From the NCBI RefSeq assembly GCF_003575965.1, contig NZ_QWJJ01000001.1:365285-429284 (forward strand): DNA of 64,000 nucleotides, in the 5' to 3' direction. Position 1 is the stretch's first letter. Every line of letters starts with the position of its first letter. Source of the stretch: Pseudooceanicola sediminis (GTDB taxonomy: Bacteria > Pseudomonadota > Alphaproteobacteria > Rhodobacterales > Rhodobacteraceae). Shown one piece after another: positions 1 through 64,000 of the stretch. Made by a program: the position numbers and the translations under genes. Under the pieces are notes generated by a model. That model had not been told where the DNA came from, did not search any database, and was given only the letters and a program-made list of their open reading frames with translations.

Positions 1-369
1 GGCGTTTCCCCCGGGGCCACCGACACGGTGCTGACCGCCGCTGAACAGGCCGACCTGCCGATGCTGCCGGGGGCTGCCACTGCCTCCGAGGTGATGGCCC
101 TGCTGGAACGCGGTTACCGCGTGCAGAAATTCTTTCCCGCATCGATCAACGGCGGCGCGCCCGCCATCAAGGCCATCGGCGCGCCCATCCCCGACGTGAT
201 GTTCTGCCCGACCGGCGGCGTCACCCCGGAAAACGCACCCGAATACCTGTCGATGAAGAACATCATCTGCGTCGGCGGGTCCTGGGTGGCACCGCAATCC
301 CTGATCGATGCAAAAGACTGGGCCGCGATCGAGGAGCTGGCGCGCGAGGCCGCAGCCCTGCGCGGCTGA
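1..369 (+). CDS. eda: 2-dehydro-3-deoxyphosphogluconate (KDPG) aldolase, C-terminal part
   Basis: The gene is cut by the left window edge. The frame is open from base 1 and gives the last 122 residues of a class I aldolase that is normally about 210 residues long. It splits KDPG into pyruvate and glyceraldehyde-3-phosphate, the last step of the Entner-Doudoroff pathway. The Schiff-base lysine lies in VQKFFPAS and the phosphate-binding loop in CPTGGVTPEN, both as in the family. A strong hairpin terminator follows 22 bases after the stop. The family call is firm; the N-terminus lies outside the window. Confidence 0.93.
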   Translation, partial: GVSPGATDTVLTAAEQADLPMLPGAATASEVMALLERGYRVQKFFPASINGGAPAIKAIGAPIPDVMFCPTGGVTPENAPEYLSMKNIICVGGSWVAPQSLIDAKDWAAIEELAREAAALRG

Positions 370-390
370 TACCCACAGGAACAAAAAGAA

Positions 391-421
391 AAGGCGCGCC
401 AGTATCTTGGCGCGCCTTCTT
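391..421 (+). terminator. Rho-independent terminator after the KDPG aldolase gene
   Basis: An 11-bp perfect stem (391-401 with 408-418) with a 6-base loop is followed by a short T-rich stretch. It separates the aldolase gene from the convergent glnE unit, whose last gene ends at 442, and may serve both strands. Confidence 0.75.
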
Positions 422-441
422 CATGTCTTGCATCAAGATCC

Positions 442-711
442 TTAGTGCGGCGTTCGCCCGCGCGAACCGCCGCGCCGTCCCATCGGTGTCAGGCTGCGCA
501 GACCGTCCTTCAACAGCGCCGTCATCGGATGATCCGGCGCGTGCCTGCCGTATTGCTCCATCAGCGCCTCAAGCGCGGCTTTCTGATCCTGGCCGTCGTC
601 CAGGCTCAGCGCCCAGTCCATCAGCACGGAACGGCACTCGGGGTCGTCGATCCCCTCGATTCGATAGGCCTCGCGGATCAGGGCCTTCGGGTCCGTTGCA
701 TCACCTTTCAT
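442..711 (-). CDS. Small conserved protein translated with glnE, function unknown
   Basis: An 89-residue, mostly helical, charged protein with a basic Arg/Gly-rich tail. I do not recognise a named domain. I chose ATG 711 because TTGGAG lies about five bases upstream; that Shine-Dalgarno sits next to the glnE stop. The alternative ATG at 726 overlaps the glnE stop as ATGA. Either way translation is likely coupled to glnE, so a role linked to nitrogen metabolism is possible but not shown by the sequence. Confidence 0.6.
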   Translation of the reverse strand: MKGDATDPKALIREAYRIEGIDDPECRSVLMDWALSLDDGQDQKAALEALMEQYGRHAPDHPMTALLKDGLRSLTPMGRRGGSRGRTPH

Positions 712-722
712 GACCACTCCAA

Positions 723-3611
723 TCATGTGTCCGCCTCTCGTTCCAAAATCGCGTCAATGGCCGCTGCCGCCGCCTCGGTTGACGCCGCGACCTGCGCCTG
801 AAGCGCCTCGATCGTCTCGGCGCCGGTATCGCGCAGCAACAGGGCGCGACCGCCCTCGCCGATCTCGTCGGGGTCCAGCGCCTTGCCGCTCAGCAGCTTT
901 CCGACCTGTCCGATATTCCACAGCAACCGGTAAGTCGAGAGCAGGGCATCGCTTTCCGCCGTACGCATCCAGCCGCTTTTGACCGCCAGGTTCAGGCCCT
1001 CTCCGATCCAGCCGTCGGGATCCCCGGCAATCAGGCCGCCGGCCTGCGCCATCAGCTCGATTTCCTGGTTGCGACCGGGGCCTGTCTTGACGTCCCAGAT
1101 CGTGCGGGTGCCCTTGGCGGCAGCTATGCGCGACCGCATCTCGGCCACGTCCCTCAACACCGGCCCAGAGGCGCGCCCGCGCGCGATAAGATCGCGCCGG
1201 AATGTCATGATATCGTTCGACAATGCCTCTGGCCCGGCGATCACCCTTGCCCGCGTCAGCGCAAGATGTTCCCAGGTCCAGGCCTGGGTCTCCTGGTAGT
1301 CGCGAAAGCTTTGCCAGCTGGTCGCAACCGGTCCCTGGCTGCCCGACGGGCGCAACCGCATGTCGACCTCATACAGCCGTCCCTCGGCCATGGGCGCCGA
1401 CAGCGCCGTGACCAGCGCCTGCGTCAGACGGGCATAATAGGTGCGGGACGCCAGCGGGCGACGGCCTTGCGACGTCTCCTGGCCCGCCGCGTCGTAGATC
1501 ACGATCAGGTCCAGGTCCGAACGTGCGTTCAGCCGCCCTGCGCCCATCGACCCCATCCCCATCACCGCCGCGCCGCGCCCCGGCGGCGGCCCATGCCGCG
1601 TGGCGAATTCGGTCTGCACGACCGGCCACAGAACCCGCAGCACCACGCTGGCCAGTTCCGCATATTCGTGCCCCGCCTCCTTCGGGGCGACCAGCCCGCG
1701 CAGGTGATGCACGCCGATGCGGAAATGCCATTCCTTGACCCAGCGACGCGCCGCATCCAGCTTGCGCTCATAGTCTTCTTCGATTTGCAAAACACGGCTC
1801 AGCTCTTTGCAAAGCGCATCCTCACCGGGCCACTCGGTGAAAAAGCCGCCCCCGATCACCGCGTCGAACACCGCCGAATTGCGGCTGAGGTACAGCGCCA
1901 GATCCGGCGCCGTCCCCGTGATGTCGCCCAGCAGGTCAATCAGTTGCGGATTGGCCTGGAACATCGAGAACAGCTGCACGCCCGCCGGCAATCCCCGCAG
2001 AAATCCGTCAAAGGCCACCAGGGCTTCGTCCGGGCGGGCGGCGCGGGACAGGCTGTGCAACAGCTGCGGACGCAGCCGGTCGAAAATCTGTCTCGCGCGT
2101 TCCGAACTCAGCGCGGGATAGGCGCGCCAGCGGGCCACCAGCGCCTCGTCGATGGCTATTTCAACCTCGGCCTGCCCCGCGGCGGCCCCTGCCGGATCCT
2201 GTCCCACCGTGCGGGTCCCGTCCTTGCGGTGTCCATCCGCGCCCGCGGCGGGTATCGCGCCCGGGGTTCCGGGGGCCTTTTCGCCGGGCGTGTCGGGGGC
2301 AAAGAACGCCTCCGTGACGCCATGGACCTCCTCCAGGCGGTCCTTGATCTCGCGCCCCAGCTCCTCGGCGTCCCGTCCCATGAATGCCGCCAGCCGCGAC
2401 AACCCCTCGGCACCGCCAGGCAGCTGATGGGTCTGTGCGTCATTGATCATCTGGACCCGATGCTCGACCTCCCTGTGCGACCGATAGTGGCGCGCCAGCA
2501 CGTTCGCCGTGTCCTGCGGAATCCAGCCCCGTTCTGCCAGTTGCCCAAGCGCGGGCACCGTGCCCGGCAGCCGCAGCGACGGATCACGCCCCCCGGCGAC
2601 GATCTGGTGGAACTGGGCAAAGAACTCGATCTCCCGGATGCCGCCGCGCCCCAGCTTCATGTCGTGCCCGGCCAGCTGGATCGGGCCAAAGAACCCCTTG
2701 TTGCGCCGGATCGCCAGGCGCACGTCATGGGCATCCTGAATGGCCGCGAAATCCAGATGCCGCCGCCAGACAAAGGGCCGCAGATCCTCGAGAAAGCGCG
2801 CGCCTGCGGCAATGTCGCCGGCAGCGGGGCGCGCCTTGATATAAGCGGCGCGTTCCCAGGTGCGCCCGAGGCGTTCGTAGTATCGCTCGGCCGCCGCCAT
2901 CCCCATGCAGACCGGCGTCACGCCGGGGTCGGGACGCAGCCGCAGGTCGGTGCGAAAGACGTATCCCTCGTCTGTGATGTCGTTCAGCGTCGCGGTCATC
3001 CTGCGCGTGGCCCGGATCAGGGCCGGGCGTGCCTCCAGCACCGCGTCGCCGCCATAGCGGCCCTCGTCATACAGCACGATCAGGTCGATATCCGAGGAAT
3101 AGTTCAACTCTCCCGCGCCCATCTTGCCCATGGCCAGCGCCACCAGGCCGCACCCCGTTTCAAGGTCGTCCTCCTGCATGCCCGGCAGCTTGGCGCGCCT
3201 GATCTCGGCTGTCAGCGCCGCCCGCATCGCCAGCGCCACGCAATGATCCGCGAATGCGCTCAGGCTTTCGGTGACGGTCTCAAGCGGCCAGGCCCCCGCC
3301 AGGTCGGCCAGTGCCACCAGCAGCGCCATGCGCCGCTTGCCCCGCCGCAGCTCGGGCGCGATCTGGTCCGGGGCGATGCCGGACAGGCGGTCCCGTTCCG
3401 CGGCAAGTGCCGCAAGCGGCGCGCTCAACGCGCCGGGCAACCAGTCGGCCTCGCGCGCCATCAGCCCCGCCAGGTAGGGGCTGCATCCCGCCGTGCCCTC
3501 GATCAACGCGGCCAGGTCGCCGTCCAGATCGGGAAACAGCGCGCGCGCCTCGCGGCCACGGTCAGGGTCAAAGGGGCGTGGCAGGCGGGTCGGGATCAAT
3601 GTATCGCTCAT
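723..3611 (-). CDS. glnE: Bifunctional glutamine synthetase adenylyltransferase/deadenylase
   Basis: A 962-residue protein, full length for GlnE. It attaches AMP to glutamine synthetase and removes it, under control of PII proteins, so glutamine synthesis follows nitrogen status. Both nucleotidyltransferase domains are visible: GAGELNYSSDIDL at residues 165-177 (deadenylase half) and GAGRLNARSDLDLIVIYD near 685-700 (adenylyltransferase half), each with the paired Asp residues of the fold. A Gly/Ala/Pro-rich linker near residues 440-480 separates the halves. The start has only a weak Shine-Dalgarno. The stop is shared with or adjacent to the small downstream gene. Confidence 0.96.
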   Translation of the reverse strand: MSDTLIPTRLPRPFDPDRGREARALFPDLDGDLAALIEGTAGCSPYLAGLMAREADWLPGALSAPLAALAAERDRLSGIAPDQIAPELRRGKRRMALLVALADLAGAWPLETVTESLSAFADHCVALAMRAALTAEIRRAKLPGMQEDDLETGCGLVALAMGKMGAGELNYSSDIDLIVLYDEGRYGGDAVLEARPALIRATRRMTATLNDITDEGYVFRTDLRLRPDPGVTPVCMGMAAAERYYERLGRTWERAAYIKARPAAGDIAAGARFLEDLRPFVWRRHLDFAAIQDAHDVRLAIRRNKGFFGPIQLAGHDMKLGRGGIREIEFFAQFHQIVAGGRDPSLRLPGTVPALGQLAERGWIPQDTANVLARHYRSHREVEHRVQMINDAQTHQLPGGAEGLSRLAAFMGRDAEELGREIKDRLEEVHGVTEAFFAPDTPGEKAPGTPGAIPAAGADGHRKDGTRTVGQDPAGAAAGQAEVEIAIDEALVARWRAYPALSSERARQIFDRLRPQLLHSLSRAARPDEALVAFDGFLRGLPAGVQLFSMFQANPQLIDLLGDITGTAPDLALYLSRNSAVFDAVIGGGFFTEWPGEDALCKELSRVLQIEEDYERKLDAARRWVKEWHFRIGVHHLRGLVAPKEAGHEYAELASVVLRVLWPVVQTEFATRHGPPPGRGAAVMGMGSMGAGRLNARSDLDLIVIYDAAGQETSQGRRPLASRTYYARLTQALVTALSAPMAEGRLYEVDMRLRPSGSQGPVATSWQSFRDYQETQAWTWEHLALTRARVIAGPEALSNDIMTFRRDLIARGRASGPVLRDVAEMRSRIAAAKGTRTIWDVKTGPGRNQEIELMAQAGGLIAGDPDGWIGEGLNLAVKSGWMRTAESDALLSTYRLLWNIGQVGKLLSGKALDPDEIGEGGRALLLRDTGAETIEALQAQVAASTEAAAAAIDAILEREADT

Positions 3612-3720
3612 GCGCGGAAAGTGCGGCGCAGGGCCGCCCCGGTCAATCCCTCATGCGTGCCGCCTCTGGTCAATCCCGGCGCAGCTTGGCAGATTGCCCT
3701 GACCGCAAGGGAGAGTGCGA

Positions 3721-4203
3721 ATGAGCAAGAGCATGAAGCGCGTCGCCCGCGCGTTGCAGGACGCCGGCGTCGACACCCAAATCCAGGAACTGGGAGAGTG
3801 CCGCACCGCGCAACAGGCCGCCGATACCGTCGGCTGCGCACTTGATCAGATCGCCAAGTCGATCATCTTTCGCGGCGAACACAGCGGCGAGGCGATCCTG
3901 TTCCTGACCGCAGGCGGCAACCAGGTCGATGCCCTTCGCGCCAGCGAGGTCGCAGGCGAGCCGTTGGGCAAGGCCGATGCCGCCCTGATCCGCGCCCAGA
4001 CCGGATTTGCCATCGGGGGCGTGTCGCCCGTCGGCCACCTGAACCCGATCCGCGCCTTTCTGGACCCGCGCCTCCTCGACTTTGACCGGATCTGGGCCGC
4101 CGCCGGCACCCCGCGCCATCTTTTCGGCCTGCCACCACAGCTTTTGCAGCCCATGACAGGGGCCCAAGTCGCTGAATTCACACGCGAAGACAAACTAATG
4201 TAA
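3721..4203 (+). CDS. YbaK/EbsC-family aminoacyl-tRNA deacylase
   Basis: A 160-residue single-domain protein of the YbaK/ProX editing family, which hydrolyses mischarged tRNAs such as Cys-tRNA(Pro) in trans. Visible family features are the lysine in QIAKSIIF, the segment LFLTAGGNQVD, and the GGVSPVGH loop. ATG 3721 is chosen over GTG 3715 because AAGGGAG lies at good distance from 3721. Its last codons overlap the first copy of a palindromic element that lies before the DUF2852 gene. The exact tRNA substrate cannot be read from the sequence. Confidence 0.85.
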   Translation: MSKSMKRVARALQDAGVDTQIQELGECRTAQQAADTVGCALDQIAKSIIFRGEHSGEAILFLTAGGNQVDALRASEVAGEPLGKADAALIRAQTGFAIGGVSPVGHLNPIRAFLDPRLLDFDRIWAAAGTPRHLFGLPPQLLQPMTGAQVAEFTREDKLM

Positions 4204-4216
4204 AAAACATTCACAT
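4196..4216. promoter_or_regulatory. Operator candidate, copy 1, before the DUF2852 gene
   Basis: A 21-base element that matches the copy at 4255-4275 in 19 positions. Its core is AATGT-N5-ACATT, a perfect inverted repeat, with the outer arm TTCACAT. It overlaps the stop codon of the YbaK-type gene. Two well-matched dyads in one upstream region point to a dimeric repressor or activator, which I cannot name. Confidence 0.5.
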
Positions 4217-4254
4217 GACCCCCTTGCGGTTGAGGGGCGGACTTCCGATCTAGG

Positions 4255-4275
4255 TAATGTGAAAGACATTCACAT
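4255..4275. promoter_or_regulatory. Operator candidate, copy 2, before the DUF2852 gene
   Basis: The better of the two copies: ATGTGAA-N5-TTCACAT is a perfect 7-bp inverted repeat. It starts 59 bases after copy 1 and ends 30 bases before the DUF2852 start. A weak -10-like TAGGTA at 4251-4256 overlaps it, which would suit repression, but the promoter assignment is uncertain. Confidence 0.55.
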
Positions 4276-4305
4276 AGCAACAAGAACCAAGTTACGGAGA
4301 CAGAC

Positions 4306-4782
4306 ATGACACCCGCCACCGCTCAAATGTACGACCACCAGGGCCCGGCCACGCGCCCCGCCTCCTGGCTGCGTCGCGCTGAGGCCTGGATGGACAGCAA
4401 GGGCAAACCCGCATGGATCACCGCGATGGTGCTGGGTTTCGTGTTCTTCTGGCCGGTCGGCCTTGCCATTCTCTTCTACATGATCTGGGGTAAGAAAATG
4501 TTCGGAAAATCCTGCCGTCACTCACGTTACAACGACATGCGCCGCACCGGTTACGCCGCGATGAAATCCAGCGGCAACACCGCCTTCGATGCCTACAAGA
4601 CCGAGACGCTGCAACGCCTCGAAGAGGAGCAGAACAGCTTCGAGGGTTTCCTGGAACGCCTGCGCGCCGCCAAGGACAAGGCCGAGTTCGATCAGTTCAT
4701 GGAAGACCGCTCCAAAAAGGCGCGTGCCGACCGTGAGGCCGATCATCAGTCCGCCGACACCGGCGACCACGACCGGGCCTGA
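4306..4782 (+). CDS. DUF2852 family membrane protein
   Basis: A 158-residue protein with one clear membrane segment (about residues 38-62, WITAMVLGFVFFWPVGLAIL) followed by a charged, probably coiled-coil cytoplasmic part rich in Glu/Lys/Arg (about 95-150). This matches the DUF2852 family found in alphaproteobacteria; its biochemical role is unknown. GGAG is placed well before the ATG. Twin palindromes upstream suggest tight regulation by a dedicated factor. Confidence 0.8.
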   Translation: MTPATAQMYDHQGPATRPASWLRRAEAWMDSKGKPAWITAMVLGFVFFWPVGLAILFYMIWGKKMFGKSCRHSRYNDMRRTGYAAMKSSGNTAFDAYKTETLQRLEEEQNSFEGFLERLRAAKDKAEFDQFMEDRSKKARADREADHQSADTGDHDRA

Positions 4783-4830
4783 TCGCCCCTGCCTGCCGCC
4801 CGGCGCGCCCCGACCCGGCGCGCCCACGGC

Positions 4831-4879
4831 GCATATGTCCCGGTGCACATGTCCCGGCGCCAACCGCGCATATGTCCCG
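4831..4879 (+). repeat. Three copies of a 12-base motif GCAYATGTCCCG
   Basis: Copies lie at 4831-4842, 4845-4856 and 4868-4879, in the 200-base gap between the DUF2852 gene and the RDD gene. They are direct repeats with one C/T difference. The function is unknown; they could be regulatory sites for the RDD gene or simple sequence expansion. Confidence 0.45.
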
Positions 4880-4983
4880 TCCCGCGGGCCTGCTCAGCGC
4901 CGGGCCGCCACCATTGCACCGCACGGCCCCACCGGGGCCGTTGCCACGCCGCCCAATTCCGCTTTCACAGGATACCGGACCAG

Positions 4984-5418
4984 ATGAGCCTGCCCCTCCC
5001 CGATCCCGATCACAGCCCCGAATTCTACGACAGTGTCGCGATGAAGCGCGGCTTTGCCTGGATTGTCGATGCCATCGTGATCACCCTGATCGCGCTGGTG
5101 ATCGTCCCGCTGACGGCCTTTATCGGTGCGTTCTTCTTTCCCGTCCTGCTGCTTACGGTCAGCTTTTTCTATCGCTGGATGACCATCGCGGGACGCTCCG
5201 CCACCTGGGGCATGCGCCTGATGTCGATCGAGTTGCGCAGCACCGAGGGGCACCGCCTTACCCCGCTGGAATCGCTGCTGCACACGTTGGGCTTTACCGT
5301 CAGCTTTGCGCTGCCGATCCTTCAGGTGATCTCGGTCGTGCTGATGCTGACCTCGCGGTACGGCCAGGGTCTGACCGACCATGTTCTGGGAACCACCGCC
5401 GTCAATCGCCGGGCCTGA
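4984..5418 (+). CDS. RDD family integral membrane protein
   Basis: A 144-residue protein. The RDD-type start of the domain is MKRGFAWIVDAIVI, followed by two long hydrophobic helices (about residues 29-62) and a third near 95-120, with ATWGMRLMSIEL between them, as in RDD proteins. These sit in the inner membrane; transport or ion exchange is proposed for some members. ATG 4984 is chosen because the longer frame upstream encodes only low-complexity sequence. No strong Shine-Dalgarno is visible. Confidence 0.8.
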   Translation: MSLPLPDPDHSPEFYDSVAMKRGFAWIVDAIVITLIALVIVPLTAFIGAFFFPVLLLTVSFFYRWMTIAGRSATWGMRLMSIELRSTEGHRLTPLESLLHTLGFTVSFALPILQVISVVLMLTSRYGQGLTDHVLGTTAVNRRA

Positions 5419-5549
5419 ACGCGCAAAAACGCAGCCTGCGGTGATCGAACGCGCCCACGGGGCTTGGCGCTCGGGAACTTCGTTGTTATCGTTCCCGAAC
5501 CTCCGGCCTGCGGGCCGCGCCATTCACCCGATGCTCCAAGCTGGTTTTC

Positions 5550-6362
5550 ATGCGCCATTCCCTGCCTCTTGCACCGCAATTCTACGTGACAGCGCCACAG
5601 CCCTGCCCCTATCTGCCGGGCCGGATGGAGCGCAAGCTGTTCACCTCGTTGCAAGGGGAATCCGCCGAGCAGCTGAACAACGCATTGTCGAAACAGGGGT
5701 TTCGGCGGTCCCAGAACGTGTTGTACCGGCCGTCCTGTGCCGATTGCGCGGCCTGCCTTTCGGCGCGCATCAACGTTGCCGACTTTACCCCGTCGCGCAG
5801 CCAGCGCCGCACCCTGCGGCGCAATGCCCACCTGGAACGGCGCGCCACCTCTCCCTGGGCCACCGAAGATCAATACGCGCTGTTCCGGCGCTACCTCGAC
5901 AGCCGCCACGCCGACGGCGGCATGGCCGACATGGATGTCTTCGAATTCGCCGCGATGATCGAGGAAACGCCGATCCGGTCCCGCGTGGTCGAATATCTCG
6001 ACCCCGACAGCGGCCTCAAGGCCGCGTCGCTGACCGATGTGCTGGATGATGGCGTTTCGATGGTCTACAGCTTCTATGACCCTGCGCTGGAAAAGAATTC
6101 GCTCGGCACCTACCTGATCCTCGATCATATCGAGATCGCGCGGAATGCCGGTCTGCCCTATGTCTACCTCGGGTACTGGGTGCCCGGCTCTCCCAAGATG
6201 GGCTACAAGTGCAAGTTCACGGGGCTTGAGCTCTACCATGGCGGAAAATGGGACCGGATGCGCGACCCACACGATTACGATGCCACCACCCATCCGCTCA
6301 AAAGCGATCCGATCGCAGAACAGGTTGCCAATATTTCCCTGCCAGACACGCGCGCGCCCTGA
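5550..6362 (+). CDS. bpt: Aspartate/glutamate leucyltransferase (bacterial N-end rule)
   Basis: A 270-residue protein of the ATE/Bpt family. It moves leucine from Leu-tRNA to N-terminal Asp or Glu of proteins and marks them for ClpAP degradation. The N-terminal Cys-containing domain ([15 protein letters not shown], about residues 60-75) and the C-terminal GNAT-like part ([25 protein letters not shown]) are present and of normal length. The stop is followed after one base by the ATG of the VOC gene, so the two are probably co-translated. Confidence 0.9.
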
Positions 6363-6363
6363 A

Positions 6364-6852
6364 ATGACACAAAACCTTTTTGCCGCGACGCTGGTGGTGC
6401 CCGACTATGATGCCGGGATCGCCTTTTACGTCGACACGCTTGGCTTCGACCTGGTCGAGGATACTGCACTGTCAGACACCAAACGCTGGGTGCTGATTGC
6501 GCCGAAGGGCGCGCAGACCTGTCTTTTGCTGGCCCTTGCCGCGACCCCCGAACAACGTGCCGCCATCGGCAGGCAGGCGGGGGGCCGCGTGGCCTTTTTC
6601 CTGCAAACCGATGATTTCGCCGGGGACCATGCCCGCATGGTCGCCGCCGGTGTGCATTTCGAGGAACAGCCCCGCACCGAACCCTATGGCATTGTCGCCG
6701 TCTGGTGCGACCCGTTCGGCAACCGCTGGGATCTGGTGCAGTTCACGAAAACCCCGACGCGCGGCGTTCCCCCCGCCAAATCCCGCAGCAACCGCGAAAC
6801 CGGCACGCCGGTGATCTGGCCGCCGCATGACAAGGCCCGTTCCGACAGCTGA
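6364..6852 (+). CDS. VOC (glyoxalase/bleomycin resistance) family protein
   Basis: A 162-residue protein with one vicinal-oxygen-chelate domain: a beta-alpha-beta-beta-beta start (LFAATLVVPDYDAGIAFYVDTLGFDL) and the end motif CDPFGNRWDLVQF. Such proteins bind metals and act as lyases, isomerases or resistance proteins; the substrate is not evident. It follows bpt by one base. The last 30 residues are low-complexity. A bidirectional terminator follows. Confidence 0.8.
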   Translation: MTQNLFAATLVVPDYDAGIAFYVDTLGFDLVEDTALSDTKRWVLIAPKGAQTCLLLALAATPEQRAAIGRQAGGRVAFFLQTDDFAGDHARMVAAGVHFEEQPRTEPYGIVAVWCDPFGNRWDLVQFTKTPTRGVPPAKSRSNRETGTPVIWPPHDKARSDS

Positions 6853-6913
6853 CCCTGCGGCCCGGCACGTCTGCCCGCAGCGGGCAGGCACGTCACCGGA
6901 CCGATAGATGACA

Positions 6914-6947
6914 AAAGGCCGCGGCCCCCTCGGGGATCGCGGCCTTT
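6914..6947. terminator. Bidirectional terminator between the VOC gene and the TRAP operon
   Basis: A 10-bp perfect stem (6914-6923 with 6938-6947) has AAA/TTT ends on both sides and lies between two convergent units. On the + strand a further T run follows at 6951-6955. Confidence 0.75.
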
Positions 6948-6998
6948 GCCTTTTTGGCCCGCCCCCACCCTCCGGGGGCAGGCCATTTTCACATCGGA

Positions 6999-9365
6999 TC
7001 AGCCGCCCATCAGCGCCGGAACGATCGTCACGATCTGCGGCACGAACCACAGCAGCGCCAGCCCCAGCACCTGAATGCCGACAAAGGGGATGATACCGCG
7101 ATAGATATGGCCGGTCGTCACGCTGGCCGGGGCCACCCCGCGCAGATAGAACAGGGCAAACCCGAACGGCGGCGTCAGGAACGACGTTTGCAGGTTCACC
7201 GCGATCATGATCGTCACCCACTTCGGATCGAACGTCCCGCCATAGATGACGGGGCCGACGATCGGGATGACGATGTAGATGATCTCCAGGAAATCCAGCA
7301 CGAAGCCCAGCACGAACAACACCAGCATCACGATCAGAAAGACCGTGAACTCGTTGTCGAAACTGCGCAGGAAGTCCTGGATGTAATGCTCCCCCCCGAA
7401 CGAGATCACGACAAGGTTCAGCAGCTGGCTGCCGACCAGAATGGTGAACACCATCGAGGTCACCTTGGCCGTTTCGCGCACGATGGGTGTCAGAACCCGT
7501 GTGCGAAACAGCACCCATCCCGAATAGATCATCCCGAACCCGGCGATCATGTAGGCCGCCGCCGCCGCAAGATAGGCAATCCAGTTCTCGGCCGTGACGA
7601 CATCCTGGTTGATGCGCAGATCGAAATTCGCGCCCAGCAGGATCATCGCGCCCAGGGCAATGGTTGCCCAGATGATCACCTTGGGGTCGCGCCCCTCTTC
7701 GCGCAGCTTGCGATAGGCGGCCAGCATCATCGCGCCACCGGCCCCGAGCGCCGCCGCAGGCGTCGGGTTGGTGATCCCGCCCAGGATCGAGCCGAGCACG
7801 GCCACGATCAGCATCAGCGGCGGAAATACCACCCGCACCAGCTCGTTCTGGGCCAGCCGCGCGGCGGCATGGCGCAGCGACCAGAAGGTGATCGCCAACG
7901 GGATCGCCAGCAACAGCACCGTTGCGCCCGGCGTCGTGCGCGGCCCGATGAACAGCACGTCGACCAGCACCACCAGCGCCAGGCCAAATCCCCCCACCGC
8001 CAGCGGCGCCGCACTGTCGCCCGGTTTCACCCCGCGCGCCAGCATCAGCACCAGCGCCAGAAGCACCACGATGGTGGCGACGCCGGTGCCGATGGGCGCA
8101 GCCCGATCCGCCTTGGCATCGACCGCCGCCGCGATTTCTGCGTCGTTCAGCCTGTGCCCGGTATCCAGCCCGCCCGAGGCCGCAATCGCCTGCGTTTCGG
8201 CAACGGCCGCATCCCAGCGGGCCTGACCATGCAGATCGATCATCGCAGCCTTGCAACTGTCGCTGACATTGGTGCGCAGGCTGGCGCCCTCGCCCATTTC
8301 GGAAAAGTTCGACACGCGCAGGTTCTGCGACCCGACCATCCCGACCTCGGCCATCAGCAGCACCCCGGCGATGATCGCAACCGGCGCGAACACGAACCAG
8401 GTCAGCCCCTCGCGGCGGGTGATCACCTCCCCCCTGCCGTCGTGCTCGACCGCGACCGCGGGCGCCTTGGACGGGTTCAGCACGGCATAGCCAAAGGCAT
8501 AGAGCGCATAGAGAACCGCCAGCAGGATCCCCGGCAGCAGCGCCGCCTGGAACAACGTGCCCACCGACACCACGGCAGGCTTGCCCAGATAGGTCAGCGC
8601 GTCCGAACAGCCCAGCGACTGCGCCCGCGCCTCCTGAGCGGCGGAATACAGATCGCCCGCCAGCGTGCCTAGCAGCACGATCACGATCGAGGGCGGAATG
8701 ATCTGCCCCAGCGTGCCCGACGCCGCGATCACCCCCGTCGACAGTTCCGGCGAATAGCCGTTGCGCAGCATCGTCGGCAGGCTCAGCAACCCCATGGTCA
8801 CCACCGTCGCACCGACGATCCCGGTCGAGGCCGCCAGAAACGCCCCCACCACGACCACCGACACCGCCAGCCCCCCCGGCAGCGGGCCGAACACCCGCGC
8901 CATGGTCGTCAGCAGGTCGTTGGCGATCTTCGACCGCTCCAGCGTGATGCCCATCATCACGAACATCAGCACCGCCAGCAGCGTCTCGATCGACTGGCCC
9001 GCGAACACGCGTTCGTTCATCCGGTTCACGATGAACGACAGGTTGCGATCCATCGCCGTTTCCCAGCCGCGATCAAACACCGGCTGCGCCATCGTCGGCA
9101 GGTCCGGATAGCGAAAGATCGAAATCGTGTCCGGGTTCACCCCGGACCCGATCAGCGCGCGATAGCCCTCGCTGCTGGCGTCGATCGCGTTGTGGATCAG
9201 CAGACCGCCCGCATCCAGCCAGGCGATGATGGCAAAGGCGAACAGCCCCGCCCCCGGAATGGCGAATGCCACCGGAAAGCCCGAAAGGATACCCGCGAAC
9301 AGGCTGAGAAAGACGATGATCAGGCCGATCTCGACCCCATCCAATCCGAAAAACATTATCCCCAT
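6999..9365 (-). CDS. TRAP transporter large permease with long central insertion (FcbT3/DctM family)
   Basis: A 788-residue integral membrane protein; ordinary DctM subunits have about 430 residues. The N-terminal half (GLIIVFLSLFAGILSGFPVAFAIPG, later GTLGQIIPPSIVIVLLG) and the C-terminal half (IPIVGPVIYGGTFDPKWVTI, QTSFLTPPFGFALFYLRG) are both typical of DctM. Between them, about residues 270-560, lie extra membrane helices and a polar Ala-rich segment. The gene starts 6 bases after the stop of the small permease, so it belongs to one P-Q-M operon. It couples sodium entry to solute import; the solute is probably an organic or oxo-acid. Confidence 0.9.
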   Translation of the reverse strand: MGIMFFGLDGVEIGLIIVFLSLFAGILSGFPVAFAIPGAGLFAFAIIAWLDAGGLLIHNAIDASSEGYRALIGSGVNPDTISIFRYPDLPTMAQPVFDRGWETAMDRNLSFIVNRMNERVFAGQSIETLLAVLMFVMMGITLERSKIANDLLTTMARVFGPLPGGLAVSVVVVGAFLAASTGIVGATVVTMGLLSLPTMLRNGYSPELSTGVIAASGTLGQIIPPSIVIVLLGTLAGDLYSAAQEARAQSLGCSDALTYLGKPAVVSVGTLFQAALLPGILLAVLYALYAFGYAVLNPSKAPAVAVEHDGRGEVITRREGLTWFVFAPVAIIAGVLLMAEVGMVGSQNLRVSNFSEMGEGASLRTNVSDSCKAAMIDLHGQARWDAAVAETQAIAASGGLDTGHRLNDAEIAAAVDAKADRAAPIGTGVATIVVLLALVLMLARGVKPGDSAAPLAVGGFGLALVVLVDVLFIGPRTTPGATVLLLAIPLAITFWSLRHAAARLAQNELVRVVFPPLMLIVAVLGSILGGITNPTPAAALGAGGAMMLAAYRKLREEGRDPKVIIWATIALGAMILLGANFDLRINQDVVTAENWIAYLAAAAAYMIAGFGMIYSGWVLFRTRVLTPIVRETAKVTSMVFTILVGSQLLNLVVISFGGEHYIQDFLRSFDNEFTVFLIVMLVLFVLGFVLDFLEIIYIVIPIVGPVIYGGTFDPKWVTIMIAVNLQTSFLTPPFGFALFYLRGVAPASVTTGHIYRGIIPFVGIQVLGLALLWFVPQIVTIVPALMGG

Positions 9366-9371
9366 GCCCCC

Positions 9372-10265
9372 TTAATGCGTGCCTTCATAGGCTTCTTCCC
9401 CGGCGCCCAGCGTATCGCGGTCCAGGTATTTCTCCGCGCTCTCCTCGCCTTCGCTGAACTCCAGGAACGACCGGTAGAAAAACGCGACCGCCTGCAGGAA
9501 AACCAGCCCGACGAAACACAGGATGAGGATCTTGAACAGGAAATAGCCGTTGAATCCGTCGGGACTGAACCCGATGGTCTCGACGTTCCATTTCACGATA
9601 CGCGCCTTGCGCATCAGCAGGTCCAGCTTGTCACTGGCCGAAACCTTGGGCGTGATCAGATGCCGCCACAGGAAGAACCACGAATACATCCAGACCAGCA
9701 CGACGACGGGCATCATGAAGAACAGCGCCCCGAACATGTCCACCACACGTTTCGCGCGATAGCTGATCGGCGCATAGATCAGATCGACCCGCACGTGGCT
9801 GCCCTGAACAAAGGCGTAGGACACGCACAGCGCGACCACGGCCGCGTTCCACAGCTTCAACCCCTCGGCATACCAGCCGACGGATTGCGTGAACCCGACC
9901 CCCAGCGGCGAAAGGCTGATCTCGCCCAGGCGAAAGATGCTTTGCAGGAACACCACGATGATCTGTTGCGCCACCATGATCAGACCCGCCCAAGCGGCGG
10001 TGCGCCCGACCACGTTGGCAAACCCCTCCAGCACGCGCACGCAGCGCCACATGAACGGACGCCAGATCAGCCCGGCAATCGTCACCACGATAAAGATGTC
10101 GAGCACCGCGAAAAAGAACTGCACCGACCCGCCATAATACAGGAACCGGATCAGTGCCTCCTTGTCCGACCAGTCGAGCCACAGGCCCGGATGGCTCAGC
10201 GCGTATCCGATGTGATAAAACCCGCGCGCGATTTCAGTGACCAGCCAGATCAGACCGTTCAGCAT
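9372..10265 (-). CDS. TRAP transporter small permease (FcbT2/DctQ family)
   Basis: A 297-residue membrane protein, longer than the usual DctQ of about 170-200. It carries an N-terminal pair of helices before the conserved four-helix DctQ core (VGRTAAWAGLIMVAQQIIVVFLQ, then ...GSHVRVDLIYAPIS). The start at ATG 10265 is set by AAGGGGGGGAAGCG immediately upstream. It lies between the binding protein (10459-11541) and the large permease. The gap to the binding protein holds 16-bp repeats and a strong hairpin. Confidence 0.87.
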   Translation of the reverse strand: MLNGLIWLVTEIARGFYHIGYALSHPGLWLDWSDKEALIRFLYYGGSVQFFFAVLDIFIVVTIAGLIWRPFMWRCVRVLEGFANVVGRTAAWAGLIMVAQQIIVVFLQSIFRLGEISLSPLGVGFTQSVGWYAEGLKLWNAAVVALCVSYAFVQGSHVRVDLIYAPISYRAKRVVDMFGALFFMMPVVVLVWMYSWFFLWRHLITPKVSASDKLDLLMRKARIVKWNVETIGFSPDGFNGYFLFKILILCFVGLVFLQAVAFFYRSFLEFSEGEESAEKYLDRDTLGAGEEAYEGTH

Positions 10266-10334
10266 CGCTTCCCCCCCTTTTCGCAAGGGGCTGCGCACCG
10301 GGTCAGGTGCGCAGCCCGCCATATCTCAGTCAAC

Positions 10335-10398
10335 GCCATGCCTCAGCCTTGCCATGCCTCAGCCTTGCCACGCCTAAGCCTTGCCATGTCTCGGCCAT
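10335..10398 (-). repeat. Four tandem copies of a 16-bp unit between TRAP genes
   Basis: Unit GCCATGCCTCAGCCTT. The first two copies (10335-10350 and 10351-10366) are identical; the third and fourth have two and four or so changes. The array lies in the intercistronic gap between the binding-protein gene and the small-permease gene. Its role is unknown. Confidence 0.7.
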
Positions 10399-10407
10399 GC
10401 CATCGCG

Positions 10408-10439
10408 GGCCACGGCGCGTCCTGATCCGCGCCGTGGCC
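10408..10439 (-). terminator. Intercistronic hairpin after the TRAP binding-protein gene
   Basis: A 12-bp perfect GC-rich stem (10408-10419 with 10428-10439) with an 8-base loop starts 20 bases after the binding-protein stop. There is no T run, so it fits an mRNA-stabilising or partially terminating hairpin. That would give more binding protein than permease, as is common for such operons. Confidence 0.55.
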
Positions 10440-10458
10440 GACGCCACGTGGCGCTCGA

Positions 10459-11541
10459 TCACCCGTCGACGCGGTTCCGCTGGGCGGTGTAAAAGCTGTC
10501 AGAGACCGACATCCAACCAGAGGCCGATTTCATCGACGCCTCCGCGGACTCGCGGATCTTGGCAAAGATCTCGTCGTCCATGAAGCCGTCCAGCACCTCT
10601 TTCGACGCCGAGCCGAAGGCATCCCAGACGTCGTCGGGGAATTCCTGCACCTGCACACCGGAAGATTTCAGACGCGCCAGCGCCGGGCCGTTGTTGGCAA
10701 TGAACAGCGCATAGTTGTGCTGGTGCGCATCGCCTGCCGCGATCTCGATGATCTTTTGCTGCGACGGGGTCAGCCCCTCGAAAACCTCAAGGTTGCAGGC
10801 CACGGACAGCGCCGCGCCCGGCTCGTGGAACCCGGCGGGATAGTAGTTCTTGCAGACCTCCTGCAGGCCCAGCTTTTCGTCCGACCACGGGCCGATCCAC
10901 TCGGTGCCATCCAGCGCGCCGGTCGACAGCGCCTGATAGATCTCGCCACCCGGCAGAACCTGCACCGAGGCCCCCAGTTTCGCCAGCGCCTGCCCGCCAA
11001 GGCCCGGCATACGGAATTTCAGACCCTTGAAATCATCCGCCGAATTGATCGGGTTGCGGAACCAGCCACCGCCCTGTGCCGCCGTCTGACCGGCGATAAA
11101 GCTCTTCAGGCCAAAGATTTCGCCCAGCTCGTGATGCAGGGCCATGCCGCCGTTGGCATAATACCACGTCATCATCTCAGGTGCGGTCATGCCGAAGGGC
11201 ACGGTGGTGAAATACGCCCATGCGGGGTGCTGGCCGACGAAATAGTAATCGGCCCCGTGGTACATGTCGGCCTGACCGCTGGTCACGGCATCAAAGACCT
11301 CCAGCGCGCCGACCAGTTCACCAGCCGCCTTCGGTTCGATGATCAACTGGCCATCGGACATTTCGTTGACGCTGTTGGCAAAACGTTCGACGGAATCCCA
11401 GACCCCGGCCAGCCCGCGTGGCCAGGTCGTGACCATGGTCAGCTTGACCTGCCCCTGCGCCCGCGCTGGTGCCGCCAGCGACGTGGCCGCAGCCGCGGAC
11501 CCGCCCAGTGCGGATGTTTTCAAAAAGGAACGACGATCCAT
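10459..11541 (-). CDS. TRAP substrate-binding protein, TakP/FcbT1 type
   Basis: A 360-residue periplasmic binding protein with a Tat-type signal (MDRRSFLKTSALGG, cleavage likely after AAPARA). Segments GGWFRNPINSADDFKGLKFR and DGTEWIGPWSDEKLG correspond to GGWFRREIN and EWVGPYDDEKLG of the Rhodobacter TakP 2-oxo-acid binding protein; the Arg and Trp/Glu contact residues of that family are kept. It delivers substrate to the Q and M permeases downstream. A histidine kinase/response regulator pair lies divergently upstream and is the likely regulator. Confidence 0.9.
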   Translation of the reverse strand: MDRRSFLKTSALGGSAAAATSLAAPARAQGQVKLTMVTTWPRGLAGVWDSVERFANSVNEMSDGQLIIEPKAAGELVGALEVFDAVTSGQADMYHGADYYFVGQHPAWAYFTTVPFGMTAPEMMTWYYANGGMALHHELGEIFGLKSFIAGQTAAQGGGWFRNPINSADDFKGLKFRMPGLGGQALAKLGASVQVLPGGEIYQALSTGALDGTEWIGPWSDEKLGLQEVCKNYYPAGFHEPGAALSVACNLEVFEGLTPSQQKIIEIAAGDAHQHNYALFIANNGPALARLKSSGVQVQEFPDDVWDAFGSASKEVLDGFMDDEIFAKIRESAEASMKSASGWMSVSDSFYTAQRNRVDG

Positions 11542-11818
11542 TTATTTCTCCTCCCGGTAAGTGAACGCGCCTGACCTCCCTTTGCCCGGCGCGGATCGTT
11601 GCAGTGAGGAAGGACCCTAGCCGCGGCGGCGGGGCCGCGAAATACCAAGGATTACGTAGATTGACCGAATACTTTGCGGAAATTGCGCGCCGAACCGAAA
11701 TTTCTTGGCGAAAATTATAGGCGCACGTATCATATTTCCGAATTCCGGCGCGCTTTTGCGCCGCGCTGCATTGCAAGCGGCTGGAAATCGCACCGCCGAC
11801 TCCCTAAAGCTAACTGTC

Positions 11819-13270
11819 ATGAAACGCCTCGTGCTGCCCCGGATCGCGCCCAGTTACGGACAGAAGCTGTTCCTTCTGGCCACGCTTCCGCTCATCCTGG
11901 CAGTTACGGCGATCTCTGCCCTGGTGGCCGATCAGTCGCGCGCGCTGGCCGAACGCGAAATCGCCGCCCTCGAACGCCAGATGATCGAGGCGAAAAAGGC
12001 CGAGCTGCGCAACTACGTCACCCAGGCGCGCAACGGGCTGAACTACATCTACGGCATGGCCGGTCCCGACAACCTCGAGGCGCGCCGCCGGGTCAAGCAG
12101 ATCCTGTCCGCCATGACCTACGGCGAGGATGGTTTCTTCTTCGTCTACGACTACGACGGCACCAACCTCGTCTCGCCGCGCCAGACCGACATGATCAACC
12201 GCAACTGGTGGGACCTGACCGATGGCGACGGCCGCCACGTCGTGCGCGATTTCATCGACACCGCGCGCGAAGGCACCGGCTGGGTCACCCACCTGTGGCC
12301 CAAACCGGCAACGGGCGAAGAGGCGCTGATGGTGTCCTACGTCACCGCCCTGCATTCGTGGAAATGGGCCATGGGCACCGGAGTCTTCATCGACGATGTG
12401 CTGGCCACGACGGCCGCCGCCCGCGCCGATGTCGAGGCCCGCGTGCGCCGAACCTTCTTCTACATCGGCGCGATCACCGCCGCCGCGCTGATCGCCGTCT
12501 TTGCCTCGGGCATGTTCCTCAACATCCGCGAACGCCGCCTTGCCGATGCCAAGCTCAAGGAGCTGACGCAGCGCGTCTTCGATGCCCAGGAGGAAGAGCG
12601 CGGACGCGTCGCACGCGAACTGCATGACGGCATTTCCCAACTGCTCGTCGGGGTCCGCTACGCGCTGGACAGCGCGCGGCGCCGGTTCGATGCCGGCGAC
12701 GCGCGCGCCTCCGAAACGCTCGACCGGGGCATGACCAGCCTGTCCGACGCCATCCAGGAGGTCCGCCGCATCTCCCGCGACCTGCGCCCCGGCGTGCTGG
12801 ACGACCTCGGCCTCGGGCCCGCGCTCAAGGCCCTTGTGGTCGATTTCGGGGCACGCACCGGGATCGAGACCGCGTTTGATACCGTGGTCTTTCGCAACCG
12901 GCTGGACAACGACACCAAGATATCGCTCTACCGTATCGCACAAGAGGCCCTGACCAACGTCGAACGCCACTCGGGGGCGACCCGCCTGTCCGTCGATCTG
13001 CGCGGCCACCGCAACGGGGCCACCTTGCGCATATCCGACAACGGCCGGGGCATCGCACCGCCCGGTGCGGCCTCCCTGGGTGCGTCGGGCAAGGTCGCGC
13101 GCCAGGGCATCGGCCTGCGCAACATGCAGGAACGGGTCGACCAGATGGATGGCAGCCTGCGCATCCAGTCGACCCGCTCCGGCACGGTGATCGAGGTGCA
13201 GGTGCCCCTGTCGCATATCGTCGACCCGACGGCGCGCACGCCTGCCCCCGGTCTTTCGGGGGCCAAATGA
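11819..13270 (+). CDS. Cache-domain sensor histidine kinase, NarL/DegS type
   Basis: A 483-residue inner-membrane sensor. The order is a membrane helix (about 15-36), a periplasmic single cache domain (about 40-205, with GEDGFFFVYDYDGTNLVSP and TGVFIDDV), a second helix (about 218-240), a HisKA_3 dimerisation domain with His269 in ELHDGISQ, and an HATPase domain (EALTNVERHSGA, ISDNGRGI, GIGLRNMQERV). ATG 11819 is preferred; an in-frame ATG at 11705 would add 38 residues. It faces the TRAP operon, and cache domains often bind organic acids, so it probably senses the transported compound. The response regulator gene follows 46 bases later. Confidence 0.88.
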   Translation: MKRLVLPRIAPSYGQKLFLLATLPLILAVTAISALVADQSRALAEREIAALERQMIEAKKAELRNYVTQARNGLNYIYGMAGPDNLEARRRVKQILSAMTYGEDGFFFVYDYDGTNLVSPRQTDMINRNWWDLTDGDGRHVVRDFIDTAREGTGWVTHLWPKPATGEEALMVSYVTALHSWKWAMGTGVFIDDVLATTAAARADVEARVRRTFFYIGAITAAALIAVFASGMFLNIRERRLADAKLKELTQRVFDAQEEERGRVARELHDGISQLLVGVRYALDSARRRFDAGDARASETLDRGMTSLSDAIQEVRRISRDLRPGVLDDLGLGPALKALVVDFGARTGIETAFDTVVFRNRLDNDTKISLYRIAQEALTNVERHSGATRLSVDLRGHRNGATLRISDNGRGIAPPGAASLGASGKVARQGIGLRNMQERVDQMDGSLRIQSTRSGTVIEVQVPLSHIVDPTARTPAPGLSGAK

Positions 13271-13316
13271 TTTCCCCGGCACCCGACGGTGGCCGGACCA
13301 GACGAAAGGACAGCGG

Positions 13317-14030
13317 ATGACCGACCAGCCCGCCAGCACCAGCGACCTGCATGACCCGACGACGCCCCCCGCCCCGGCCAAGGCCCCCGCCAAGGCCCCC
13401 GCCACCCGCGTGGCGATCGTCGACGATCACCCCCTCGTCGCCGAAGGGATCGAGGCCATCCTCGACAGCTTCCCCGATCTCGAGGTCGTCGGCACCTTTT
13501 CCAATGGCCGCGCCATCATCGAGGCGGTGCCCACCCTGAACCCCGATGTCATCCTGCTTGATCTCAACATGCCCGAGATGGGCGGCCTGACCGCCTGCGA
13601 GATCCTGCTCGAAAATCACCCCGACCTGCGCATCCTGATCCTGTCGATGCACGACAGCCCCGAATATATCTCGACCGCGCTGGATCACGGCGCGCTCGGC
13701 TATGTCCTCAAGGACGTACCGACGGACGAGATCAAGCGCGCCATCGACGCCGTGATGCGCGGCGAACAATACCTTTGCACCGGGGCGCAGGGCTCGCTCA
13801 CGCCACAGCCGGGTGCCGGGCATCTGACCAACCGAGAACAGACCATCCTGTTGCAACTGGCACAGGGCCAATCCAACAAGGAGGTCGCGCTGACCCTCGA
13901 CATCTCGGTCCGCACGGTCGAAACGCATCGCAAGAATATCAAGAAAAAGCTTGGCATTTCCTCGACGGCCGGCCTGACCCGCTACGCTCTGGAACACGGC
14001 GTCCTGCAAGGCACGGGCCAGACATTCTGA
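13317..14030 (+). CDS. LuxR/NarL-type response regulator
   Basis: A 237-residue regulator. After an Ala/Pro-rich tail of about 30 residues (repeated KAPA) comes a receiver domain with phospho-acceptor Asp82 in DVILLDLNMP and Lys in YVLKDVP. The C-terminal LuxR helix-turn-helix is LTNREQTILLQLAQGQSNKE and following. AAAGGA precedes the ATG. It is the partner of the upstream cache histidine kinase and probably controls the divergent TRAP genes. Confidence 0.9.
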   Translation: MTDQPASTSDLHDPTTPPAPAKAPAKAPATRVAIVDDHPLVAEGIEAILDSFPDLEVVGTFSNGRAIIEAVPTLNPDVILLDLNMPEMGGLTACEILLENHPDLRILILSMHDSPEYISTALDHGALGYVLKDVPTDEIKRAIDAVMRGEQYLCTGAQGSLTPQPGAGHLTNREQTILLQLAQGQSNKEVALTLDISVRTVETHRKNIKKKLGISSTAGLTRYALEHGVLQGTGQTF

Positions 14031-14297
14031 CCTACAATCAAACTTCTACGGGCCGATGCTCATGCGTTAACCACACTGGCACCGCGCAACTGAATGGAAA
14101 GCTCTGACGCCTAGACAGACGAGGCCCTGACCCGGATCGGATTCGTCATGCCTCAGCCGTCTTTTCCCGCACCGCCCTCGCGCCGACCTGCCCGACGCCC
14201 ATCTGGGCAACCTGCTGGCCCTGTTCCCGCTCCGGTTATCGCGGGCTGCCACGGCCCCGGGTCCGGCGGCCCCCCCTGCTCTCGCGTCTTGGCGCAG

Positions 14298-15269
14298 ATG
14301 TCGCAGCGGCACCGGGCGCTGCTGCTCGGCACCCTGACGGTGCTGTCCAGTGCAGTGCTGGCGCTTGCGCCCGCGCGGGCCTCCGCGCCCGCACATGACC
14401 CCGCGCCCGCCGCCGGGACCCACACCGGAACGGCCCATGCCAGTGCCCCTGCGCCAGTTCCGGCCCAAGGCCAGGGCCATACCCCCGCCCCGCAAACCGC
14501 GTCGGCGCAATCGGGTGCCCATGCCCTCGCCCCGCCCCCCGAAGGCGGCCTTTGCACCGGGTTCGGCCCTCAGACCCCGCGCGACATCGCATCGCCTGTC
14601 GGACTGAACCGGCAGGTCTTTCCGCTCGCCCCGCCTGCCGACCAGATGAACCTGTGCAACATCCACACCCACACCAATGCCGAACACAAGGGGCCGGGGT
14701 TTTCGATCGTCTCGCGCGATCCGGATGCCGGCGGCTACCAATGCGACAGGGGCGATCTGTTGACGCAGGAGGAATTGCGCGACCCCGCCTTCGGGCACGG
14801 TCCGTTTCACGGCGTCAAACCCGGCGACACGATCGAGGTGCACTGGGTCTACTCCTCCTGTGACGTGACACCGGGCAAGGGGTTGGGGGCCTGCCTGTCA
14901 GACGCCTGCGCGAACCCGACGTTGCGCGTCGAATCCCAGGTCTTTCTGCTGGTCAACGATCCCTTCGCCCTCGACTTTGCCAATTACGATCACAAGGGGC
15001 ATGTCGCGGCGGGGCATCCGCAGCCGATGTCCCTGCCCGCCAACACCGGCGCCCCGGTCGTCTTTCGCGGTTCGACCACCGGCCCCAGTTACACGCAGGC
15101 CATCTGCTCACCGCTTCAGGTCACCTGGTCCGTCCGCCCCAATTGCGCACGCCTCGATATCTCGTCGCTCTACCGCTGGGGCATGGACGGCAATGTCTTT
15201 CAGGAGGATCATTCCCACGGTGTCCGCCCCCTCGTCACCGCACCCGAGCTTCTGGCCCCCATCCCATAG
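14298..15269 (+). CDS. Exported delta-class carbonic anhydrase-like protein
   Basis: A 323-residue protein with a signal peptide (MSQRHRALLLGTLTVLSSAV, cleavage near ALAPARA-SA), a 60-residue Ala/Pro/His-rich linker, and a C-terminal domain of about 220 residues. CNIHTHTNAEHKGPGF, KPGDTIEVHWVYSSCDV and the paired Cys residues resemble the CA_like (delta-class) family known from diatoms and marine bacteria. It would hydrate CO2 in the periplasm. ATG 14298 is chosen because it gives a clean signal peptide; a frame from 14148 adds 50 low-complexity residues. No good Shine-Dalgarno is visible at either start. Confidence 0.72.
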   Translation: MSQRHRALLLGTLTVLSSAVLALAPARASAPAHDPAPAAGTHTGTAHASAPAPVPAQGQGHTPAPQTASAQSGAHALAPPPEGGLCTGFGPQTPRDIASPVGLNRQVFPLAPPADQMNLCNIHTHTNAEHKGPGFSIVSRDPDAGGYQCDRGDLLTQEELRDPAFGHGPFHGVKPGDTIEVHWVYSSCDVTPGKGLGACLSDACANPTLRVESQVFLLVNDPFALDFANYDHKGHVAAGHPQPMSLPANTGAPVVFRGSTTGPSYTQAICSPLQVTWSVRPNCARLDISSLYRWGMDGNVFQEDHSHGVRPLVTAPELLAPIP

Positions 15270-15492
15270 CGCGCGTCCGGCGCGACGCTCGCAAAAGGTC
15301 GGCCCCGACCCGGATACCAGCAGGGCTCGTCAGGCCTCGGGCTGACTGACCTTCTGCGCCGATCCGAGACCATCGGGGTCTCTCCCGGCATCCGCCTCAG
15401 CGCCGCACCCCGCCATCTGCGAACCCGCTCGGCCATATCCCGGCCCGTCGTCAAATCAGACATGTCCGCACATCAGGCGCGTCACGCCCCGC

Positions 15493-15728
15493 AAACACCG
15501 CCCGGATACCGACATTGGTACCGACAGGATACCGACGTGCCAAATTGCGTCCTCTCTGGCCGCCGTCGGGAAAACCGTTCCCAAACACCGCCCGGATACC
15601 GACATTGGTACCGACAGGATACCGACGTGCCAATCTGCGTCCTCTCTGGCCGCCGTCGGGAAAACCGTTCCCAAACACCGCCCGGATACCGACACTGGTA
15701 CCGACAGGATACCGACGTGCCAAATTGC
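15493..15728. repeat. Tandem repeat, unit exactly 90 bp, about 2.6 copies
   Basis: Copies begin at 15493, 15583 and 15673, and the third is partial. They differ by only a few bases. Each unit holds three direct copies of a TACCGAC motif and a GGTACC site. Because 90 is divisible by three and the unit lacks stops, several frames are open on both strands (for example 15451-15777 on the minus strand), but none shows a ribosome site or a known fold. The stretch 15270-15900 is otherwise without a recognisable gene. A related motif recurs near 39290. Confidence 0.8.
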
Positions 15729-15934
15729 GCCGTTCCCGCCCTGCGATGCCCCCTGCGATGCCAAACGATATTGCCACGGCTGGCCATCGCGACTCTGCCT
15801 CGCCAGGGCGTCATCATCTGGAATCGCGGCACACGCCACGGCATCGCAAGTGATTTCGGAAACTTTTTCGCCTTCACGCGCAACTTTCGAAAAGAAAAAA
15901 TGCGCTGCACGACATTTTAGGGCGATAAATACGG

Positions 15935-15963
15935 TTGACCTTACGGGTATCACCCCATATCAA
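15935..15963 (+). promoter_or_regulatory. Promoter of the ilvBN leader transcript
   Basis: TTGACC (15935-15940), a 17-base spacer and TATCAA (15958-15963) form a good sigma-70-type promoter. Transcription would start near 15970, about 23 bases before the leader-peptide start codon. Confidence 0.65.
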
Positions 15964-15992
15964 CCCAAATGAGTGAACAGGAGCCCTCGGGA

Positions 15993-16040
15993 ATGACAAC
16001 TCTAATCGTCATCGTAGGAGTAAGGCGCATGGGCCGGTAA
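15993..16040 (+). CDS. ilvL: ilv leader peptide (attenuation)
   Basis: A 15-codon frame, MTTLIVIVGVRRMGR, preceded by AGGAG nine bases upstream. Codons 4-10 read Leu-Ile-Val-Ile-Val-Gly-Val, the three branched-chain amino acids whose synthesis ilvBN serves. It is followed by a terminator at 16069-16097 and then ilvB. Ribosome stalling at these codons when branched-chain aminoacyl-tRNAs are scarce would favour read-through, as in the enteric ilv operons. Too short to be seen by normal gene callers. Confidence 0.85.
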   Translation: MTTLIVIVGVRRMGR

Positions 16041-16097
16041 CACCGGACACCCTGACAGGATCCCATGCGCCCCCGGAAAATCACCGGGGGCTTTTTT
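16025..16097 (+). terminator. ilvBN attenuator: candidate antiterminator and terminator hairpin
   Basis: The terminator is an 8-bp perfect stem (16069-16076 with 16084-16091) followed by six T (16092-16097). An alternative 9-bp stem joins GCGCATGGG (16025-16033, inside the leader frame) with CCCATGCGC (16062-16070), sharing two bases with the terminator. A ribosome that finishes the leader would cover 16025-16033. The terminator is clear; the exact antiterminator geometry is my inference, since the overlap between the two stems is small. Confidence 0.75.
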
Positions 16098-16179
16098 GTT
16101 TGCCGACAACGACTTGCCGCAACCCCGCGGCGCGACTCGGAGCCCGCCGCGCTCTTGCGGCTCGATACGGAGAATACAG

Positions 16180-17934
16180 ATGGCACGTCAGATGACAGGT
16201 GCGAAAATGGTGGTTCAGGCACTGAGGGATCAGGGCGTGGACACGGTATTCGGCTATCCGGGCGGCGCGGTCCTGCCAATTTACGACGAAATCTTCCAGC
16301 AGAACGATATTCAGCACATCCTCGTGCGCCACGAACAGGCCGCGATCCATGCCGCCGAAGGCTACGCCCGCTCGACTGGCAAGCCCGGCGTCGCGCTCGT
16401 CACGTCCGGCCCCGGCGCCACGAATGCGGTCACCGGCCTCACCGATGCGCTGCTCGATTCCATCCCGATCATCGTGCTGTCGGGCCAGGTTCCGACCTTC
16501 ATGATCGGCACTGACGCCTTCCAAGAGGCTGATACTGTTGGCATTACCCGCCCCTGCACCAAGCACAACTGGCTGGTCAAGGAAACCTCCGATCTGCCGC
16601 AGATCCTGCATCGCGCCTTTCATGTCGCCACCACGGGCCGCCCTGGACCGGTGCTGATCGACATCCCCAAGGACGTACAATTCGCCACGGCCAACTACTC
16701 GGACGCCCCGAAGAAATCGTCCTATCGCTACAACCCGCCCGTCAAGGGCGACCAGGACGCCATCACGGCTCTGGTCACCGCGCTGGAGACCGCTAAAAAG
16801 CCGATCTTCTACACCGGGGGCGGCGTCATCAACTCCGGTCCGGCGGCAAGCCAGTTGCTCAGAGAGCTGGTCGAGGCCACGGGCGCGCCGATCACGTCGA
16901 CGCTGATGGGCCTCGGCGCCTATCCGGCCTCGGGTGACAAATGGCTCGGGATGCTGGGGATGCACGGCCTGTACGAAGCCAACATGGCCATGCACGACTG
17001 CGACCTGATGATCTGCGTCGGCGCCCGTTTCGACGACCGCATCACCGGTCGCATCGATGCGTTCAGCCCGCATTCGCTGAAGGCCCATATCGATATCGAC
17101 CCCAGCTCGATCAACAAGATCATCCATATCGACATCCCCATCGTCGGTGATGTGGCGCATGTCCTCGAGGATATGTTGCGCATCTGGAAGGCGCGCGGGC
17201 GCAAGATGAACCGCGAAGCCGTGGCAAAATGGTGGGCGCAGATCAATGAATGGCAGGCGGTCAACTGCTTGAATTACAAAGATGATTCCAAGGTCATCAA
17301 ACCTCAGTACGCGCTCCAGCGGCTTGAGGCCCTGACAAAGGGCATGGACCGCTATGTCACGACCGAGGTTGGCCAGCACCAGATGTGGGCCGCGCAGTAT
17401 CTGAATTTCGAAGACCCGCATCGCTGGATGACCTCCGGCGGCCTCGGGACGATGGGCTACGGGTTTCCGGCCTCGATCGGTGTGCAGATGGCGCATCGCG
17501 ATGCCTTGGTCATCAACGTCGCCGGCGAGGCATCGTGGCTGATGAACATGCAGGAAATGGGCACGGCCATGCAGTTCAACCTGCCGGTCAAGCAGTTCAT
17601 CCTGAACAACGAACGTCTTGGGATGGTGCGTCAGTGGCAGGAATTGCTGCACGGCGAACGCTACAGCCAATCCTGGTCGCAGGCCCTGCCCGACTTCGTC
17701 AAACTGGCCGAGGCGTTCGGTGCGAAGGGGATCATCTGTTCTGATCCGGCCGATCTCGACGACGCGATCATGGACATGATCAAGCACGACGGTCCGGTGA
17801 TCTTTGATTGCCTTGTCGAGAAACATGAGAATTGCTTTCCCATGATTCCGTCGGGTGCGGCACATAACAAGATGCTCATGGGCGACGTGTCCACGAAAGA
17901 TGCGATCAAGGAGGGGGGCGCGGTTCTGGTCTGA
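16180..17934 (+). CDS. ilvB: Acetolactate synthase, large (catalytic) subunit
   Basis: A 584-residue thiamine-diphosphate enzyme that makes acetolactate or acetohydroxybutyrate, the first common step to valine, leucine and isoleucine. The catalytic Glu is in RHEQAAIHAAEGYAR, the FAD-binding middle domain is present, and the ThDP/Mg region reads NVAGEASWLMNMQEM, where the usual GDA/GDG Asp is replaced by Glu. ATG 16180 has a GGAG site upstream; the longer frame from 16096 starts inside the attenuator. It is under leader-peptide attenuation and is followed 108 bases later by ilvN. Confidence 0.95.
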   Translation: MARQMTGAKMVVQALRDQGVDTVFGYPGGAVLPIYDEIFQQNDIQHILVRHEQAAIHAAEGYARSTGKPGVALVTSGPGATNAVTGLTDALLDSIPIIVLSGQVPTFMIGTDAFQEADTVGITRPCTKHNWLVKETSDLPQILHRAFHVATTGRPGPVLIDIPKDVQFATANYSDAPKKSSYRYNPPVKGDQDAITALVTALETAKKPIFYTGGGVINSGPAASQLLRELVEATGAPITSTLMGLGAYPASGDKWLGMLGMHGLYEANMAMHDCDLMICVGARFDDRITGRIDAFSPHSLKAHIDIDPSSINKIIHIDIPIVGDVAHVLEDMLRIWKARGRKMNREAVAKWWAQINEWQAVNCLNYKDDSKVIKPQYALQRLEALTKGMDRYVTTEVGQHQMWAAQYLNFEDPHRWMTSGGLGTMGYGFPASIGVQMAHRDALVINVAGEASWLMNMQEMGTAMQFNLPVKQFILNNERLGMVRQWQELLHGERYSQSWSQALPDFVKLAEAFGAKGIICSDPADLDDAIMDMIKHDGPVIFDCLVEKHENCFPMIPSGAAHNKMLMGDVSTKDAIKEGGAVLV

Positions 17935-18042
17935 GGGTGCGGCGGAGAGAGTTCCGACACCATCCTGGGGCATTGCCGGTTCTGCGATTTGCACCGAGCG
18001 CGACGCCCACATCCAGAGTCAGCCGATCAAAAGGATAGGCAA

Positions 18043-18606
18043 ATGAACGCACTACAGATCAAGAAGGGCGCGAACAAACATTCCGCCTACAACCTGCGCC
18101 CGACGTTTTCCGACGCGGTCGAGCAGCATACCCTGGCCGTTCTGGTCGATAACGAAGCCGGGGTTCTGGCCCGTGTCATCGGTCTGTTTTCGGGGCGGGG
18201 CTACAACATCGACAGCCTGACCGTGGCCGAGGTCGATCGATCCGGGCACCTCAGCCGCATCACCATCGTCACACGCGGCACGCCTCAGGTCATTGAACAG
18301 ATCAAGGCACAGCTGGGCCGCATCGTGCCCGTGCACACCGTGAACGACCTGACGGTCGAGGGCCCCTCGGTCGAGCGTGAGCTGGCGCTGATCAAGGTCA
18401 CTTCCGAAGGCGAAAAGCGTGTCGAGGCGCTGCGCCTTGCAGACATCTTTCGCGCCAAGGTCGTGGACAGCACCTTGAGCAGCTTCGTTTTCGAGCTGAC
18501 AGGCACACCTGACAAGATTGATGCCTTTGCCGACCTGATGCGCCCGATCGGCCTGTCCGAGGTGGCGCGCACCGGTGTCGCCGCCCTGCGTCGCGGCGAA
18601 GACTGA
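18043..18606 (+). CDS. ilvN: Acetolactate synthase, small (regulatory) subunit
   Basis: A 187-residue ACT-domain protein. The N-terminal ACT domain (HTLAVLVDNEAGVLARVIGL, GYNIDSLTVAEVDRSGHLSRITIV) binds valine for feedback inhibition, and the C-terminal ALS_ss_C domain (LALIKV..., FELTGTPDKIDAFADLM) contacts the catalytic subunit. ATG 18043 gives the standard length. It is co-transcribed with ilvB; a terminator follows at 18629. Confidence 0.95.
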   Translation: MNALQIKKGANKHSAYNLRPTFSDAVEQHTLAVLVDNEAGVLARVIGLFSGRGYNIDSLTVAEVDRSGHLSRITIVTRGTPQVIEQIKAQLGRIVPVHTVNDLTVEGPSVERELALIKVTSEGEKRVEALRLADIFRAKVVDSTLSSFVFELTGTPDKIDAFADLMRPIGLSEVARTGVAALRRGED

Positions 18607-18628
18607 CCCTCAACCAAATCGCGAAACG

Positions 18629-18669
18629 CACGAAGGCCGAGCAGCACCCCTGCCCGGCCTTTCGTGTTT
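18629..18669 (+). terminator. Terminator after ilvN
   Basis: CACGAAGGCCG pairs with CGGCCTTTCGTG across a 16-base interior region, with one bulged T, followed by TTTC. It lies 23 bases after the ilvN stop. Confidence 0.65.
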
Positions 18670-18706
18670 CAGGACTGTCTGATCCGTTTGGGCACCTGGC
18701 CGCAGG

Positions 18707-19084
18707 TCAGGAAAACTGGCGAAATCGCTGCACGGAGCGCGGTGCGGGCGGTCCGGGAAAGGGCACGACGATGGCACGCTCGGCCGCACGCGGGGTTCCG
18801 CTGTGTGGTTTTTCGGACGCAGCTTTGGAAATAGCGTCGCTTTCCTTCAGCCGGTTGGCCAACGACGGACAGTGGTTTTCCGCCACCAGCCGAGCATTTT
18901 GGACGAGGCGCATGTCGCCCTGCTCTGCCACATCGAATTGCAACAGGTCGCCCTGTTCCAAACCAATCAGGCTATTCGCCTTACTATCTGATTTTGCGTG
19001 CAAAAACGCAAGATCGCCATGATCTTCGCACCATACGACCGCTTTGCTGTCGTCGGCCGCACTCCAAAGCACAATGCCAAACAT
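18707..19084 (-). CDS. Hypothetical protein, roseobacter-type, function unknown
   Basis: A 125-residue soluble protein. The first 60 residues form a small beta-rich domain (MFGIVLWSAADDSKAVVWCEDHGDLAFL... LEQGDLLQFDV), somewhat like a cold-shock/OB-type beta barrel in its spacing, but without RNP motifs. The tail is Pro/Arg-rich. GGGAG lies six bases before the ATG, which supports translation. It is convergent with ilvBN and divergent from the XRE regulator. I recognise no named family with confidence. Confidence 0.6.
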   Translation of the reverse strand: MFGIVLWSAADDSKAVVWCEDHGDLAFLHAKSDSKANSLIGLEQGDLLQFDVAEQGDMRLVQNARLVAENHCPSLANRLKESDAISKAASEKPHSGTPRAAERAIVVPFPGPPAPRSVQRFRQFS

Positions 19085-19281
19085 CCGCGTCTCCCGATCA
19101 CTGTCGGCAACAATCTTCCTGAAAAGGATGGGTCAGTTTTGGCGCCTTTCACATGCCTTTTTCCGTGTCGCCATTTCAGATTTTGTGTCGCGCAAATCCA
19201 AAAATGACGTTATACAGATACAGATGTGACGTGGTTCAGCGTCAAATGCAGCATACTCAATACCTCAAGGGGTGGTAAGAC

Positions 19282-19329
19282 ATGAAAATCCTTTATGTTT
19301 TTGCGTCCGGGACGTTCATCGGTGGGTGA
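19282..19329 (+). CDS. Possible 15-codon upstream reading frame before the XRE regulator
   Basis: MKILYVFASGTFIGG, starting at ATG 19282 with AAGGGG 10-15 bases upstream. Its stop overlaps a GTG (19322) that is in frame with the regulator gene (GTGGGTGA). The only good Shine-Dalgarno of the region belongs to this frame, so it may couple or limit translation of the regulator. It may also be chance. Confidence 0.3.
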   Translation: MKILYVFASGTFIGG

Positions 19330-20143
19330 TTCAAGCCAGGCTTCTGATCAATCTGCACTTAAACCTGTCGAGATCCGGAACATATTTGGCGCCAATTTGC
19401 GCCAACTTAGCGCCAGATACCCCTCAATCGCCGGTCTGTGCAGGGACCTGGGAATAAACCGGACCCAATTCAATCGGTATCTGTCCGGCGAAAGCTTTCC
19501 CCGTCCCGATGTGCTGCACCGTATTTGCCAGTTTTTCGGCACCGATGCCCGGATCCTGCTGGAACCTGTCGATAGCGTAAAACCTGTCAGCCGCGACCTG
19601 CTGAACCACCCCGAAATTTCCAGCTTCATGGGCCAGTCGGCGACAAATTTCGATGAATCCCTGCTGCCCTCCGGCTTTTACCGGTTCACGCGGCAAAGCT
19701 TCATCGACAATACCAAGGCCATTCTGGGGCTTGTTCTGGTTTATCGGACAGATGGTTTTGCCTTTGTGCGCGGCTTTGAGGCACGCGAGGCGATGCGCCA
19801 GCAAGGCCTGCCCGAGGACGGCACCAACCGCGAGTTTCGCGGGATTTTCCTGGCCCAGGAAGATGGCGTTGCCGCTCTTATCGCGCGGCGCGGGGCTGTC
19901 ACCTGTTCCTTCAACTTCCTGTCGAAAGTTGCCACGTTCGACAACAATTTCTGGGAAGGCTACGTCACCCGCACGATCCGCGAGGCGATCTCTGGCCCGC
20001 GCGCCTCGCGGATGGTCTATGAACATCTGGGCACGAACACGAATGCGATCCTGAAAACGGCGCGTCAGGCCGGGTTGATCGAAAATGACCAGATCCCGCC
20101 CTTTCACCGCCGCCTGCTGCGGATGGATCATCCCTTTCGCTAG
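19295..20143 (+). CDS. XRE-family transcriptional regulator
   Basis: A protein of up to 282 residues. The N-terminal helix-turn-helix (IFGANLRQLSARYPSIAGLC ... INRTQFNRYLSGESFPRPDVLHRICQFFG, about residues 29-85) is a clear XRE/Cro-type domain. The rest, about 190 residues, is a ligand- or partner-binding domain that I cannot name. The start is uncertain: ATG 19295 has no Shine-Dalgarno, and GTG 19322 is an alternative, just where a short upstream frame ends. The gene stands alone. Confidence 0.78.
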   Translation: MFLRPGRSSVGDSSQASDQSALKPVEIRNIFGANLRQLSARYPSIAGLCRDLGINRTQFNRYLSGESFPRPDVLHRICQFFGTDARILLEPVDSVKPVSRDLLNHPEISSFMGQSATNFDESLLPSGFYRFTRQSFIDNTKAILGLVLVYRTDGFAFVRGFEAREAMRQQGLPEDGTNREFRGIFLAQEDGVAALIARRGAVTCSFNFLSKVATFDNNFWEGYVTRTIREAISGPRASRMVYEHLGTNTNAILKTARQAGLIENDQIPPFHRRLLRMDHPFR

Positions 20144-20197
20144 GAAAGTTTTCCTGCAGACGTACCGCGTTTTCAGACGCCTGCGGCCAGGTACACC

Positions 20198-21358
20198 TTA
20201 CGCGCCCGCACTGACATGCCGTTCGGCCATGAACGCTTTCAGCCGCCGCATGCCCTCTTGCAGATCCTCGGTGGCGCCGGCGTAGGAAAAGCGCAAGGTG
20301 CCGCCACCGCGCGCCCGGTCGAAATCAAGCCCCGGCGTCACCGCCACCCCCGCCTGTTCCAGGATCTCGCCAGCGAAAACGCGGGAATCGGATGTCAGAT
20401 CACTCACATCGGCATAAAGGTAGAAGCCCCCGTCAGGCGGCGCGATCCGGGTAAAGCCCGCCTGCGGCAGATGTTCCAGCAGCAGGCGCCGATTCCTCGC
20501 ATAGACTGCAAGGTTCGCTTCCAGTTCCTCAGCGCAATCAAGCGCGCCAAGCGCGGCGACCTGGCTGGCCGTGGGCGCGCAGATGAACATGTGCTGGGCA
20601 AGGCGTTCGACACGGCGCACATGCGCTTCGGGCACGACCATCCAGCCAACCCGCCAGCCGGTCATGCTGAAATACTTTGAAAAGGAATTGATCACATAGG
20701 TTTCGTCCGAGATTTCCAGCGCAGACACCGCGCGCTCTTCGTAGTGCAGCCCGTGATAGATTTCGTCGGAGATCAGGCTGATCCCCTCGTCGGCCGCGGC
20801 CTCCATCAAATCGCTGAGAGCTCGACGCGTCAGCATGGTGCCCGATGGGTTCCCCGGCGAAGCAATCATCAACCCGTTCAAACCCTGCCCGCGAATATCC
20901 TCGGGACGCGGCTGATATCGCGCCTGTGGCGTCGTTTGCAGGATCACCGGATCAAGGTCCATCGCCTTGAGCAGTTGCAGATAGGAGGGATAGCCCGGCG
21001 CACCGATCCCCACCCGCGCCCCCGCGTCGAACAACGATGCAAAGGTCAGCAGAAAGCCCGCAGAAGACCCGGTTGTCACCACCACTCGATCAGGGTTCAG
21101 ATCGACATTGTACCAATCGCCATACAGCCTGGCGATGCGCGTGCGCAAAGCCGGAAGTCCCAGCGTCAGCGAATACCCCAGAGCGTCCTCGTCCAGCGCG
21201 GTTTTGAGGGCCACACGTGCCCCCGCAGGGGCTGGCGTGCCGGGTTGACCGACTTCCATGTGAATGATCCGCCGCCCCTCGGCTTCCAGTTCGGCCGCCC
21301 GCGTCATCACGTCCATCACAATAAAGGGATCAACTTTTCCGCGACTTGAAACTCTCAT
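20198..21358 (-). CDS. PLP-dependent class I/II aminotransferase
   Basis: A 386-residue fold-type I enzyme. The PLP lysine is Lys228 in NSFSKYFSMTGWRVGW; ASPGNPSG (166-173) and SDEIYHGL (197-204) bind the cofactor, and the C-terminal Arg lies in GTLRFSYAG. The specific amino acid is not clear; the protein resembles aspartate/aromatic-type aminotransferases. ATG 21358 (MRVSSRGK) is preferred because CGGAG lies six bases upstream. It shares an 80-base divergent promoter region with the M48 protease gene. Confidence 0.88.
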   Translation of the reverse strand: MRVSSRGKVDPFIVMDVMTRAAELEAEGRRIIHMEVGQPGTPAPAGARVALKTALDEDALGYSLTLGLPALRTRIARLYGDWYNVDLNPDRVVVTTGSSAGFLLTFASLFDAGARVGIGAPGYPSYLQLLKAMDLDPVILQTTPQARYQPRPEDIRGQGLNGLMIASPGNPSGTMLTRRALSDLMEAAADEGISLISDEIYHGLHYEERAVSALEISDETYVINSFSKYFSMTGWRVGWMVVPEAHVRRVERLAQHMFICAPTASQVAALGALDCAEELEANLAVYARNRRLLLEHLPQAGFTRIAPPDGGFYLYADVSDLTSDSRVFAGEILEQAGVAVTPGLDFDRARGGGTLRFSYAGATEDLQEGMRRLKAFMAERHVSAGA

Positions 21359-21438
21359 GGGCATCTCCGATTGTGGCTGCGCATTACCTGTGGTTTCAAC
21401 AGCCTGCCAAGACAAGGTCAATGGAGGGGGGCAGCAGA

Positions 21439-22770
21439 ATGGCATGCTATCTGGTGCGCTTGCGCACAGTTTTGGCACTATTCCTCGTTATGCTTGCTGT
21501 TCCCGCACAAGCTGTGTCGCTTTTGCGCGATCCCGACATCGAAAACGCCCTGAACCAGATGGCGCGTCCGGTGCTGACGGCCGCGGGTTTGTCCGGCGCA
21601 ACGCCTGTCCTCGTGGTGAATGATCAGTCCCTGAATGCCTTCGTCGTCGACACGAACGCGATCTACATCAACGCCGGGCTGATCCTGCGCACCACCTCGG
21701 CAGCCGAATTGCAATTCGTCATCGCGCATGAGGCCGCCCATATCGTCAATGGCCATGTCACCAGCCGCGCGCTGACGGCGCAACACGTGTCGCGCATCGC
21801 GGGCCTGGGGATGGCGCTTGCCGTTGCCACGGCCGCCGGAACGGGCAACGGCAAACTTGGCCTTGCCGCGCTTGGCGTGGCGAACTCGGCGCAGCGGTCC
21901 TATTTTTCGCATACCCAGGCCGAGGAAAGTTCGGCAGATCAAAGTGGCATCCGTTTCATGGCGCTGGCAGGCGTCGGGACGCAAGGTGCGTTGGATGTCA
22001 CGCAGATCTTTGCAGGACAGGAACTGATCAGTGAGGGCCGTCAGGATCCATATGTGCAGTCTCATCCCCTGTCGCGCGACAGGTTGCGCCGCCTGACGGC
22101 ACTGGCGGGCACCTACGGGCTGGCGCCCACCGGCAACCGGGATCAGGACACCTATTGGTTCGACCGCGCCCGTGGCAAGCTTTCAGCCTTTCTGCGTGCG
22201 CCAAAATGGACCCGGGCCCGGGCGGACGAAAGTGTCGCAAAGGATATCGCATGGATGCGCTTGGCCATTGCCCAACACCGCGATGCCGATTGGCGCGGCG
22301 CCGTGGACCTGCTTGCGCGTGCCCAGGCCATACGACCGAACGATCCGTGGTACTTTGAACTGAAAGGCCAGATCCTGCTGGAGGGGCGCCAGTTCGCGGC
22401 GTCCCAGGCCGCCTATCGCCGCGCCGCTGACCTTGCCCCCGGCAATCCCCTGATCCTCGCCTCACTGGGGCATTCCATGGTTGTCCAGGGCGGCTCGCAG
22501 CGCCTGCAACAGGCCCTGCCCGTGCTGGAGCGTGCCCGGGCCGGTGACTATCGAAATGGTTCGGTCTTGCGCGATCTTGGGTCGGCCTACGCCCAATTGA
22601 ATCAGCCGGGCAATGCCGCGCTGACGGTCGCGGAATATCACGCGCTCGCCGGTCGGATGAAGGATGCACGCATTCAGGCGCAGCGGGCCGTCGACATGCT
22701 GCCAAACGGGTCGCCCGGTTGGCAAAGGGCGCAGGATGTGCTCAATGCCGCCAGAAACGCTCAGCAATGA
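21439..22770 (+). CDS. M48-family metalloprotease with C-terminal TPR (BepA-like)
   Basis: A 443-residue periplasmic protease. A signal peptide (MACYLVRLRTVLALFLVMLAVPAQA) leads to an M48 domain with zinc motif HEAAH at residues 97-101 and the third ligand Glu in QAEESSADQSG. The C-terminal third has TPR-like helices (DWRGAVDLLARAQAIRPNDPWYFELKGQ and following). This order matches BepA/YfgC, which degrades or assists outer-membrane proteins such as LptD. ATG 21439 has a GGAGGGGGG site upstream. DsbA-like genes follow 83 bases later, so an envelope-quality operon is likely. Confidence 0.88.
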   Translation: MACYLVRLRTVLALFLVMLAVPAQAVSLLRDPDIENALNQMARPVLTAAGLSGATPVLVVNDQSLNAFVVDTNAIYINAGLILRTTSAAELQFVIAHEAAHIVNGHVTSRALTAQHVSRIAGLGMALAVATAAGTGNGKLGLAALGVANSAQRSYFSHTQAEESSADQSGIRFMALAGVGTQGALDVTQIFAGQELISEGRQDPYVQSHPLSRDRLRRLTALAGTYGLAPTGNRDQDTYWFDRARGKLSAFLRAPKWTRARADESVAKDIAWMRLAIAQHRDADWRGAVDLLARAQAIRPNDPWYFELKGQILLEGRQFAASQAAYRRAADLAPGNPLILASLGHSMVVQGGSQRLQQALPVLERARAGDYRNGSVLRDLGSAYAQLNQPGNAALTVAEYHALAGRMKDARIQAQRAVDMLPNGSPGWQRAQDVLNAARNAQQ

Positions 22771-22853
22771 GGACGCGCTTGCAGGTCCGTGGCACAGGCC
22801 GCACAGTACCCCTGACGCGCCGCAATGAATTACCCAGTTAGGAGCCTCCTCCG

Positions 22854-23597
22854 ATGACCCTTCGTTCGATGATGATTGCCGGGGCAGCTGCCCTGACCCT
22901 GTCGCCCCTTGCAGCCCAAGCCGAGATGAGCGATGCCGAGCGCGCCGATTTTCGCGAGGAAGTGCGCGCCTACCTTATGGACCACCCGGAGGTGATCCTC
23001 GAGGCCGTGCAATCGCTGGAATCCAGACAGGCGGATCAGAAGGCGCAGGCCGACGTCGACCTGGTCAAGGCCAACACGGCAGAGATCTTCAACGATGATC
23101 ATTCCTGGGTGGGCGGGAATCCCGACGGTGATATCACCCTGGTCGAATTCATGGATTATCGCTGCGGCTACTGCCGCAAGGCATTTCAAGAGGTGGAAGA
23201 CCTTGTCGCGGGTGACGGGAATATCCGCTTTGTCCTGAAAGAATTTCCGATTCTGGGCGAAGACTCCGTGATGGCTTCTCGCTTGGCGATCTCGACGCAG
23301 CTGGAAGCGGGAGATGACGCCTACAAGAGCCTGCATGACGCCCTGATGAGCTATAACGGCGGCTTCGACGAAACAGCGATGACCCGTATCCTGTCTGGTC
23401 TGGACCTGGACCCGGAACCGATCCTGGATCGCATGGACAGCGACGAGGTGACAAGCATCATCGCCGAAAACCACGCGCTTGCACAGCAATTGCAGATCAA
23501 CGGGACACCGACGTTCATCCTGCCGGAGACGATGCTGCGTGGCTACGTGCCTCTGGCCGGGATGCAGCAACTGGTGGCCGAAGCGCGCGACAAGTAA
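22854..23597 (+). CDS. DsbA-family periplasmic thiol-disulfide oxidoreductase
   Basis: A 247-residue exported protein: signal peptide to about residue 23 (AAQA), a helical N-terminal extension, then a thioredoxin fold with active site CGYC at 104-107 and cis-Pro in INGTPTFI. The extension and CGYC resemble the ScsC/BdbD-like subgroup, which may act as isomerase or oxidase. AGGAG precedes the ATG. The stop codon TAA shares its last base with the start of the next gene, so the two are co-translated. Confidence 0.87.
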   Translation: MTLRSMMIAGAAALTLSPLAAQAEMSDAERADFREEVRAYLMDHPEVILEAVQSLESRQADQKAQADVDLVKANTAEIFNDDHSWVGGNPDGDITLVEFMDYRCGYCRKAFQEVEDLVAGDGNIRFVLKEFPILGEDSVMASRLAISTQLEAGDDAYKSLHDALMSYNGGFDETAMTRILSGLDLDPEPILDRMDSDEVTSIIAENHALAQQLQINGTPTFILPETMLRGYVPLAGMQQLVAEARDK

Positions 23598-24334
23598 TGC
23601 GCTGGCCTCTCTTCGTGCTGCTGGGCGCTGTTGGTCTGCCGGGATCAACAAACGCTGAACCGTTTCGCGATGCGCTTGCGGACAATCCCTATCTCTTGAA
23701 CGAAGAGCTGCGGATGCTGCTGCATGACGAACCCGATATTCTGGCAAGCGCACTGGCCCATGGCGCAGATCTGCGCAACCAGGCGGTCTGGTCGCCCCTT
23801 CAAAACGAGATCGAGACGGACCTGTCTCGGATCGCCGAATTGTCTGATGACCTGTTTTCCCAAACCCACCAAGGGTTTGGAGCACAGGAATCGGCCCGTA
23901 TCACCCTGTTCACGCAGCTCGCCTGCGCAAAATGCGCCCGTGCCGAGGCAGAGTTGCGCGAACTTGCCGACCAGCATCCTGACCTCAGGGTAGAACTTCG
24001 CAGCCGGTCCACCGCGCTGCCCGATCGCCTGTCCTACGTCATTGCCCGCGACCTAGGCGCCCAAGCCTGCGCGCGGTTTCGCGATGCCGTCAACAGCAGC
24101 GCCAACACCGACGAGGCGCACCTGATGGCGCTGATCGATCAGCAGGGTCTCGATGCGCAAACCTTGCGCCGTAGCGCAGAGTCACCAGAAACGATGGACG
24201 CGCTGAAAGCACAGGTGCGCATGTTCAACACGCTGGGGCTGGACACCGCCCCCAGCTACGTGATGCCGCGGATGTTGATCCGCGGCCACATGCCGTCCGT
24301 CGTGTTGGCCAGGTACCTCGCCCGGCGGCCCTAG
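23597..24334 (+). CDS. Thioredoxin-like protein paired with the DsbA homologue
   Basis: A 245-residue protein with a signal peptide (cleavage near STNA-EP) and the same layout as its neighbour: a helical N-terminal extension and a thioredoxin-like domain with CAKC at 110-113. The end APSYVMPRMLIRGHMP mirrors TPTFILPETMLRGYVP of the upstream protein, with Ala-Pro at the cis-Pro site. It looks like a diverged duplicate. It may be the reducing or oxidising partner of the CGYC protein, or act on other substrates. Start overlaps the upstream stop. Confidence 0.75.
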   Translation: MRWPLFVLLGAVGLPGSTNAEPFRDALADNPYLLNEELRMLLHDEPDILASALAHGADLRNQAVWSPLQNEIETDLSRIAELSDDLFSQTHQGFGAQESARITLFTQLACAKCARAEAELRELADQHPDLRVELRSRSTALPDRLSYVIARDLGAQACARFRDAVNSSANTDEAHLMALIDQQGLDAQTLRRSAESPETMDALKAQVRMFNTLGLDTAPSYVMPRMLIRGHMPSVVLARYLARRP

Positions 24335-24336
24335 TT

Positions 24337-25470
24337 TTATTCCGCTGCCGCCATGTCCTGAACCACGCCCGCCTCGATGGCAGCGGCGCGCTTTTCGACC
24401 TCTTCGACGATGTGGTTGATCATCTGGTCATTGGACATCTTGTGACTCTGCTTGCCCGCCAGATAGACCATGCCCGACCCCGCACCGCCGCCGGTAAAGC
24501 CGACGTCGGTCATCAACGCTTCGCCGGGGCCATTGACGACACAGCCGATGATGGACAGGCTCATCGGTGTCTTGATGTGCTCTAGCCGCTTTTCCAGGGT
24601 CTCGACTGTCTTGATCACATCGAAGCCCTGCCGCGCACAAGACGGGCATGAAATGATGTTGACCCCACGGTGCCGCAATCCCAGGCCCTTCAGGATTTCA
24701 TAGCCAACCTTGACCTCTTCAACCGGATCGGCGCTGAGGCTGACGCGCAGCGTATCGCCGATGCCCATCCAAAGCAGGTTGCCCATTCCGATCGCGCTCT
24801 TGATCGTTCCCGTCATCAGCCCGCCGGCCTCGGTGATCCCGAGGTGGATCGGTGCATCTGTGGCATCGGCCAACTGTTGATAGGCTGCGGCGGCCATGAA
24901 CACATCCGACGCCTTGACCGAAATCTTGAATTCATGAAAATCATGGTCTTGCAGGATGCGAATGTGATCCATCCCGCTCTCGACCATCGCAGCGGGACAA
25001 GGTTCGCCGTATTTCTCCAACAGATGTTTTTCCAGCGAGCCGGCATTCACGCCGATGCGGATGGAACACCCGTGGTCGCGCGCTGCATTGACCACTTCGC
25101 GCACCCGGCTGGCGTCACCGATATTTCCGGGATTTATGCGCAGACAGGCCGCGCCCGCCTCGGCAGCCTCGATAGCGCGCTTGTAGTGAAAGTGGATGTC
25201 CGCCACGATGGGGACCGGGCTCTCACGCGTGATCTCTTTCAAGGCGCGGCTGGCAGCCTGATCCGGGATCGAAATACGCACGATATCCGCGCCGGCCTCG
25301 GCCGCGCGGATCACCTGATCCAGGGTTGCCTTGACATCACCGGAATCGGTGTTGGTCATGGTCTGCACGCTTATCGGGGCATCGCCGCCGACGGGTACGT
25401 TGCCGACCATGATCTGGCGGCTCTTGCGCCGCTCGATGCTACGCCAGGGGCGAATGGGATTGTGCGACAT
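24337..25470 (-). CDS. ispG: 4-hydroxy-3-methylbut-2-enyl diphosphate synthase (flavodoxin)
   Basis: A 377-residue iron-sulfur enzyme of the MEP isoprenoid pathway that converts MEcPP to HMBPP. The N-terminal TIM barrel starts at [20 protein letters not shown]. The [4Fe-4S] Cys residues are in [12 protein letters not shown] and [13 protein letters not shown], followed by the family's [19 protein letters not shown]. Length is normal. GAGAGG precedes the ATG. It follows the rodZ-like gene on the same strand, but a terminator lies between them. Confidence 0.96.
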
Positions 25471-25601
25471 CGGAGGGTCCTCTCAATCGGCGCTCGGCCC
25501 CTACATAACCCGCACCGCAGCCGAGAACAATGCGTCGGCACACCCTCAGCCGCGCTGTTTCAATCTGGGCCGCAAAAAAAGCGGATGCCACAAGACGAAA
25601 A

Positions 25602-25631
25602 CGCCCGGCTGCCCCATTGGACCGCCGGGCG
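25602..25631 (-). terminator. Terminator after the rodZ-like gene
   Basis: An 8-bp perfect stem (25602-25609 with 25624-25631) followed on the minus strand by TTTT. It starts 24 bases after the rodZ-like stop and before ispG. Confidence 0.7.
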
Positions 25632-25655
25632 ACCGGGTAAATTTGCAATGATTGA

Positions 25656-26927
25656 TCAGTCAGCCTGCGGAACCTGCCCCAGATCGGCCTGGGCCACGGA
25701 AATGACCCGCTCGGCTTCTGGGTCGAGCGTCAGATCGGCCAGCGCAAAGGAGGTTTTCAGATCATCCGCAGCCAGGCCGACATTGCGGACTGCGTTCGTC
25801 CCCTTGCCTGCCGGGCCGTAGAAATTGCCATCGACCTGGAAATAGAGCGATCCCGACATGCCCGCGCGCAGCACGGGGGCATCTTCCGTCTTGGGCAGAT
25901 CGTAGCTCTCACCCGCGTCGAGGATCTTTTCGAACAGGATCGTCCCGTCCTGACTTTGCACACGCACCCATGCGGGGCGCACGGCAACCAGCGATACCCC
26001 AGGTTTCGCCGCGGCGACAACCTGCGGCATGTTGGATGATCCACCGGCCACCTCGACACCCAGAGCTTCGGCGACGGCGCGATCTTCTGCCGTCGTGTCA
26101 CTGACGCTGGCGGGAATGGTAGACGAAGTCGTATCGGCCTCGGCCATGAAGGTGCCGACACGCGATGGGTTCAGTGTCGAGATCGGCGCATCCCGCGAGA
26201 CGACGACAGGCACATCCAGCGCCTTGGGCCGATACAGACGATCCATGCTATTGCGTGGCGGGGTAAAGACACCCGAAGCAGAGGCATCGTTCTGCGGCAC
26301 GGGGTCTTCGACAACACGGGTCGCGCCTGCCAGCGGATCGAGGTCGGCAAGGACATCCGGCGTATTTTCCACCGGCGCGAATTGCACCCGCTGCACTTCG
26401 TTCAGAACAGCATATCCACCGTAGGCCAGCCCGCCAATCAACGCCAGCAGCACCAGACCGGACCCCACGGCCGCAGGTTCGATGCGCGCAAGGAAACTTT
26501 CCCCCGCAGGAATGAAGGGCGTGTTGGGCGTGATGAAGGGATCTTTCGGCGCGGCTTTCTTTTGCTGCACCAGCGCCTCTTGCCGGCGCGACGACGCATC
26601 GGCCGACATGCCGTGGGCGGTGATGAAACCGCTCTCGGCACAGAACTTCGCGTAGGTGCTGTCCGGGTCCATCCCGAGGTAACGGGAATAGGACCGCACG
26701 TATCCGGCAATGAACCCAGGTGTGTCGAAGGCTTCGGGGTCGCAATTCTCGATCGCGGCAATGTAATTTGCCTTGATGCGCAATTCACGCTGAACATCCA
26801 ACAGGGATTTGCCCAGAGTCGCCCGCTCACCACGCATCATGTCTCCAAGTTTGACCTCGAAGTCATCATACCCTTTAGGTTGATCTGTGGCTTGGCCCTG
26901 CTCAGGCTTTCCCTTACGCCGCATCAT
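25656..26927 (-). CDS. RodZ-like helix-turn-helix membrane protein with DUF4115 domain
   Basis: A 423-residue protein. The N-terminal HTH_25 domain (VKLGDMMRGERATLGKSLLDV... ANYIAAIENCDPEAFDTPGF) is typical of RodZ, which links MreB filaments to the envelope. One membrane helix follows (VGSGLVLLALIGGLAYGGYAVL), then a long periplasmic linker and a C-terminal DUF4115 domain (RPAWVRVQSQDGTILFEKIL, MSGSLYFQVDGNFYGPAGKG). ATG 26927 is preferred for the GGGG site upstream; a GTG at 26981 would add 18 residues. Confidence 0.85.
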   Translation of the reverse strand: MMRRKGKPEQGQATDQPKGYDDFEVKLGDMMRGERATLGKSLLDVQRELRIKANYIAAIENCDPEAFDTPGFIAGYVRSYSRYLGMDPDSTYAKFCAESGFITAHGMSADASSRRQEALVQQKKAAPKDPFITPNTPFIPAGESFLARIEPAAVGSGLVLLALIGGLAYGGYAVLNEVQRVQFAPVENTPDVLADLDPLAGATRVVEDPVPQNDASASGVFTPPRNSMDRLYRPKALDVPVVVSRDAPISTLNPSRVGTFMAEADTTSSTIPASVSDTTAEDRAVAEALGVEVAGGSSNMPQVVAAAKPGVSLVAVRPAWVRVQSQDGTILFEKILDAGESYDLPKTEDAPVLRAGMSGSLYFQVDGNFYGPAGKGTNAVRNVGLAADDLKTSFALADLTLDPEAERVISVAQADLGQVPQAD

Positions 26928-27199
26928 ATCGCTGCCCCATCTGCGATCCGCCGACCCGTTATCATCCCCGATTCGAGTCACACTCTTTCTTTACAAGAGG
27001 CTAACACGTTTCAAGGAGAATTGACTGGAAAGACCCACCTCTAACTACATTTAGGCGTTTTGCCGCGCAACCTGCATAGAAAGAGGGGAATGCCGCGCCA
27101 ACTCTCCCCTTAGTTGTAGCACGTATTTACGGGCATGGCGAACAGATAGCTGCCGCCTGCCCTGTCATACCTTTCCCAAGCGCCTACCGGCACAAAGAA

Positions 27200-27225
27200 A
27201 AAGCCCGGCTGAGTTGCCGGGCTTT
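27200..27225 (-). terminator. Terminator after hemA
   Basis: A 10-bp perfect stem (27200-27209 with 27216-27225), followed on the minus strand by TTCTTTG after the stem T run. It lies 36 bases after the hemA stop. The remaining 26928-27199 holds no gene I can see. Confidence 0.8.
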
Positions 27226-27261
27226 CAAAATCTGGTCAGATAGCGCCGCTGCAAAGTGCGC

Positions 27262-28485
27262 TCAGCCGGCCATATCCTGACGGTTCAGGGCACAATGCGA
27301 CCACAGCGCATCCATTGCGCGGATCAGCTTTTCGATTTCCATCGGCCCATGCACCGGCGACGGCGTGAAACGCAACCGCTCCGTACCGCGCGGCACGGTC
27401 GGATAGTTGATCGGCTGCACATAGATACCGTTGTCCTGCAACAGCATGTCCGACAGCAGCTTGGTGTGCACCGGATTGCCCACGATGACCGGCACGATAT
27501 GGCTGCCGTGATCGATCAGCGGCATTCCCATCCCCTTAAGCCTGGTCTTTAGGATGCGGGCGTTTTCCTGGTGCTTGTCCCGCAGGGCCTGGTCCGTCTT
27601 GAGGTGCGCCACCGATGCCGCCGCCCCTGCCGCCACCGCCGGCGGAAGCGACGTGGTAAAGATGAATCCGGGTGCGTAAGACCGAATGGCGTCGCACATC
27701 TTGGCCGACGCGGCGATATAGCCGCCCATCACGCCGTATGCCTTGGCCAGCGTGCCGTTGATGATATCGATGCGATGCGCCAGATTGTCCCGCTCGGTCA
27801 CACCGCCGCCGCGCGGCCCGTACATGCCGACGGCGTGCACTTCGTCGAGGTAGGTCAGCGCGCCAAATTCATCTGCCAGATCACAGATGTCCTTGATGGG
27901 GCCGAAATCACCGTCCATCGAATAGATCGACTCGAAGGCGATCAGCTTGGGCGCCTTTGCGTCGTCCGCTTCAAGCAGTTCGCGAAGGTGGGCGACATCG
28001 TTGTGGCGAAAGATCCGCTTGGCCCCACCGTTGCGGCGCACACCCTCGATCATCGAGGCATGGTTCAACGCGTCCGAATAGATGATCAAACCCGGAAAAA
28101 GCTTTGGCAGTGTGCTCAGCGTCGCGTCGTTGGCGATGTAGGCACTGGTGAACAGCAGCGAGGCTTCCTTGCGGTGCAGATCCGCCAGCTCGGCCTCAAG
28201 CTGCTTGTGGTAGATGGTTGTGCCAGAGATATTGCGCGTGCCGCCAGACCCCGCGCCGGTCGCATCAAGGGCTTCGTGCATCGCATTCAGAACGACGGGA
28301 TGCTGTCCCATGCCGAGATAGTCGTTGCCGCACCACACTGTGACCGATTGTTCGCTGCCATCGGGACGACGCCATGTTGCATGGGGGAATTGCCCCTTGT
28401 GCCGCACGATATCAATGAACGTGCGATAACGGCCTTCGTCGTGCAATTTGCCGATGGCCTGATCCAACTGGGCTTCGTAAGTCAC
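27262..28485 (-). CDS. hemA: 5-aminolevulinate synthase
   Basis: A 407-residue PLP enzyme that condenses glycine and succinyl-CoA to 5-aminolevulinate, the alphaproteobacterial entry to heme and other tetrapyrroles. The PLP lysine is in [38 protein letters not shown] and [17 protein letters not shown] are diagnostic. The start codon is GTG (28483-28485 on the minus strand) with GAGGG six bases upstream. An Fnr-type box placed for activation lies 135 bases upstream, so expression probably rises at low oxygen. Confidence 0.96.
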
Positions 28486-28592
28486 GGGCGACCCTCTTTC
28501 TTAGTCTGATCTTCGGGGTGCGGGCCGAAGTGGTCTAGCATCCCAATCTGCATATTGGAATGGTAATAAATCACCACGCCATTGGCAGACAG

Positions 28593-28633
28593 GTTACAAA
28601 TTGCCGCCCCCCTGCCGCCTTGATCTCGGTCAA
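28593..28633 (-). promoter_or_regulatory. FnrL-type box and -10 element of the hemA promoter
   Basis: On the minus strand TTGACCGAGATCAA (28633-28620) matches the Fnr consensus TTGAT-N4-ATCAA closely. A -10-like TGTAAC lies at 28598-28593. The centre-to-centre distance of 31 bases places the box near -41.5, the class II activator position. Rhodobacter hemA is known to be under FnrL, which supports the reading. Confidence 0.7.
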
Positions 28634-28822
28634 CTTGTGCACAGGGCTTGGACTTGCGTGATGTTTTGCCGCCAAAAATGTCGCCATATTGAAAACTCGC
28701 GCCGATACGAGGCAAAGCTTACTTTACGGCACCTCCAGCCACCAATCATAAGTTAGGTGCTTTTCAAGTTGTATTTTAAAAAACATCTCTCATGTCAGCG
28801 TTGACCGAAAGACATTTTCCGG

Positions 28823-28865
28823 CCCCGCCGCTTGCCCCCGAAAGGGATCGCGCGGCGGGGCTTTT
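28823..28865 (+). terminator. Orphan terminator-like hairpin, possible small-RNA end
   Basis: A 9-bp perfect stem (28823-28831 with 28852-28860), an inner CCC/GGG hairpin, then CTTTTC on the + strand. No + strand gene ends here: hemA runs the other way and the next gene starts at 29056. It may end a short untranslated RNA beginning around 28700-28800. The rest of 28640-29055 shows no gene. Confidence 0.4.
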
Positions 28866-29055
28866 CATTGACCACGGCGGGGAAGACGTGGCCACCCACC
28901 TGATTTAGGGTCTTTGATGCGGCGATGCCGCCCCGGCCTGGTCAACTTGGCGTGAAGCAGAGCCCCACCATGGCAATCGCGGCGACAAACCGGCCCGGCT
29001 GGACAAGCCGCTTCGGCCTGTTACCTTCGCGCCAAACCTGAACACCGGAGGCACC

Positions 29056-30432
29056 ATGTCCCTAGATCCCGTCCTGTCGCGCATTGATTCCGACCTGCCC
29101 CATGCAACCGAGCGTCTGCTGGAGCTGCTCCGCATCCCGTCAATCTCGACCGACCCCGCCTACAAGGGCGACTGCGAAACAGCGGCAGACTGGTTGGTGG
29201 CCGATCTGCAATCCCTCGGCGTCGATGCAACCAAGCGTCCGACACCCGGGCACCCGATGGTCGTGGGCCACGTCGATGGTGATGGCCCGCACCTGCTGTT
29301 TTACGGCCACTACGACGTACAGCCTGTCGACCCCCTCAACCTCTGGGACCGCGACCCGTTTGACCCCGAAGTCCAGGACACCCCGAAAGGCCGCGTCATC
29401 CGCGGCCGGGGCGCAGCCGATGACAAGGGGCAGCTTATGACCTTTGTCGAAGCATGCCGCGCCTGGAAGGCCGTCAATGGCACCCTGCCCTGCAAGATCA
29501 CCTTCTTCTTCGAGGGCGAAGAAGAATCCGGCTCTCCCTCCCTCGTTCCCTTCATGAAGGAGAATGCGCAGGAATTGACATCGGATATTGCGCTGATCTG
29601 CGACACCGGCATGTTCGGCGAACAGACCCCCGCGATCGTGACGATGCTGCGCGGCCTGTTGGGCGAAGAGCTGACGATCAAGGGCGCGTCCAAGGATCTG
29701 CATTCCGGCATGTATGGCGGCATCTCGATGAACCCTGCGCGGGTCCTTGCACGCATCATTGCCGGGCTGCATGATGAGTCCGGCCATATCACCGTGCCCA
29801 ATTTCTACGAAGGTGTGCCGGAACTCGCCCCCGAAATCAAAGAGCAGTGGGACGGTCTGAATTTCGACGAGACCGCCTTTCTTGGCGAAGTCGGCCTGGG
29901 CAAGCCGGCCGGCGAACAGGAACGCACCGGGCTTGAGATGATCTGGTCGCGCCCCACCTGCGAGGTGAACGGCATCTGGTCCGGCTATACGGGCGACGGC
30001 TTCAAGACCGTGCTGCCTGCCGAGGCACATGCGAAGATTTCCTTCCGCCTGGTCGGCACCCAAGATCCCCACGCCATTCGCGAAAACTTTCGTGCCTATG
30101 TCCAGTCGATGCTTCCGGAAGATTGCACCGTAGAGTTCAAGGCCCACGGCGCAAGCAGTGCCAGCCAGATGGAAATCACCGATCCTGCGTTCGAAAAGGC
30201 CCGCGTCGCCCTGTCCGACGAATGGCCCGAGGCAGCCGCCTACGTGGGATGCGGCGGGTCGATCCCGATTGCCGGCCACTTCAAGAAGATACTCGGCACC
30301 GACGCGATGCTTATCGGCTTTGGCAAGGACGACGACCAGATCCATTCTCCAAACGAGAAATACGACCTTAACTCTTTTCATAAAGGAATAAGAAGCTGGG
30401 CTCGCGTGCTGGATGCGCTGACCAAGGGGTAA
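29056..30432 (+). CDS. M20-family metallopeptidase (dipeptidase type)
   Basis: A 458-residue di-zinc peptidase. The metal motifs are HVDGDGPHLLFYGHYDVQPVD (His and the catalytic Asp, about residues 73-95), GRGAADDKG (bridging Asp), FFFEGEEESGSPS (catalytic Glu and ligand), ICDTGMFG, and a late His in DDQIHSPNEKYDL. This order and length match the carnosinase/PepV-like M20 group that splits dipeptides. GGAGG lies well before the ATG. It stands alone with its own promoter region. Confidence 0.9.
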   Translation: MSLDPVLSRIDSDLPHATERLLELLRIPSISTDPAYKGDCETAADWLVADLQSLGVDATKRPTPGHPMVVGHVDGDGPHLLFYGHYDVQPVDPLNLWDRDPFDPEVQDTPKGRVIRGRGAADDKGQLMTFVEACRAWKAVNGTLPCKITFFFEGEEESGSPSLVPFMKENAQELTSDIALICDTGMFGEQTPAIVTMLRGLLGEELTIKGASKDLHSGMYGGISMNPARVLARIIAGLHDESGHITVPNFYEGVPELAPEIKEQWDGLNFDETAFLGEVGLGKPAGEQERTGLEMIWSRPTCEVNGIWSGYTGDGFKTVLPAEAHAKISFRLVGTQDPHAIRENFRAYVQSMLPEDCTVEFKAHGASSASQMEITDPAFEKARVALSDEWPEAAAYVGCGGSIPIAGHFKKILGTDAMLIGFGKDDDQIHSPNEKYDLNSFHKGIRSWARVLDALTKG

Positions 30433-30510
30433 CAGGCCCCGGGGTCTGCATGGGGTGCGTGGTTTGTCCTGGCAACCTACGCATCTTACCGTCCAAGGAG
30501 GGCAGACCCC

Positions 30511-30918
30511 ATGGCCCTGAACATAGAAGAAGAGATCGACCAGCGGATCACGGCGATGGAGGCTGAACCTCAGGCCTCGTCGGGTGTGGATCAGGTGCGC
30601 CGTGAGATCCTGTTCATCAATGACGTGATCCACACCACCGGCGCGGAATCCCGCGGCTCCGTGCGGTCACTGGCACAGATCGAGGTTTACGGCCTGGCGA
30701 CACCGTCCAGCACCGTGTGCCGTGGGATCATCCGGTTTCGTCCCCCATCCGAATTGAGGCCACCCTACTTCAAGGAAGCGGATCAGACGATCCGCCTCTG
30801 GCTGGATATCGGGCACCTGGGACATGTCACCACGCAGCTGCTGCACCGAAAACGCTTCCTGTGGATCGGCATATGGCCCGACGGCTATACCTACGCAGAC
30901 CTGCATTCACGCCCGTGA
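30511..30918 (+). CDS. Hypothetical protein, function unknown
   Basis: A 135-residue soluble protein: a charged helical N-terminus (MALNIEEEIDQRITAMEAEP) and a beta-rich C-terminal half with several aromatic residues (RFLWIGIWPDGYTYADLHSR). GGAGG is well placed before the ATG, which supports translation. I do not recognise a family. It follows the M20 peptidase by 78 bases and may share its transcript. Confidence 0.6.
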   Translation: MALNIEEEIDQRITAMEAEPQASSGVDQVRREILFINDVIHTTGAESRGSVRSLAQIEVYGLATPSSTVCRGIIRFRPPSELRPPYFKEADQTIRLWLDIGHLGHVTTQLLHRKRFLWIGIWPDGYTYADLHSRP

Positions 30919-31231
30919 CGCCTCGCAGGCTGCGCCCCCTTCCACCGTGCCCTGTATCGTCAACGCTTGCCCAAGGCACCTGGCGATGCCTGCCGCCATG
31001 TAACCGCCGAAAATATCGACCCTGCACGAATGCGCCGCGATTTAGGTTTGGAGCCTCCCACGGTGGATCGCTGGAGGGTCATACCCGTCGATTCCTCCGG
31101 CTCAGGAAACGACTCAACCAGCGCGCTGCGGATATCTTTCGAGAAATCGCCGTCCGCATCCAGGACGGTATCGCCCACGCCCGGAAAACGTAACCAATTG
31201 ATTTAAAAGTACAAGCAGGCAACACATAAGA
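30919..31231. other. Intergenic stretch without a recognisable gene
   Basis: Only short frames without ribosome sites or recognisable folds are seen between the hypothetical gene ending at 30918 and the hydrolase gene ending at 31328; no repeats stand out apart from the hairpin at 31232. Confidence 0.5.
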
Positions 31232-31256
31232 AGACGGGCAAAGTCATTGCCCGTCT
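31232..31256 (-). terminator. Terminator hairpin after the hydrolase gene
   Basis: A 10-bp perfect stem (31232-31241 with 31247-31256) with a 5-base loop, followed on the minus strand by CTTCTTA. It lies 71 bases after the stop of the alpha/beta hydrolase gene. Confidence 0.6.
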
Positions 31257-31327
31257 CCAAGCTCGCGTTCCTGATCGTGCAAGGCCTGCACGTGGAACGA
31301 AGGCTGTTGAGACGCACTGACGCGATC

Positions 31328-32275
31328 CTATTGCGCCTTTGCGGCCACTTTTGCGCCGGCGTCTTGACCAAGACTTTCCAGCACGCCCCGCGATTTCTCC
31401 CAATCATCCGGCCCGATGACGAACTTGCTGCGCAACCATGCCAGCGTCAGTCGCCGCGTGATTTCAAGCGCATCGGGATCTTCGCTCTCCGTTTCCTTGG
31501 CGTCCAATCCCGCGATTCCACCCAGCCCGTGCCCGACATTTTGAAGTGTCAGCAATGCCTCGGCGCCCGGCGCATCGTAAAAGGCGTCGGCGTGCCATTC
31601 GGGGCCACGTGGGGTGAAATGGGGGTCGTCCTCTGCCCCGCAGACCACCAGCGTCGGCGTTTCGATATGCCCGAAGTCCAGATCGAAGAACGGAAACCGT
31701 TCCGCATTCTCGGGAGTCAGATCCGCGCCCCCACGCCCAGGCGCCGTCAGCAACACCCCGGCGCCGATGCGCGGGTCGGAAAAATCCTCTCCGTCAAGGC
31801 GCGCCCCGAGCAGAAGGCTACACGTATGCCCACCAAAGGAATGTCCCGCCACGGCGACCCGAGTGTGATCGAGGCGACCGGCAACCGCCGGTGCCTGCCG
31901 CTCGACCTGATCAAGCTGATCGAGGATCGCGCGCATCTCGGCCACCCTTTCGCGCCAGAAGAACGGTGCCTCTGCCAGATCCGGGTCAAGACCCGCAACG
32001 CGTGAACTCGCATGGGTCGGTTGAATGACGGCCACCCCACGCTCGGCCCAGAATTGCGCAAGCGGCGCGTAGCCGTCCTTGGAGGGGAGGTAATTCGACG
32101 GCCCGAACCCATGTGACAACAGCACGATGGGCAGATCGGAGCCGACCGCCGGTGCCGTCAGGCGCAACTCAAGCGGCGGCCGCCCGGGCATGGCCAGTTG
32201 GATCGGCGTATAGGCGACCGTCAAGGCGGGCGCCGGTGTCGGCAGATGGCGGGATTTATCAATCAGTCTGTTCAT
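31328..32275 (-). CDS. Alpha/beta hydrolase (dienelactone-hydrolase/lipase-like)
   Basis: A 315-residue hydrolase. The nucleophile elbow is GHSFGGH; the oxyanion region is LLSHGFGPSNY; an acid residue in CGAEDD and a late His in VGHGLGG complete the triad. No signal peptide is seen, so it is probably cytoplasmic. The substrate is unknown; the layout resembles platelet-activating-factor-acetylhydrolase-like esterases. It follows the SDR gene by 58 bases on the same strand, and both face an AraC regulator. Confidence 0.85.
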   Translation of the reverse strand: MNRLIDKSRHLPTPAPALTVAYTPIQLAMPGRPPLELRLTAPAVGSDLPIVLLSHGFGPSNYLPSKDGYAPLAQFWAERGVAVIQPTHASSRVAGLDPDLAEAPFFWRERVAEMRAILDQLDQVERQAPAVAGRLDHTRVAVAGHSFGGHTCSLLLGARLDGEDFSDPRIGAGVLLTAPGRGGADLTPENAERFPFFDLDFGHIETPTLVVCGAEDDPHFTPRGPEWHADAFYDAPGAEALLTLQNVGHGLGGIAGLDAKETESEDPDALEITRRLTLAWLRSKFVIGPDDWEKSRGVLESLGQDAGAKVAAKAQ

Positions 32276-32333
32276 GTGTCACGTCTCTCTCTTCGGCCGC
32301 AGCGGATGGCACTGGCCAGCAGGCTCCGATTGC

Positions 32334-33092
32334 TCATACCGTTGCGCGCTCCGCGTCGCGGAACCATGCTTCGGCATCCGCACCGGCTGGCTGCATGATC
32401 GGTGCATCGGCGTCGGTCACCGCGCGCCACACAGCATTGGCGACATCACTGGCCTGCGTCGTTTCGGTGGCGGCTTGCAGCGTCTCGAAATAGGCTTGGA
32501 CAAACGGCGCGTAGGCATCGGGCACCGTCATGCCCATCCGGGCGACCGCATTGCGCCCGAATGCGGTTTCGGGTGCGCTGCCGGGCAGCACCAGGCAGGC
32601 CCGCACGCCAAACTCCGCCGCCTCAAGCGCGAAACTTTTCGTAAACGCGTTCAGCGCCGCCTTGCTGGCGCTATAGATCGACAACGCGGGCAAGGGCCGC
32701 AGCGTGACACTGGAACTGACGTTGACGATCACGCCGCTGCGCTGCATGCGCATCGCGGGCATGACGGCCTGCGTCATTGCCATCGCTCCCAGGAAGTTGG
32801 TTTCAAACAGCTCTCGGGCGTTCTCCATCGCGGAACCTTCCAACGCGTTGAGCATGCCGACACCTGCGTTGTTCACCAGGGCATCAAGCGGCCCGGCTGC
32901 CGCCACAGCCGCTGCGATGCTCTCCGGTTGCGTCACGTCGAGGGGCAGCAGGTGCAGACGATCGGACGCGGGCAACCCGTCTGCGGACGGGGTGCGCATT
33001 GTTGCGACCACCTCCCATCCCTCGTTCAGGAAACGGGCCGCGATGGCCTGGCCAAAACCCGAGGAACAGCCAGTAATGAGAATGCGGGGCAT
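32334..33092 (-). CDS. Short-chain dehydrogenase/reductase
   Basis: A 252-residue classical SDR: NAD(P)-binding GCSSGFGQ near residues 8-15, NNAGVG in the middle, and the catalytic Ser-Tyr-Lys with YSASKAAL. ATG 33092 is chosen because AAGGAG lies eight bases upstream; the ORF start at 33119 has none. It is the first gene of a two-gene unit with the hydrolase, divergent from the AraC-family gene, which probably controls it. Confidence 0.88.
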   Translation of the reverse strand: MPRILITGCSSGFGQAIAARFLNEGWEVVATMRTPSADGLPASDRLHLLPLDVTQPESIAAAVAAAGPLDALVNNAGVGMLNALEGSAMENARELFETNFLGAMAMTQAVMPAMRMQRSGVIVNVSSSVTLRPLPALSIYSASKAALNAFTKSFALEAAEFGVRACLVLPGSAPETAFGRNAVARMGMTVPDAYAPFVQAYFETLQAATETTQASDVANAVWRAVTDADAPIMQPAGADAEAWFRDAERATV

Positions 33093-33190
33093 TTCGATAT
33101 CTCCTTTTGTGTCTCGCAAGAAGATAGACGTCGCAAACGATACAAACTATATATGGAAGTCCAAGATCATCCATCAAAAGTCCAAAAAAA

Positions 33191-34099
33191 ATGCCAAACC
33201 TTGCCTCGGATCCTCTGTCCAGTGTGGTCGACCTGTTAAGGCCGCAGCCCTCAATCTCGAAAATGGTCACTGCCGGCGGGCAATGGCAGGTCGAACGACA
33301 TGACATGGCAAGCCCATTTTATTGCGCCATCGTCGAAGGGCGTTGCCGTCTTACGATCAGGGGCCGTGAGCCCGTGATCCTGTCCGCCGGGGATTTCGTC
33401 CTGATCCCCGATCTCGACAGTTTCACCATGTCGAGCGAGGTTCCGCCGCCGCGACATGCAACATACCTGCCCCTGGAAACAGGGCCCGGGACGTTCCGCC
33501 TCGGCCCCGCGACGTCGCCGATCGAGGTACGTGCATTGGTGGGCCATTGCGCGTTCAATGCCCCCGAAAAAGAGCTTTTGCTGTCCCTGTTGCCCGAGAT
33601 GATCCATGTTTCCGGCCAGCAACGCCTCATGGCGCTCGTGCCGATGATCCACGAGGAAACCCGTTCAGACCGGCCGGCGCGGACCATGATCCTTGAGCGG
33701 CTTCTTGAGGTTCTGTTGCTCGAGGCGCTGAGAACGGCACCTGTCCGGCCACTGCCGCCGGGCTTGTTGCGCGGCATGTGCGACCCGCAACTTTCTGGCG
33801 CGTTGCAGCGCATTCACTCCGACTCCGCCGGCGCCCTTTCGGTCAGCGACCTCGCACGCGGCGCCGGCATGTCGAGATCCGGGTTTTTCGAACGATTTAA
33901 AAGAGAGGTCGGCAAGGCACCCATGGAATATGCGACGGCCTGGCGCATGGCCCTGGCCCGCGACCTGCTGCTGCGCGGTGACCTGACCAACAGCGAGATC
34001 GCGCAAAAGGTCGGGTATGGTTCCGCCAGCGCCTTCGGCATGGCCTTTCTGCGCCACCAGGGGGTCTCGCCCGGGGCCTTCGCCGCGGCGGCACGTTGA
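33191..34099 (+). CDS. AraC-family transcriptional regulator with cupin domain
   Basis: A 302-residue regulator. The N-terminal cupin_6-type domain (AIVEGRCRLTIRGREPVILSAGDFVLIPD) is followed by a double helix-turn-helix C-terminus (LSVSDLARGAGMSRSGFFERFK, then NSEIAQKVGYGSASAFGMAF). Such proteins commonly act on the divergent SDR/hydrolase type of neighbour. The shared upstream region is about 100 bases and AT-rich. Confidence 0.9.
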   Translation: MPNLASDPLSSVVDLLRPQPSISKMVTAGGQWQVERHDMASPFYCAIVEGRCRLTIRGREPVILSAGDFVLIPDLDSFTMSSEVPPPRHATYLPLETGPGTFRLGPATSPIEVRALVGHCAFNAPEKELLLSLLPEMIHVSGQQRLMALVPMIHEETRSDRPARTMILERLLEVLLLEALRTAPVRPLPPGLLRGMCDPQLSGALQRIHSDSAGALSVSDLARGAGMSRSGFFERFKREVGKAPMEYATAWRMALARDLLLRGDLTNSEIAQKVGYGSASAFGMAFLRHQGVSPGAFAAAAR

Positions 34100-34133
34100 G
34101 CGGACCTGCACACCAGGAACGTGCTGGGAAACC

Positions 34134-34805
34134 TCAGGCGTCGCCCTCAAACGTCATTGCCATTTTCGGGTCGAAACCAAGGCGCGCATGAAAGCGTGCG
34201 ATCTCGTTCGGTGCAGGAATCTGCCCACTGAATGTTTTCACGTAGGCGGAAATCCGGCTCATGCGGACGGCACGATCCTCGCGCACCTGCATCGAGATAT
34301 AGCCGATCTGCACAAGATAGACGGTGCGCGCCCGCACGTCGGCATCTTCGGGCGGGAAACCGTAGCGTTCGAACATTCCCCGGATCGCCGCCAGCCTGCG
34401 CTCGTCCGCGATGTTGACCCGTTCCATGACCGCTTGGGATTGGTGCGCCCATCCCCGAATGGCAAAGTCCAGCTGAGGCTCGAACAGCGTCTCGTCGTGA
34501 AAAACCACGATGAGATTCAGGACAGCCTCGGCAATCGACTCGGAATAAGCGCTGCATGCCGCCTCAAAGGCGCCGGTATTCTTGGCGTCCCATTCTTCCA
34601 GCAGCGCGTCCAGCAACGCGTTCCGATCCTTGAAAAACCAGTAAAAGCTGGTGCGGGAAATGCTTAGTTGCGCCGCGAGGGGCTGAATTTTAACCGCGTC
34701 CAGACCGTTTTCCAGAAACGCCCGCTTTGCCGCATCCAGCCACAGCTCGCGCGAACCGCGCCAGCCTGACGCCTTTTCCGGGTCGATGTCCGATGTGTTT
34801 TCCAT
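34134..34805 (-). CDS. TetR/AcrR-family transcriptional regulator
   Basis: A 223-residue repressor: helix-turn-helix near residues 18-65 (AAKRAFLENGLDAVKIQPLAA ... SISRTSFYWFFKDRNALLDALL) and a C-terminal ligand-binding domain. ATG 34805 gives the standard N-terminus, although no strong Shine-Dalgarno is visible; a frame to 34883 would add 26 residues. It is divergent from the flavin oxidoreductase gene across about 120 bases, which suggests it represses that gene. Confidence 0.85.
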   Translation of the reverse strand: MENTSDIDPEKASGWRGSRELWLDAAKRAFLENGLDAVKIQPLAAQLSISRTSFYWFFKDRNALLDALLEEWDAKNTGAFEAACSAYSESIAEAVLNLIVVFHDETLFEPQLDFAIRGWAHQSQAVMERVNIADERRLAAIRGMFERYGFPPEDADVRARTVYLVQIGYISMQVREDRAVRMSRISAYVKTFSGQIPAPNEIARFHARLGFDPKMAMTFEGDA

Positions 34806-34924
34806 CGGTTCAGCATACGCAGGCACCCCCCTCTCCGCAAGAAAATATACATGACTGAATTTTATCTTGACACATATGAACATTTTAACGAACGCTGGTC
34901 AGAAGCCGCAAAAGAGGTGCCCCC

Positions 34925-36958
34925 ATGTCCGATCCCCTGCTCCAGCCCTATGACCTCAAGCATCTGCGGCTGAAGAACCGCCTGATGATCACCAGCCATG
35001 AACCCGCCTACCCCGAGGACGGGATGCCGAAGGATCGTTATCGCGCCTATCATGTGGAGCGCGCCCGCGCCGGCGTTGCCCTGACGATGACCGCCGGGTC
35101 CGCCTCCGTCTCGCGCGACAGCCCGCCTGTCTTCAACAATATCCTGGCATGGAAAGACGAGGTCGTCGGCTGGATGCGCAAGATCGCGGACGACTGCCAC
35201 GACCACGATTGCGCGGTGATGATCCAGTTGACCCACCTCGGCCGGCGCACGCGGTGGGACAAGGCCGACTGGCTGCCCGTCGTATCCTCCAGCCATGACC
35301 GGGAGGCATCGCACAAGGCCTTTCCAAAGAAGGCGGAAGATTGGGACATCCGCCGGATCGTGACAGATTACGCCGACGCGGCGGAGCGGATGAAGGCCGC
35401 GGGTCTCGACGGGATCGAACTTCAGGCCTATGGCCACCTGCTCGACCAGTTCTGGTCGCCGGCCACCAATGATCTTGACGACGCCTATGGCGGCACCCTG
35501 GAAAACCGCATGCGCCTGTCGATGGATGTCCTTGGCGCGATCCGCGAACGGGTGGGCGACGACTTTCTTGTCGGCATCCGCTATGTGGCGGACGAAGACA
35601 TGGCGGGCGGCATCACGAAAGAAGAAGGGATCGACATTTCCCGCCGCCTCAAGGCCAGCGGCCTCGTCGATTTCCTGAACGTGATCCGCGGCCATATCGA
35701 CACGGATGCAGGGCTGACCGACGTCATACCGGTGCAGGGCATGCGCGCGAACCCCCACCTCGATTTTGCCGGCGAAATCCGCGCGGCAACGCAATTTCCA
35801 ACGTTTCATGCCGCCAAGATCCAGGACGTGGCGACCGCGCGCCATGCCATCGCCAGCGGCAAGCTCGACATGGTGGGCATGACACGCGCCCACATGGCGG
35901 ATCCGCATATCGTGGCCAAGATCCTGCGCGGAGAAGAGGAACGCATCCGCCCCTGCGTCGGTGCAAACTACTGCCTCGACAGGATTTATCAGGGTGGCAT
36001 GGCGCTCTGCCTGCACAATCCCGCGACCGGGCGCGAACTGGAACAGCCCCACATCGTGCCAAAGGCCGGCGCCCCCCGGCGCATCGTTATCGTCGGCGCC
36101 GGCCCGGCCGGTCTGGAAGCCGCCCGCGTCGCGGCTGAGCGGGGCCACGAGGTGATCGTGCACGAGGCCGCGAACGATCCCGGTGGTCAGGTCCGCCTGA
36201 CGGCACAGACCCCACGCCGGGCAGAGATGATCCAGCTGATCCAGTGGCGGTTCCAGGAATGCAACCGCATGGGGGTCACCTTTCACTTCAACAGCTTCGC
36301 GGATCTCGACACTGTGCGCGCGGACTCGCCCGCCGTCGTGATCATCGCCACCGGGGGGCTGCCGCATACCGAGGTTCTGCAGGCGGGCAATCCGCTGGTG
36401 GTGTCCGCCTGGGACATCCTGTCAGGCGATGCCACGCCGGGTGAAAATGTCCTCATCTACGACGACGCCGGTGATTATGCCGGCCTTCAAGCCGCCGAAA
36501 AGATCGCAGCGACAGGTGCCGGGGTCGAAATCGTGACCCGTGACCGCACGCTGGCACCCGAGGTCATGGCGATGTCGTTGACACCCTCGATGCGGGCGCT
36601 TCAACAGCATGACGTTACCTTCACCCTCACCTGGAAACTCGACGCGGTTCGCCAGGATGGCAATACGCTTCTGGCGACGTTGGGCAGCGATTACGGGGGC
36701 GTCACCCGAGAGCGGCGCGTCGATCAGGTTGTGGTCAACCACGGCACAAGGCCCCTCGACGACCTCTATTTCGATCTCAGGGACGACTCGACCAATCTCG
36801 GAGAGGTGGACTACGAAGCCCTTGTTGCAGGCGACCCGCAACAGGCCCTGCACAACCCCGGTGGCGCCTACCAGCTTTTCCGCATCGGGGACGCGGTCGC
36901 GGCGCGAAACACCCATGCGGCAATCTACGACGCGCTGAGGCTCTGCAAGGTCCTGTAA
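34925..36958 (+). CDS. FMN/FAD-dependent oxidoreductase, 2,4-dienoyl-CoA reductase/N-methylproline demethylase-like
   Basis: A 677-residue two-part enzyme. The N-terminal old-yellow-enzyme TIM barrel (to about 340) binds FMN. A cluster region CVGANYC...C follows, with Cys344, Cys350 and Cys362 but Ala at 347 where trimethylamine-dehydrogenase-type proteins have the second cluster Cys. The C-terminal part has a Rossmann fold (RIVIVGAGPAGLEAARVAAERG) for FAD/NAD(P). Related proteins demethylate N-methylproline (StcD) or dimethylglycine (DgcA) or reduce dienoyl-CoA. The substrate is not known. A TetR gene faces it. Confidence 0.85.
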   Translation: MSDPLLQPYDLKHLRLKNRLMITSHEPAYPEDGMPKDRYRAYHVERARAGVALTMTAGSASVSRDSPPVFNNILAWKDEVVGWMRKIADDCHDHDCAVMIQLTHLGRRTRWDKADWLPVVSSSHDREASHKAFPKKAEDWDIRRIVTDYADAAERMKAAGLDGIELQAYGHLLDQFWSPATNDLDDAYGGTLENRMRLSMDVLGAIRERVGDDFLVGIRYVADEDMAGGITKEEGIDISRRLKASGLVDFLNVIRGHIDTDAGLTDVIPVQGMRANPHLDFAGEIRAATQFPTFHAAKIQDVATARHAIASGKLDMVGMTRAHMADPHIVAKILRGEEERIRPCVGANYCLDRIYQGGMALCLHNPATGRELEQPHIVPKAGAPRRIVIVGAGPAGLEAARVAAERGHEVIVHEAANDPGGQVRLTAQTPRRAEMIQLIQWRFQECNRMGVTFHFNSFADLDTVRADSPAVVIIATGGLPHTEVLQAGNPLVVSAWDILSGDATPGENVLIYDDAGDYAGLQAAEKIAATGAGVEIVTRDRTLAPEVMAMSLTPSMRALQQHDVTFTLTWKLDAVRQDGNTLLATLGSDYGGVTRERRVDQVVVNHGTRPLDDLYFDLRDDSTNLGEVDYEALVAGDPQQALHNPGGAYQLFRIGDAVAARNTHAAIYDALRLCKVL

Positions 36959-36987
36959 CCGGAAAGGTGAAATCGCTCGCACCATCT

Positions 36988-37053
36988 CGGGCCTGTCTCG
37001 GGGCGGTCTTGGGCCTGTCTTGGGGTGCGGTCTTTGGGCCGTCTTGGGGCGGG
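36988..37053. repeat. Short direct repeat, unit about 23 bp, nearly three copies
   Basis: The unit begins GGGCCTGTCTTGGGG and recurs at about 36989, 37011 and 37036 with small length changes. It lies between the flavin oxidoreductase stop and the dnaE2 remnant, at what may be an old deletion junction. Confidence 0.6.
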
Positions 37054-37059
37054 GCGATC

Positions 37060-37424
37060 AACGCCCCGTCCGTGATCGATGGCGCAACGCTCAGCCATGT
37101 CGGCAAGACAGCCGCAGCCTTTTGCGCCCCCCGGCCTTGCCTGCCTGCAATGGTCGCCCCCGGAAAGAGCGCCCCGTATAGCACCGCACCAACCGCTGAA
37201 TCGGCGCGCGGGCCTGCGCCAGGCCAGGCTATCCCAGGGCAACGGGCGGCAGCGCGATCAGCAGCATCCCCTGACAGACGCGCTCCAGATCCGCCAGATC
37301 CAGATGGCACTCGGCCTTGCCCGCGCGCGGCTTGCCAAGCGCCCGCAGCACCATCCCCTTCTGCGTGCGACGCCCCGGTCAGGAAGGTAAAGTTCAAGGT
37401 CACGCACAGCCCGGCATAGTTCAT
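37060..37424 (-). pseudogene. dnaE2: Remnant of error-prone DNA polymerase gene dnaE2
   Basis: The ATG at 37424 overlaps the imuB stop (ATGA) and begins MNYAGLCVTLNFTFLTGASH, the N-terminus of the PHP domain of DnaE2. After about 22 codons the homology jumps, in another frame, to LGKPRAGKAECHLDLADLE and LLIALPP, which in intact DnaE2 lie roughly 80 residues later, and then meets a TAG. Weak similarity (LADMAER) continues in a further frame. So the gene has an internal deletion, frameshifts and a missing 3' part. Polymerase function is lost. Confidence 0.75.
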
Positions 37425-38878
37425 AGGAATTCTCCCTGCACCCACCAGCCGGGGGTCTGCGGCGTGTAGAACAGCCACAGCCGCAGACCCTCCAGCGTGT
37501 CGACCTTCCAGTAATCCCGCAAGCCAGACCGCCAGCTCTCCTCCTCCAGCCACCACTCCGGCGCGATCCGTTCCGGCCCCGTGGCACGCCCCGTCGTCAA
37601 GGACAGGCCCCGCCAGCGAAACCGCTCGGGCGGGCGCGCGCCTTTGGCCCGGATCGGCTCGGGCGGGAACAGGCGCAGGGGGCGCGGACGATGGCAGCGC
37701 CAGCCGTTTTCCGGCTGGCTGTAGGCGGCGGGCGCAACGATAAAGCTGCGCTCGGGGATATGGCTGTCGGCGGGCAGAAAGCGCTGGACGTTCTCCAGCC
37801 CGATCCGCGTACCGATCCGCGTGATCAGGTCGTTCAGCTGGTCGGGCTGCACCTGCGCCGACAGGCCGACCTGCTGCACCGGCAGGGGTTCGACCACCGT
37901 CGCCTCCAACCGCATGACGTCGATGCCGAACCCCGCATCGACGGTGCCCAGCCCACGCTCGAACAGCGGCAGGATGCGCCCGGCATCCCGCATCGCACTG
38001 GCCAGCCGCAGCTCCACCTGCTGACTGCCCTGATCCACCCGGCGCAGGGTCAGCACCAGCGTCCGCGCCCCCGCCCCCTGCGCCTTCAGCTTGTCACACA
38101 GCGACGCCAGCAGGCGCGCCGTCGCGGACATGACATCGGGCAGCAGGCCGATCGGGTCGGGAAAGCTCAGCCGCACGCCGTAATGCGGCGGCTCCGCGCC
38201 GGGGCTGATCGCCTCGGGTACATCCCCCGTGGCCTGATCCAGCCGCAGCAGCACGTGGGGGCCGAAGCGGCGCGCCAGCGGGGCGCGGGCCGTCGCCTTC
38301 AGGTCACCGATGCTGCGCAGGCCCAGCCGTTGCAGCCCCCTCACCACCTCCGCCTCAAGACGCAGCGCCGCAACCGGCAGCGGATCAAGCGCCCCCGTCG
38401 TCTGACCATGATGCGCCAGCGCCCAGGCCGCCCCACGCGTGTCGCCCACCCCCAGCCGCAGCGTCAGGCCCGCCCGTTCGGCCCGCGCGCGCATGTCCTC
38501 CAGCATCGCCGCCTCGCCGCCCCAAAGATGGGTCGATCCGGTGACATCCAGCACCAGGCCGTCCTCTCCCTCGTACCCCACCCAAGGGCAATAGCGTGTC
38601 GCCCACCGGCGCAGCACCGCCAGAAACCGCACATCCAGCTCGGGGCGCGCCGGCTGGCTCAGCAGATTGGGACAAAAGGCGCGGGCATCGGCAAAACTCA
38701 TGCCCCGGTGCAGGCCCAGCGCTTCGGCCCTGGCGTTCAGGCAATAGATCCGCTCGGCGTTCTTCTCGGTCTGGGTCAAGGCGAAAGGCGCCTCAACCGG
38801 GCGCGTCTTCAGGGCCCGGTCCGACGCCAGGCGGGGAAACCACATGCACACGACGCGCTTTCTGAGACCGTCGAACAT
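37421..38878 (-). CDS. imuB: ImuB, Y-family polymerase-like mutagenesis protein
   Basis: A 485-residue protein of the DinB/UmuC fold (VCMWFPRLASDRAL..., GLHRGMSFADARAFCP, DGLVLDVTGSTHLWGGE, LGVGDTRGAAWALAHHG). The first catalytic Asp of active Y polymerases (normally in an FxxxD motif at the N-terminus) is absent, as expected for ImuB, which acts as a scaffold between ImuA, DnaE2 and the beta clamp. ATG 38878 is used; the track start at 38890 is a TTG. A LexA box is 15 bases upstream. Its usual partner imuA is not next to it and dnaE2 is broken, so its present role is unclear. Confidence 0.88.
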   Translation of the reverse strand: MFDGLRKRVVCMWFPRLASDRALKTRPVEAPFALTQTEKNAERIYCLNARAEALGLHRGMSFADARAFCPNLLSQPARPELDVRFLAVLRRWATRYCPWVGYEGEDGLVLDVTGSTHLWGGEAAMLEDMRARAERAGLTLRLGVGDTRGAAWALAHHGQTTGALDPLPVAALRLEAEVVRGLQRLGLRSIGDLKATARAPLARRFGPHVLLRLDQATGDVPEAISPGAEPPHYGVRLSFPDPIGLLPDVMSATARLLASLCDKLKAQGAGARTLVLTLRRVDQGSQQVELRLASAMRDAGRILPLFERGLGTVDAGFGIDVMRLEATVVEPLPVQQVGLSAQVQPDQLNDLITRIGTRIGLENVQRFLPADSHIPERSFIVAPAAYSQPENGWRCHRPRPLRLFPPEPIRAKGARPPERFRWRGLSLTTGRATGPERIAPEWWLEEESWRSGLRDYWKVDTLEGLRLWLFYTPQTPGWWVQGEFL

Positions 38879-38892
38879 TCCAGACACCAAGA

Positions 38893-38907
38893 GTTCCTGA
38901 TTTGTTC
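38893..38907. promoter_or_regulatory. LexA (SOS) box of imuB
   Basis: GTTCCTGATTTGTTC is an exact GTTC-N7-GTTC, the direct-repeat LexA box of alphaproteobacteria. It lies 15 bases before the imuB ATG, so imuB should be repressed by LexA and induced by DNA damage. Confidence 0.85.
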
Positions 38908-38961
38908 TTTGTAATTTCTTAGCGCATCAGAGTCGAGTCTTCCCTCCCAATATCGACCTCG

Positions 38962-39023
38962 GCGCATCCCGGCCAAATATCTCGACCGCGTATCTCGACC
39001 GCGCATCCCGGCCAAATATCTCG
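38962..39023. repeat. Direct repeats upstream of imuB
   Basis: A 23-base sequence starting GCGCATCCCGGCCAAATATC occurs at 38962-38984 and again at 39001-39023, a 39-base period; shorter ATCTCGACCGCG copies lie between and after. They lie where imuA would be expected. Confidence 0.65.
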
Positions 39024-39716
39024 CCCGCATATCTCGACCGCGTTCGATCTCACATCTTCTGGGATCAGCGTCTTTTGCGATGACAGCCTTCAGGGACCAG
39101 GCACAGCCCCCTCATGCCGCTGCCCTGGCCGCCAGTTGCAGCCGCCGCCCCTCGCGCAGATCCGATGGTCGGGTGATCTTGATCACCACGCAAGGCAGCG
39201 TTCAGGGCCTCTTCAGAGTCTCCTCCATCACGGCAAGGCCGTCGACCTCATGCAAGATCCGAACCTTCAGCGGCAATAACCGTTCAAATACCGACGTGAT
39301 ACCGACAGGATACAGCACCCCTTTTTGCCGTGTCCAACGTGCCTGGGGGACTGGAACAAGATCTCGTCTCGGGGCCGATCGCACCCCGCCAGCGGCCCCT
39401 CGGCTCGCCCAACGCCAACCGGTAGCGCACCTCTTCGGTGGACAGAAACGAAGTCGGCAGAGAGGGACTTGGAAGGAACGCCTCCACTGCTTCGCCACGA
39501 CGCGCCAAGCTTGATCAATCACAGGTACGACGACGGCCTCTTCCCAATCATCCAGACCGGACGGGTTTCAGACGATGCCTATGCTCATCGAAATTTCATA
39601 TATTTTTCAAAATCTTATTATGAATTCAGCGACTACCCCTGCCGCCCCGAACGCGTCCTCCCACGGCGTTTCAGCAGGGTCCCCAGAGGAGCTTTCGGAG
39701 CACGTTCGGCGCCAGA
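39024..39716. other. Stretch without a recognisable gene between imuB and yaeQ
   Basis: About 690 bases. A minus-strand frame at 39202-39522, plus its continuation past one TGA to about 39110 (VVIKITRPSDLREGRRLQLA), could be a decayed gene, but I cannot assign a family. Motifs ATACCGAC and ATACCGACAGGATAC at 39288-39315 recall the 90-bp repeat at 15493. No ribosome sites support any frame here. Confidence 0.45.
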
Positions 39717-40262
39717 CTAGACTGTGCCTTTCCATGTCACGGGTGTGACGTAGACGATGCCCTCATCCGCGCTGATCATCACCTCCCCGTCCTGGATATT
39801 GATCTGGAGCTTCATGGCTCGGCTGGCCAGCTTTGCCATCCCGGTGGTATCGGCCTCCGAGAAACTGATCACCCGCAGATTTTCAAAACGGGTCGTGGCG
39901 TTCCTGACCTTGTCCCACCACACCTCAGCGGTCCTGCCGCCATAAGGGTATACGATGACCTTCGCCGCTTTGCTGCATGACTGCCGCATGATCTTCTCGC
40001 TCGGAAGCCCAAGTGCCACCCACAACGCGATCTCGCCCCCCAGTGTCTTTTGCCAGATGTCAGGCTCTTCGTCGGTAGACAGCCCTTTGGTCAATTCCAG
40101 ATGTTCATGGGCATTCAGAGCAAAGGCGAGGATCCGGAGCATCAGCCGCTCATCGGTCTCCGAAGGATGCTTCGCAACCGTGAGTTTATGGGTCTCGTAG
40201 TAGTGGCGGTCCATGTCGGAAACCGACAGCTCGACTTTATAAATAGTGGCATTTTGTGCCAT
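39717..40262 (-). CDS. yaeQ: YaeQ family protein
   Basis: A 181-residue protein that matches YaeQ over its length: ATIYKVELSVSDMDRHYYETH at the start, ERLMLRILAFALNA, EPDIWQKTLGGEIALWVALG and VIVYPYGGRTAEVWW. The fold is related to PD-(D/E)XK nucleases; the cellular role is unknown. ATG 40262 has GGGAG ten bases upstream and gives the family's usual start. Confidence 0.93.
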   Translation of the reverse strand: MAQNATIYKVELSVSDMDRHYYETHKLTVAKHPSETDERLMLRILAFALNAHEHLELTKGLSTDEEPDIWQKTLGGEIALWVALGLPSEKIMRQSCSKAAKVIVYPYGGRTAEVWWDKVRNATTRFENLRVISFSEADTTGMAKLASRAMKLQINIQDGEVMISADEGIVYVTPVTWKGTV

Positions 40263-40583
40263 GGTTTTCCAAACTCCCAAGGATCGGGCTGCCTACCGCG
40301 ATGGGTGTCCTTTTAAAAGCAGATACAGTCCCCCAGACGGCCAATTACCGACACCCGAATGGGGAGAACGGCAAAAGTGGGATTCCGGCCAAGGTGGCGA
40401 CAGGGTAGACTGGCGACACGAATTTGCTTTTCCGAAATGTCGGACCAGATGCTCGAATGCGTGTTTCAAGACCCGGCATGAGATCACGACCAGCGCCCCA
40501 AGCCTTGCAATCCAGAGGCGTTTTGCGGGATACGGCGCCCGATATCCGCCCCGACAAAGGGCCCCCGACGATCGAGAGTGACC
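40263..40583. other. Divergent intergenic region
   Basis: A 321-base region between the divergent yaeQ and Cys-rich genes. It must hold both promoters; I see no strong box or repeat in it. Confidence 0.4.
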
Positions 40584-41081
40584 ATGTCCCAAGCCGACCG
40601 CCTTCAAACCGACTGTTCGAAATGCGCGGCCCTTTGCTGTGTCATGCTGGCCTTCGACAAAGGAGAGGATTTCGCATTTGATAAAAACCCATGCGAACCT
40701 TGCCCAAACCTTTCGGGGCACAGTTGCGCGATTCACCACAAGCTGAACCAGGAGGGGTTTTCCGGCTGCGTCGCCTACGACTGCCTCGGCGCTGGCAATC
40801 GTGTCATCGAGGAGGTCTTTCCCGGGCAAACATGGCGAACCGAACCACGGCTGACACCACTGATGATGGAAGCCTTTTCGGCGATGCGCGAAGTCCACAA
40901 GCGGATCGACTTGCTGCGGGCGGCCGAGACCCTGCAACTGACTGAGCACGACGACCGAATGCGCCGCGACTTCCTCAACCACCTCGAACAGCACCGCTGG
41001 AGCGTTCCCGAACTCGATGAATTTGAAGTTGGTTTGGCATTGGAGATCGACATATTCTTTCATGGAATTAGCAGGCTCTGA
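40584..41081 (+). CDS. Cysteine-rich protein, probable metal-cluster domain
   Basis: A 165-residue protein with ten or so Cys in the first 75 residues: CSKCAALCCVMLAF, PCEPCPNLSGHSCAIH and GCVAYDCLGAG. The spacing is like the Cys-rich N-terminal module found before pentapeptide repeats in some bacteria and like YkgJ-type clusters. The C-terminal 90 residues are helical and lack repeats. It probably binds zinc or an iron-sulfur cluster. ATG 40584 is used; a GTG two codons earlier is possible. Confidence 0.65.
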   Translation: MSQADRLQTDCSKCAALCCVMLAFDKGEDFAFDKNPCEPCPNLSGHSCAIHHKLNQEGFSGCVAYDCLGAGNRVIEEVFPGQTWRTEPRLTPLMMEAFSAMREVHKRIDLLRAAETLQLTEHDDRMRRDFLNHLEQHRWSVPELDEFEVGLALEIDIFFHGISRL

Positions 41082-41589
41082 TCCATCAGGGCCTTACCGG
41101 GCCGCAAGCAAGCAACTTGAAAGCCACGCGCGCTATCGCCTGAGACAAAGCCTTTGCCGCACCTCCTCAAAGGTCAGCTCCAAGCGGTGTCTGCGGGCAT
41201 TTTCCGATCGAGGCGCAATTGCGCCCTGCGACGGGCGCTCAGCCCCCAGACGATATCGCCCGCCCGTAAGCAGCAGCGAAACTGCGCGAATGAACGGGAT
41301 GCCAGGTAGTCCCCCGGACAGTCCCGGCCCTCGGGGTCAGGCGCGATCTTCGAAGTGGTTCGATTATCCACCTTGCCACCATAAGCAGCGGCGACCCGAG
41401 GGTCTGTGACTGAGTTTTCTCCGCCGCCAGGATGTGGTCATGGTCACGACGTTGGTGCCCCAAGCCTAAAATGTCTCAAGTTTACTTCCTAACAGGTTTT
41501 GACGTGCCGCCCAATCCGGGCGCCTCAGGACGCTTTGTTATCTTAGGATCCCAAATTTAACTTGAATCACCTATAGATCCGATAATACG
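41082..41589. other. Intergenic stretch without a recognisable gene
   Basis: About 500 bases that mark the left edge of the catabolic island. Base composition becomes more AT-rich towards 41550. Frames present are short and lack ribosome sites. Confidence 0.45.
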
Positions 41590-41616
41590 CTCCATTGGAG
41601 TCCTAAAATGGACTTC
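41590..41616. promoter_or_regulatory. Inverted repeats before the O-demethylase gene
   Basis: CTCCATTGGAG (41590-41600) is a perfect odd palindrome, and GGAGTCC-N6-GGACTTC (41597-41616) is a near-perfect dyad overlapping it. They lie 38-64 bases before the start codon and are candidates for the binding site of the GntR protein encoded next. Confidence 0.4.
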
Positions 41617-41653
41617 AAGCAGGACGGCGAACACCATAGGAGGAGGAAAGACA

Positions 41654-43024
41654 ATGGCATCACTCGAGGAGAAAATCAGACGATATCCCAACCCGGCGCA
41701 GATGATGCGCAATCTGCAAACCGGGCGGTACGAGTTCCCGATTGCGCCGCAATTCACCAACTGGATTGAAGAACAGCAGGCCTGGCGCAACAGCGCCGCC
41801 CTGATGGATCAGTCTTTCCATATGACGGACCTCTACGTGCGCGGACCCGACACGATCCGCCTCTTGTCCGACCTGGCGGTCAACAGCTTTGCCAAGTTCG
41901 GCAAGAACAAGGCCAAGCAGATCGTCTGCGTGAACGAGAACGGGTATGTTATCGGCGATGCAATATGCTTTGGCCTGGAAGAGGATGAGGTCAACGTCGT
42001 AGGGCGCCCGGTCCTGCCCAACTGGATCCAGTACCACGCCGAGACGGGGGACTACGACGTAACCATCGAACGCGATCAGCGGTCCCTCGACAACCCTGAC
42101 AAGCCACGCATGACCTACCGCTTTGAGGTGCAGGGCCCGCAAGCCCTCGCCATCCTGAATTCCGTAAACGAAGGAGGGCCGCTAACCACCAGGTTCTTCA
42201 ACATGGGAGAGATCACCATCGCCGGTTGCACCGCACGCACCCTGAGCCACGGCATGGGCGGCGCCGAAGGGCTGGAGATTTTTGGACCGTTCGAGGATGG
42301 GTCACGCGTCAAGGCCGCGCTGTTGAAAGCTGGCGAAGCATACGGTCTGCGCCAGGTAGGTGCGCGGGCCTATTCATCTGCGGCAGCGGAATCTGGTTGG
42401 GTCCCCTCGCCGCTTCCCGCGATCTACGACGGCGCTGCGATGCGCCCCTATCGTGAATGGTTGGATGAAGAGAGCTTTGAGGGCGTCAGCACGATCGGCG
42501 GCAGCCTCGACACCGATGAGGTGAGCGATTATTATCTCACCCCTTGGGATCTGGACTACGGACGTGTGATCAAGTTCGACCACGCGTTTCTCGGTCGCGA
42601 GGCCCTCGAACGGATGAAGGACGGCCCCCACCGCCGCAAGGTGACACTGATCTGGAACCGAGAGGACATATTGGGGGCATTCGGAGGCATGATGGACGAC
42701 GGCGAGCTGCCCGCGAAGTACATGGAGATGCCCGCCGCACATTATGCGACCCATCCCTATGATCGCGTGCTGTCCGATGATCGGGACGTGGGTGTCTCGA
42801 TCAGCCCCGTATTCTCGTCGAACGAACGGGCTTGGATATCTCTGGCGATCTTGGATCCTGACGTCGCCCAGGCCGGGGCCGAGGTAACGGTCGTCTGGGG
42901 CGAACCGAACGGTGGCAACGACAAACCCAACGTTGAGCCGCACCGCCAGGTGAAAGTTCGTGCGACAATCCACGACTGGCCGATCCACGAAGCTTCGCGG
43001 TCCCACTACCGCCAGCAAGTCTGA
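41654..43024 (+). CDS. Tetrahydrofolate-dependent O-demethylase, LigM/DesA-like (GcvT family)
   Basis: A 456-residue protein of the aminomethyltransferase fold. It matches the vanillate/3-O-methylgallate O-demethylase LigM along its length: WRTEQWAWRNSA-like EEQQAWRNSAALMDQSFHMTDLYVRG, NKAKQIV, ESGWVPSPLPAIY, YREWL, GGS...DYYLTPWDLDYG, and the end TVVWGEPNGG. Such enzymes move a methyl group from an aromatic methoxy carbon to tetrahydrofolate. A strong GGAGGAGG site precedes the ATG. The GntR regulator follows directly. The precise methoxylated substrate is unknown; DMSP demethylase DmdA is a more distant relative and a less likely function. Confidence 0.85.
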   Translation: MASLEEKIRRYPNPAQMMRNLQTGRYEFPIAPQFTNWIEEQQAWRNSAALMDQSFHMTDLYVRGPDTIRLLSDLAVNSFAKFGKNKAKQIVCVNENGYVIGDAICFGLEEDEVNVVGRPVLPNWIQYHAETGDYDVTIERDQRSLDNPDKPRMTYRFEVQGPQALAILNSVNEGGPLTTRFFNMGEITIAGCTARTLSHGMGGAEGLEIFGPFEDGSRVKAALLKAGEAYGLRQVGARAYSSAAAESGWVPSPLPAIYDGAAMRPYREWLDEESFEGVSTIGGSLDTDEVSDYYLTPWDLDYGRVIKFDHAFLGREALERMKDGPHRRKVTLIWNREDILGAFGGMMDDGELPAKYMEMPAAHYATHPYDRVLSDDRDVGVSISPVFSSNERAWISLAILDPDVAQAGAEVTVVWGEPNGGNDKPNVEPHRQVKVRATIHDWPIHEASRSHYRQQV

Positions 43025-43040
43025 GGAGCGCCTTTACTGC

Positions 43041-43820
43041 ATGGAACAGCCGACCGTGACCACCGGACCCGAGGATATCGAGTCCGCCGCAGGCACCCGC
43101 CAACAGCAGGTCGCCGATACCTTGCGGGATCTGATCGTCACCGGTCAGCTCGACCCTGATCGCAAACACTCCGAGGCGGCCCTCGCCGAGCGCCTCGGAG
43201 TGTCCCGCACGCCGGTCCGACATGCTCTTGCGGTGCTGGTGGAGGAAGGCGTCATGCGTCGGGCTGGCGGGCGCGGCTATGTGGTACGTCAGTACGATGC
43301 GAACGACGTGGCCGTGGCGCTGGAAATTCGTTCGGCAGTCGAGGGCCTTGCTGCCCGCAAGGTGTCCCAGCAGGGATTGTCGCAGGATGTTGCCGCCACG
43401 CTTGACGCTTGCCTGGCAGAGGGCGACGCAATGTTCCGTCCTGGCGAAAGTGGGCCTGTCGACGAGGCCCGCTATTCGAGAATGAACGAGGCCTTCCACG
43501 AAGCCATCGCCGTTGCGGCCGGGGGCACACTTTTCGGCGAAGTCCGCGCCGTGCTGGACCGCGTGCCTTTCGGCGCTCCCTCCGCCATCCGGTTTCATCG
43601 CATGGATCCTGTGGAACGCCGGCTGCACCTGCAGCACGCGCACCTTCAGCACCACTACATCGTTGCCGCAATTCGCGCGCGCGACGCTGCCCGCGCCGAG
43701 GCGCTTTTTCGCGAGCACGGTGAAATGATCAAGGTCAGCCTGGGCCTGACCCGAGGCCCATGGCAGCGCACTGCCGGTAGCGGCTTGCCCATCAGCCCTG
43801 GTGTCCGACCATCGGAGTAG
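43041..43820 (+). CDS. GntR-family transcriptional regulator (FCD domain)
   Basis: A 259-residue regulator: winged helix (QQVADTLRDLIVTGQLDPDR ... LAERLGVSRTPVRHALAVLVEEG) and an all-helical FCD ligand domain with the metal-binding His residues in NEAFHEAI and the late HLQHAHLQHH segment. ATG 43041 lies 16 bases after the O-demethylase stop, with GAGGAG overlapping that stop. It probably senses an acid intermediate and controls the O-demethylase and perhaps the convergent TRAP operon. Confidence 0.88.
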   Translation: MEQPTVTTGPEDIESAAGTRQQQVADTLRDLIVTGQLDPDRKHSEAALAERLGVSRTPVRHALAVLVEEGVMRRAGGRGYVVRQYDANDVAVALEIRSAVEGLAARKVSQQGLSQDVAATLDACLAEGDAMFRPGESGPVDEARYSRMNEAFHEAIAVAAGGTLFGEVRAVLDRVPFGAPSAIRFHRMDPVERRLHLQHAHLQHHYIVAAIRARDAARAEALFREHGEMIKVSLGLTRGPWQRTAGSGLPISPGVRPSE

Positions 43821-43986
43821 CGCCTGTTACCTATCGCTAGGTTGCTAACTGAACGAACGGAAATGGATATCGGTTGCTGCGGGCGGCAAGGCCTTGGGGA
43901 AGGCCGTCAACTCAGATTGCTCGCGCGCGTTCCACGTGCCAGCCACTGGGCTTCAGCTTTGCGACACCCACCGATGAGAAACCGTT

Positions 43987-44014
43987 GAAAGGGGGGCGAT
44001 ATCGCCCCCCTTTC
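43987..44014. terminator. Bidirectional terminator between the GntR gene and the TRAP operon
   Basis: A perfect 28-base palindrome (two 14-base arms, GAAAGGGGGGCGAT and its complement). It lies between two convergent units. In RNA a small loop must open at the centre. T runs are limited to the TTTC arm ends. Confidence 0.7.
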
Positions 44015-44087
44015 CCAGACAGCCCAATCCGAAAGCTTTGCGCGGAATGCCACCCCCTACGCCCCGCTGCATGCGCCAGCGCGCGGA

Positions 44088-45401
44088 TCAGAGGTACGCG
44101 AGCCACGTTGCAACAGGCGGAAACACGATGATCAGCAGCACAGCGACAATCATCGCGATGACGAAAGGAAATGCACCGCGAAAGATATCTCCAACCTGCA
44201 AGTCCGGATCGTTCATTGCCGATTTGATGGTGTAAACGGACAGCCCAAACGGCGGCGTCAAAAGGCCGACTTCAACCGAAACGACCGTCAGGACGCCAAA
44301 CCAGACCAGGTCGAAGCCCGCAGCCTCGGCGACGGGCAAGGCGATCGGAAGCATGATCAGCATGATCGAAATGGAGTCGATCAGGCAGCCAAGTGCAACA
44401 ATCAGAAGAAGATAGCACAGCAGAAAGCCATAGGGCCCCACCGGTCCGGAGAGAAAAAAGTCAGCCAGTTCCCGCGGTACGCCAGACAAGGCGAGCATTC
44501 GACTGAAAAAGGTCGCAGCCATGATCAAAAGAAGAACGGAAACGGTGATCTGACCGGTCTCGACAAGCAATGTCCATAGGGTGCTGCGTCCGAGGGATCG
44601 GCGAACCAAGGCAATCACCAAAGCGCCAAAAGCCCCCGCCGCGCCAGCCTCTGTCGGATTGAAGAACCCACCGTACAGGCCGCCAAGCACCAGCAACATC
44701 AATGACAGGATCGGCACAGATTTTCGGGCGACGGAAGCAGGGCTGAGGTCTTCCTGGTGGACCGAGACAGCCTCTTGCGTAAAGACGAAGTCCTTGCGGG
44801 TCTTGGCCAGCAGGAGGATCGTGGCTGAGAACAGGACTGACAGCAGAATTCCCGGTCCGATTCCGGCCAGAAACATGCGCCCGACGGATTCCTCGGCCAG
44901 CACCGCATAGACGATCATCAAGAGCGAGGGAGGGATCATCATCCCCAGCACCGAGGAGCCCGCAACGACCCCGGTTGCGAATTTTTTCTGATAGCCATGG
45001 CGCGTCATTTCCGGCACAGCCACACGGCTGAAGACGGTGGCAGAGGCCACAGAGATGCCGGTAATCGAGGCGAAGACGGCATTGGCGAACACAGTGGCAA
45101 CCCCCAGGCCCGCCGTGACACGCTTGAGCAGCTTCTCAAACACGTCGAAGGTGTCCTTTCCGACCCCTGAGACTGTTACGAGCAGCCCCATCAGGACGAA
45201 CAGTGGAACGACCGCGAACAAATACTCGCGCAGGGAGTCGTTGGCGACAGCGCCAATCATGCGCATGGCGATCGCCTCGTTCCGGATCAGGGCGACACCG
45301 CAAAAAGACACCAGCAGCATGCCGATTGCGATTGGCAGACCGAGGTAGATCAGGACAACCATCGCGGCGATTGCGTAGGTTCCAATTTCAAAAGTGCTCA
45401 T
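44088..45401 (-). CDS. TRAP transporter large permease (DctM)
   Basis: A 437-residue membrane protein of normal DctM length with about 12 helices. Motifs SVLGMMIPPSLLMIVYAVLAEESVG, NPTEAGAAGAFGALV and VGLLTPPFGLSVYTIKSA are diagnostic. It is the last gene of a six-gene operon (49498 down to 44088) and lies six bases after the small permease gene. It forms the sodium-coupled import channel with that subunit. Confidence 0.93.
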   Translation of the reverse strand: MSTFEIGTYAIAAMVVLIYLGLPIAIGMLLVSFCGVALIRNEAIAMRMIGAVANDSLREYLFAVVPLFVLMGLLVTVSGVGKDTFDVFEKLLKRVTAGLGVATVFANAVFASITGISVASATVFSRVAVPEMTRHGYQKKFATGVVAGSSVLGMMIPPSLLMIVYAVLAEESVGRMFLAGIGPGILLSVLFSATILLLAKTRKDFVFTQEAVSVHQEDLSPASVARKSVPILSLMLLVLGGLYGGFFNPTEAGAAGAFGALVIALVRRSLGRSTLWTLLVETGQITVSVLLLIMAATFFSRMLALSGVPRELADFFLSGPVGPYGFLLCYLLLIVALGCLIDSISIMLIMLPIALPVAEAAGFDLVWFGVLTVVSVEVGLLTPPFGLSVYTIKSAMNDPDLQVGDIFRGAFPFVIAMIVAVLLIIVFPPVATWLAYL

Positions 45402-45407
45402 CCGCCC

Positions 45408-45968
45408 TCAACTTTTCTGACCGTTCGCGCGCAGGCTGCCATAGGCACGCACAACACACTCGATTGTAGCGACGGTGACGCCAAGCAAGATCATCGCCCG
45501 AAAGGGCCAGGTTGGCAGCGTTGCGATGCCGGTCACGCCGATATACTCTCCAGACCCCAGGTCCTTTTCGAAGATGCTCACTGTGGACCAGGCGATCAGC
45601 CCGAGCATCGCAGCGCCCGCGAGGTCGAAGACCGCGGACACCATGCCTCCGATGCGCGGGAACCGACGGGTGAGCGGCGGCAGGAAGATTTCTGTCCGCG
45701 CCAAGCGATTGGCGCGGATCGTGGCTGCGAGCTGCAGATAAACGATCATCACCAGTACAAGTGCGCCCAGTTCGGAAACCATCGGCAACGACGACCCCAG
45801 CACGTTGCGGAACACGATGTCACTGCAAATGATCAGCATCAGCAAGCCGATCATCACGGTGCCAGTGGCGGCCAGCCCATCGACGATGCGGGCCCAGCCT
45901 CTCGCCCACAGGGGGGCGGGGTGCCCGCTTGGAACGCGGGCACCTTTCGGAGTGTTTTCGGAGTACAA
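45408..45968 (-). CDS. TRAP transporter small permease (DctQ)
   Basis: A 186-residue four-helix membrane protein: GLAATGTVMIGLLMLIICSDIVFRNVLG and LGALVLVMIVYLQLAATIRANRLARTEIF are typical DctQ segments. The start is TTG 45968, supported by AAGGG nine bases upstream and by the 12-base spacing from the binding-protein stop; no ATG or GTG would keep the first helix. Confidence 0.88.
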   Translation of the reverse strand: MYSENTPKGARVPSGHPAPLWARGWARIVDGLAATGTVMIGLLMLIICSDIVFRNVLGSSLPMVSELGALVLVMIVYLQLAATIRANRLARTEIFLPPLTRRFPRIGGMVSAVFDLAGAAMLGLIAWSTVSIFEKDLGSGEYIGVTGIATLPTWPFRAMILLGVTVATIECVVRAYGSLRANGQKS

Positions 45969-45980
45969 TGGACTGGACCC

Positions 45981-47069
45981 TTACTTGTCCCAATCGCGTG
46001 CAGGTTCTTCACCTGCGGCACGCAGAGCTTCCATGTAGAGTCCCAGAAACTCGGTTGCTGGCACGCCCTGTGCATCGACGCTGGCCGCCCATTCTCCTGC
46101 AAGGTCGGGCAGTTTGTCGACCCAGGCCTGACGTTCACCATCCGGCATCTGCACGATGGTCACCGGCGGTGTCTGATCGGCTCCGTTCTTCACCATCAGG
46201 TCGAGCATCATCTCGTGTCGGTCCACCATGTCCTGTCCGTGGGACTTGGTGTAATATTTGCCCGCCTCGATCATAGCGGACTGCACCTCTTCGGGCAGGG
46301 TATCCCAGACGTCCTTGTTGATCGCGATCGCCCCCGAGAATGCCGCCCCCGCGTCGAAGCGGTTGATATAGGGCGCAACTTCATAAAGTTTGATCGGCAT
46401 CGCGCCGAGTGCGAGCGTCAGCGCACCGTCAGATACGCCAGTCTGCACGTCGGTATAGAAAGTTGTCAGCGCACCATCGACCGCATTGGCCCCGGTGCCC
46501 CGCAACCAGTTGCCCAGCACCCCGGGCGCCGACAGCTTCATGCCATCGATGTCATCGATTCCGGTCAGAGGCTCCTTGGTGTAGATGTCGTAAAGATCCG
46601 TCGCCGTCAGGCCCAGAACTTTGACGTTATGGTCTTCCCATTCATTTCGAAACGCTTCGTTCGTTTCCAGAAGTTCCTCCATCACGGCCAGAAGCACAGG
46701 AGGATTGGCGGTCGCAAAGGGCGTGTTGGTGGACACCTGGCTCAGCGGCAACTGTGCAGGTTCGAGAAACGAAAACACCCAGCCAACATCGGTGATGCCC
46801 TGTTCAACCGAACTCAGCGTTGCATTCGCCTTGTAGAGCGTCCCTCCAAACGCCTCGTTCCAATTGATTTTGTAGGTGCCGTCTTGCGCCAGAATCTCGT
46901 CTGTGCGGGCCATGAAATGCGTCTGGATCATGCCAACCCATGGCACCACTGTCGGATGGCTCGATGCCACCGTCAGATCGATCGTTTCCTGCGCAAACAG
47001 AGCGGCGGGCATCAGCAACGCGCCCGTCACAGCCCCTATGCGAGTCAAAGTCCCCATAAACGTCTTCAT
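45981..47069 (-). CDS. TRAP substrate-binding protein (DctP)
   Basis: A 362-residue periplasmic binding protein with a Sec signal (MKTFMGTLTRIGAVTGALLM, cleavage near ALFA-QE). DIDGMKLSAPGVLGNWLRGTGANAV holds the family's carboxylate-binding Arg region, and AIAINKDVWDTLPEEVQSAM is the typical C-terminal segment. ATG 47069 has GGGAGG six bases upstream. Its place with a CoA-transferase and a lyase suggests an organic or aromatic acid as substrate. Confidence 0.9.
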   Translation of the reverse strand: MKTFMGTLTRIGAVTGALLMPAALFAQETIDLTVASSHPTVVPWVGMIQTHFMARTDEILAQDGTYKINWNEAFGGTLYKANATLSSVEQGITDVGWVFSFLEPAQLPLSQVSTNTPFATANPPVLLAVMEELLETNEAFRNEWEDHNVKVLGLTATDLYDIYTKEPLTGIDDIDGMKLSAPGVLGNWLRGTGANAVDGALTTFYTDVQTGVSDGALTLALGAMPIKLYEVAPYINRFDAGAAFSGAIAINKDVWDTLPEEVQSAMIEAGKYYTKSHGQDMVDRHEMMLDLMVKNGADQTPPVTIVQMPDGERQAWVDKLPDLAGEWAASVDAQGVPATEFLGLYMEALRAAGEEPARDWDK

Positions 47070-47088
47070 CGTTTTCCTCCCTCGATGA

Positions 47089-47493
47089 TCATGAAAGTGC
47101 AAAAGTCTGCGTCGCGTAGTTCAGTCGCAGGGTCACCGACCCTTCGTTGATCAGCCAGGGCCGCACGACAAAACTGCGCGCGCCACTCTGGTGCATCGGA
47201 TCACGTGCTGCGATCTCCGCAGCGGCCTCAGGTGAGGCGGCGCGCACGATGACCATGCCCTCCCCCTCCCAGTGCTGGCCATCGCCGCTCCACAACGGCC
47301 CTGCCGCAAACAGGATTCCGTCGTTTTCAAGCTGCACCTGAAACGCCAGGTGCGGCTCCATATTGGCGAAAACCGCCCCCAGCCCGTCGGTTGGCGTGGT
47401 GAAAATGGCGTAGAGCTGCTTTTGCAGCATCGCGCCACTGGCCTCCAGCACCGCCGCGACGGGCACGGCTTTCGGGTTGTCATGGTCGGTCAT
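47089..47493 (-). CDS. YciI-like protein (dimeric alpha/beta barrel)
   Basis: A 134-residue protein with the YciI-type fold: MLQKQLYAIFTT, a middle stretch ...HLAFQVQLENDGILFAAGPLW and MVIVRAASPEAAAEIAARDP, then the beta strand FVVRPW. YciI relatives share the fold of muconolactone isomerase; some act in aromatic pathways. ATG 47493 has GGAGG upstream; the ORF start at 47622 would lie inside the CoA-transferase gene. It lies between the CoA-transferase and binding-protein genes, so a catalytic or isomerising role in the same pathway is possible. Confidence 0.78.
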   Translation of the reverse strand: MTDHDNPKAVPVAAVLEASGAMLQKQLYAIFTTPTDGLGAVFANMEPHLAFQVQLENDGILFAAGPLWSGDGQHWEGEGMVIVRAASPEAAAEIAARDPMHQSGARSFVVRPWLINEGSVTLRLNYATQTFALS

Positions 47494-47521
47494 CAAGGTC
47501 TCCTCCCTCAAGTATCCGGTG

Positions 47522-48670
47522 TCAGCTGACCTTTCGCTTCGCGTCCAGTTCCGCACGAATTTCGGCGCCATGTTCATCCAGTGTCGGAGGTGGCTTGACG
47601 TCGAATTCCGACTGATCGTCAAAGCTGTAGGGCGGACGCACGGTCGTGAACGGGCCCATTTCGGGATGGTCAGACGTAACCTTTATGCGCAGATGCTGTG
47701 CCTGCGGGTCTTCCAGCGCCTCATCAGCGTCATAGGCGGGCGAATGCGGGACCTCGGCCTGTTCAAGCCTGGCACACCAGGCATCGCGGGTATCGGACAG
47801 AAAGATCGGCGTGAAGATATCGATCAGGTCATCCTGATGGCGGATACGCTCAAGCCGCTCGGCAAAGCGTGGATCCTGCTTCAGCTCTTCCTGCCCTGTC
47901 GCGTCCAGCAGTCCCTCCCAGAATTTGGTGGGTGACGACATGTGGATCGCGACCCATTTGGCATCGCTGCATTCAAACGTATAGCTTTGCGAGACAACGG
48001 GACGGGACAGCGGCCCCATGATCTCGCCTTCCGAATAGTAGTGGGTGAAACTGTCGAGGTTGAAATGCGCCATCGCCTCAAGCATCGAGATATCCAGACG
48101 ACGCCCCTGCCCCGTGCCGGCGCGCTCCAGAAGGGCGGCAAGGATGCCCATTGCGGCGTATTGGCCGGTCACCGAATCCGCGATGGCGGGGCCAATGACA
48201 CGTGGGTTCTGGGGGGGCGTCAGTAGCCGCAGATAGCCGCTGGCGGCCTGGGCCACGGTATCGTAGGCGGGCCGGTCCTTGTAAGGGCCCGATTTGCCGA
48301 ACCCGGAAATAGCACAGTAGATCAAGCGGGGATTGATCTGGCGCAGGGCATCTTCACCCGCTCCAAGTTTTTCAGCGACACCGGGGCGGAAGTTCTGGAT
48401 GAACACATCCGCCGTCGCAACGAGATCGTGCAGAACAGCCAGGTCCTCGGGCTTTTTTGTATCCAGCGCGATGGAGCGTTTGTTGCGATTGTAGGTTTGG
48501 TAATGCGGCGAGTAGAGCCCGCCCTTGAAGGCACGGAACGGATCGCCGGTGCCGGGGCGTTCAACCTTGATCACATCAGCGCCGAGATCGGCCAGATGCA
48601 TACCCGCGGCTGGCCCCGTGATGTATGTTCCCAACTCGATGACGCGGATATTCTTGAGTATTTTAACCAT
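47522..48670 (-). CDS. CaiB/BaiF (class III) CoA-transferase
   Basis: A 382-residue protein. It starts with KNIRVIELGTYITGPAAGMHLADLGADVIKVERPGTGDP, the family signature; the catalytic Asp is expected in the segment GQYAAMGILAALLERAGTGQ region after IADSVTG. These enzymes move CoA between a CoA-thioester and a free acid. The gene starts 15 bases after the citryl-CoA-lyase-like gene, so the pair may activate and then cleave a tricarboxylate-like acid. Confidence 0.9.
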   Translation of the reverse strand: MVKILKNIRVIELGTYITGPAAGMHLADLGADVIKVERPGTGDPFRAFKGGLYSPHYQTYNRNKRSIALDTKKPEDLAVLHDLVATADVFIQNFRPGVAEKLGAGEDALRQINPRLIYCAISGFGKSGPYKDRPAYDTVAQAASGYLRLLTPPQNPRVIGPAIADSVTGQYAAMGILAALLERAGTGQGRRLDISMLEAMAHFNLDSFTHYYSEGEIMGPLSRPVVSQSYTFECSDAKWVAIHMSSPTKFWEGLLDATGQEELKQDPRFAERLERIRHQDDLIDIFTPIFLSDTRDAWCARLEQAEVPHSPAYDADEALEDPQAQHLRIKVTSDHPEMGPFTTVRPPYSFDDQSEFDVKPPPTLDEHGAEIRAELDAKRKVS

Positions 48671-48685
48671 GTTGCCTCGCCCCGA

Positions 48686-49498
48686 CTACGCTGTTTCAGA
48701 GGTCGCCGTGCCCGGCTTTGTTCCATCGTACGAAATCGCAAGATCTGCCTGATGGGACATGATGAAGCCGATAGGGCGCAGCGCCTCTTCCAGAAGATGC
48801 GCGGCCAGCCCGGCAGTACGCGCCAGCAAGGGCACGGCCTTCAGGGCATCGACGGGCCATCCAGCATCCAGACAGGTAGCAGGAATCGCACCGGAGACAT
48901 TGATCGGCAGGGGCCGCTCGATGATGCCCGGCGCATGTTGCGCAAGATAGCGCAGCGTTTCGATATATTTACCGGAAATTCCAAGCTCGTCGGCGATCTC
49001 AAGCAGCTTGTTGGCGCGCGGATCGCCGCTGCTGTGTTGTGGATGGCCGAGGCCCGGAACCTTCTGACGGGCTTGCTTGAGCTTCTGCAAACTGGCGATG
49101 ACAGCGGTTTCCAGATCGGTGCCCTCGGTTTCCGAAGCCGCGATAATGTCATGCAGGAATCGGCCCGAAACCTCTGAACTGCCAGCGACGACCGACCCCA
49201 TGCCAAGAAGACCTGCCGCCATCGCGCCCTGCCAGGCCTCGGGTCCGGCGGTCAAGGTCATGCGCGCGGCCTGCACACTGGGAACCAGCCCGTGCTCAGC
49301 AATCGCGACAAGGCAGGCATCCAGCATTTTGCGCTGTTCGGCTGTGGGGCGGGTTCCCACCACCAGCAGCCAGAAGTAATCGCTGAAGTCGATTTGCCCG
49401 ATCAGATCATCGCACAGGTCATGGCCCCGCACCGTGATGGTGTCTGCGTCCGACGTTGCAATCGCTGTGTAAGCCTGGTCCTGCTTGCCAATTCTCAT
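48686..49498 (-). CDS. Citryl-CoA-lyase-like protein (citrate synthase fold)
   Basis: A 270-residue protein, much shorter than citrate synthase. KVPGLGHPQHSSGDPRA corresponds to GFGH..Y..DPR of citrate synthase, with the catalytic His. PLPINVSGAIPATCLDAGWP replaces the region that carries the catalytic Asp of citrate synthase (NVDF), so a lyase or another C-C reaction on a CoA thioester is more likely. The C-terminus GLAAHLLEEALRP matches citryl-CoA lyases. ATG 49498 has AAGGTGG upstream. It is the first gene of the six-gene operon. Confidence 0.8.
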   Translation of the reverse strand: MRIGKQDQAYTAIATSDADTITVRGHDLCDDLIGQIDFSDYFWLLVVGTRPTAEQRKMLDACLVAIAEHGLVPSVQAARMTLTAGPEAWQGAMAAGLLGMGSVVAGSSEVSGRFLHDIIAASETEGTDLETAVIASLQKLKQARQKVPGLGHPQHSSGDPRANKLLEIADELGISGKYIETLRYLAQHAPGIIERPLPINVSGAIPATCLDAGWPVDALKAVPLLARTAGLAAHLLEEALRPIGFIMSHQADLAISYDGTKPGTATSETA

Positions 49499-49598
49499 TC
49501 CACCACCTTTTCGCATATCGAAATAAATTTCTCTTGCCGAAAAGATGGCAGCGAATTATCGTTTGGTCAAGGCCATTGGTTCGTGTGTTCTGGTGGCG

Positions 49599-49630
49599 GT
49601 CGATCGATGCGATAGACGACCATCGATGAC
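49599..49630. promoter_or_regulatory. Inverted repeat in the divergent region, IclR operator candidate
   Basis: GTCGATCGATG (49599-49609) and CATCGATGAC (49621-49630) form a near-perfect dyad with one extra base. It lies between the six-gene operon and the IclR gene and would let the IclR protein control both directions. Confidence 0.4.
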
Positions 49631-49652
49631 AAACCCAAGGAGCCCCGGTTGC

Positions 49653-50516
49653 ATGACACTGGACCGCACAACACAGAGCACCCCTGACCCACAGCCCCAT
49701 AAAGGCGCACGTGACGCGCACGACGACAGGAAGCCTGCCGAATTCGTCGAAGCCTTGGCCAAGGGCCTTGCCGTTCTCGAGGCGTTTGATTCCGGACACC
49801 CCGAGATGTCGCTGAGCGAGATTGCCCGCCGCATCGGATCGTCGCCCGCCGCGGCACGACGCAGCCTGATCACGCTCAGCGCGCTCGGCTATGTCGGGCA
49901 GCGGAACAAGAAGTTCCACCTGCGTCCGAAGATCATGACCCTGGGCTCAGCCTTCTATTTCTCGGCCCGCATTGACGAAGTTTTGCAGCCCTTCCTGCGC
50001 GATCTGGTGACCAAGTTCGGCGATGCGTCGTCTGTGGCGACGCTGGAGCAGCGCGATGTGATCTACATCGCCCACAATTCCGTGCAGCGTGCCCGTCGTG
50101 CCGCCGCGACCGTCGGCGCGCGCTATCCGGCTTATGCCACTTCGCTCGGGCGCGTCCTTTTGGCGGGGCAAAGCGACACAGCGCTGGATCGTTATTTCGA
50201 CGGGTTGGTCATAGAACCGCTGACCTCGAAAACCATCACGGATCCCGAGGCCCTACGGGCGGAAATCGAGCTTATTCGACAGGACGGCTATTCAACGACA
50301 GTCGACCAGCTCGACTACGGTATCACCGCGCTGGCGGTGCCTGTCAGATCGCTCGACGGGCGCACGATCGCTGCGCTGAACACGTCTGGCTACACCGGCA
50401 TGGTGGATCCGGCCGCACTGATCGAACACCGACTGCCTGACCTGCGGATCATGGCATCCAGCATCGCGCAGTCGCTGGCAAAGTATCCGGTGCTGGAAGG
50501 CATCATAGGATCATGA
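49653..50516 (+). CDS. IclR-family transcriptional regulator (PcaR/PcaU-like)
   Basis: A 287-residue regulator: winged helix (EALAKGLAVLEAFDSGHPEMSL, ARRIGSSPAAARRSLITLSALGYV) and an IclR effector domain (VIYIAHNSVQRARRAAATVGARYPAYATSLGRVLLAG; GITALAVPVRSLDGRTIAALN). The resemblance to PcaR/PcaU suggests an aromatic-acid-derived effector. ATG 49653 is chosen for AAGGAG ten bases upstream. It lies at the head of the amidohydrolase-ligBA unit and faces the six-gene operon. Confidence 0.9.
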   Translation: MTLDRTTQSTPDPQPHKGARDAHDDRKPAEFVEALAKGLAVLEAFDSGHPEMSLSEIARRIGSSPAAARRSLITLSALGYVGQRNKKFHLRPKIMTLGSAFYFSARIDEVLQPFLRDLVTKFGDASSVATLEQRDVIYIAHNSVQRARRAAATVGARYPAYATSLGRVLLAGQSDTALDRYFDGLVIEPLTSKTITDPEALRAEIELIRQDGYSTTVDQLDYGITALAVPVRSLDGRTIAALNTSGYTGMVDPAALIEHRLPDLRIMASSIAQSLAKYPVLEGIIGS

Positions 50517-50546
50517 CGCAATACCCTTGGAGGAGGAAAAACCCAC

Positions 50547-52058
50547 ATGTGCAGACTTTGCAGCCCCCTGACCCCAGAGGCGCCCTGCCCGACCCGGCGC
50601 AATTTCCTGAAGACAGCGATGGTCAGCGGCGCAGCCGCGACAACCGGACTGGCTGGCGCTGGTTCGTTGCGCGCACAGGAAGTCGCGGCCTCAACCCTGC
50701 CTGAGGGACTTGGCACGCCGGGGCGACGCGTATTGATCAAGGGCGGCGCCGTGTTGTCCATGGATGACGCCGTCGGCAATTTTGCTGTCGGCGACGTGCT
50801 GATTGACGGAAAGAAGATCGTCGAGGTCGGTGCCAATATCGAGGCGGGCGATGCCGTGGTGATCGAGGCTGCGGGCAAGATCGTCATGCCCGGCTTTGTC
50901 GACACCCACCACCACCAGTTCGAAACCGCACTGCGCAGCCAGCTGGCCAACGGCATCCTGATCAATGACGGACTGCCCGAAAATGCCTCCAATTACTACG
51001 AGACGATCTTGCAAGGGTTTTCGCAAGTTTATCGTCCCGAAGACGTCTATATCAACGAATTGTTCGGCGGCATTGCCCAGCTGGATGCGGGCGTTACCAC
51101 GGTGATGGACGTCAGCCAGATTCACCACTCGCCTGAACACTCGGACGCCGCGATCGAAGGCCTGCGCGATGCAGGGCGGCGCGGTGTCTTCGGCTATTTC
51201 GAGGGTTGGGGCGAACGCTCGAAATATCCCACCGACGCTGCACGCATCAAGAAGGAGTACTTTACCTCCGATGACCAGCTGACAACCATGGTCATGGGTG
51301 GCGAGATATATGTGCCGGGTTACGAAGCCGCCTGGAAGGTCGGGCGCGAGCTGGATCTGCCGATTGCCCTTCATGTTGTCGGTACCTTCGGGATGCAGCC
51401 GACGTTCGACGAACTGGGCGCAGCGGGCATGTTCGGCGAGGACAACATCTTCATCCATATGACCGGCATGTCCGACGATGGCTGGAAATATGCTCAGGAT
51501 GCGGGTGCCCATCTGTCGCTTTCGGTGCCGATCGAAATGCAGATGCGCCACGGCACGCCGCCGATCCAGCGCGCCATCGACATGGGCTTCTCGACCTCGT
51601 TGTCGACCGATGTGGAATGCACGATGACGGCCGATTTCTTTACCCAGATGCGTAGCATGATGACCTTGCAACGCATGTTCGCCAACGAAAAGGCGCTGGC
51701 TGGGCAGGAATACCCCCGGCTGATGCCCTGCATAGATGCAATCCGCCATGCCACGATGGGCGGTGCCGAAGGGCTGAAACTGGACCGCAAGGTCGGCTCC
51801 CTGACGCCGGGAAAAGAGGCCGACATCATCTTGCTGGACGCCGAGGCTATCAACGTCGCCCCTCTGAACAACGTCCCCGGTGCAGTGGTAACCCTGATGG
51901 AGCGTAGCAACGTCGACACCGTTTTTGTCGCGGGCTCGGTGAAAAAGTGGAACGGCCAACTGATGGGCTTTGATATCGCCCGCCTGCGCAGCGAGCTGGA
52001 AACAAGCCGCGACTATCTCTTCGATGCCGCAGGTATCGAGCGCGATCTGTTCGCGTAA
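50547..52058 (+). CDS. Tat-exported amidohydrolase
   Basis: A 503-residue protein with a twin-arginine signal (TRRNFLKTAM, hydrophobic stretch to SLRA-QE near residue 44), preceded by a Cys-rich start MCRLCSPLTPEAPC. The metal-dependent hydrolase fold follows: HxH in DTHHHQFET (about 122-126), later His in PIALHVVG and IFIHMTG, and Asp in LSTDVE, the set seen in the TrzA/ATZ group (COG0402). It would deaminate, dechlorinate or hydrolyse a ring or amide compound outside the cytoplasm. GGAGGAGG precedes the ATG. It lies 30 bases after the iclR-type gene. Confidence 0.87.
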   Translation: MCRLCSPLTPEAPCPTRRNFLKTAMVSGAAATTGLAGAGSLRAQEVAASTLPEGLGTPGRRVLIKGGAVLSMDDAVGNFAVGDVLIDGKKIVEVGANIEAGDAVVIEAAGKIVMPGFVDTHHHQFETALRSQLANGILINDGLPENASNYYETILQGFSQVYRPEDVYINELFGGIAQLDAGVTTVMDVSQIHHSPEHSDAAIEGLRDAGRRGVFGYFEGWGERSKYPTDAARIKKEYFTSDDQLTTMVMGGEIYVPGYEAAWKVGRELDLPIALHVVGTFGMQPTFDELGAAGMFGEDNIFIHMTGMSDDGWKYAQDAGAHLSLSVPIEMQMRHGTPPIQRAIDMGFSTSLSTDVECTMTADFFTQMRSMMTLQRMFANEKALAGQEYPRLMPCIDAIRHATMGGAEGLKLDRKVGSLTPGKEADIILLDAEAINVAPLNNVPGAVVTLMERSNVDTVFVAGSVKKWNGQLMGFDIARLRSELETSRDYLFDAAGIERDLFA

Positions 52059-52146
52059 TCGCCTTTACGGCCCTGCAGATCCTATCTGCGGGGCAAGACG
52101 CAAGCCCGCCCTTTTATGGGTCGCTGAGAGATGAAGGAGCGAAACC

Positions 52147-53007
52147 ATGGCTCAGCTAGTTGCCACCCTGGCATCCACGCACCACCCATTCTACCTGAAA
52201 GCAACGACCCTTCCGCCCGAGCAGCAGATGCCGCAGGCCGCCGAGTGGAAGCGCAAGGTCGAGGCCTACCGCGAAACACTGGCCCGTACGAAGCCCGACG
52301 TTCTGGTGATGATCGGATCGGACCATTTCCACCAGATTTTCCTGGACAATTGCCCGCAGTTCCTGATCGGCAAGGCGCCGCGCTATGATGCGATCTTCTA
52401 TAACGAGGAGCGCGAGTTCGGCATTCCGAAATATGTGCTGGAGGGGGATGAGGCGATGTCGGGCTTCATGCACCAGCACCTGATGGATCAGAATTTTGAT
52501 TTTGCATTCTCGAACGAGTTGAAGATCGACCATTCGATCATCTGCCCGATCATCACGGTGCGTCCGCAAAACGATCTGCCAGTGGTGCCGATCTATACCA
52601 ATATCTTTGCCCCGCCGCTGGCTTCGCCGCGCCGTTTCTACAATCTGGGCCGCGCCATCCGCAAAGCCATCGACGCCTATCCGTCTGAAAAGCGCGTTGC
52701 GGCCATCGGGACCGGCCATCTGTCGCTGGAACTTGGCGGGCCCCGTCAGTTCATGGAGACAGGCCCGGACCCCGAGTTCGACCACCGCGCAATCGAATGG
52801 CTACGCAACGGTGACATCGACGCCATTCTCGACAATGTCGACCATGCCTCTATGGCGAAAAGCGGCAATGCCACGCATGGATTTCTGAACTTTATCCTGA
52901 TGCTCGGTGTGGCAGGGCCCGAGGGCGCAGATTACGTCGACAATCTCGACCTGTTCCACACGATGGAAGCCTATTTCACCTGGTATCCGAAGGAGAGCGC
53001 GGCATGA
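52147..53007 (+). CDS. LigB-like extradiol dioxygenase subunit with altered active site
   Basis: A 286-residue protein of the class III extradiol dioxygenase fold (LigB, beta subunit of protocatechuate 4,5-dioxygenase). His12 (ASTHHP), His60 (GSDHFH) and His129 (KIDHS) match LigB positions. In the segment GTGHLSLELGGPR the catalytic His195 of LigB aligns with Leu194, and in SGNATHGFLNF the ligand Glu242 aligns with Gly245; His191 and His244 lie close by. I aligned these by eye from remembered LigB sequence. The protein may use a different ligand set or reaction. Its stop overlaps the ligA-like start. Confidence 0.8.
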   Translation: MAQLVATLASTHHPFYLKATTLPPEQQMPQAAEWKRKVEAYRETLARTKPDVLVMIGSDHFHQIFLDNCPQFLIGKAPRYDAIFYNEEREFGIPKYVLEGDEAMSGFMHQHLMDQNFDFAFSNELKIDHSIICPIITVRPQNDLPVVPIYTNIFAPPLASPRRFYNLGRAIRKAIDAYPSEKRVAAIGTGHLSLELGGPRQFMETGPDPEFDHRAIEWLRNGDIDAILDNVDHASMAKSGNATHGFLNFILMLGVAGPEGADYVDNLDLFHTMEAYFTWYPKESAA

Positions 53008-53369
53008 GCAAGTATTACGTCAACAAGTTCCTCTTCACCGTTGACCGAGATCCAGACTATCTGCGGCGTTACACCGAAGATCCCCGCAACTTTGTCGCCA
53101 CCTGGGAGCAATCCATTGGCCCGCGCCTGAACGACGCCGAGATGTCGACCGTTCACAGCTTTACCGAGGCCGAGCGCGAGGCGCTGATCAACCACGACTA
53201 TGTCGCCCTTTTTGAAATGGGCGCGCATTTCTTTCTGAACCTGACGATCTTTATTGGCATCTACGACGAGATTTTCATGACAAAATCCGGGCCTCTCGCC
53301 TTTCAGAAAGAATTCGCCCTCAAGCTTCAGAGTTGGAAGGGGAAAGACTATCCCTCTGTCGCCACCTGA
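53004..53369 (+). CDS. LigA-like small subunit of the extradiol dioxygenase
   Basis: A 121-residue helical protein of the LigA (protocatechuate 4,5-dioxygenase alpha) family: a helical start YYVNKFLFTVDRDPDYLRRY and FTEAEREALINHDYVALFEMGAHFFLN, where LigA has its conserved EREAL...GA segment. It caps the active site of the LigB-like partner. The start overlaps the upstream stop as ATGA, showing obligate coupling. The order B-then-A is the reverse of Sphingobium ligAB. Confidence 0.82.
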   Translation: MSKYYVNKFLFTVDRDPDYLRRYTEDPRNFVATWEQSIGPRLNDAEMSTVHSFTEAEREALINHDYVALFEMGAHFFLNLTIFIGIYDEIFMTKSGPLAFQKEFALKLQSWKGKDYPSVAT

Positions 53370-53506
53370 CTGGCTGCTGAGTGCGCGGGCGCAAGACCAC
53401 TGGGTACCCACACTAGCCGGGCAGAGCGGCGTTCCGGCCGTTCTATTAAATCCATAGCTCCCGAGAATGAAATGTATCTGCGCAGGCTACGGGCGATGAA
53501 CGGTAT

Positions 53507-53971
53507 TTAAAGAGCGTGGGTGCCGAAGCTCCACGGATGCGCCACCTCCCGACAGAGGAGCAGACCGCGCGCATCGAAAAATCCTGCCCAGTGATCCTGT
53601 ATCAGATCCGTTATCGCCGTCGGGTCGCGGATCCCGACCAGCACTGAAAGCGGGCGAAAATCCGCGATCCGCTTCTATGCCGCCGACCTCCTCTCGCCGA
53701 TGTAGTTGCGGACAAGCGATCCGCAGGCGATGTCCGCTGCCTCGGCTGCCGTGTTCGCGGCCCTCACAGCACAATTGATCACTACCGGCGGAGCTGGCCA
53801 TTCCTTTGGCCAGAATCGAGACACCTGAACACGTCCTAGCGAATGCACCCTACCCTTCCAGCCCTGCTGATGGTCCTTCGCCCAGACGCCGATCAAGGAT
53901 GATACCAGTGCTCCATGCAGCGGCGACGGCCATCTTTGGGTGGCGCCGCTACCGATCGACGTCTTCTTCAT
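53507..53971 (-). pseudogene. Possible broken gene with one in-frame amber codon
   Basis: One minus-strand frame runs from ATG 53971 to TAA 53507 and is interrupted only by a TAG at 53675-53677. The two parts read ...NTAAEAADIACGSLVRNYIG and ADFRPLSVLVGIRDPTAITD. I recognise no family. It could be a recently disabled gene or a chance open frame in GC-rich DNA. The surrounding 53370-54337 contains nothing else I can support as a gene. Confidence 0.28.
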
Positions 53972-54337
53972 CTTGATAGCGGTGAAAATCGTGGGCGGGT
54001 GGTCTTAGCCACGGTGCTGACACCGGTCATGGACCCCATGCTATGCGTGATCGTCTTCACGCGTGAGCGGCGGCATTCTAAGGCCTGACTGGAGCCCCAG
54101 CGTTTGGAGCATGGCAAATACATACCCGCCTGCATCGCCAAAAGCCGGTATTCTCACGTCTGCAAGGCTCTGCTATCAGAATCCGCATCGAATTAAGACG
54201 GCCTGCTGATCAATATGCCGCCCTGCACAATCACTCTGCCCTGAACGCCCTCGCCGTAACGATCAAGGCTAACAGATCGGATAAGCAATCGACTACCCGC
54301 CATTTTCCCTTCGCGTGGAGCACGTTCTCTGCCTGGA

Positions 54338-55519
54338 TCATTCAATCAGATAGCGCGCCACAATGGGTTGATAAGCTGCCCCAAGGGCACAGGCCGTCGT
54401 GCCAAGCCGACCGGCCATGACCTGCGGCGGGGAAATACCGCGCGTATCCAACCCACCGATACGCTCCGCGACGGCGGCGACCATCCTGTCGCGCAACGCA
54501 GCGGGCAGGCTACCATCGATGATTATCGCCGGAACATCCAATATCGCGACCAGCGCAATCGCTCCGTACGCAAGATAGCCCGCCACCTCCTCCAGCCATT
54601 GATCGCAGATATCCTCGAACTCTTGCCACGATCTATCGCGATGCAGCGCGGCATCAAGAATGCGCTTTGAGGCCCCCTTGCTGCGCTGATCAATCCTGCG
54701 CTCCAGCTCATATCCCGACGCGACCTCAAGCAGTTGCACAACCTTGCCATCCTGGCGTGGAACGGGGATCGACGCGATGGCGCCGGCGTTTCCGCCCGGA
54801 CCCGAATAGAGGCGGCTGTCCAGCATCACGCCACCGCCGACAAAGGCGCCCAGGTAAATATATCCGAAATCCGGGGTACCTGTAGCGGCCCCGAAAAGAT
54901 GCTCTCCATAGCAGGCAAGCGAGCTGTCGTTGCCAACATAAACCGGCAAACCAGTGCGTTCAGACAGGGCTGCCTCGGCATCAAATTCTTTCCAGGCCAG
55001 CATTTCGTGCTCCTGTCCGCCGACACGGTCCAGCCAGCTCCACAGGTCGAATGGCATCCCAACACCCAGACCGACGATGCGCTTTTGCTGATCCGGCGTC
55101 AGACGTGCCGCGAATTGCGCGATACCGTCGCTGACGAAGGCAAGGGTACGCTCTGGAGTTGGATAGGCGTGCCGTGTCGTGATCTGGCTGCGCACCTGCC
55201 CGACGAAATCCATCAGCACAAGGTCCGATTGCCGCCGCCCCAACCGCAGGCCCACTGAGAAAGCTCCGCTCGGGTCCAGTCCTATCGGCGTGGAGGGCTT
55301 GCCCACCCGCCCCTTTACCGGATCGCCCCTGCGCACCAGCCCTTCGGCCTCAAGCCCACGGGTAATCACCGAGGCAGACTGCGCAGATAGCCCCGTCAGG
55401 CGCGCCAGTTCGGCAGAGGGCGTCGGCCCCCCTAACCTTAACAGGTTGAGGATGGCACGCTCATTGGCGCTGTAGTTGCGCGTGGACACCTCCGATAGAG
55501 GCGCGAGGGTGGTGGGCAT
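54338..55519 (-). CDS. frcR: ROK-family transcriptional regulator
   Basis: A 393-residue protein: an N-terminal winged helix (NERAILNLLRLGGPTPSAELARLTGLSAQSASVITRGLE) and a ROK sugar-kinase-like domain with sugar-binding VYVGNDSSLACYGEHLFG and GYIYLGAFVGGGV. It lacks the Cys-rich ROK zinc motif in clear form. ATG 55519 has AAGGAG six bases upstream. It is divergent from frcBCA, as is the ROK regulator of the Sinorhizobium frc operon, and probably represses those genes in the absence of sugar. Confidence 0.85.
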   Translation of the reverse strand: MPTTLAPLSEVSTRNYSANERAILNLLRLGGPTPSAELARLTGLSAQSASVITRGLEAEGLVRRGDPVKGRVGKPSTPIGLDPSGAFSVGLRLGRRQSDLVLMDFVGQVRSQITTRHAYPTPERTLAFVSDGIAQFAARLTPDQQKRIVGLGVGMPFDLWSWLDRVGGQEHEMLAWKEFDAEAALSERTGLPVYVGNDSSLACYGEHLFGAATGTPDFGYIYLGAFVGGGVMLDSRLYSGPGGNAGAIASIPVPRQDGKVVQLLEVASGYELERRIDQRSKGASKRILDAALHRDRSWQEFEDICDQWLEEVAGYLAYGAIALVAILDVPAIIIDGSLPAALRDRMVAAVAERIGGLDTRGISPPQVMAGRLGTTACALGAAYQPIVARYLIE

Positions 55520-55562
55520 ATGGAGCTCCTTCCGCCTGACTTTCTCCACCCCGCATTAATAA

Positions 55563-55610
55563 GTCAACGTGATTTATTTATTGACGCGTCAGCGGAATCA
55601 CTTCTACACA
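55563..55610 (+). promoter_or_regulatory. frcB promoter with overlapping dyad
   Basis: TTGACG (55581-55586), an 18-base spacer and TACACA (55605-55610) form a plausible promoter. GTCAA (55563-55567) and TTGAC (55581-55585) form an inverted repeat that covers the -35 box and is a candidate operator for the divergent ROK regulator. Confidence 0.4.
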
Positions 55611-55690
55611 TGTCGTGTTCGCCGTGTTGGCGGGCTGCACGAGGTCCGGAGAGGAGTCCGGGTCCTGCGTAATGTCTGGGAGGACACCTC

Positions 55691-56707
55691 ATGAAGAAAT
55701 TTCTCGCCGTTTCGGCGCTCGCCCTCAGTGCAACTGCCGGGGCGGCCTTCGCGCAAGATGACGTCACCGCCTGCATCGTCACCAAGACCGACACGAACCC
55801 GTTCTTCGTCAAGATGCGCGAAGGCGCTGCATCCAAGGCAGAAGAGCTGGGGATCAATCTGATGACTTTCGCTGGTAAATACGATGGCGACCACGAAAGT
55901 CAGGCACAGGCCATCGAGACCTGCATCGCCAGCGGTGCAAAGGGCATTCTGCTGACCGCATCCGATACATCGTCCATCGTCTCCTCGGTCAAGCAGGCGC
56001 AGGACGCAGGCGCCATCGTCATCGCCCTGGATACCCCTCTTGATCCTGCGAGCGCCGCCAATGCCACCTTCGCCACCGACAACTTCAAGGCGGGCGAACT
56101 GATCGGCCAATGGGCCAAGGCCAAGCTGGGCGACGCCGCAGCGGACGCCAAGATTGCCTTCCTCGACCTCAACGTCAGCCAGCCGACCGTCGGCGTGCTG
56201 CGCGATCAGGGCTTCATGCAGGGCTTCGGTATCGACATCAAGGACCCTGCCCGCTACGGCGACGAGGATGACCCCCGCATCGTCGGGCATGATGTGACCC
56301 AAGGCAACGAAGAGGGCGGCCGCAAGGCGATGGAGAACCTCCTCGCGCAGGATCCCATGATCAATGTCGTCTACACGATCAACGAACCCGCCGCGGCCGG
56401 TGCCTATGAAGCGCTGAAATCGCTGGGTCGTGAAAAAGATGTGCTGATCGTGTCGGTCGATGGTGGATGTCCCGGCGTTCAGAACATCGCAGACGGCGTG
56501 ATCGGTGCCACCTCGCAGCAGTATCCGCTGGAGATGGCCTCCAAGGGGATTGAGGCAATTGCCCAGTATGCCAAGGACGGCACGCTGCCGCAACCCACCG
56601 AAGGAAAAGACTTCTTCGATACCGGCGTCACTCTCGTGACCGACCAGCCGGTTGAGGGTGTCGAGTCCATCGACGCCGCCAAGGGCCTCGATATCTGCTG
56701 GGGCTAA
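55691..56707 (+). CDS. frcB: Fructose-type ABC transporter, periplasmic binding protein
   Basis: A 338-residue binding protein with a Sec signal ([23 protein letters not shown]). It matches FrcB of Sinorhizobium meliloti almost block by block: [101 protein letters not shown]. FrcB binds fructose and also ribose and mannose. First gene of the frcBCA operon, with the ROK regulator divergent. Confidence 0.92.
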
Positions 56708-56784
56708 CCCGCGCGTCACCCTGACCAAGCCGTGAGGCGGCAGCGCCGCCTCACACCTCCCGCCAGCCAGAAGGGGACGGAGCG

Positions 56785-57849
56785 ATGAGCAAAAGCGATT
56801 CCTACGAAGACATCGTCAAGACACGCCGCGAAGAGAACTTCGCCGAGTTCCAGGACGAACACCACGGTATCATGCACCGTTTCCAACACACCCTGCACGT
56901 CACCCCGGCGCTTGTGCCGCTGATCGTGCTGGTGTTGTCCATTGTCATTTTTGGCGCGCTGCTCGGCTCGCGATTCTTCTCGCCCTTCGCACTGACGCTG
57001 ATCCTGCAACAGGTGCAGATCGTCGGTATCGTGGCGGCGGCACAATCGCTGATCATCCTGACCGCTGGCATCGACCTGTCGGTGGGCGCGATCACCGTCA
57101 TCTCCTCGGTCATCATGGGCCAGATGACCTTTCGTTACGGCATTCCCCCGGCGATCTCGGTCGTCATCGGCCTCGCATTCGGTACGCTCTGCGGTGCGCT
57201 GAACGGATTGCTGATCAGTCGCATGAAACTGCCGCCTTTCATCGTCACACTTGGCACCTGGCAGATCATCCTGGCTACCAACTATCTCTATTCCCGCAAC
57301 GAGACGATCCGCGCCCAGGATATCGAAGCCAACGCCCCGCTGCTGCAATTCATGGGCACGAAATTTCAGCTTGGCGGCGCGGTCTTCACCTTCGGCGTGG
57401 TCTTCATGATCGTGCTGATGCTGCTGATGGCATGGGTGCTGCGCCACACCGCGTGGGGCCGCCACGTCTATGCCGTCGGCGACGACCCTGAGGCGGCGCA
57501 GCTCTCGGGCGTCAATGTCAAGGCGACCATAATGTCGGTCTACATGATTGCCGGTCTGATCTGCGCCTTCGCAGGCTGGGCGCTGATCGGACGGCTCGGA
57601 TCGGTCTCTCCCACATCCGCTTATGAGGCGAACATCGAATCCATCACAGCCGTGGTGATCGGTGGGATCTCGCTCTTCGGTGGACGTGGCTCGATCCTTG
57701 GGGCGCTGTTCGGTGCGCTGATTGTCGGTGTCTTCACCCTCGGCCTGCGCCTTCTCGGGGCCGACGCCCAGTGGACCTACTTCTTCATCGGTGTGCTGAT
57801 CATCGCCGCCGTCGCCGTCGACCAATGGATCAGAAAGGTCTCCGCATGA
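56785..57849 (+). CDS. frcC: Fructose-type ABC transporter, permease
   Basis: A 354-residue permease of the ribose/xylose (BPD_transp_2) type with about ten helices. A 40-residue charged cytoplasmic start precedes the first helix (PLIVLVLSIVIFGALLG). ILTAGIDLSVGAITVISSVIMG and YAVGDDPEAAQLSGVNV are family motifs; the latter contacts the ATPase. Its stop overlaps the frcA start as ATGA. Confidence 0.92.
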   Translation: MSKSDSYEDIVKTRREENFAEFQDEHHGIMHRFQHTLHVTPALVPLIVLVLSIVIFGALLGSRFFSPFALTLILQQVQIVGIVAAAQSLIILTAGIDLSVGAITVISSVIMGQMTFRYGIPPAISVVIGLAFGTLCGALNGLLISRMKLPPFIVTLGTWQIILATNYLYSRNETIRAQDIEANAPLLQFMGTKFQLGGAVFTFGVVFMIVLMLLMAWVLRHTAWGRHVYAVGDDPEAAQLSGVNVKATIMSVYMIAGLICAFAGWALIGRLGSVSPTSAYEANIESITAVVIGGISLFGGRGSILGALFGALIVGVFTLGLRLLGADAQWTYFFIGVLIIAAVAVDQWIRKVSA

Positions 57850-58619
57850 CCACGCCCATCCTCTCCGCCAAGAACCTGGTCAAACGCTACGGCCGTGTCA
57901 CAGCCCTCGATCACTGCGATTTCGAGCTGATGCCGGGAGAAATCATGGCCGTCATCGGCGACAACGGCGCCGGCAAGTCCACCCTGATCAAGGCGCTCTC
58001 GGGGGCCGTTGTTCCAGAGGAGGGCGAGGTCTACCTAGACGGCAAGCGCGTCAACTTTACCGCCCCCACCGACGCCAGGGATGCGGGGATCGAGACGGTC
58101 TATCAGACGCTGGCGATGTCCCCTGCCCTGTCGATCGCCGACAACATGTTCATGGGCCGCGAGATCCGCAAACCTGGGCTGATGGGCAAGGTCTTCCGCC
58201 AGCTTGATCGCAAGGCGATGGAGGATTTCGCCCGCCAGAAGCTGTCGGACCTCGGCCTTATGACGATCCAGAATATCAATCAGGCTGTCGAAACCCTGTC
58301 GGGTGGGCAGCGTCAGGGCGTCGCCGTGGCGAGAGCGGCTGCATTCGGTTCCAAGGTCATCATCCTGGACGAGCCGACGGCCGCGCTCGGTGTCAAGGAA
58401 AGCCGCCGGGTGTTGGAGCTGATACAGGACGTCCGCGACCGCGGCATCCCGATCATCCTGATCAGCCACAATATGCCGCATGTGTTCGAGCTGGCCGACC
58501 GGGTCCATATTCATCGCCTTGGTCGCCGCCTCTGCGTGATCAAACCGCAGGACTATTCCATGTCCGACGCCGTGGCGTTCATGACCGGCGCCAAAGAACC
58601 GGAACAGCAGGACGCCTAG
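57846..58619 (+). CDS. frcA: Fructose-type ABC transporter, ATP-binding subunit
   Basis: A 257-residue single-domain ATPase, unlike the two-domain RbsA/XylG type. Walker A is GDNGAGKST, the signature is LSGGQRQGVAVARA, Walker B is VIILDEPTAALG and the switch His is in ILISHNM. It powers FrcBC. Co-translated with frcC. The frcK kinase of the Sinorhizobium operon is not present here; a xylulokinase gene lies convergently downstream. Confidence 0.93.
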   Translation: MTTPILSAKNLVKRYGRVTALDHCDFELMPGEIMAVIGDNGAGKSTLIKALSGAVVPEEGEVYLDGKRVNFTAPTDARDAGIETVYQTLAMSPALSIADNMFMGREIRKPGLMGKVFRQLDRKAMEDFARQKLSDLGLMTIQNINQAVETLSGGQRQGVAVARAAAFGSKVIILDEPTAALGVKESRRVLELIQDVRDRGIPIILISHNMPHVFELADRVHIHRLGRRLCVIKPQDYSMSDAVAFMTGAKEPEQQDA

Positions 58620-58633
58620 TTACAGGCGATTGT

Positions 58634-58662
58634 CAGGTTCGCCCCATGAGCGGGCGAACCTG
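58634..58662. terminator. Hairpin after frcA
   Basis: An 11-bp perfect stem (58634-58644 with 58652-58662) starting 14 bases after the frcA stop. No T run, so it may stabilise mRNA ends or terminate weakly. Confidence 0.5.
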
Positions 58663-58829
58663 CGCGCGACGCAAACTCTTTCCGGGCTGCTTGGCGGATT
58701 TTTTGCCTCCTCGCCCCAACGCTCCGCAGCACGGTACCCAAATAGCTAGGCTGGGTGGGACGCATTAGATTTGCGACCCCATTCGGCCCGGACTGCGGCA
58801 CAACCTTCCCCAAACCGAGCCGACGCAGT

Positions 58830-60287
58830 TCACCGCGGCAGGTCCCGCACACCTTTAAGCGCTGCGTAAAGAGCGTGGTAGGTGGTCAGCCGCCCCTCAT
58901 GCCTGCCCGTCGGCAGCGGTTCAAAAACGGCATTGATCTGGGGTGTCCAGCCGAGATCGCCGACTGTCACCACACCCGCCGCCACGGCGCCCAGCCGCGC
59001 CGCGCCCAATGCCGGGCCCACGTCGGAATCCTCGCCCTGATGCAGGGTGCTCCCCATGACATCCGCGATGGTTTGCAGCAACAAATTGCTCTTGCTGCCG
59101 CCGCCGATGGCAAGCAACGGCCGCGGCACCGGCGTGACGGACGCAATTGCGTCACGCGCATCAGCAAAGCTGTAGGCGATCGCATCCACAATGGCGCGCA
59201 TCATCTCTGGACGTCCGGTGTCGTTATCCAAGCCATAGAACGCACCCCGGATCCGCGCATCGCCGTGGGGCGTGCGCTCTCCCGTGAGGTACGGCAGGAA
59301 CAGTGGCACCCGGTCGAGGCGCGCCCCTTCGGCTTCTGTCAGGAGGTCCCCGACCGGCATATCCGTCATCTCGGAAAACCAGCTCATCGGGCGGGCGCCG
59401 TTCAGCATCGCCGCCATCTGGAACCACAGCTTCGGCACACAATGGGCATAGGAATGGATGCCCTCGTCCGGCGCCGCGCGGAATGTGTCGGTGGTGACAA
59501 AAAGCTGCCCCGAGGTACCGAGCGAAATAAAGCCCGCGCCATCCTTTACAGCGCCTACGGCAATTGCACCCGCTGCGGCATCCCCCCCGCCCGTCGCGAT
59601 CGGAATACCCGCCGGCAGGCCCAAAAGCGCCGCCACGTCCGACCGTAGATACCCTGCGATTTCAGGGCCGTCGCGCACCTGCGGCAGCCAGTCAGGGTTG
59701 GTGGCCGTCGCCGCGCAGAGCTCTGGCGACCAACGGCGCGCCGCTTCATCGAACCACCACGTCCCCGCGGCATCGCAGGGGTCCGTCATCATCTGACCAT
59801 GCATCTGCAATCCGAGATAATCTTTGGGCAAGAGCACATGGCGGATGCGTGCATAGCTCTCGGGTTCATGCGCCTTCAGCCAGAGGATCTTGGGCGCCGT
59901 GAAACCGGCCATAAGTGTCACTCCGGCCAGCGCCGACAGCTCGGGCCGATCCGCGACAAGCGCCGCACATTCCGCATCACTGCGCCCGTCGTTCCACAAG
60001 ATGGCGGGGCGGATCACCTGTTTCTGGCGGTCCAACAGCACGGCACCATGCATTTGCCCCGACAGTCCGATCCCACGCAGCGACGACGTCCCCCGCGGCT
60101 CAAGGTCGAGCACTTTGGCGACGGCCTCTTGCACCGCCAGCCACCAATCCTGCGGGTTCTGTTCGCTATAGCCGCTGCGAGGATGCGAGATCTTCAACGC
60201 GACCGTTGCAGAGACCACGGGCATCAGGTCCTCCCCCACCAGACAGACCTTTACCCCTGAAGTACCGAGGTCGATCCCCATGAACAT
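58830..60287 (-). CDS. xylB: Xylulokinase (FGGY family)
   Basis: A 485-residue sugar kinase: MGIDLGTSGVKVCLV at the start (ATP phosphate loop), SGQMHGAVLLD and ILWNDGRSDAEC for substrate contacts, ATGGGDAAAGAIAVGAV and LAIGGGSKSNLLLQTIADV at the C-terminal ATP site. These match XylB, which phosphorylates D-xylulose. ATG 60287 has GGAGGG seven bases upstream. It converges on frcBCA. Its substrate may come through that transporter, or from a pentose or pentitol pathway outside the window. Confidence 0.9.
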   Translation of the reverse strand: MFMGIDLGTSGVKVCLVGEDLMPVVSATVALKISHPRSGYSEQNPQDWWLAVQEAVAKVLDLEPRGTSSLRGIGLSGQMHGAVLLDRQKQVIRPAILWNDGRSDAECAALVADRPELSALAGVTLMAGFTAPKILWLKAHEPESYARIRHVLLPKDYLGLQMHGQMMTDPCDAAGTWWFDEAARRWSPELCAATATNPDWLPQVRDGPEIAGYLRSDVAALLGLPAGIPIATGGGDAAAGAIAVGAVKDGAGFISLGTSGQLFVTTDTFRAAPDEGIHSYAHCVPKLWFQMAAMLNGARPMSWFSEMTDMPVGDLLTEAEGARLDRVPLFLPYLTGERTPHGDARIRGAFYGLDNDTGRPEMMRAIVDAIAYSFADARDAIASVTPVPRPLLAIGGGSKSNLLLQTIADVMGSTLHQGEDSDVGPALGAARLGAVAAGVVTVGDLGWTPQINAVFEPLPTGRHEGRLTTYHALYAALKGVRDLPR

Positions 60288-60344
60288 GCCTGCGCCCTCC
60301 CGCTCGCTCGGACGATACTCTAGCCGCCACACAAGCAGGCGCAA

Positions 60345-60656
60345 TTAGCGAGCAGCAATCTCGTCCCGCTGGAGGGGCAGCGGCGCCAACGATGTCATCA
60401 CCGATATCTGCCTGCGCATGACACCCGGCAATAGATGTTCAAGGCCGAAAGCCTTCCGCCGCGCTACATCATCGACGACCGCCGACGGGACACAGACGGA
60501 GAGTGACAGTACGCCATGGCTAAAATGCGCCCTCGAAAAAGGCTCAGCGCCGCCGTAAACCTCATCAAAAAGAACAGGGGTAAATAGGGCTAACAGAAAC
60601 TCGCGCAGCACTCTCGCAATTGGCCTCTTCAAGCCTGCGACACACTCTGCAAACAA
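60345..60656 (-). CDS. Doubtful small ORF upstream of xylB
   Basis: A 103-residue frame (LREFLLALFTPVLFDEVYGG, then a mixed C-terminal part) 57 bases before xylB on the same strand. It resembles the C-terminal part of a regulator in composition only; I recognise no motif and see no good ribosome site. It may be a remnant. The rest of 60288-60703 shows nothing else. Confidence 0.22.
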   Translation of the reverse strand: MFAECVAGLKRPIARVLREFLLALFTPVLFDEVYGGAEPFSRAHFSHGVLSLSVCVPSAVVDDVARRKAFGLEHLLPGVMRRQISVMTSLAPLPLQRDEIAAR

Positions 60657-60703
60657 TGCAGACTTCGCCGTGAAGAGACTTGAACGCCTAAAGGAAAACG
60701 CCG

Positions 60704-63700
60704 CTACCAGCGTCCTGTTCGCAGACCTTCACGCAAGTCGACTTCGGACATCGGCAGACCCAGACCATAGCCCTGCAGATAATTGCAGCCCATTTCCGTC
60801 AGCAGCCGGACGTGATCGCCCGTTTCGACACCTTCGGCGATGACATCGATGTCGTGCATGCGCCCGATTTCGATGATCGAGCGGACAAGGGTTTCCTGTT
60901 TCTTGCTCAGCGTCAGAGGTCTGACGATTTGCTGATCGATCTTGAGGCGATCCGGTTGCAGCTGCAGCATACCGACGATTGACGCGTGCCCCGTACCGAA
61001 ATCGTCGATCTCGAGTTCAATCCCCATAGCACGAATTGCCGCGATATTGGCCGCGATGACCGGGTTCTGCGTGTCCAGAAACACGGTTTCAAGCAGCTCG
61101 AACGCGATCCGTCCAGGTTGGATATCCAGATTATCGAGACGGAGCGGCAACTGTGGATCAGCAAGCCTGCGGGCCGAGACGTTGACAGAGACGCGTGGAA
61201 CCGGAAGACCAAGCGAAAACCAGAGATCCTGATCAGACAAGACCTGATCCAGCACACGCTGATCCACCCGGTCGACCACACCAAGTTCTTCAGCGAGAGC
61301 AAGAAATACATAAGGCAGCTCGACAGTTCCGTCGGGTCTGCGCCAGCGCACAAGTGCTTCGACACTGCTCATCTGCAACGATCCGGCCTTGAACTGCGGC
61401 TGATAAACACAAAAGAACTCGTCGCGTTCGAGGCCTCCGAGAAACGCGTCAGCCAGTAGCCGTTTTTCCTCAACCGCTATGCGCATGCGGTCCGAGAAGA
61501 AGACGCTGCGCCCGCGTCCGCTGTTCTTGGCTTCGTAGAGCGCCATATCCGCATTTTCAAAAACTTCATCCGGTGTCTGCGACGGCAATTGACCAACCGC
61601 GATCCCTATCGACACGCCAAATCGGCAAATTTTTCCCTCTACTTCAAAGGGGAGATGCAATTCATCGACGATCATTCCGGCGATCTTCTCGAGAGAATTC
61701 GAATCCGGCGCCTCCTCAAAGAAGACCACAAACTCGTCTCCTCCGACCCGCGCGACGGTCGCGGTTTCTGGCACCAGATCAGTCATCACCTTGGCAACGC
61801 GCCGCAGCACGACATCGCCAGTCGCGTGGCCAAGCGTATCGTTGATTTGCTTGAACCGGTCGAGATCCAGCTGCATCATGGCAACTTTCTGTTCCTGTCC
61901 AAACAGCGCCTTCATCTGCTGATCAAGATATCGCCGGTTCGGCAGTTCGGTGAGTGCATCATGCAGGGCGTTTTTTTCCATCTCATTGCGCGCCTGCTCC
62001 AGCTCAACATTGCGGTTGCGCGCCAATGCGTGGGCCCTGCGCAATTCCTCGGCAGCCTCGACATCCGAGGTCACGTCCCAATCGACGCCGATCACGCCAT
62101 GGCCGATCTCATCGTTGAAAAGCTCCGTGGAACGCGACCGGATATACCGCACTGTTCCATCCGGGCGAACCACGCGATAGTCATCGGCAAACGCAATCTT
62201 GCCGGCCTCAACCTCCGACGACTGCGACAGCACGCTGTCCCGGTCATCCGGATGGATCACCTGCTCCCAGTAGCCCTCAGGTATCGGACCAGGCGGCAGG
62301 TCGAGACCGTAGATTTCCATCATGCGTTCATCCCAGACCACTTCGCCCTTGGCCAGGTCCGCGTCCCAAATACCAACGCTGGTTGCCTGAATGGCTATTT
62401 CCAGGCGTCGCGACATACGAAAGATCTTCTCGCTTGCGGCTTTGATCTCGGTGATATCGGTGTCGATCCCGATGATCCGGGAGGCCCGCCCCTGACTGTC
62501 CCGGGCAATGACCCGGCCGCGCGACAAGATCGAAATCCACCGACCGTCCCGATGCCGCTCACGGTATTCCTGAAAAACGATATCTGCGTCGCCGTTTACC
62601 GTGGCCTCGATCTGGCGCTCCAGCGCTGCACGGTCGTCCGGGTGGGTCCGCGCGGCGAGACCCTCGCGGCTTTCATCAAAAGCATCGTCAGGTCCATAGC
62701 CGCGCATCGAGCGCCAGGTCTCTGAAACATAGCGCGTCCCGGCCGCTTCGTCGTTGTCCCACAGCCCCAACTGACCGTACTCCGCGGCGATCAGCCAACG
62801 TTGTTCAAGGCGTGCAATGTCCCGAATGTACTCCTCGGCGGAATGCGATGCGGTGATATCGGCATCTGTGCCCGCGACACGGACGACAGCGCCCTCCGCA
62901 TCGCGCTCAATGACAGCGCCTTTGCACAGGATTGTCATCCAGTGACCTTTTGCATGCCTCTCGCGATAAATGAACGGGACAAAGTCCGCCTTGCCCGCCT
63001 GGAGCTTGCGCTGGTAATCAAATAGGGCTGGCCGGTCCTCAGGGTGCACGCGTACGCTCCAGGCTTCGTGCTCCTCAATGCCCTTGTCGCCCACCGGATT
63101 GCCGCGCAGCTTGTACCAGAATTCCGACGCCGTAAACGCACCCGTCCCGGGGTTGCTCTCCCAATAGGCATTCGCCAGTTGCGACAGGATTCGATGTGCC
63201 GACGCGCGCGCTTTCGGGGCGACCCGCCGGGCATTCTGCTCGGGCATGTTCGAGATGCCGATGTCGGGGATTTCCTGCACAAGGTACCCGTAAACCGCGC
63301 CGCCAGCCGCAGTCAGCGGCGAGATACGCACATCCATGGCGGGCCGCACCAGCGAAATTTCGAGATAGTCAGCGGGGGGAAAGGCTTCTTGTTTTGCGGA
63401 AGTCCCCCCGCTCAATACCATATGGTCCTGACCTTTCAGCTTTGCAGCTGAAAAAGCCTCGTCGCCCGTTGGCACCTTGTGCTGTGCGTTCAGCGCGTCG
63501 GACAATCTGGCAATCTGAGCGCGCTCATCACCACTGCTGACGAGGTCGAGAAGAGAATGGCCAGCCGGCCCCGACGTCCCAAACCGGCGGGAAAATCCGG
63601 GGGTCGCGTGTTGGAGGATCATTTTGTCGTCAAGAACGGCACCATCGACGACGAGACTCGCGACAAGCTGCTCAGCATCGATTTCCAGTGCCAAAGATCC

Positions 63701-63718
63701 TCGCGTGTTCACCGACAT
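60704..63718 (-). CDS. Cyclic-di-GMP protein: three PAS domains, GGDEF and EAL
   Basis: A 1004-residue protein without clear membrane helices. After an N-terminal region of about 180 residues with a possible PAS-like part come three PAS_3/PAC modules (about 180-300, 310-425 and 430-560; each ends in a GxxxDIT-type segment). GGDEF is intact (RVGGDEFVVF, 659-663) and so is the EAL domain (EALVRW at 787-792, later FELLET, DDFGTGHAS, AEGVET). Both synthesis and breakdown of c-di-GMP are therefore possible. ATG 63718 is preferred over 63853 because the extra 45 residues look non-coding. Confidence 0.9.
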   Translation of the reverse strand: MSVNTRGSLALEIDAEQLVASLVVDGAVLDDKMILQHATPGFSRRFGTSGPAGHSLLDLVSSGDERAQIARLSDALNAQHKVPTGDEAFSAAKLKGQDHMVLSGGTSAKQEAFPPADYLEISLVRPAMDVRISPLTAAGGAVYGYLVQEIPDIGISNMPEQNARRVAPKARASAHRILSQLANAYWESNPGTGAFTASEFWYKLRGNPVGDKGIEEHEAWSVRVHPEDRPALFDYQRKLQAGKADFVPFIYRERHAKGHWMTILCKGAVIERDAEGAVVRVAGTDADITASHSAEEYIRDIARLEQRWLIAAEYGQLGLWDNDEAAGTRYVSETWRSMRGYGPDDAFDESREGLAARTHPDDRAALERQIEATVNGDADIVFQEYRERHRDGRWISILSRGRVIARDSQGRASRIIGIDTDITEIKAASEKIFRMSRRLEIAIQATSVGIWDADLAKGEVVWDERMMEIYGLDLPPGPIPEGYWEQVIHPDDRDSVLSQSSEVEAGKIAFADDYRVVRPDGTVRYIRSRSTELFNDEIGHGVIGVDWDVTSDVEAAEELRRAHALARNRNVELEQARNEMEKNALHDALTELPNRRYLDQQMKALFGQEQKVAMMQLDLDRFKQINDTLGHATGDVVLRRVAKVMTDLVPETATVARVGGDEFVVFFEEAPDSNSLEKIAGMIVDELHLPFEVEGKICRFGVSIGIAVGQLPSQTPDEVFENADMALYEAKNSGRGRSVFFSDRMRIAVEEKRLLADAFLGGLERDEFFCVYQPQFKAGSLQMSSVEALVRWRRPDGTVELPYVFLALAEELGVVDRVDQRVLDQVLSDQDLWFSLGLPVPRVSVNVSARRLADPQLPLRLDNLDIQPGRIAFELLETVFLDTQNPVIAANIAAIRAMGIELEIDDFGTGHASIVGMLQLQPDRLKIDQQIVRPLTLSKKQETLVRSIIEIGRMHDIDVIAEGVETGDHVRLLTEMGCNYLQGYGLGLPMSEVDLREGLRTGRW

Positions 63719-64000
63719 TCCCCAAATATAGCGCCCGTTTCGGCATCTTGCAGCCGCTTTCTGCGCAATCCTCAGAGAATAACTTTTTACTTTAGTCCAA
63801 GCTCGATTTTCCAAGCAGGCAGCGTGTTCTGCGCACCTGACCTGCCACCTCAAAACATATCGTTAAAACTGACATGCAACAGACCAAGTTGAGACTGTGC
63901 GATTGACGTTGCCCCCAACTTTTATCCAGCGTGAGCGAGACTCCGGGTTTGAGTTTTGCCGATTTGGGCGGGTTGGGCAACGGGGGCTGGCGCGGAGCGT
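63719..64000. other. Right window edge, no gene assigned
   Basis: The promoter region of the GGDEF-EAL gene lies here. A minus-strand frame at 63792-63980 has no family features. The last 60 bases are GC-rich and repetitive in G and could belong to a feature that continues beyond the window. Confidence 0.35.

Follow-up and report, generated by a model that had tools for sequence, protein, structure and literature searches.

A stretch of 64,000 nucleotides of DNA (the window) from Pseudooceanicola sediminis, probably a marine bacterium, holds an island in which a LigBA-like ring-cleaving pair stands beside CaiB, a type III CoA-transferase, and CitL, a citryl-CoA-lyase-like enzyme. The island gene set is common to other sea and soil bacteria, and in sister islands an unrelated intradiol dioxygenase replaces LigBA while CaiB and CitL remain. 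On balance we lean towards a general scheme in which LigBA would open a polyhydroxylated ring, CaiB would make a CoA thioester of the product, and CitL would split a C–C bond to give acetyl-CoA.

Table 1. Genes of the island and its neighbours, with positions in the window, strand and family evidence.
Gene	Position	Strand	Evidence and remarks
LigM/DesA-like THF-type O-demethylase	41654..43024	+	PF01571 (GCV_T); neighbour, outside core
GntR/FCD regulator	~43041..43820 (start estimated)	+	PF00392, PF07729; neighbour
TRAP large permease DctM	44088..45401	-	PF06808
TRAP small permease DctQ	45408..45968	-	PF04290
TRAP substrate-binding DctP	45981..~47069 (start estimated)	-	PF03480; NF037995, 72.5 bits vs. 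cut-off 50
YciI-like protein	47089..~47493	-	PF03795
CaiB type III CoA-transferase	47522..48670	-	PF02515, 361 bits; core
CitL, citryl-CoA-lyase-like	48686..49516	-	NF004868, 307.8 bits vs. cut-off 193; core
IclR regulator, PcaR/PobR-like	49545..50516 (start possibly further in)	+	PF01614, PF09339
Amidohydrolase, PRK08204.1 group, Tat signal	50547..52058	+	PF01979, PF10518; NF006056, 408.7 bits vs. cut-off 391
LigB-like ring-cleaving subunit, variant metal site	52147..53007	+	PF02900, 99.8 bits vs. cut-off 26.3; core
LigA-like small subunit	53004..53369 (4-base overlap with LigB)	+	PF07746, 18 bits, below cut-off 25.3; core

Genes were called from open reading frames and domain profile searches (Pfam and NCBIfam). 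All genes named in the earlier note were confirmed as open reading frames at their places with the expected domains, the PF07746 match of LigA being weak both here and at locus L005 (22.6 bits). The IclR regulator fell short of the PcaR/PcaU/PobR cut-off (TIGR02431, 240.7 vs. 284.75), and the O-demethylase passed neither equivalog (NF047633, 566.6 bits vs. 800; NF047885, 524.5 vs. 580). As the earlier note had stated, LigJ and LigK were missing from the window: LigK (TIGR02798) gave no match there, nor did one LigJ-like probe, which we take to be LigJ-like from its sequence. Matches to TIGR02798 in the genome were confined to contigs 17, 45 and 14, and exceeded the cut-off on contig 17 alone, where LigK is joined by an oxalomesaconate tautomerase, also above cut-off, and an LmbE-like neighbour. 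Contig 41 carries LigM and LigB above cut-off and LigA below it; its O-demethylase paralogue passes the LigM cut-off (599.7 vs. 580). The proposal that the CoA-transferase and lyase stand in for missing LigJ and LigK is weakened by these genes. The LigJ/LigK/LigU (GalB/C/D) pathway, the ordinary fate of the LigAB product, is not CoA-dependent and lies outside the island.

To examine synteny we used the best 80 of 517 LigB relatives from a scan of genome contigs, so that LigB is present at 80/80 loci by construction. Gene presence was counted by tblastn; a simple ORF map masked some genes behind spurious frames. A LigA-like gene lay downstream of LigB on the same strand at all 80 of these loci. 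CaiB and CitL were each found at 66/80, both or neither and never one alone, which supports a CoA-dependent lower pathway tied to a ring-cleaving enzyme and the conserved synteny for which the earlier note had asked. Loci among these 80 with CaiB, CitL and LigBA came mostly from Alphaproteobacteria and actinobacteria. Within the same 80, IclR occurred at 63 loci, the amidohydrolase at 53, YciI at 31, TRAP DctM at 37, a BCAA-type ABC transporter at 17, FMN_red at 35 (all alongside CitL) and a MetE-like gene at 7. The smallest islands consisted, by probes, of LigBA, CaiB, CitL, IclR and transport genes, with no hydratase recognised. The core grouping is beyond chance. The O-demethylase, which the earlier note had counted as an island member, is outside the core: DesA was matched at 2/80 loci, a count that may be too low because the 10-kb flank barely covers the DesA position, and in 0/13 sister islands (L124–L136). 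At 14 of the best 80 loci LigBA occurred without CaiB and CitL, which counts against the general scheme; in three of these (L016, L051 and L055) the match is near a contig end.

The sister islands came from a sample of 17 genomes of the family with a CitL of at least 68% identity, searched for LigBA at an E limit of 1e-40. Fourteen carried an intradiol gene, two carried LigBA, and one (G018) had neither within the stretch examined. In the 13 stretches L124–L136 the intradiol gene always lies between IclR and CitL, and tblastn found LigB and LigA matches in none of the 13. The intradiol protein has domains PF04444 and PF00775 (Dioxygenase_N and _C), and its closest solved chains are PnpC (3n9t, 221 bits) and other hydroxyquinol 1,2-dioxygenases. 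It passed no NCBIfam cut-off; intradiol family motifs were matched by pattern in 13, 7 and 12 of the 13 sister proteins. A tree of CaiB and CitL (85 rows) gave five changes of dioxygenase type, at least three of them forced by well supported branches. Because unrelated folds repeatedly swap while CaiB and CitL remain, it is very likely that LigBA and the intradiol enzyme act on a common ring and break it at the same bond.

The predicted model of the LigB-like protein is closest to the gallate dioxygenase DesB (26% identity), and in comparison with solved structures the LigB fold covers nearly the entire chain. With the class III extradiol dioxygenases LigAB and DesB it shares this fold, a putative small partner subunit and, in alignment with the family, His12, His60 and His129. 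In contrast to them, it has Gly for the Glu ligand, Leu in the catalytic-His column and an extra His191, and its gene order is LigB then LigA. We take the family columns to hold two His and a Glu as metal ligands; the Glu column is Gly in 54/54 rows and in 90/91 rows of a second alignment (with one gap), and His191 is invariant (91/91). His191 also co-occurs with loss of the Glu in a distant relative, K84, which suggests, on sequence grounds, that a metal ligand may have moved. Model confidence is low at residues 61–70 and 191–210, which adjoin the putative metal site, and no NCBIfam subfamily cut-off was passed (best PRK13364.1, 133.5 bits vs. 290). Because the LigB metal site is altered, dioxygenase activity is something we infer for LigBA.

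Asp165 of CaiB, presumably the catalytic Asp of type III CoA-transferases, is present in 85/85 aligned rows. CitL exceeds the NF004868 cut-off, and its closest solved chain is the citryl-CoA lyase 6hxp. Whereas the 6hxp row has Asp in the alignment, CitL has Ser208, in a column that is Ser in 62/74 rows and Ala in 12/74; we take the replaced residue to be the catalytic Asp of the NVDG motif of the citrate-synthase family. His158 and His161 are invariant (74/74), the latter being extra relative to citryl-CoA lyase. The Asp-less CitL might carry out chemistry other than the retro-Claisen step.

From the observed gene content, synteny, dioxygenase swap and residue changes we infer all the reactions that follow, the identity of the ring and the direction of CoA transfer. 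The island would be an aerobic catabolic unit. Whether imported or demethylated, a precursor would be brought to the ring stage by TRAP (or ABC) transporters, demethylases and quinone reductases, which vary between islands, and IclR would sense a pathway compound. LigBA would then open the polyhydroxylated ring, CaiB would convert the open-chain acid to its CoA thioester, and CitL would cleave a C–C bond of the thioester with release of acetyl-CoA. Our preferred ring would be 1,2,3,5-tetrahydroxybenzene, derived from dimethoxyhydroquinone/syringyl units, gallate or phloroglucinol. Because this compound is at once a 1,2,4-triol and a vicinal triol, intradiol and DesB-type cleavage would both yield a single product, 2,4-dioxoadipate. 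With water, the CoA ester of this acid would be split into oxaloacetate and acetyl-CoA, which are also what citryl-CoA lyase makes.

Quinone reductases and methyltransferase-like genes, both recurrent, are consistent with this 1,2,3,5-tetrahydroxybenzene scheme. FMN_red is found in 11/13 sister islands (L124–L136), WrbA is above cut-off in L159 and L137 and matched in L157, and a MetE-like methyltransferase occurs in 9/13 intradiol islands and in L158 and L159. Such a pathway would be the first bacterial 1,2,3,5-tetrahydroxybenzene central pathway, with a LigAB-fold enzyme of rebuilt, perhaps three-His, site swapped several times with an intradiol enzyme, and with CaiB and Asp-less CitL performing a hydrolytic retro-Claisen cleavage of a 3-oxoacyl-CoA; in this full form we put it forward tentatively, as less likely than not. 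A fungal central pathway shares the proposed ring intermediate (Martins et al., 2024, as described in PMC13094099 and PMC12388069). According to those two papers fungi employ a protein named by DUF3500 or DUF3550, and PMC13094099 describes the pathway as apparently confined to fungi. If true, soil and marine bacteria would possess a lower pathway, undescribed so far, for oxygen-rich rings that come from lignin or algae. Annotations such as citryl-CoA lyase, extradiol dioxygenase and hypothetical protein would have concealed it, and it would offer syringyl-type rings a way to acetyl-CoA and oxaloacetate. That two unrelated ring-cleaving folds have repeatedly replaced each other in a conserved island gives a direct means of approaching the substrate, and the Asp-less citrate-synthase-family lyase and variant-site LigB are two enzymes whose chemistry is open to joint testing.

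The likeness of the sister enzyme to hydroxyquinol 1,2-dioxygenases could instead mean that the ring is plain hydroxyquinol. LigBA would then be a true intradiol enzyme converting 1,2,4-trihydroxybenzene to maleylacetate, whose CoA ester would give maleate and acetyl-CoA and so replace maleylacetate reductase and thiolase. At L160 CitL and CaiB have as neighbours an enzyme of hydroxyquinol type and an iron-type alcohol dehydrogenase, and the LigBA locus L070 has a match to such a dehydrogenase too; both would fit, and an altered LigB metal site would be in keeping with altered chemistry. However, genuine intradiol chemistry would be required in a LigB fold, of which we know no case, and FAH-family genes in 6/13 intradiol islands, related below cut-off to 2,4-diketo-acid hydrolases, are a better match for 2,4-diketo acids; we hold this reading to be rather unlikely. 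The islands share with the hydroxyquinol pathway the dioxygenase relative and recurrent quinone reductases, but have CaiB and CitL in place of 3-oxoadipate CoA-transferase and thiolase, and the one iron-type alcohol dehydrogenase probe used for maleylacetate-reductase-like genes, in itself a weak test, matched, weakly, 1/13 sister islands (L129). The earlier note had favoured 4-carboxy-4-hydroxy-2-oxoadipate as the substrate: a gallate-type acid would undergo 4,5-cleavage to oxalomesaconate and hydration to that acid, and CitL would cleave the CoA ester made by CaiB. The DesB-like model, the DesA/LigM-like neighbour gene and two islands (L018 and L157) close to LigK and tautomerase genes, which point to gallate-type acids, speak for it. 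Yet the host already has LigK and a tautomerase elsewhere, the smallest islands among the best 80 of 517 have no recognised hydratase, LigBA swaps with a hydroxyquinol-type enzyme and CitL lacks the Asp of 6hxp, so we consider it unlikely. The earlier reading thus keeps its CoA-dependent lower pathway and its synteny, and gives way on the LigJ/LigK substitute, LigBA as an ordinary 4,5-dioxygenase (both the ligand-Glu and catalytic-His columns are changed), the O-demethylase as core and the substrate.

We give little credence to a different class of substrate, such as an N-heterocycle, for which the amidohydrolase would be one of the chief enzymes. That enzyme is frequent (53 of the best 80 loci and 11/13 sister islands), and there is a precedent in KpiC, a PF01979 protein reported in PMC7356986 to catalyse the oxidative opening of 3,4-dihydroxypyridine; but the amidohydrolase was not found at 27 of the best 80 loci, and the demethylase-like genes and those for quinone reductases suggest methoxylated phenols or quinones. 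The Gly and Leu in the LigB family columns could also mean that the protein has lost dioxygenase activity and works downstream of another, ring-opening enzyme. We think this very improbable, as it swaps with an intradiol dioxygenase bearing the family motifs as far as the patterns matched, and the invariant His191 suggests a moved ligand.

In the literature searched we found no paper combining all components of the island and no description of a LigBA, CaiB and CitL route. Several candidates were set aside. Flavonoid A-ring cleavage (fde/ifc-type) uses the glyoxalase-family FdeC, and term searches of the two papers concerned gave neither CoA nor a lyase. A link to VirA and acetosyringone was dropped, as the DAHL (VirA-like) kinase occurred at 7 of the best 80 loci, all without CaiB and CitL. 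As far as the consulted parts of the papers go, the pathways for acetovanillone (PMC13101465), acetosyringone (PMC12911418) and syringate (PMC12314914) have different gene sets, those of riboflavin and 4-hydroxypyridine catabolism are unlike the island, PMC7522526 names a citryl-CoA lyase only among proteome changes, and PMC11467972 and PMC12366328 hold nothing relevant. The acetosyringone asd cluster of Pseudomonas rhizophila, with a VOC gene and hydrolases, opens a syringyl-type substrate via ring hydroxylation; in the sections consulted, LigBA, CaiB or a lyase are not mentioned and the authors leave the lower pathway open (PMC12911418).

Other recurrent genes allow looser assignments. The YciI-like protein possibly acts at a lactone or quinone step; solved structures gave no function (best 1mwq, E 0.05). 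The amidohydrolase is possibly a lactone or ester hydrolase. A crude Tat pattern matched 31/72 amidohydrolases, several inside the catalytic domain, and because relatives such as those of L008, L023 and L060 have no N-terminal Tat signal, export is no core feature of the island. A VOC protein at L158 gave weak glyoxalase-type matches only.

When the gene list of the earlier note was checked against the host assembly (4.44 Mb, 54 contigs), the place, strand and domain of every entry were correct. The weakest assignment is LigA, which scores 18 bits with the Pfam LigA model against a cut-off of 25.3. A scan of genome contigs returned at least 517 relatives among 596 pattern hits, and the best 80 of these were used for synteny counts, with LigB present in all by construction. 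All 80 have a small LigA-like gene behind LigB in the same orientation. The nearest named island among them, with a LigB match of 99%, belongs to Pseudooceanicola spongiae HQ09, so the host is probably marine. L003 (genome G158) and L018 lie on contigs of equal length, 47381, and are very probably one locus. In plasmid records, a protein search picked out 11 places, ~65–91% identical, from Rhizobium, Martelella, Neorhizobium, Aminobacter, Sinorhizobium, Rhodococcus and Nonomuraea; after a gap, the next matches were at ~38% or less.

Each of the 80 loci holds both CaiB, the type III CoA-transferase, and CitL, the citryl-CoA-lyase-like protein, or neither. The 14 that lack them comprise L016, L051 and L055, where the LigB match lies close to a contig end; L031, L044, L045, L046, L053, L057 and L071, which carry a VirA-like (DAHL) kinase; and L048, L050, L056 and L084. 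Given the locus counts and these 14 loci, the core is LigB, LigA, CaiB, CitL and IclR, and the demethylase is an outlier to it. The seven loci with the kinase have LigBA of the same subfamily, accompanied by changing combinations of genes for P450, di-haem peroxidase, GMC or FAH proteins; perhaps the same ring product has another fate in rhizobia. Many relatives of the window's amidohydrolase open with an MCxxC-like stretch, with or without a Tat signal following.

Gene content of 80 LigBA loci (the best of at least 517 relatives) and of the 13 sister islands
Gene	LigBA loci	Sister islands (identity)
LigB	80/80	0/13
LigA	80/80	0/13
CitL	66/80; median 1.2 kb from LigB	13/13 (72–77%)
CaiB	66/80; median 2.0 kb from LigB	13/13 (79–84%)
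IclR	63/80	13/13 (57–69%)
Amidohydrolase	53/80	11/13 (63–78%)
DctM	37/80	
DctP		12/13 (67–78%)
FMN_red	35/80	11/13
YciI	31/80	7/13
Branched-chain-type ABC	17/80	
P450	8/80	
MetE-like	7/80	9/13
DAHL kinase	7/80	
Cytochrome peroxidase	7/80	
GMC	5/80	
FAH	4/80	6/13
CocE	4/80	
Flavin monooxygenase	3/80	
LeuD-like	3/80	
DesA	2/80; flank barely extends to its position	0/13

Among 295 genomes of the family, CitL was found in 90 at E ≤1e-20 and in 17 at ≥68% identity, and LigB in two at E ≤1e-40. We compared the surroundings of 16 CitL places, and 13 of them (L124–L136, the sister islands) are the same island. Between IclR and CitL, these 13 carry a gene for an intradiol dioxygenase of ~287 residues; the L128 protein shares 76–87% identity with those of the other 12. 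G216 (L120) is a fourteenth genome with this gene, and every LigBA locus in that comparison lacked it. Neither LigBA nor the intradiol gene was present in the stretches compared around CitL in G018 (L137) or in L138 and L139 (CitL 49–50% identical). The CitL proteins of L138 and L139 also have serine at the aspartate position.

The intradiol protein has Dioxygenase_N and Dioxygenase_C domains, and its nearest relatives are hydroxyquinol 1,2-dioxygenases, PnpC among them; NCBIfam gave catechol-type matches only, all under the cut-off. By pattern matching, which partly confirms the metal ligands, the GxYPIQ motif is found in all 13 proteins, the second tyrosine in seven and the histidine pair in 12. 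A quick IQ-TREE tree of CaiB and CitL (85 rows, SH-aLRT support only) requires five changes of dioxygenase type, at least three of them forced by starred branches. Unrelated enzymes thus swap repeatedly while importer, regulator and lower enzymes are retained, which argues that LigBA and the intradiol enzyme have the same job.

In a class-wide sample, 17 of 385 genomes, the host included, have CitL at E ≤1e-60, and we examined its surroundings in 10 of the 16 non-host genomes. One of these, L156, is an intradiol island in a genome of a different family. In L160, CitL, CaiB and IclR are joined by a hydroxyquinol-type dioxygenase, 32% identical to the first intradiol enzyme, and by an iron-type alcohol dehydrogenase. 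L157, L158 and L159 (CitL 56–59%, CaiB 58–62%) each encode a VOC protein; a WrbA quinone oxidoreductase occurs in L157 and L159, and two MetE-like proteins occur in both L158 and L159. In L157 a lig operon, with LigB over the cut-off, adjoins the island; its tautomerase-like, LigK-like and LigJ-like genes are putative, named by similarity. In L161–L165 (CitL 45–51%) the probes used detected no ring-cleaving partner nearby, and no CaiB except for a 34% match in L162.

Coordinates of the window and of loci discussed
Feature	Sequence	Positions	Content
Window	G000 contig 1	365285–429284	
Genes adjoining the island	Window	54338–58619	ROK-type regulator, sugar ABC binding protein, permease, ATPase (translations only)
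Host locus L102	G000 contig 17	204500–223500	Tautomerase, LigK, LmbE-like ORF, LysR ORF
Host locus L103	G000 contig 41	55000–74500	LigM, TRAP-like ORFs, LigA, LigB, amidohydrolase-like ORF
Island with lig operon	L157	680–10942	CitL/CaiB/IclR directly beside tautomerase-like, LigK-like, LigJ-like, LigA-like and LigB genes
Part of a further island	L160	2749–6750	Hydroxyquinol-type dioxygenase and iron-type alcohol dehydrogenase adjoining CitL/CaiB
MetE C-terminal-like protein	L018	11271–12293	

The earlier note, which saw no LigJ or LigK in the window, had suggested that a CoA-transferase plus lyase could form a CoA-dependent lower pathway. The host has LigK (375 bits, cut-off 304.5) and oxalomesaconate tautomerase (510.7 bits, cut-off 440) on contig 17, next to an LmbE-like ORF that we take to be a possible GalB and a LysR ORF matching PcaQ under the cut-off. 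On contig 41, LigM reaches 599.7 bits (cut-off 580), LigB passes three subfamily cut-offs and LigA falls under its cut-offs; the further amidohydrolase-like ORF there had no NCBIfam match. This is a second, more canonical LigM/LigBA locus. By these profile scores most of the usual 4,5 pathway appears to be there, which makes the island an addition to it and not a replacement. The proposal of a CoA-dependent lower pathway is supported; a replacement of LigJ/LigK and the named substrate, 4-carboxy-4-hydroxy-2-oxoadipate, are not. Searches of open papers brought no description of a system made up of these genes. The sugar-transport genes adjoining the island appear unrelated to it.

A hydroxyquinol-kind intradiol enzyme requires a 1,2,4-triol, and a DesB-kind enzyme opens a vicinal triol at the bond joining two carbons that bear hydroxyls. 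1,2,3,5-Tetrahydroxybenzene is both at once, and its cleavage would yield 2,4-dioxoadipate. The CoA ester of this acid at the far carboxyl would be a 3-oxoacyl-CoA with a hydrate resembling citryl-CoA, and fission would give oxaloacetate and acetyl-CoA. The FAH relatives in six of 13 sister islands agree with this scheme, and so, weakly, does the low yield of a single iron-dehydrogenase probe, which matched just one of the 13. The ring may instead be hydroxyquinol, gallate or another. For tetrahydroxybenzene itself, FAMeDB describes a pathway that seems restricted to fungi (PMC13094099), and according to a review a fungal DUF3500 protein is the proposed enzyme for its conversion to 5-hydroxydienelactone (PMC12388069). 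Given that product, lactone hydrolysis is a possible role for the amidohydrolase or its substitutes. Direct hydroxylation of syringyl rings was shown in a 2026 acetosyringone paper, whose authors do not settle the lower pathway (PMC12911418).

The MetE C-terminal-like protein of L018 (the same place as L003) recurs in 19 other loci. Its companion can be LigBA or the intradiol gene, and it also occurs in L158 and L159. One record labels it "uroporphyrinogen decarboxylase family", and it may transfer methyl groups from methoxy substrates.
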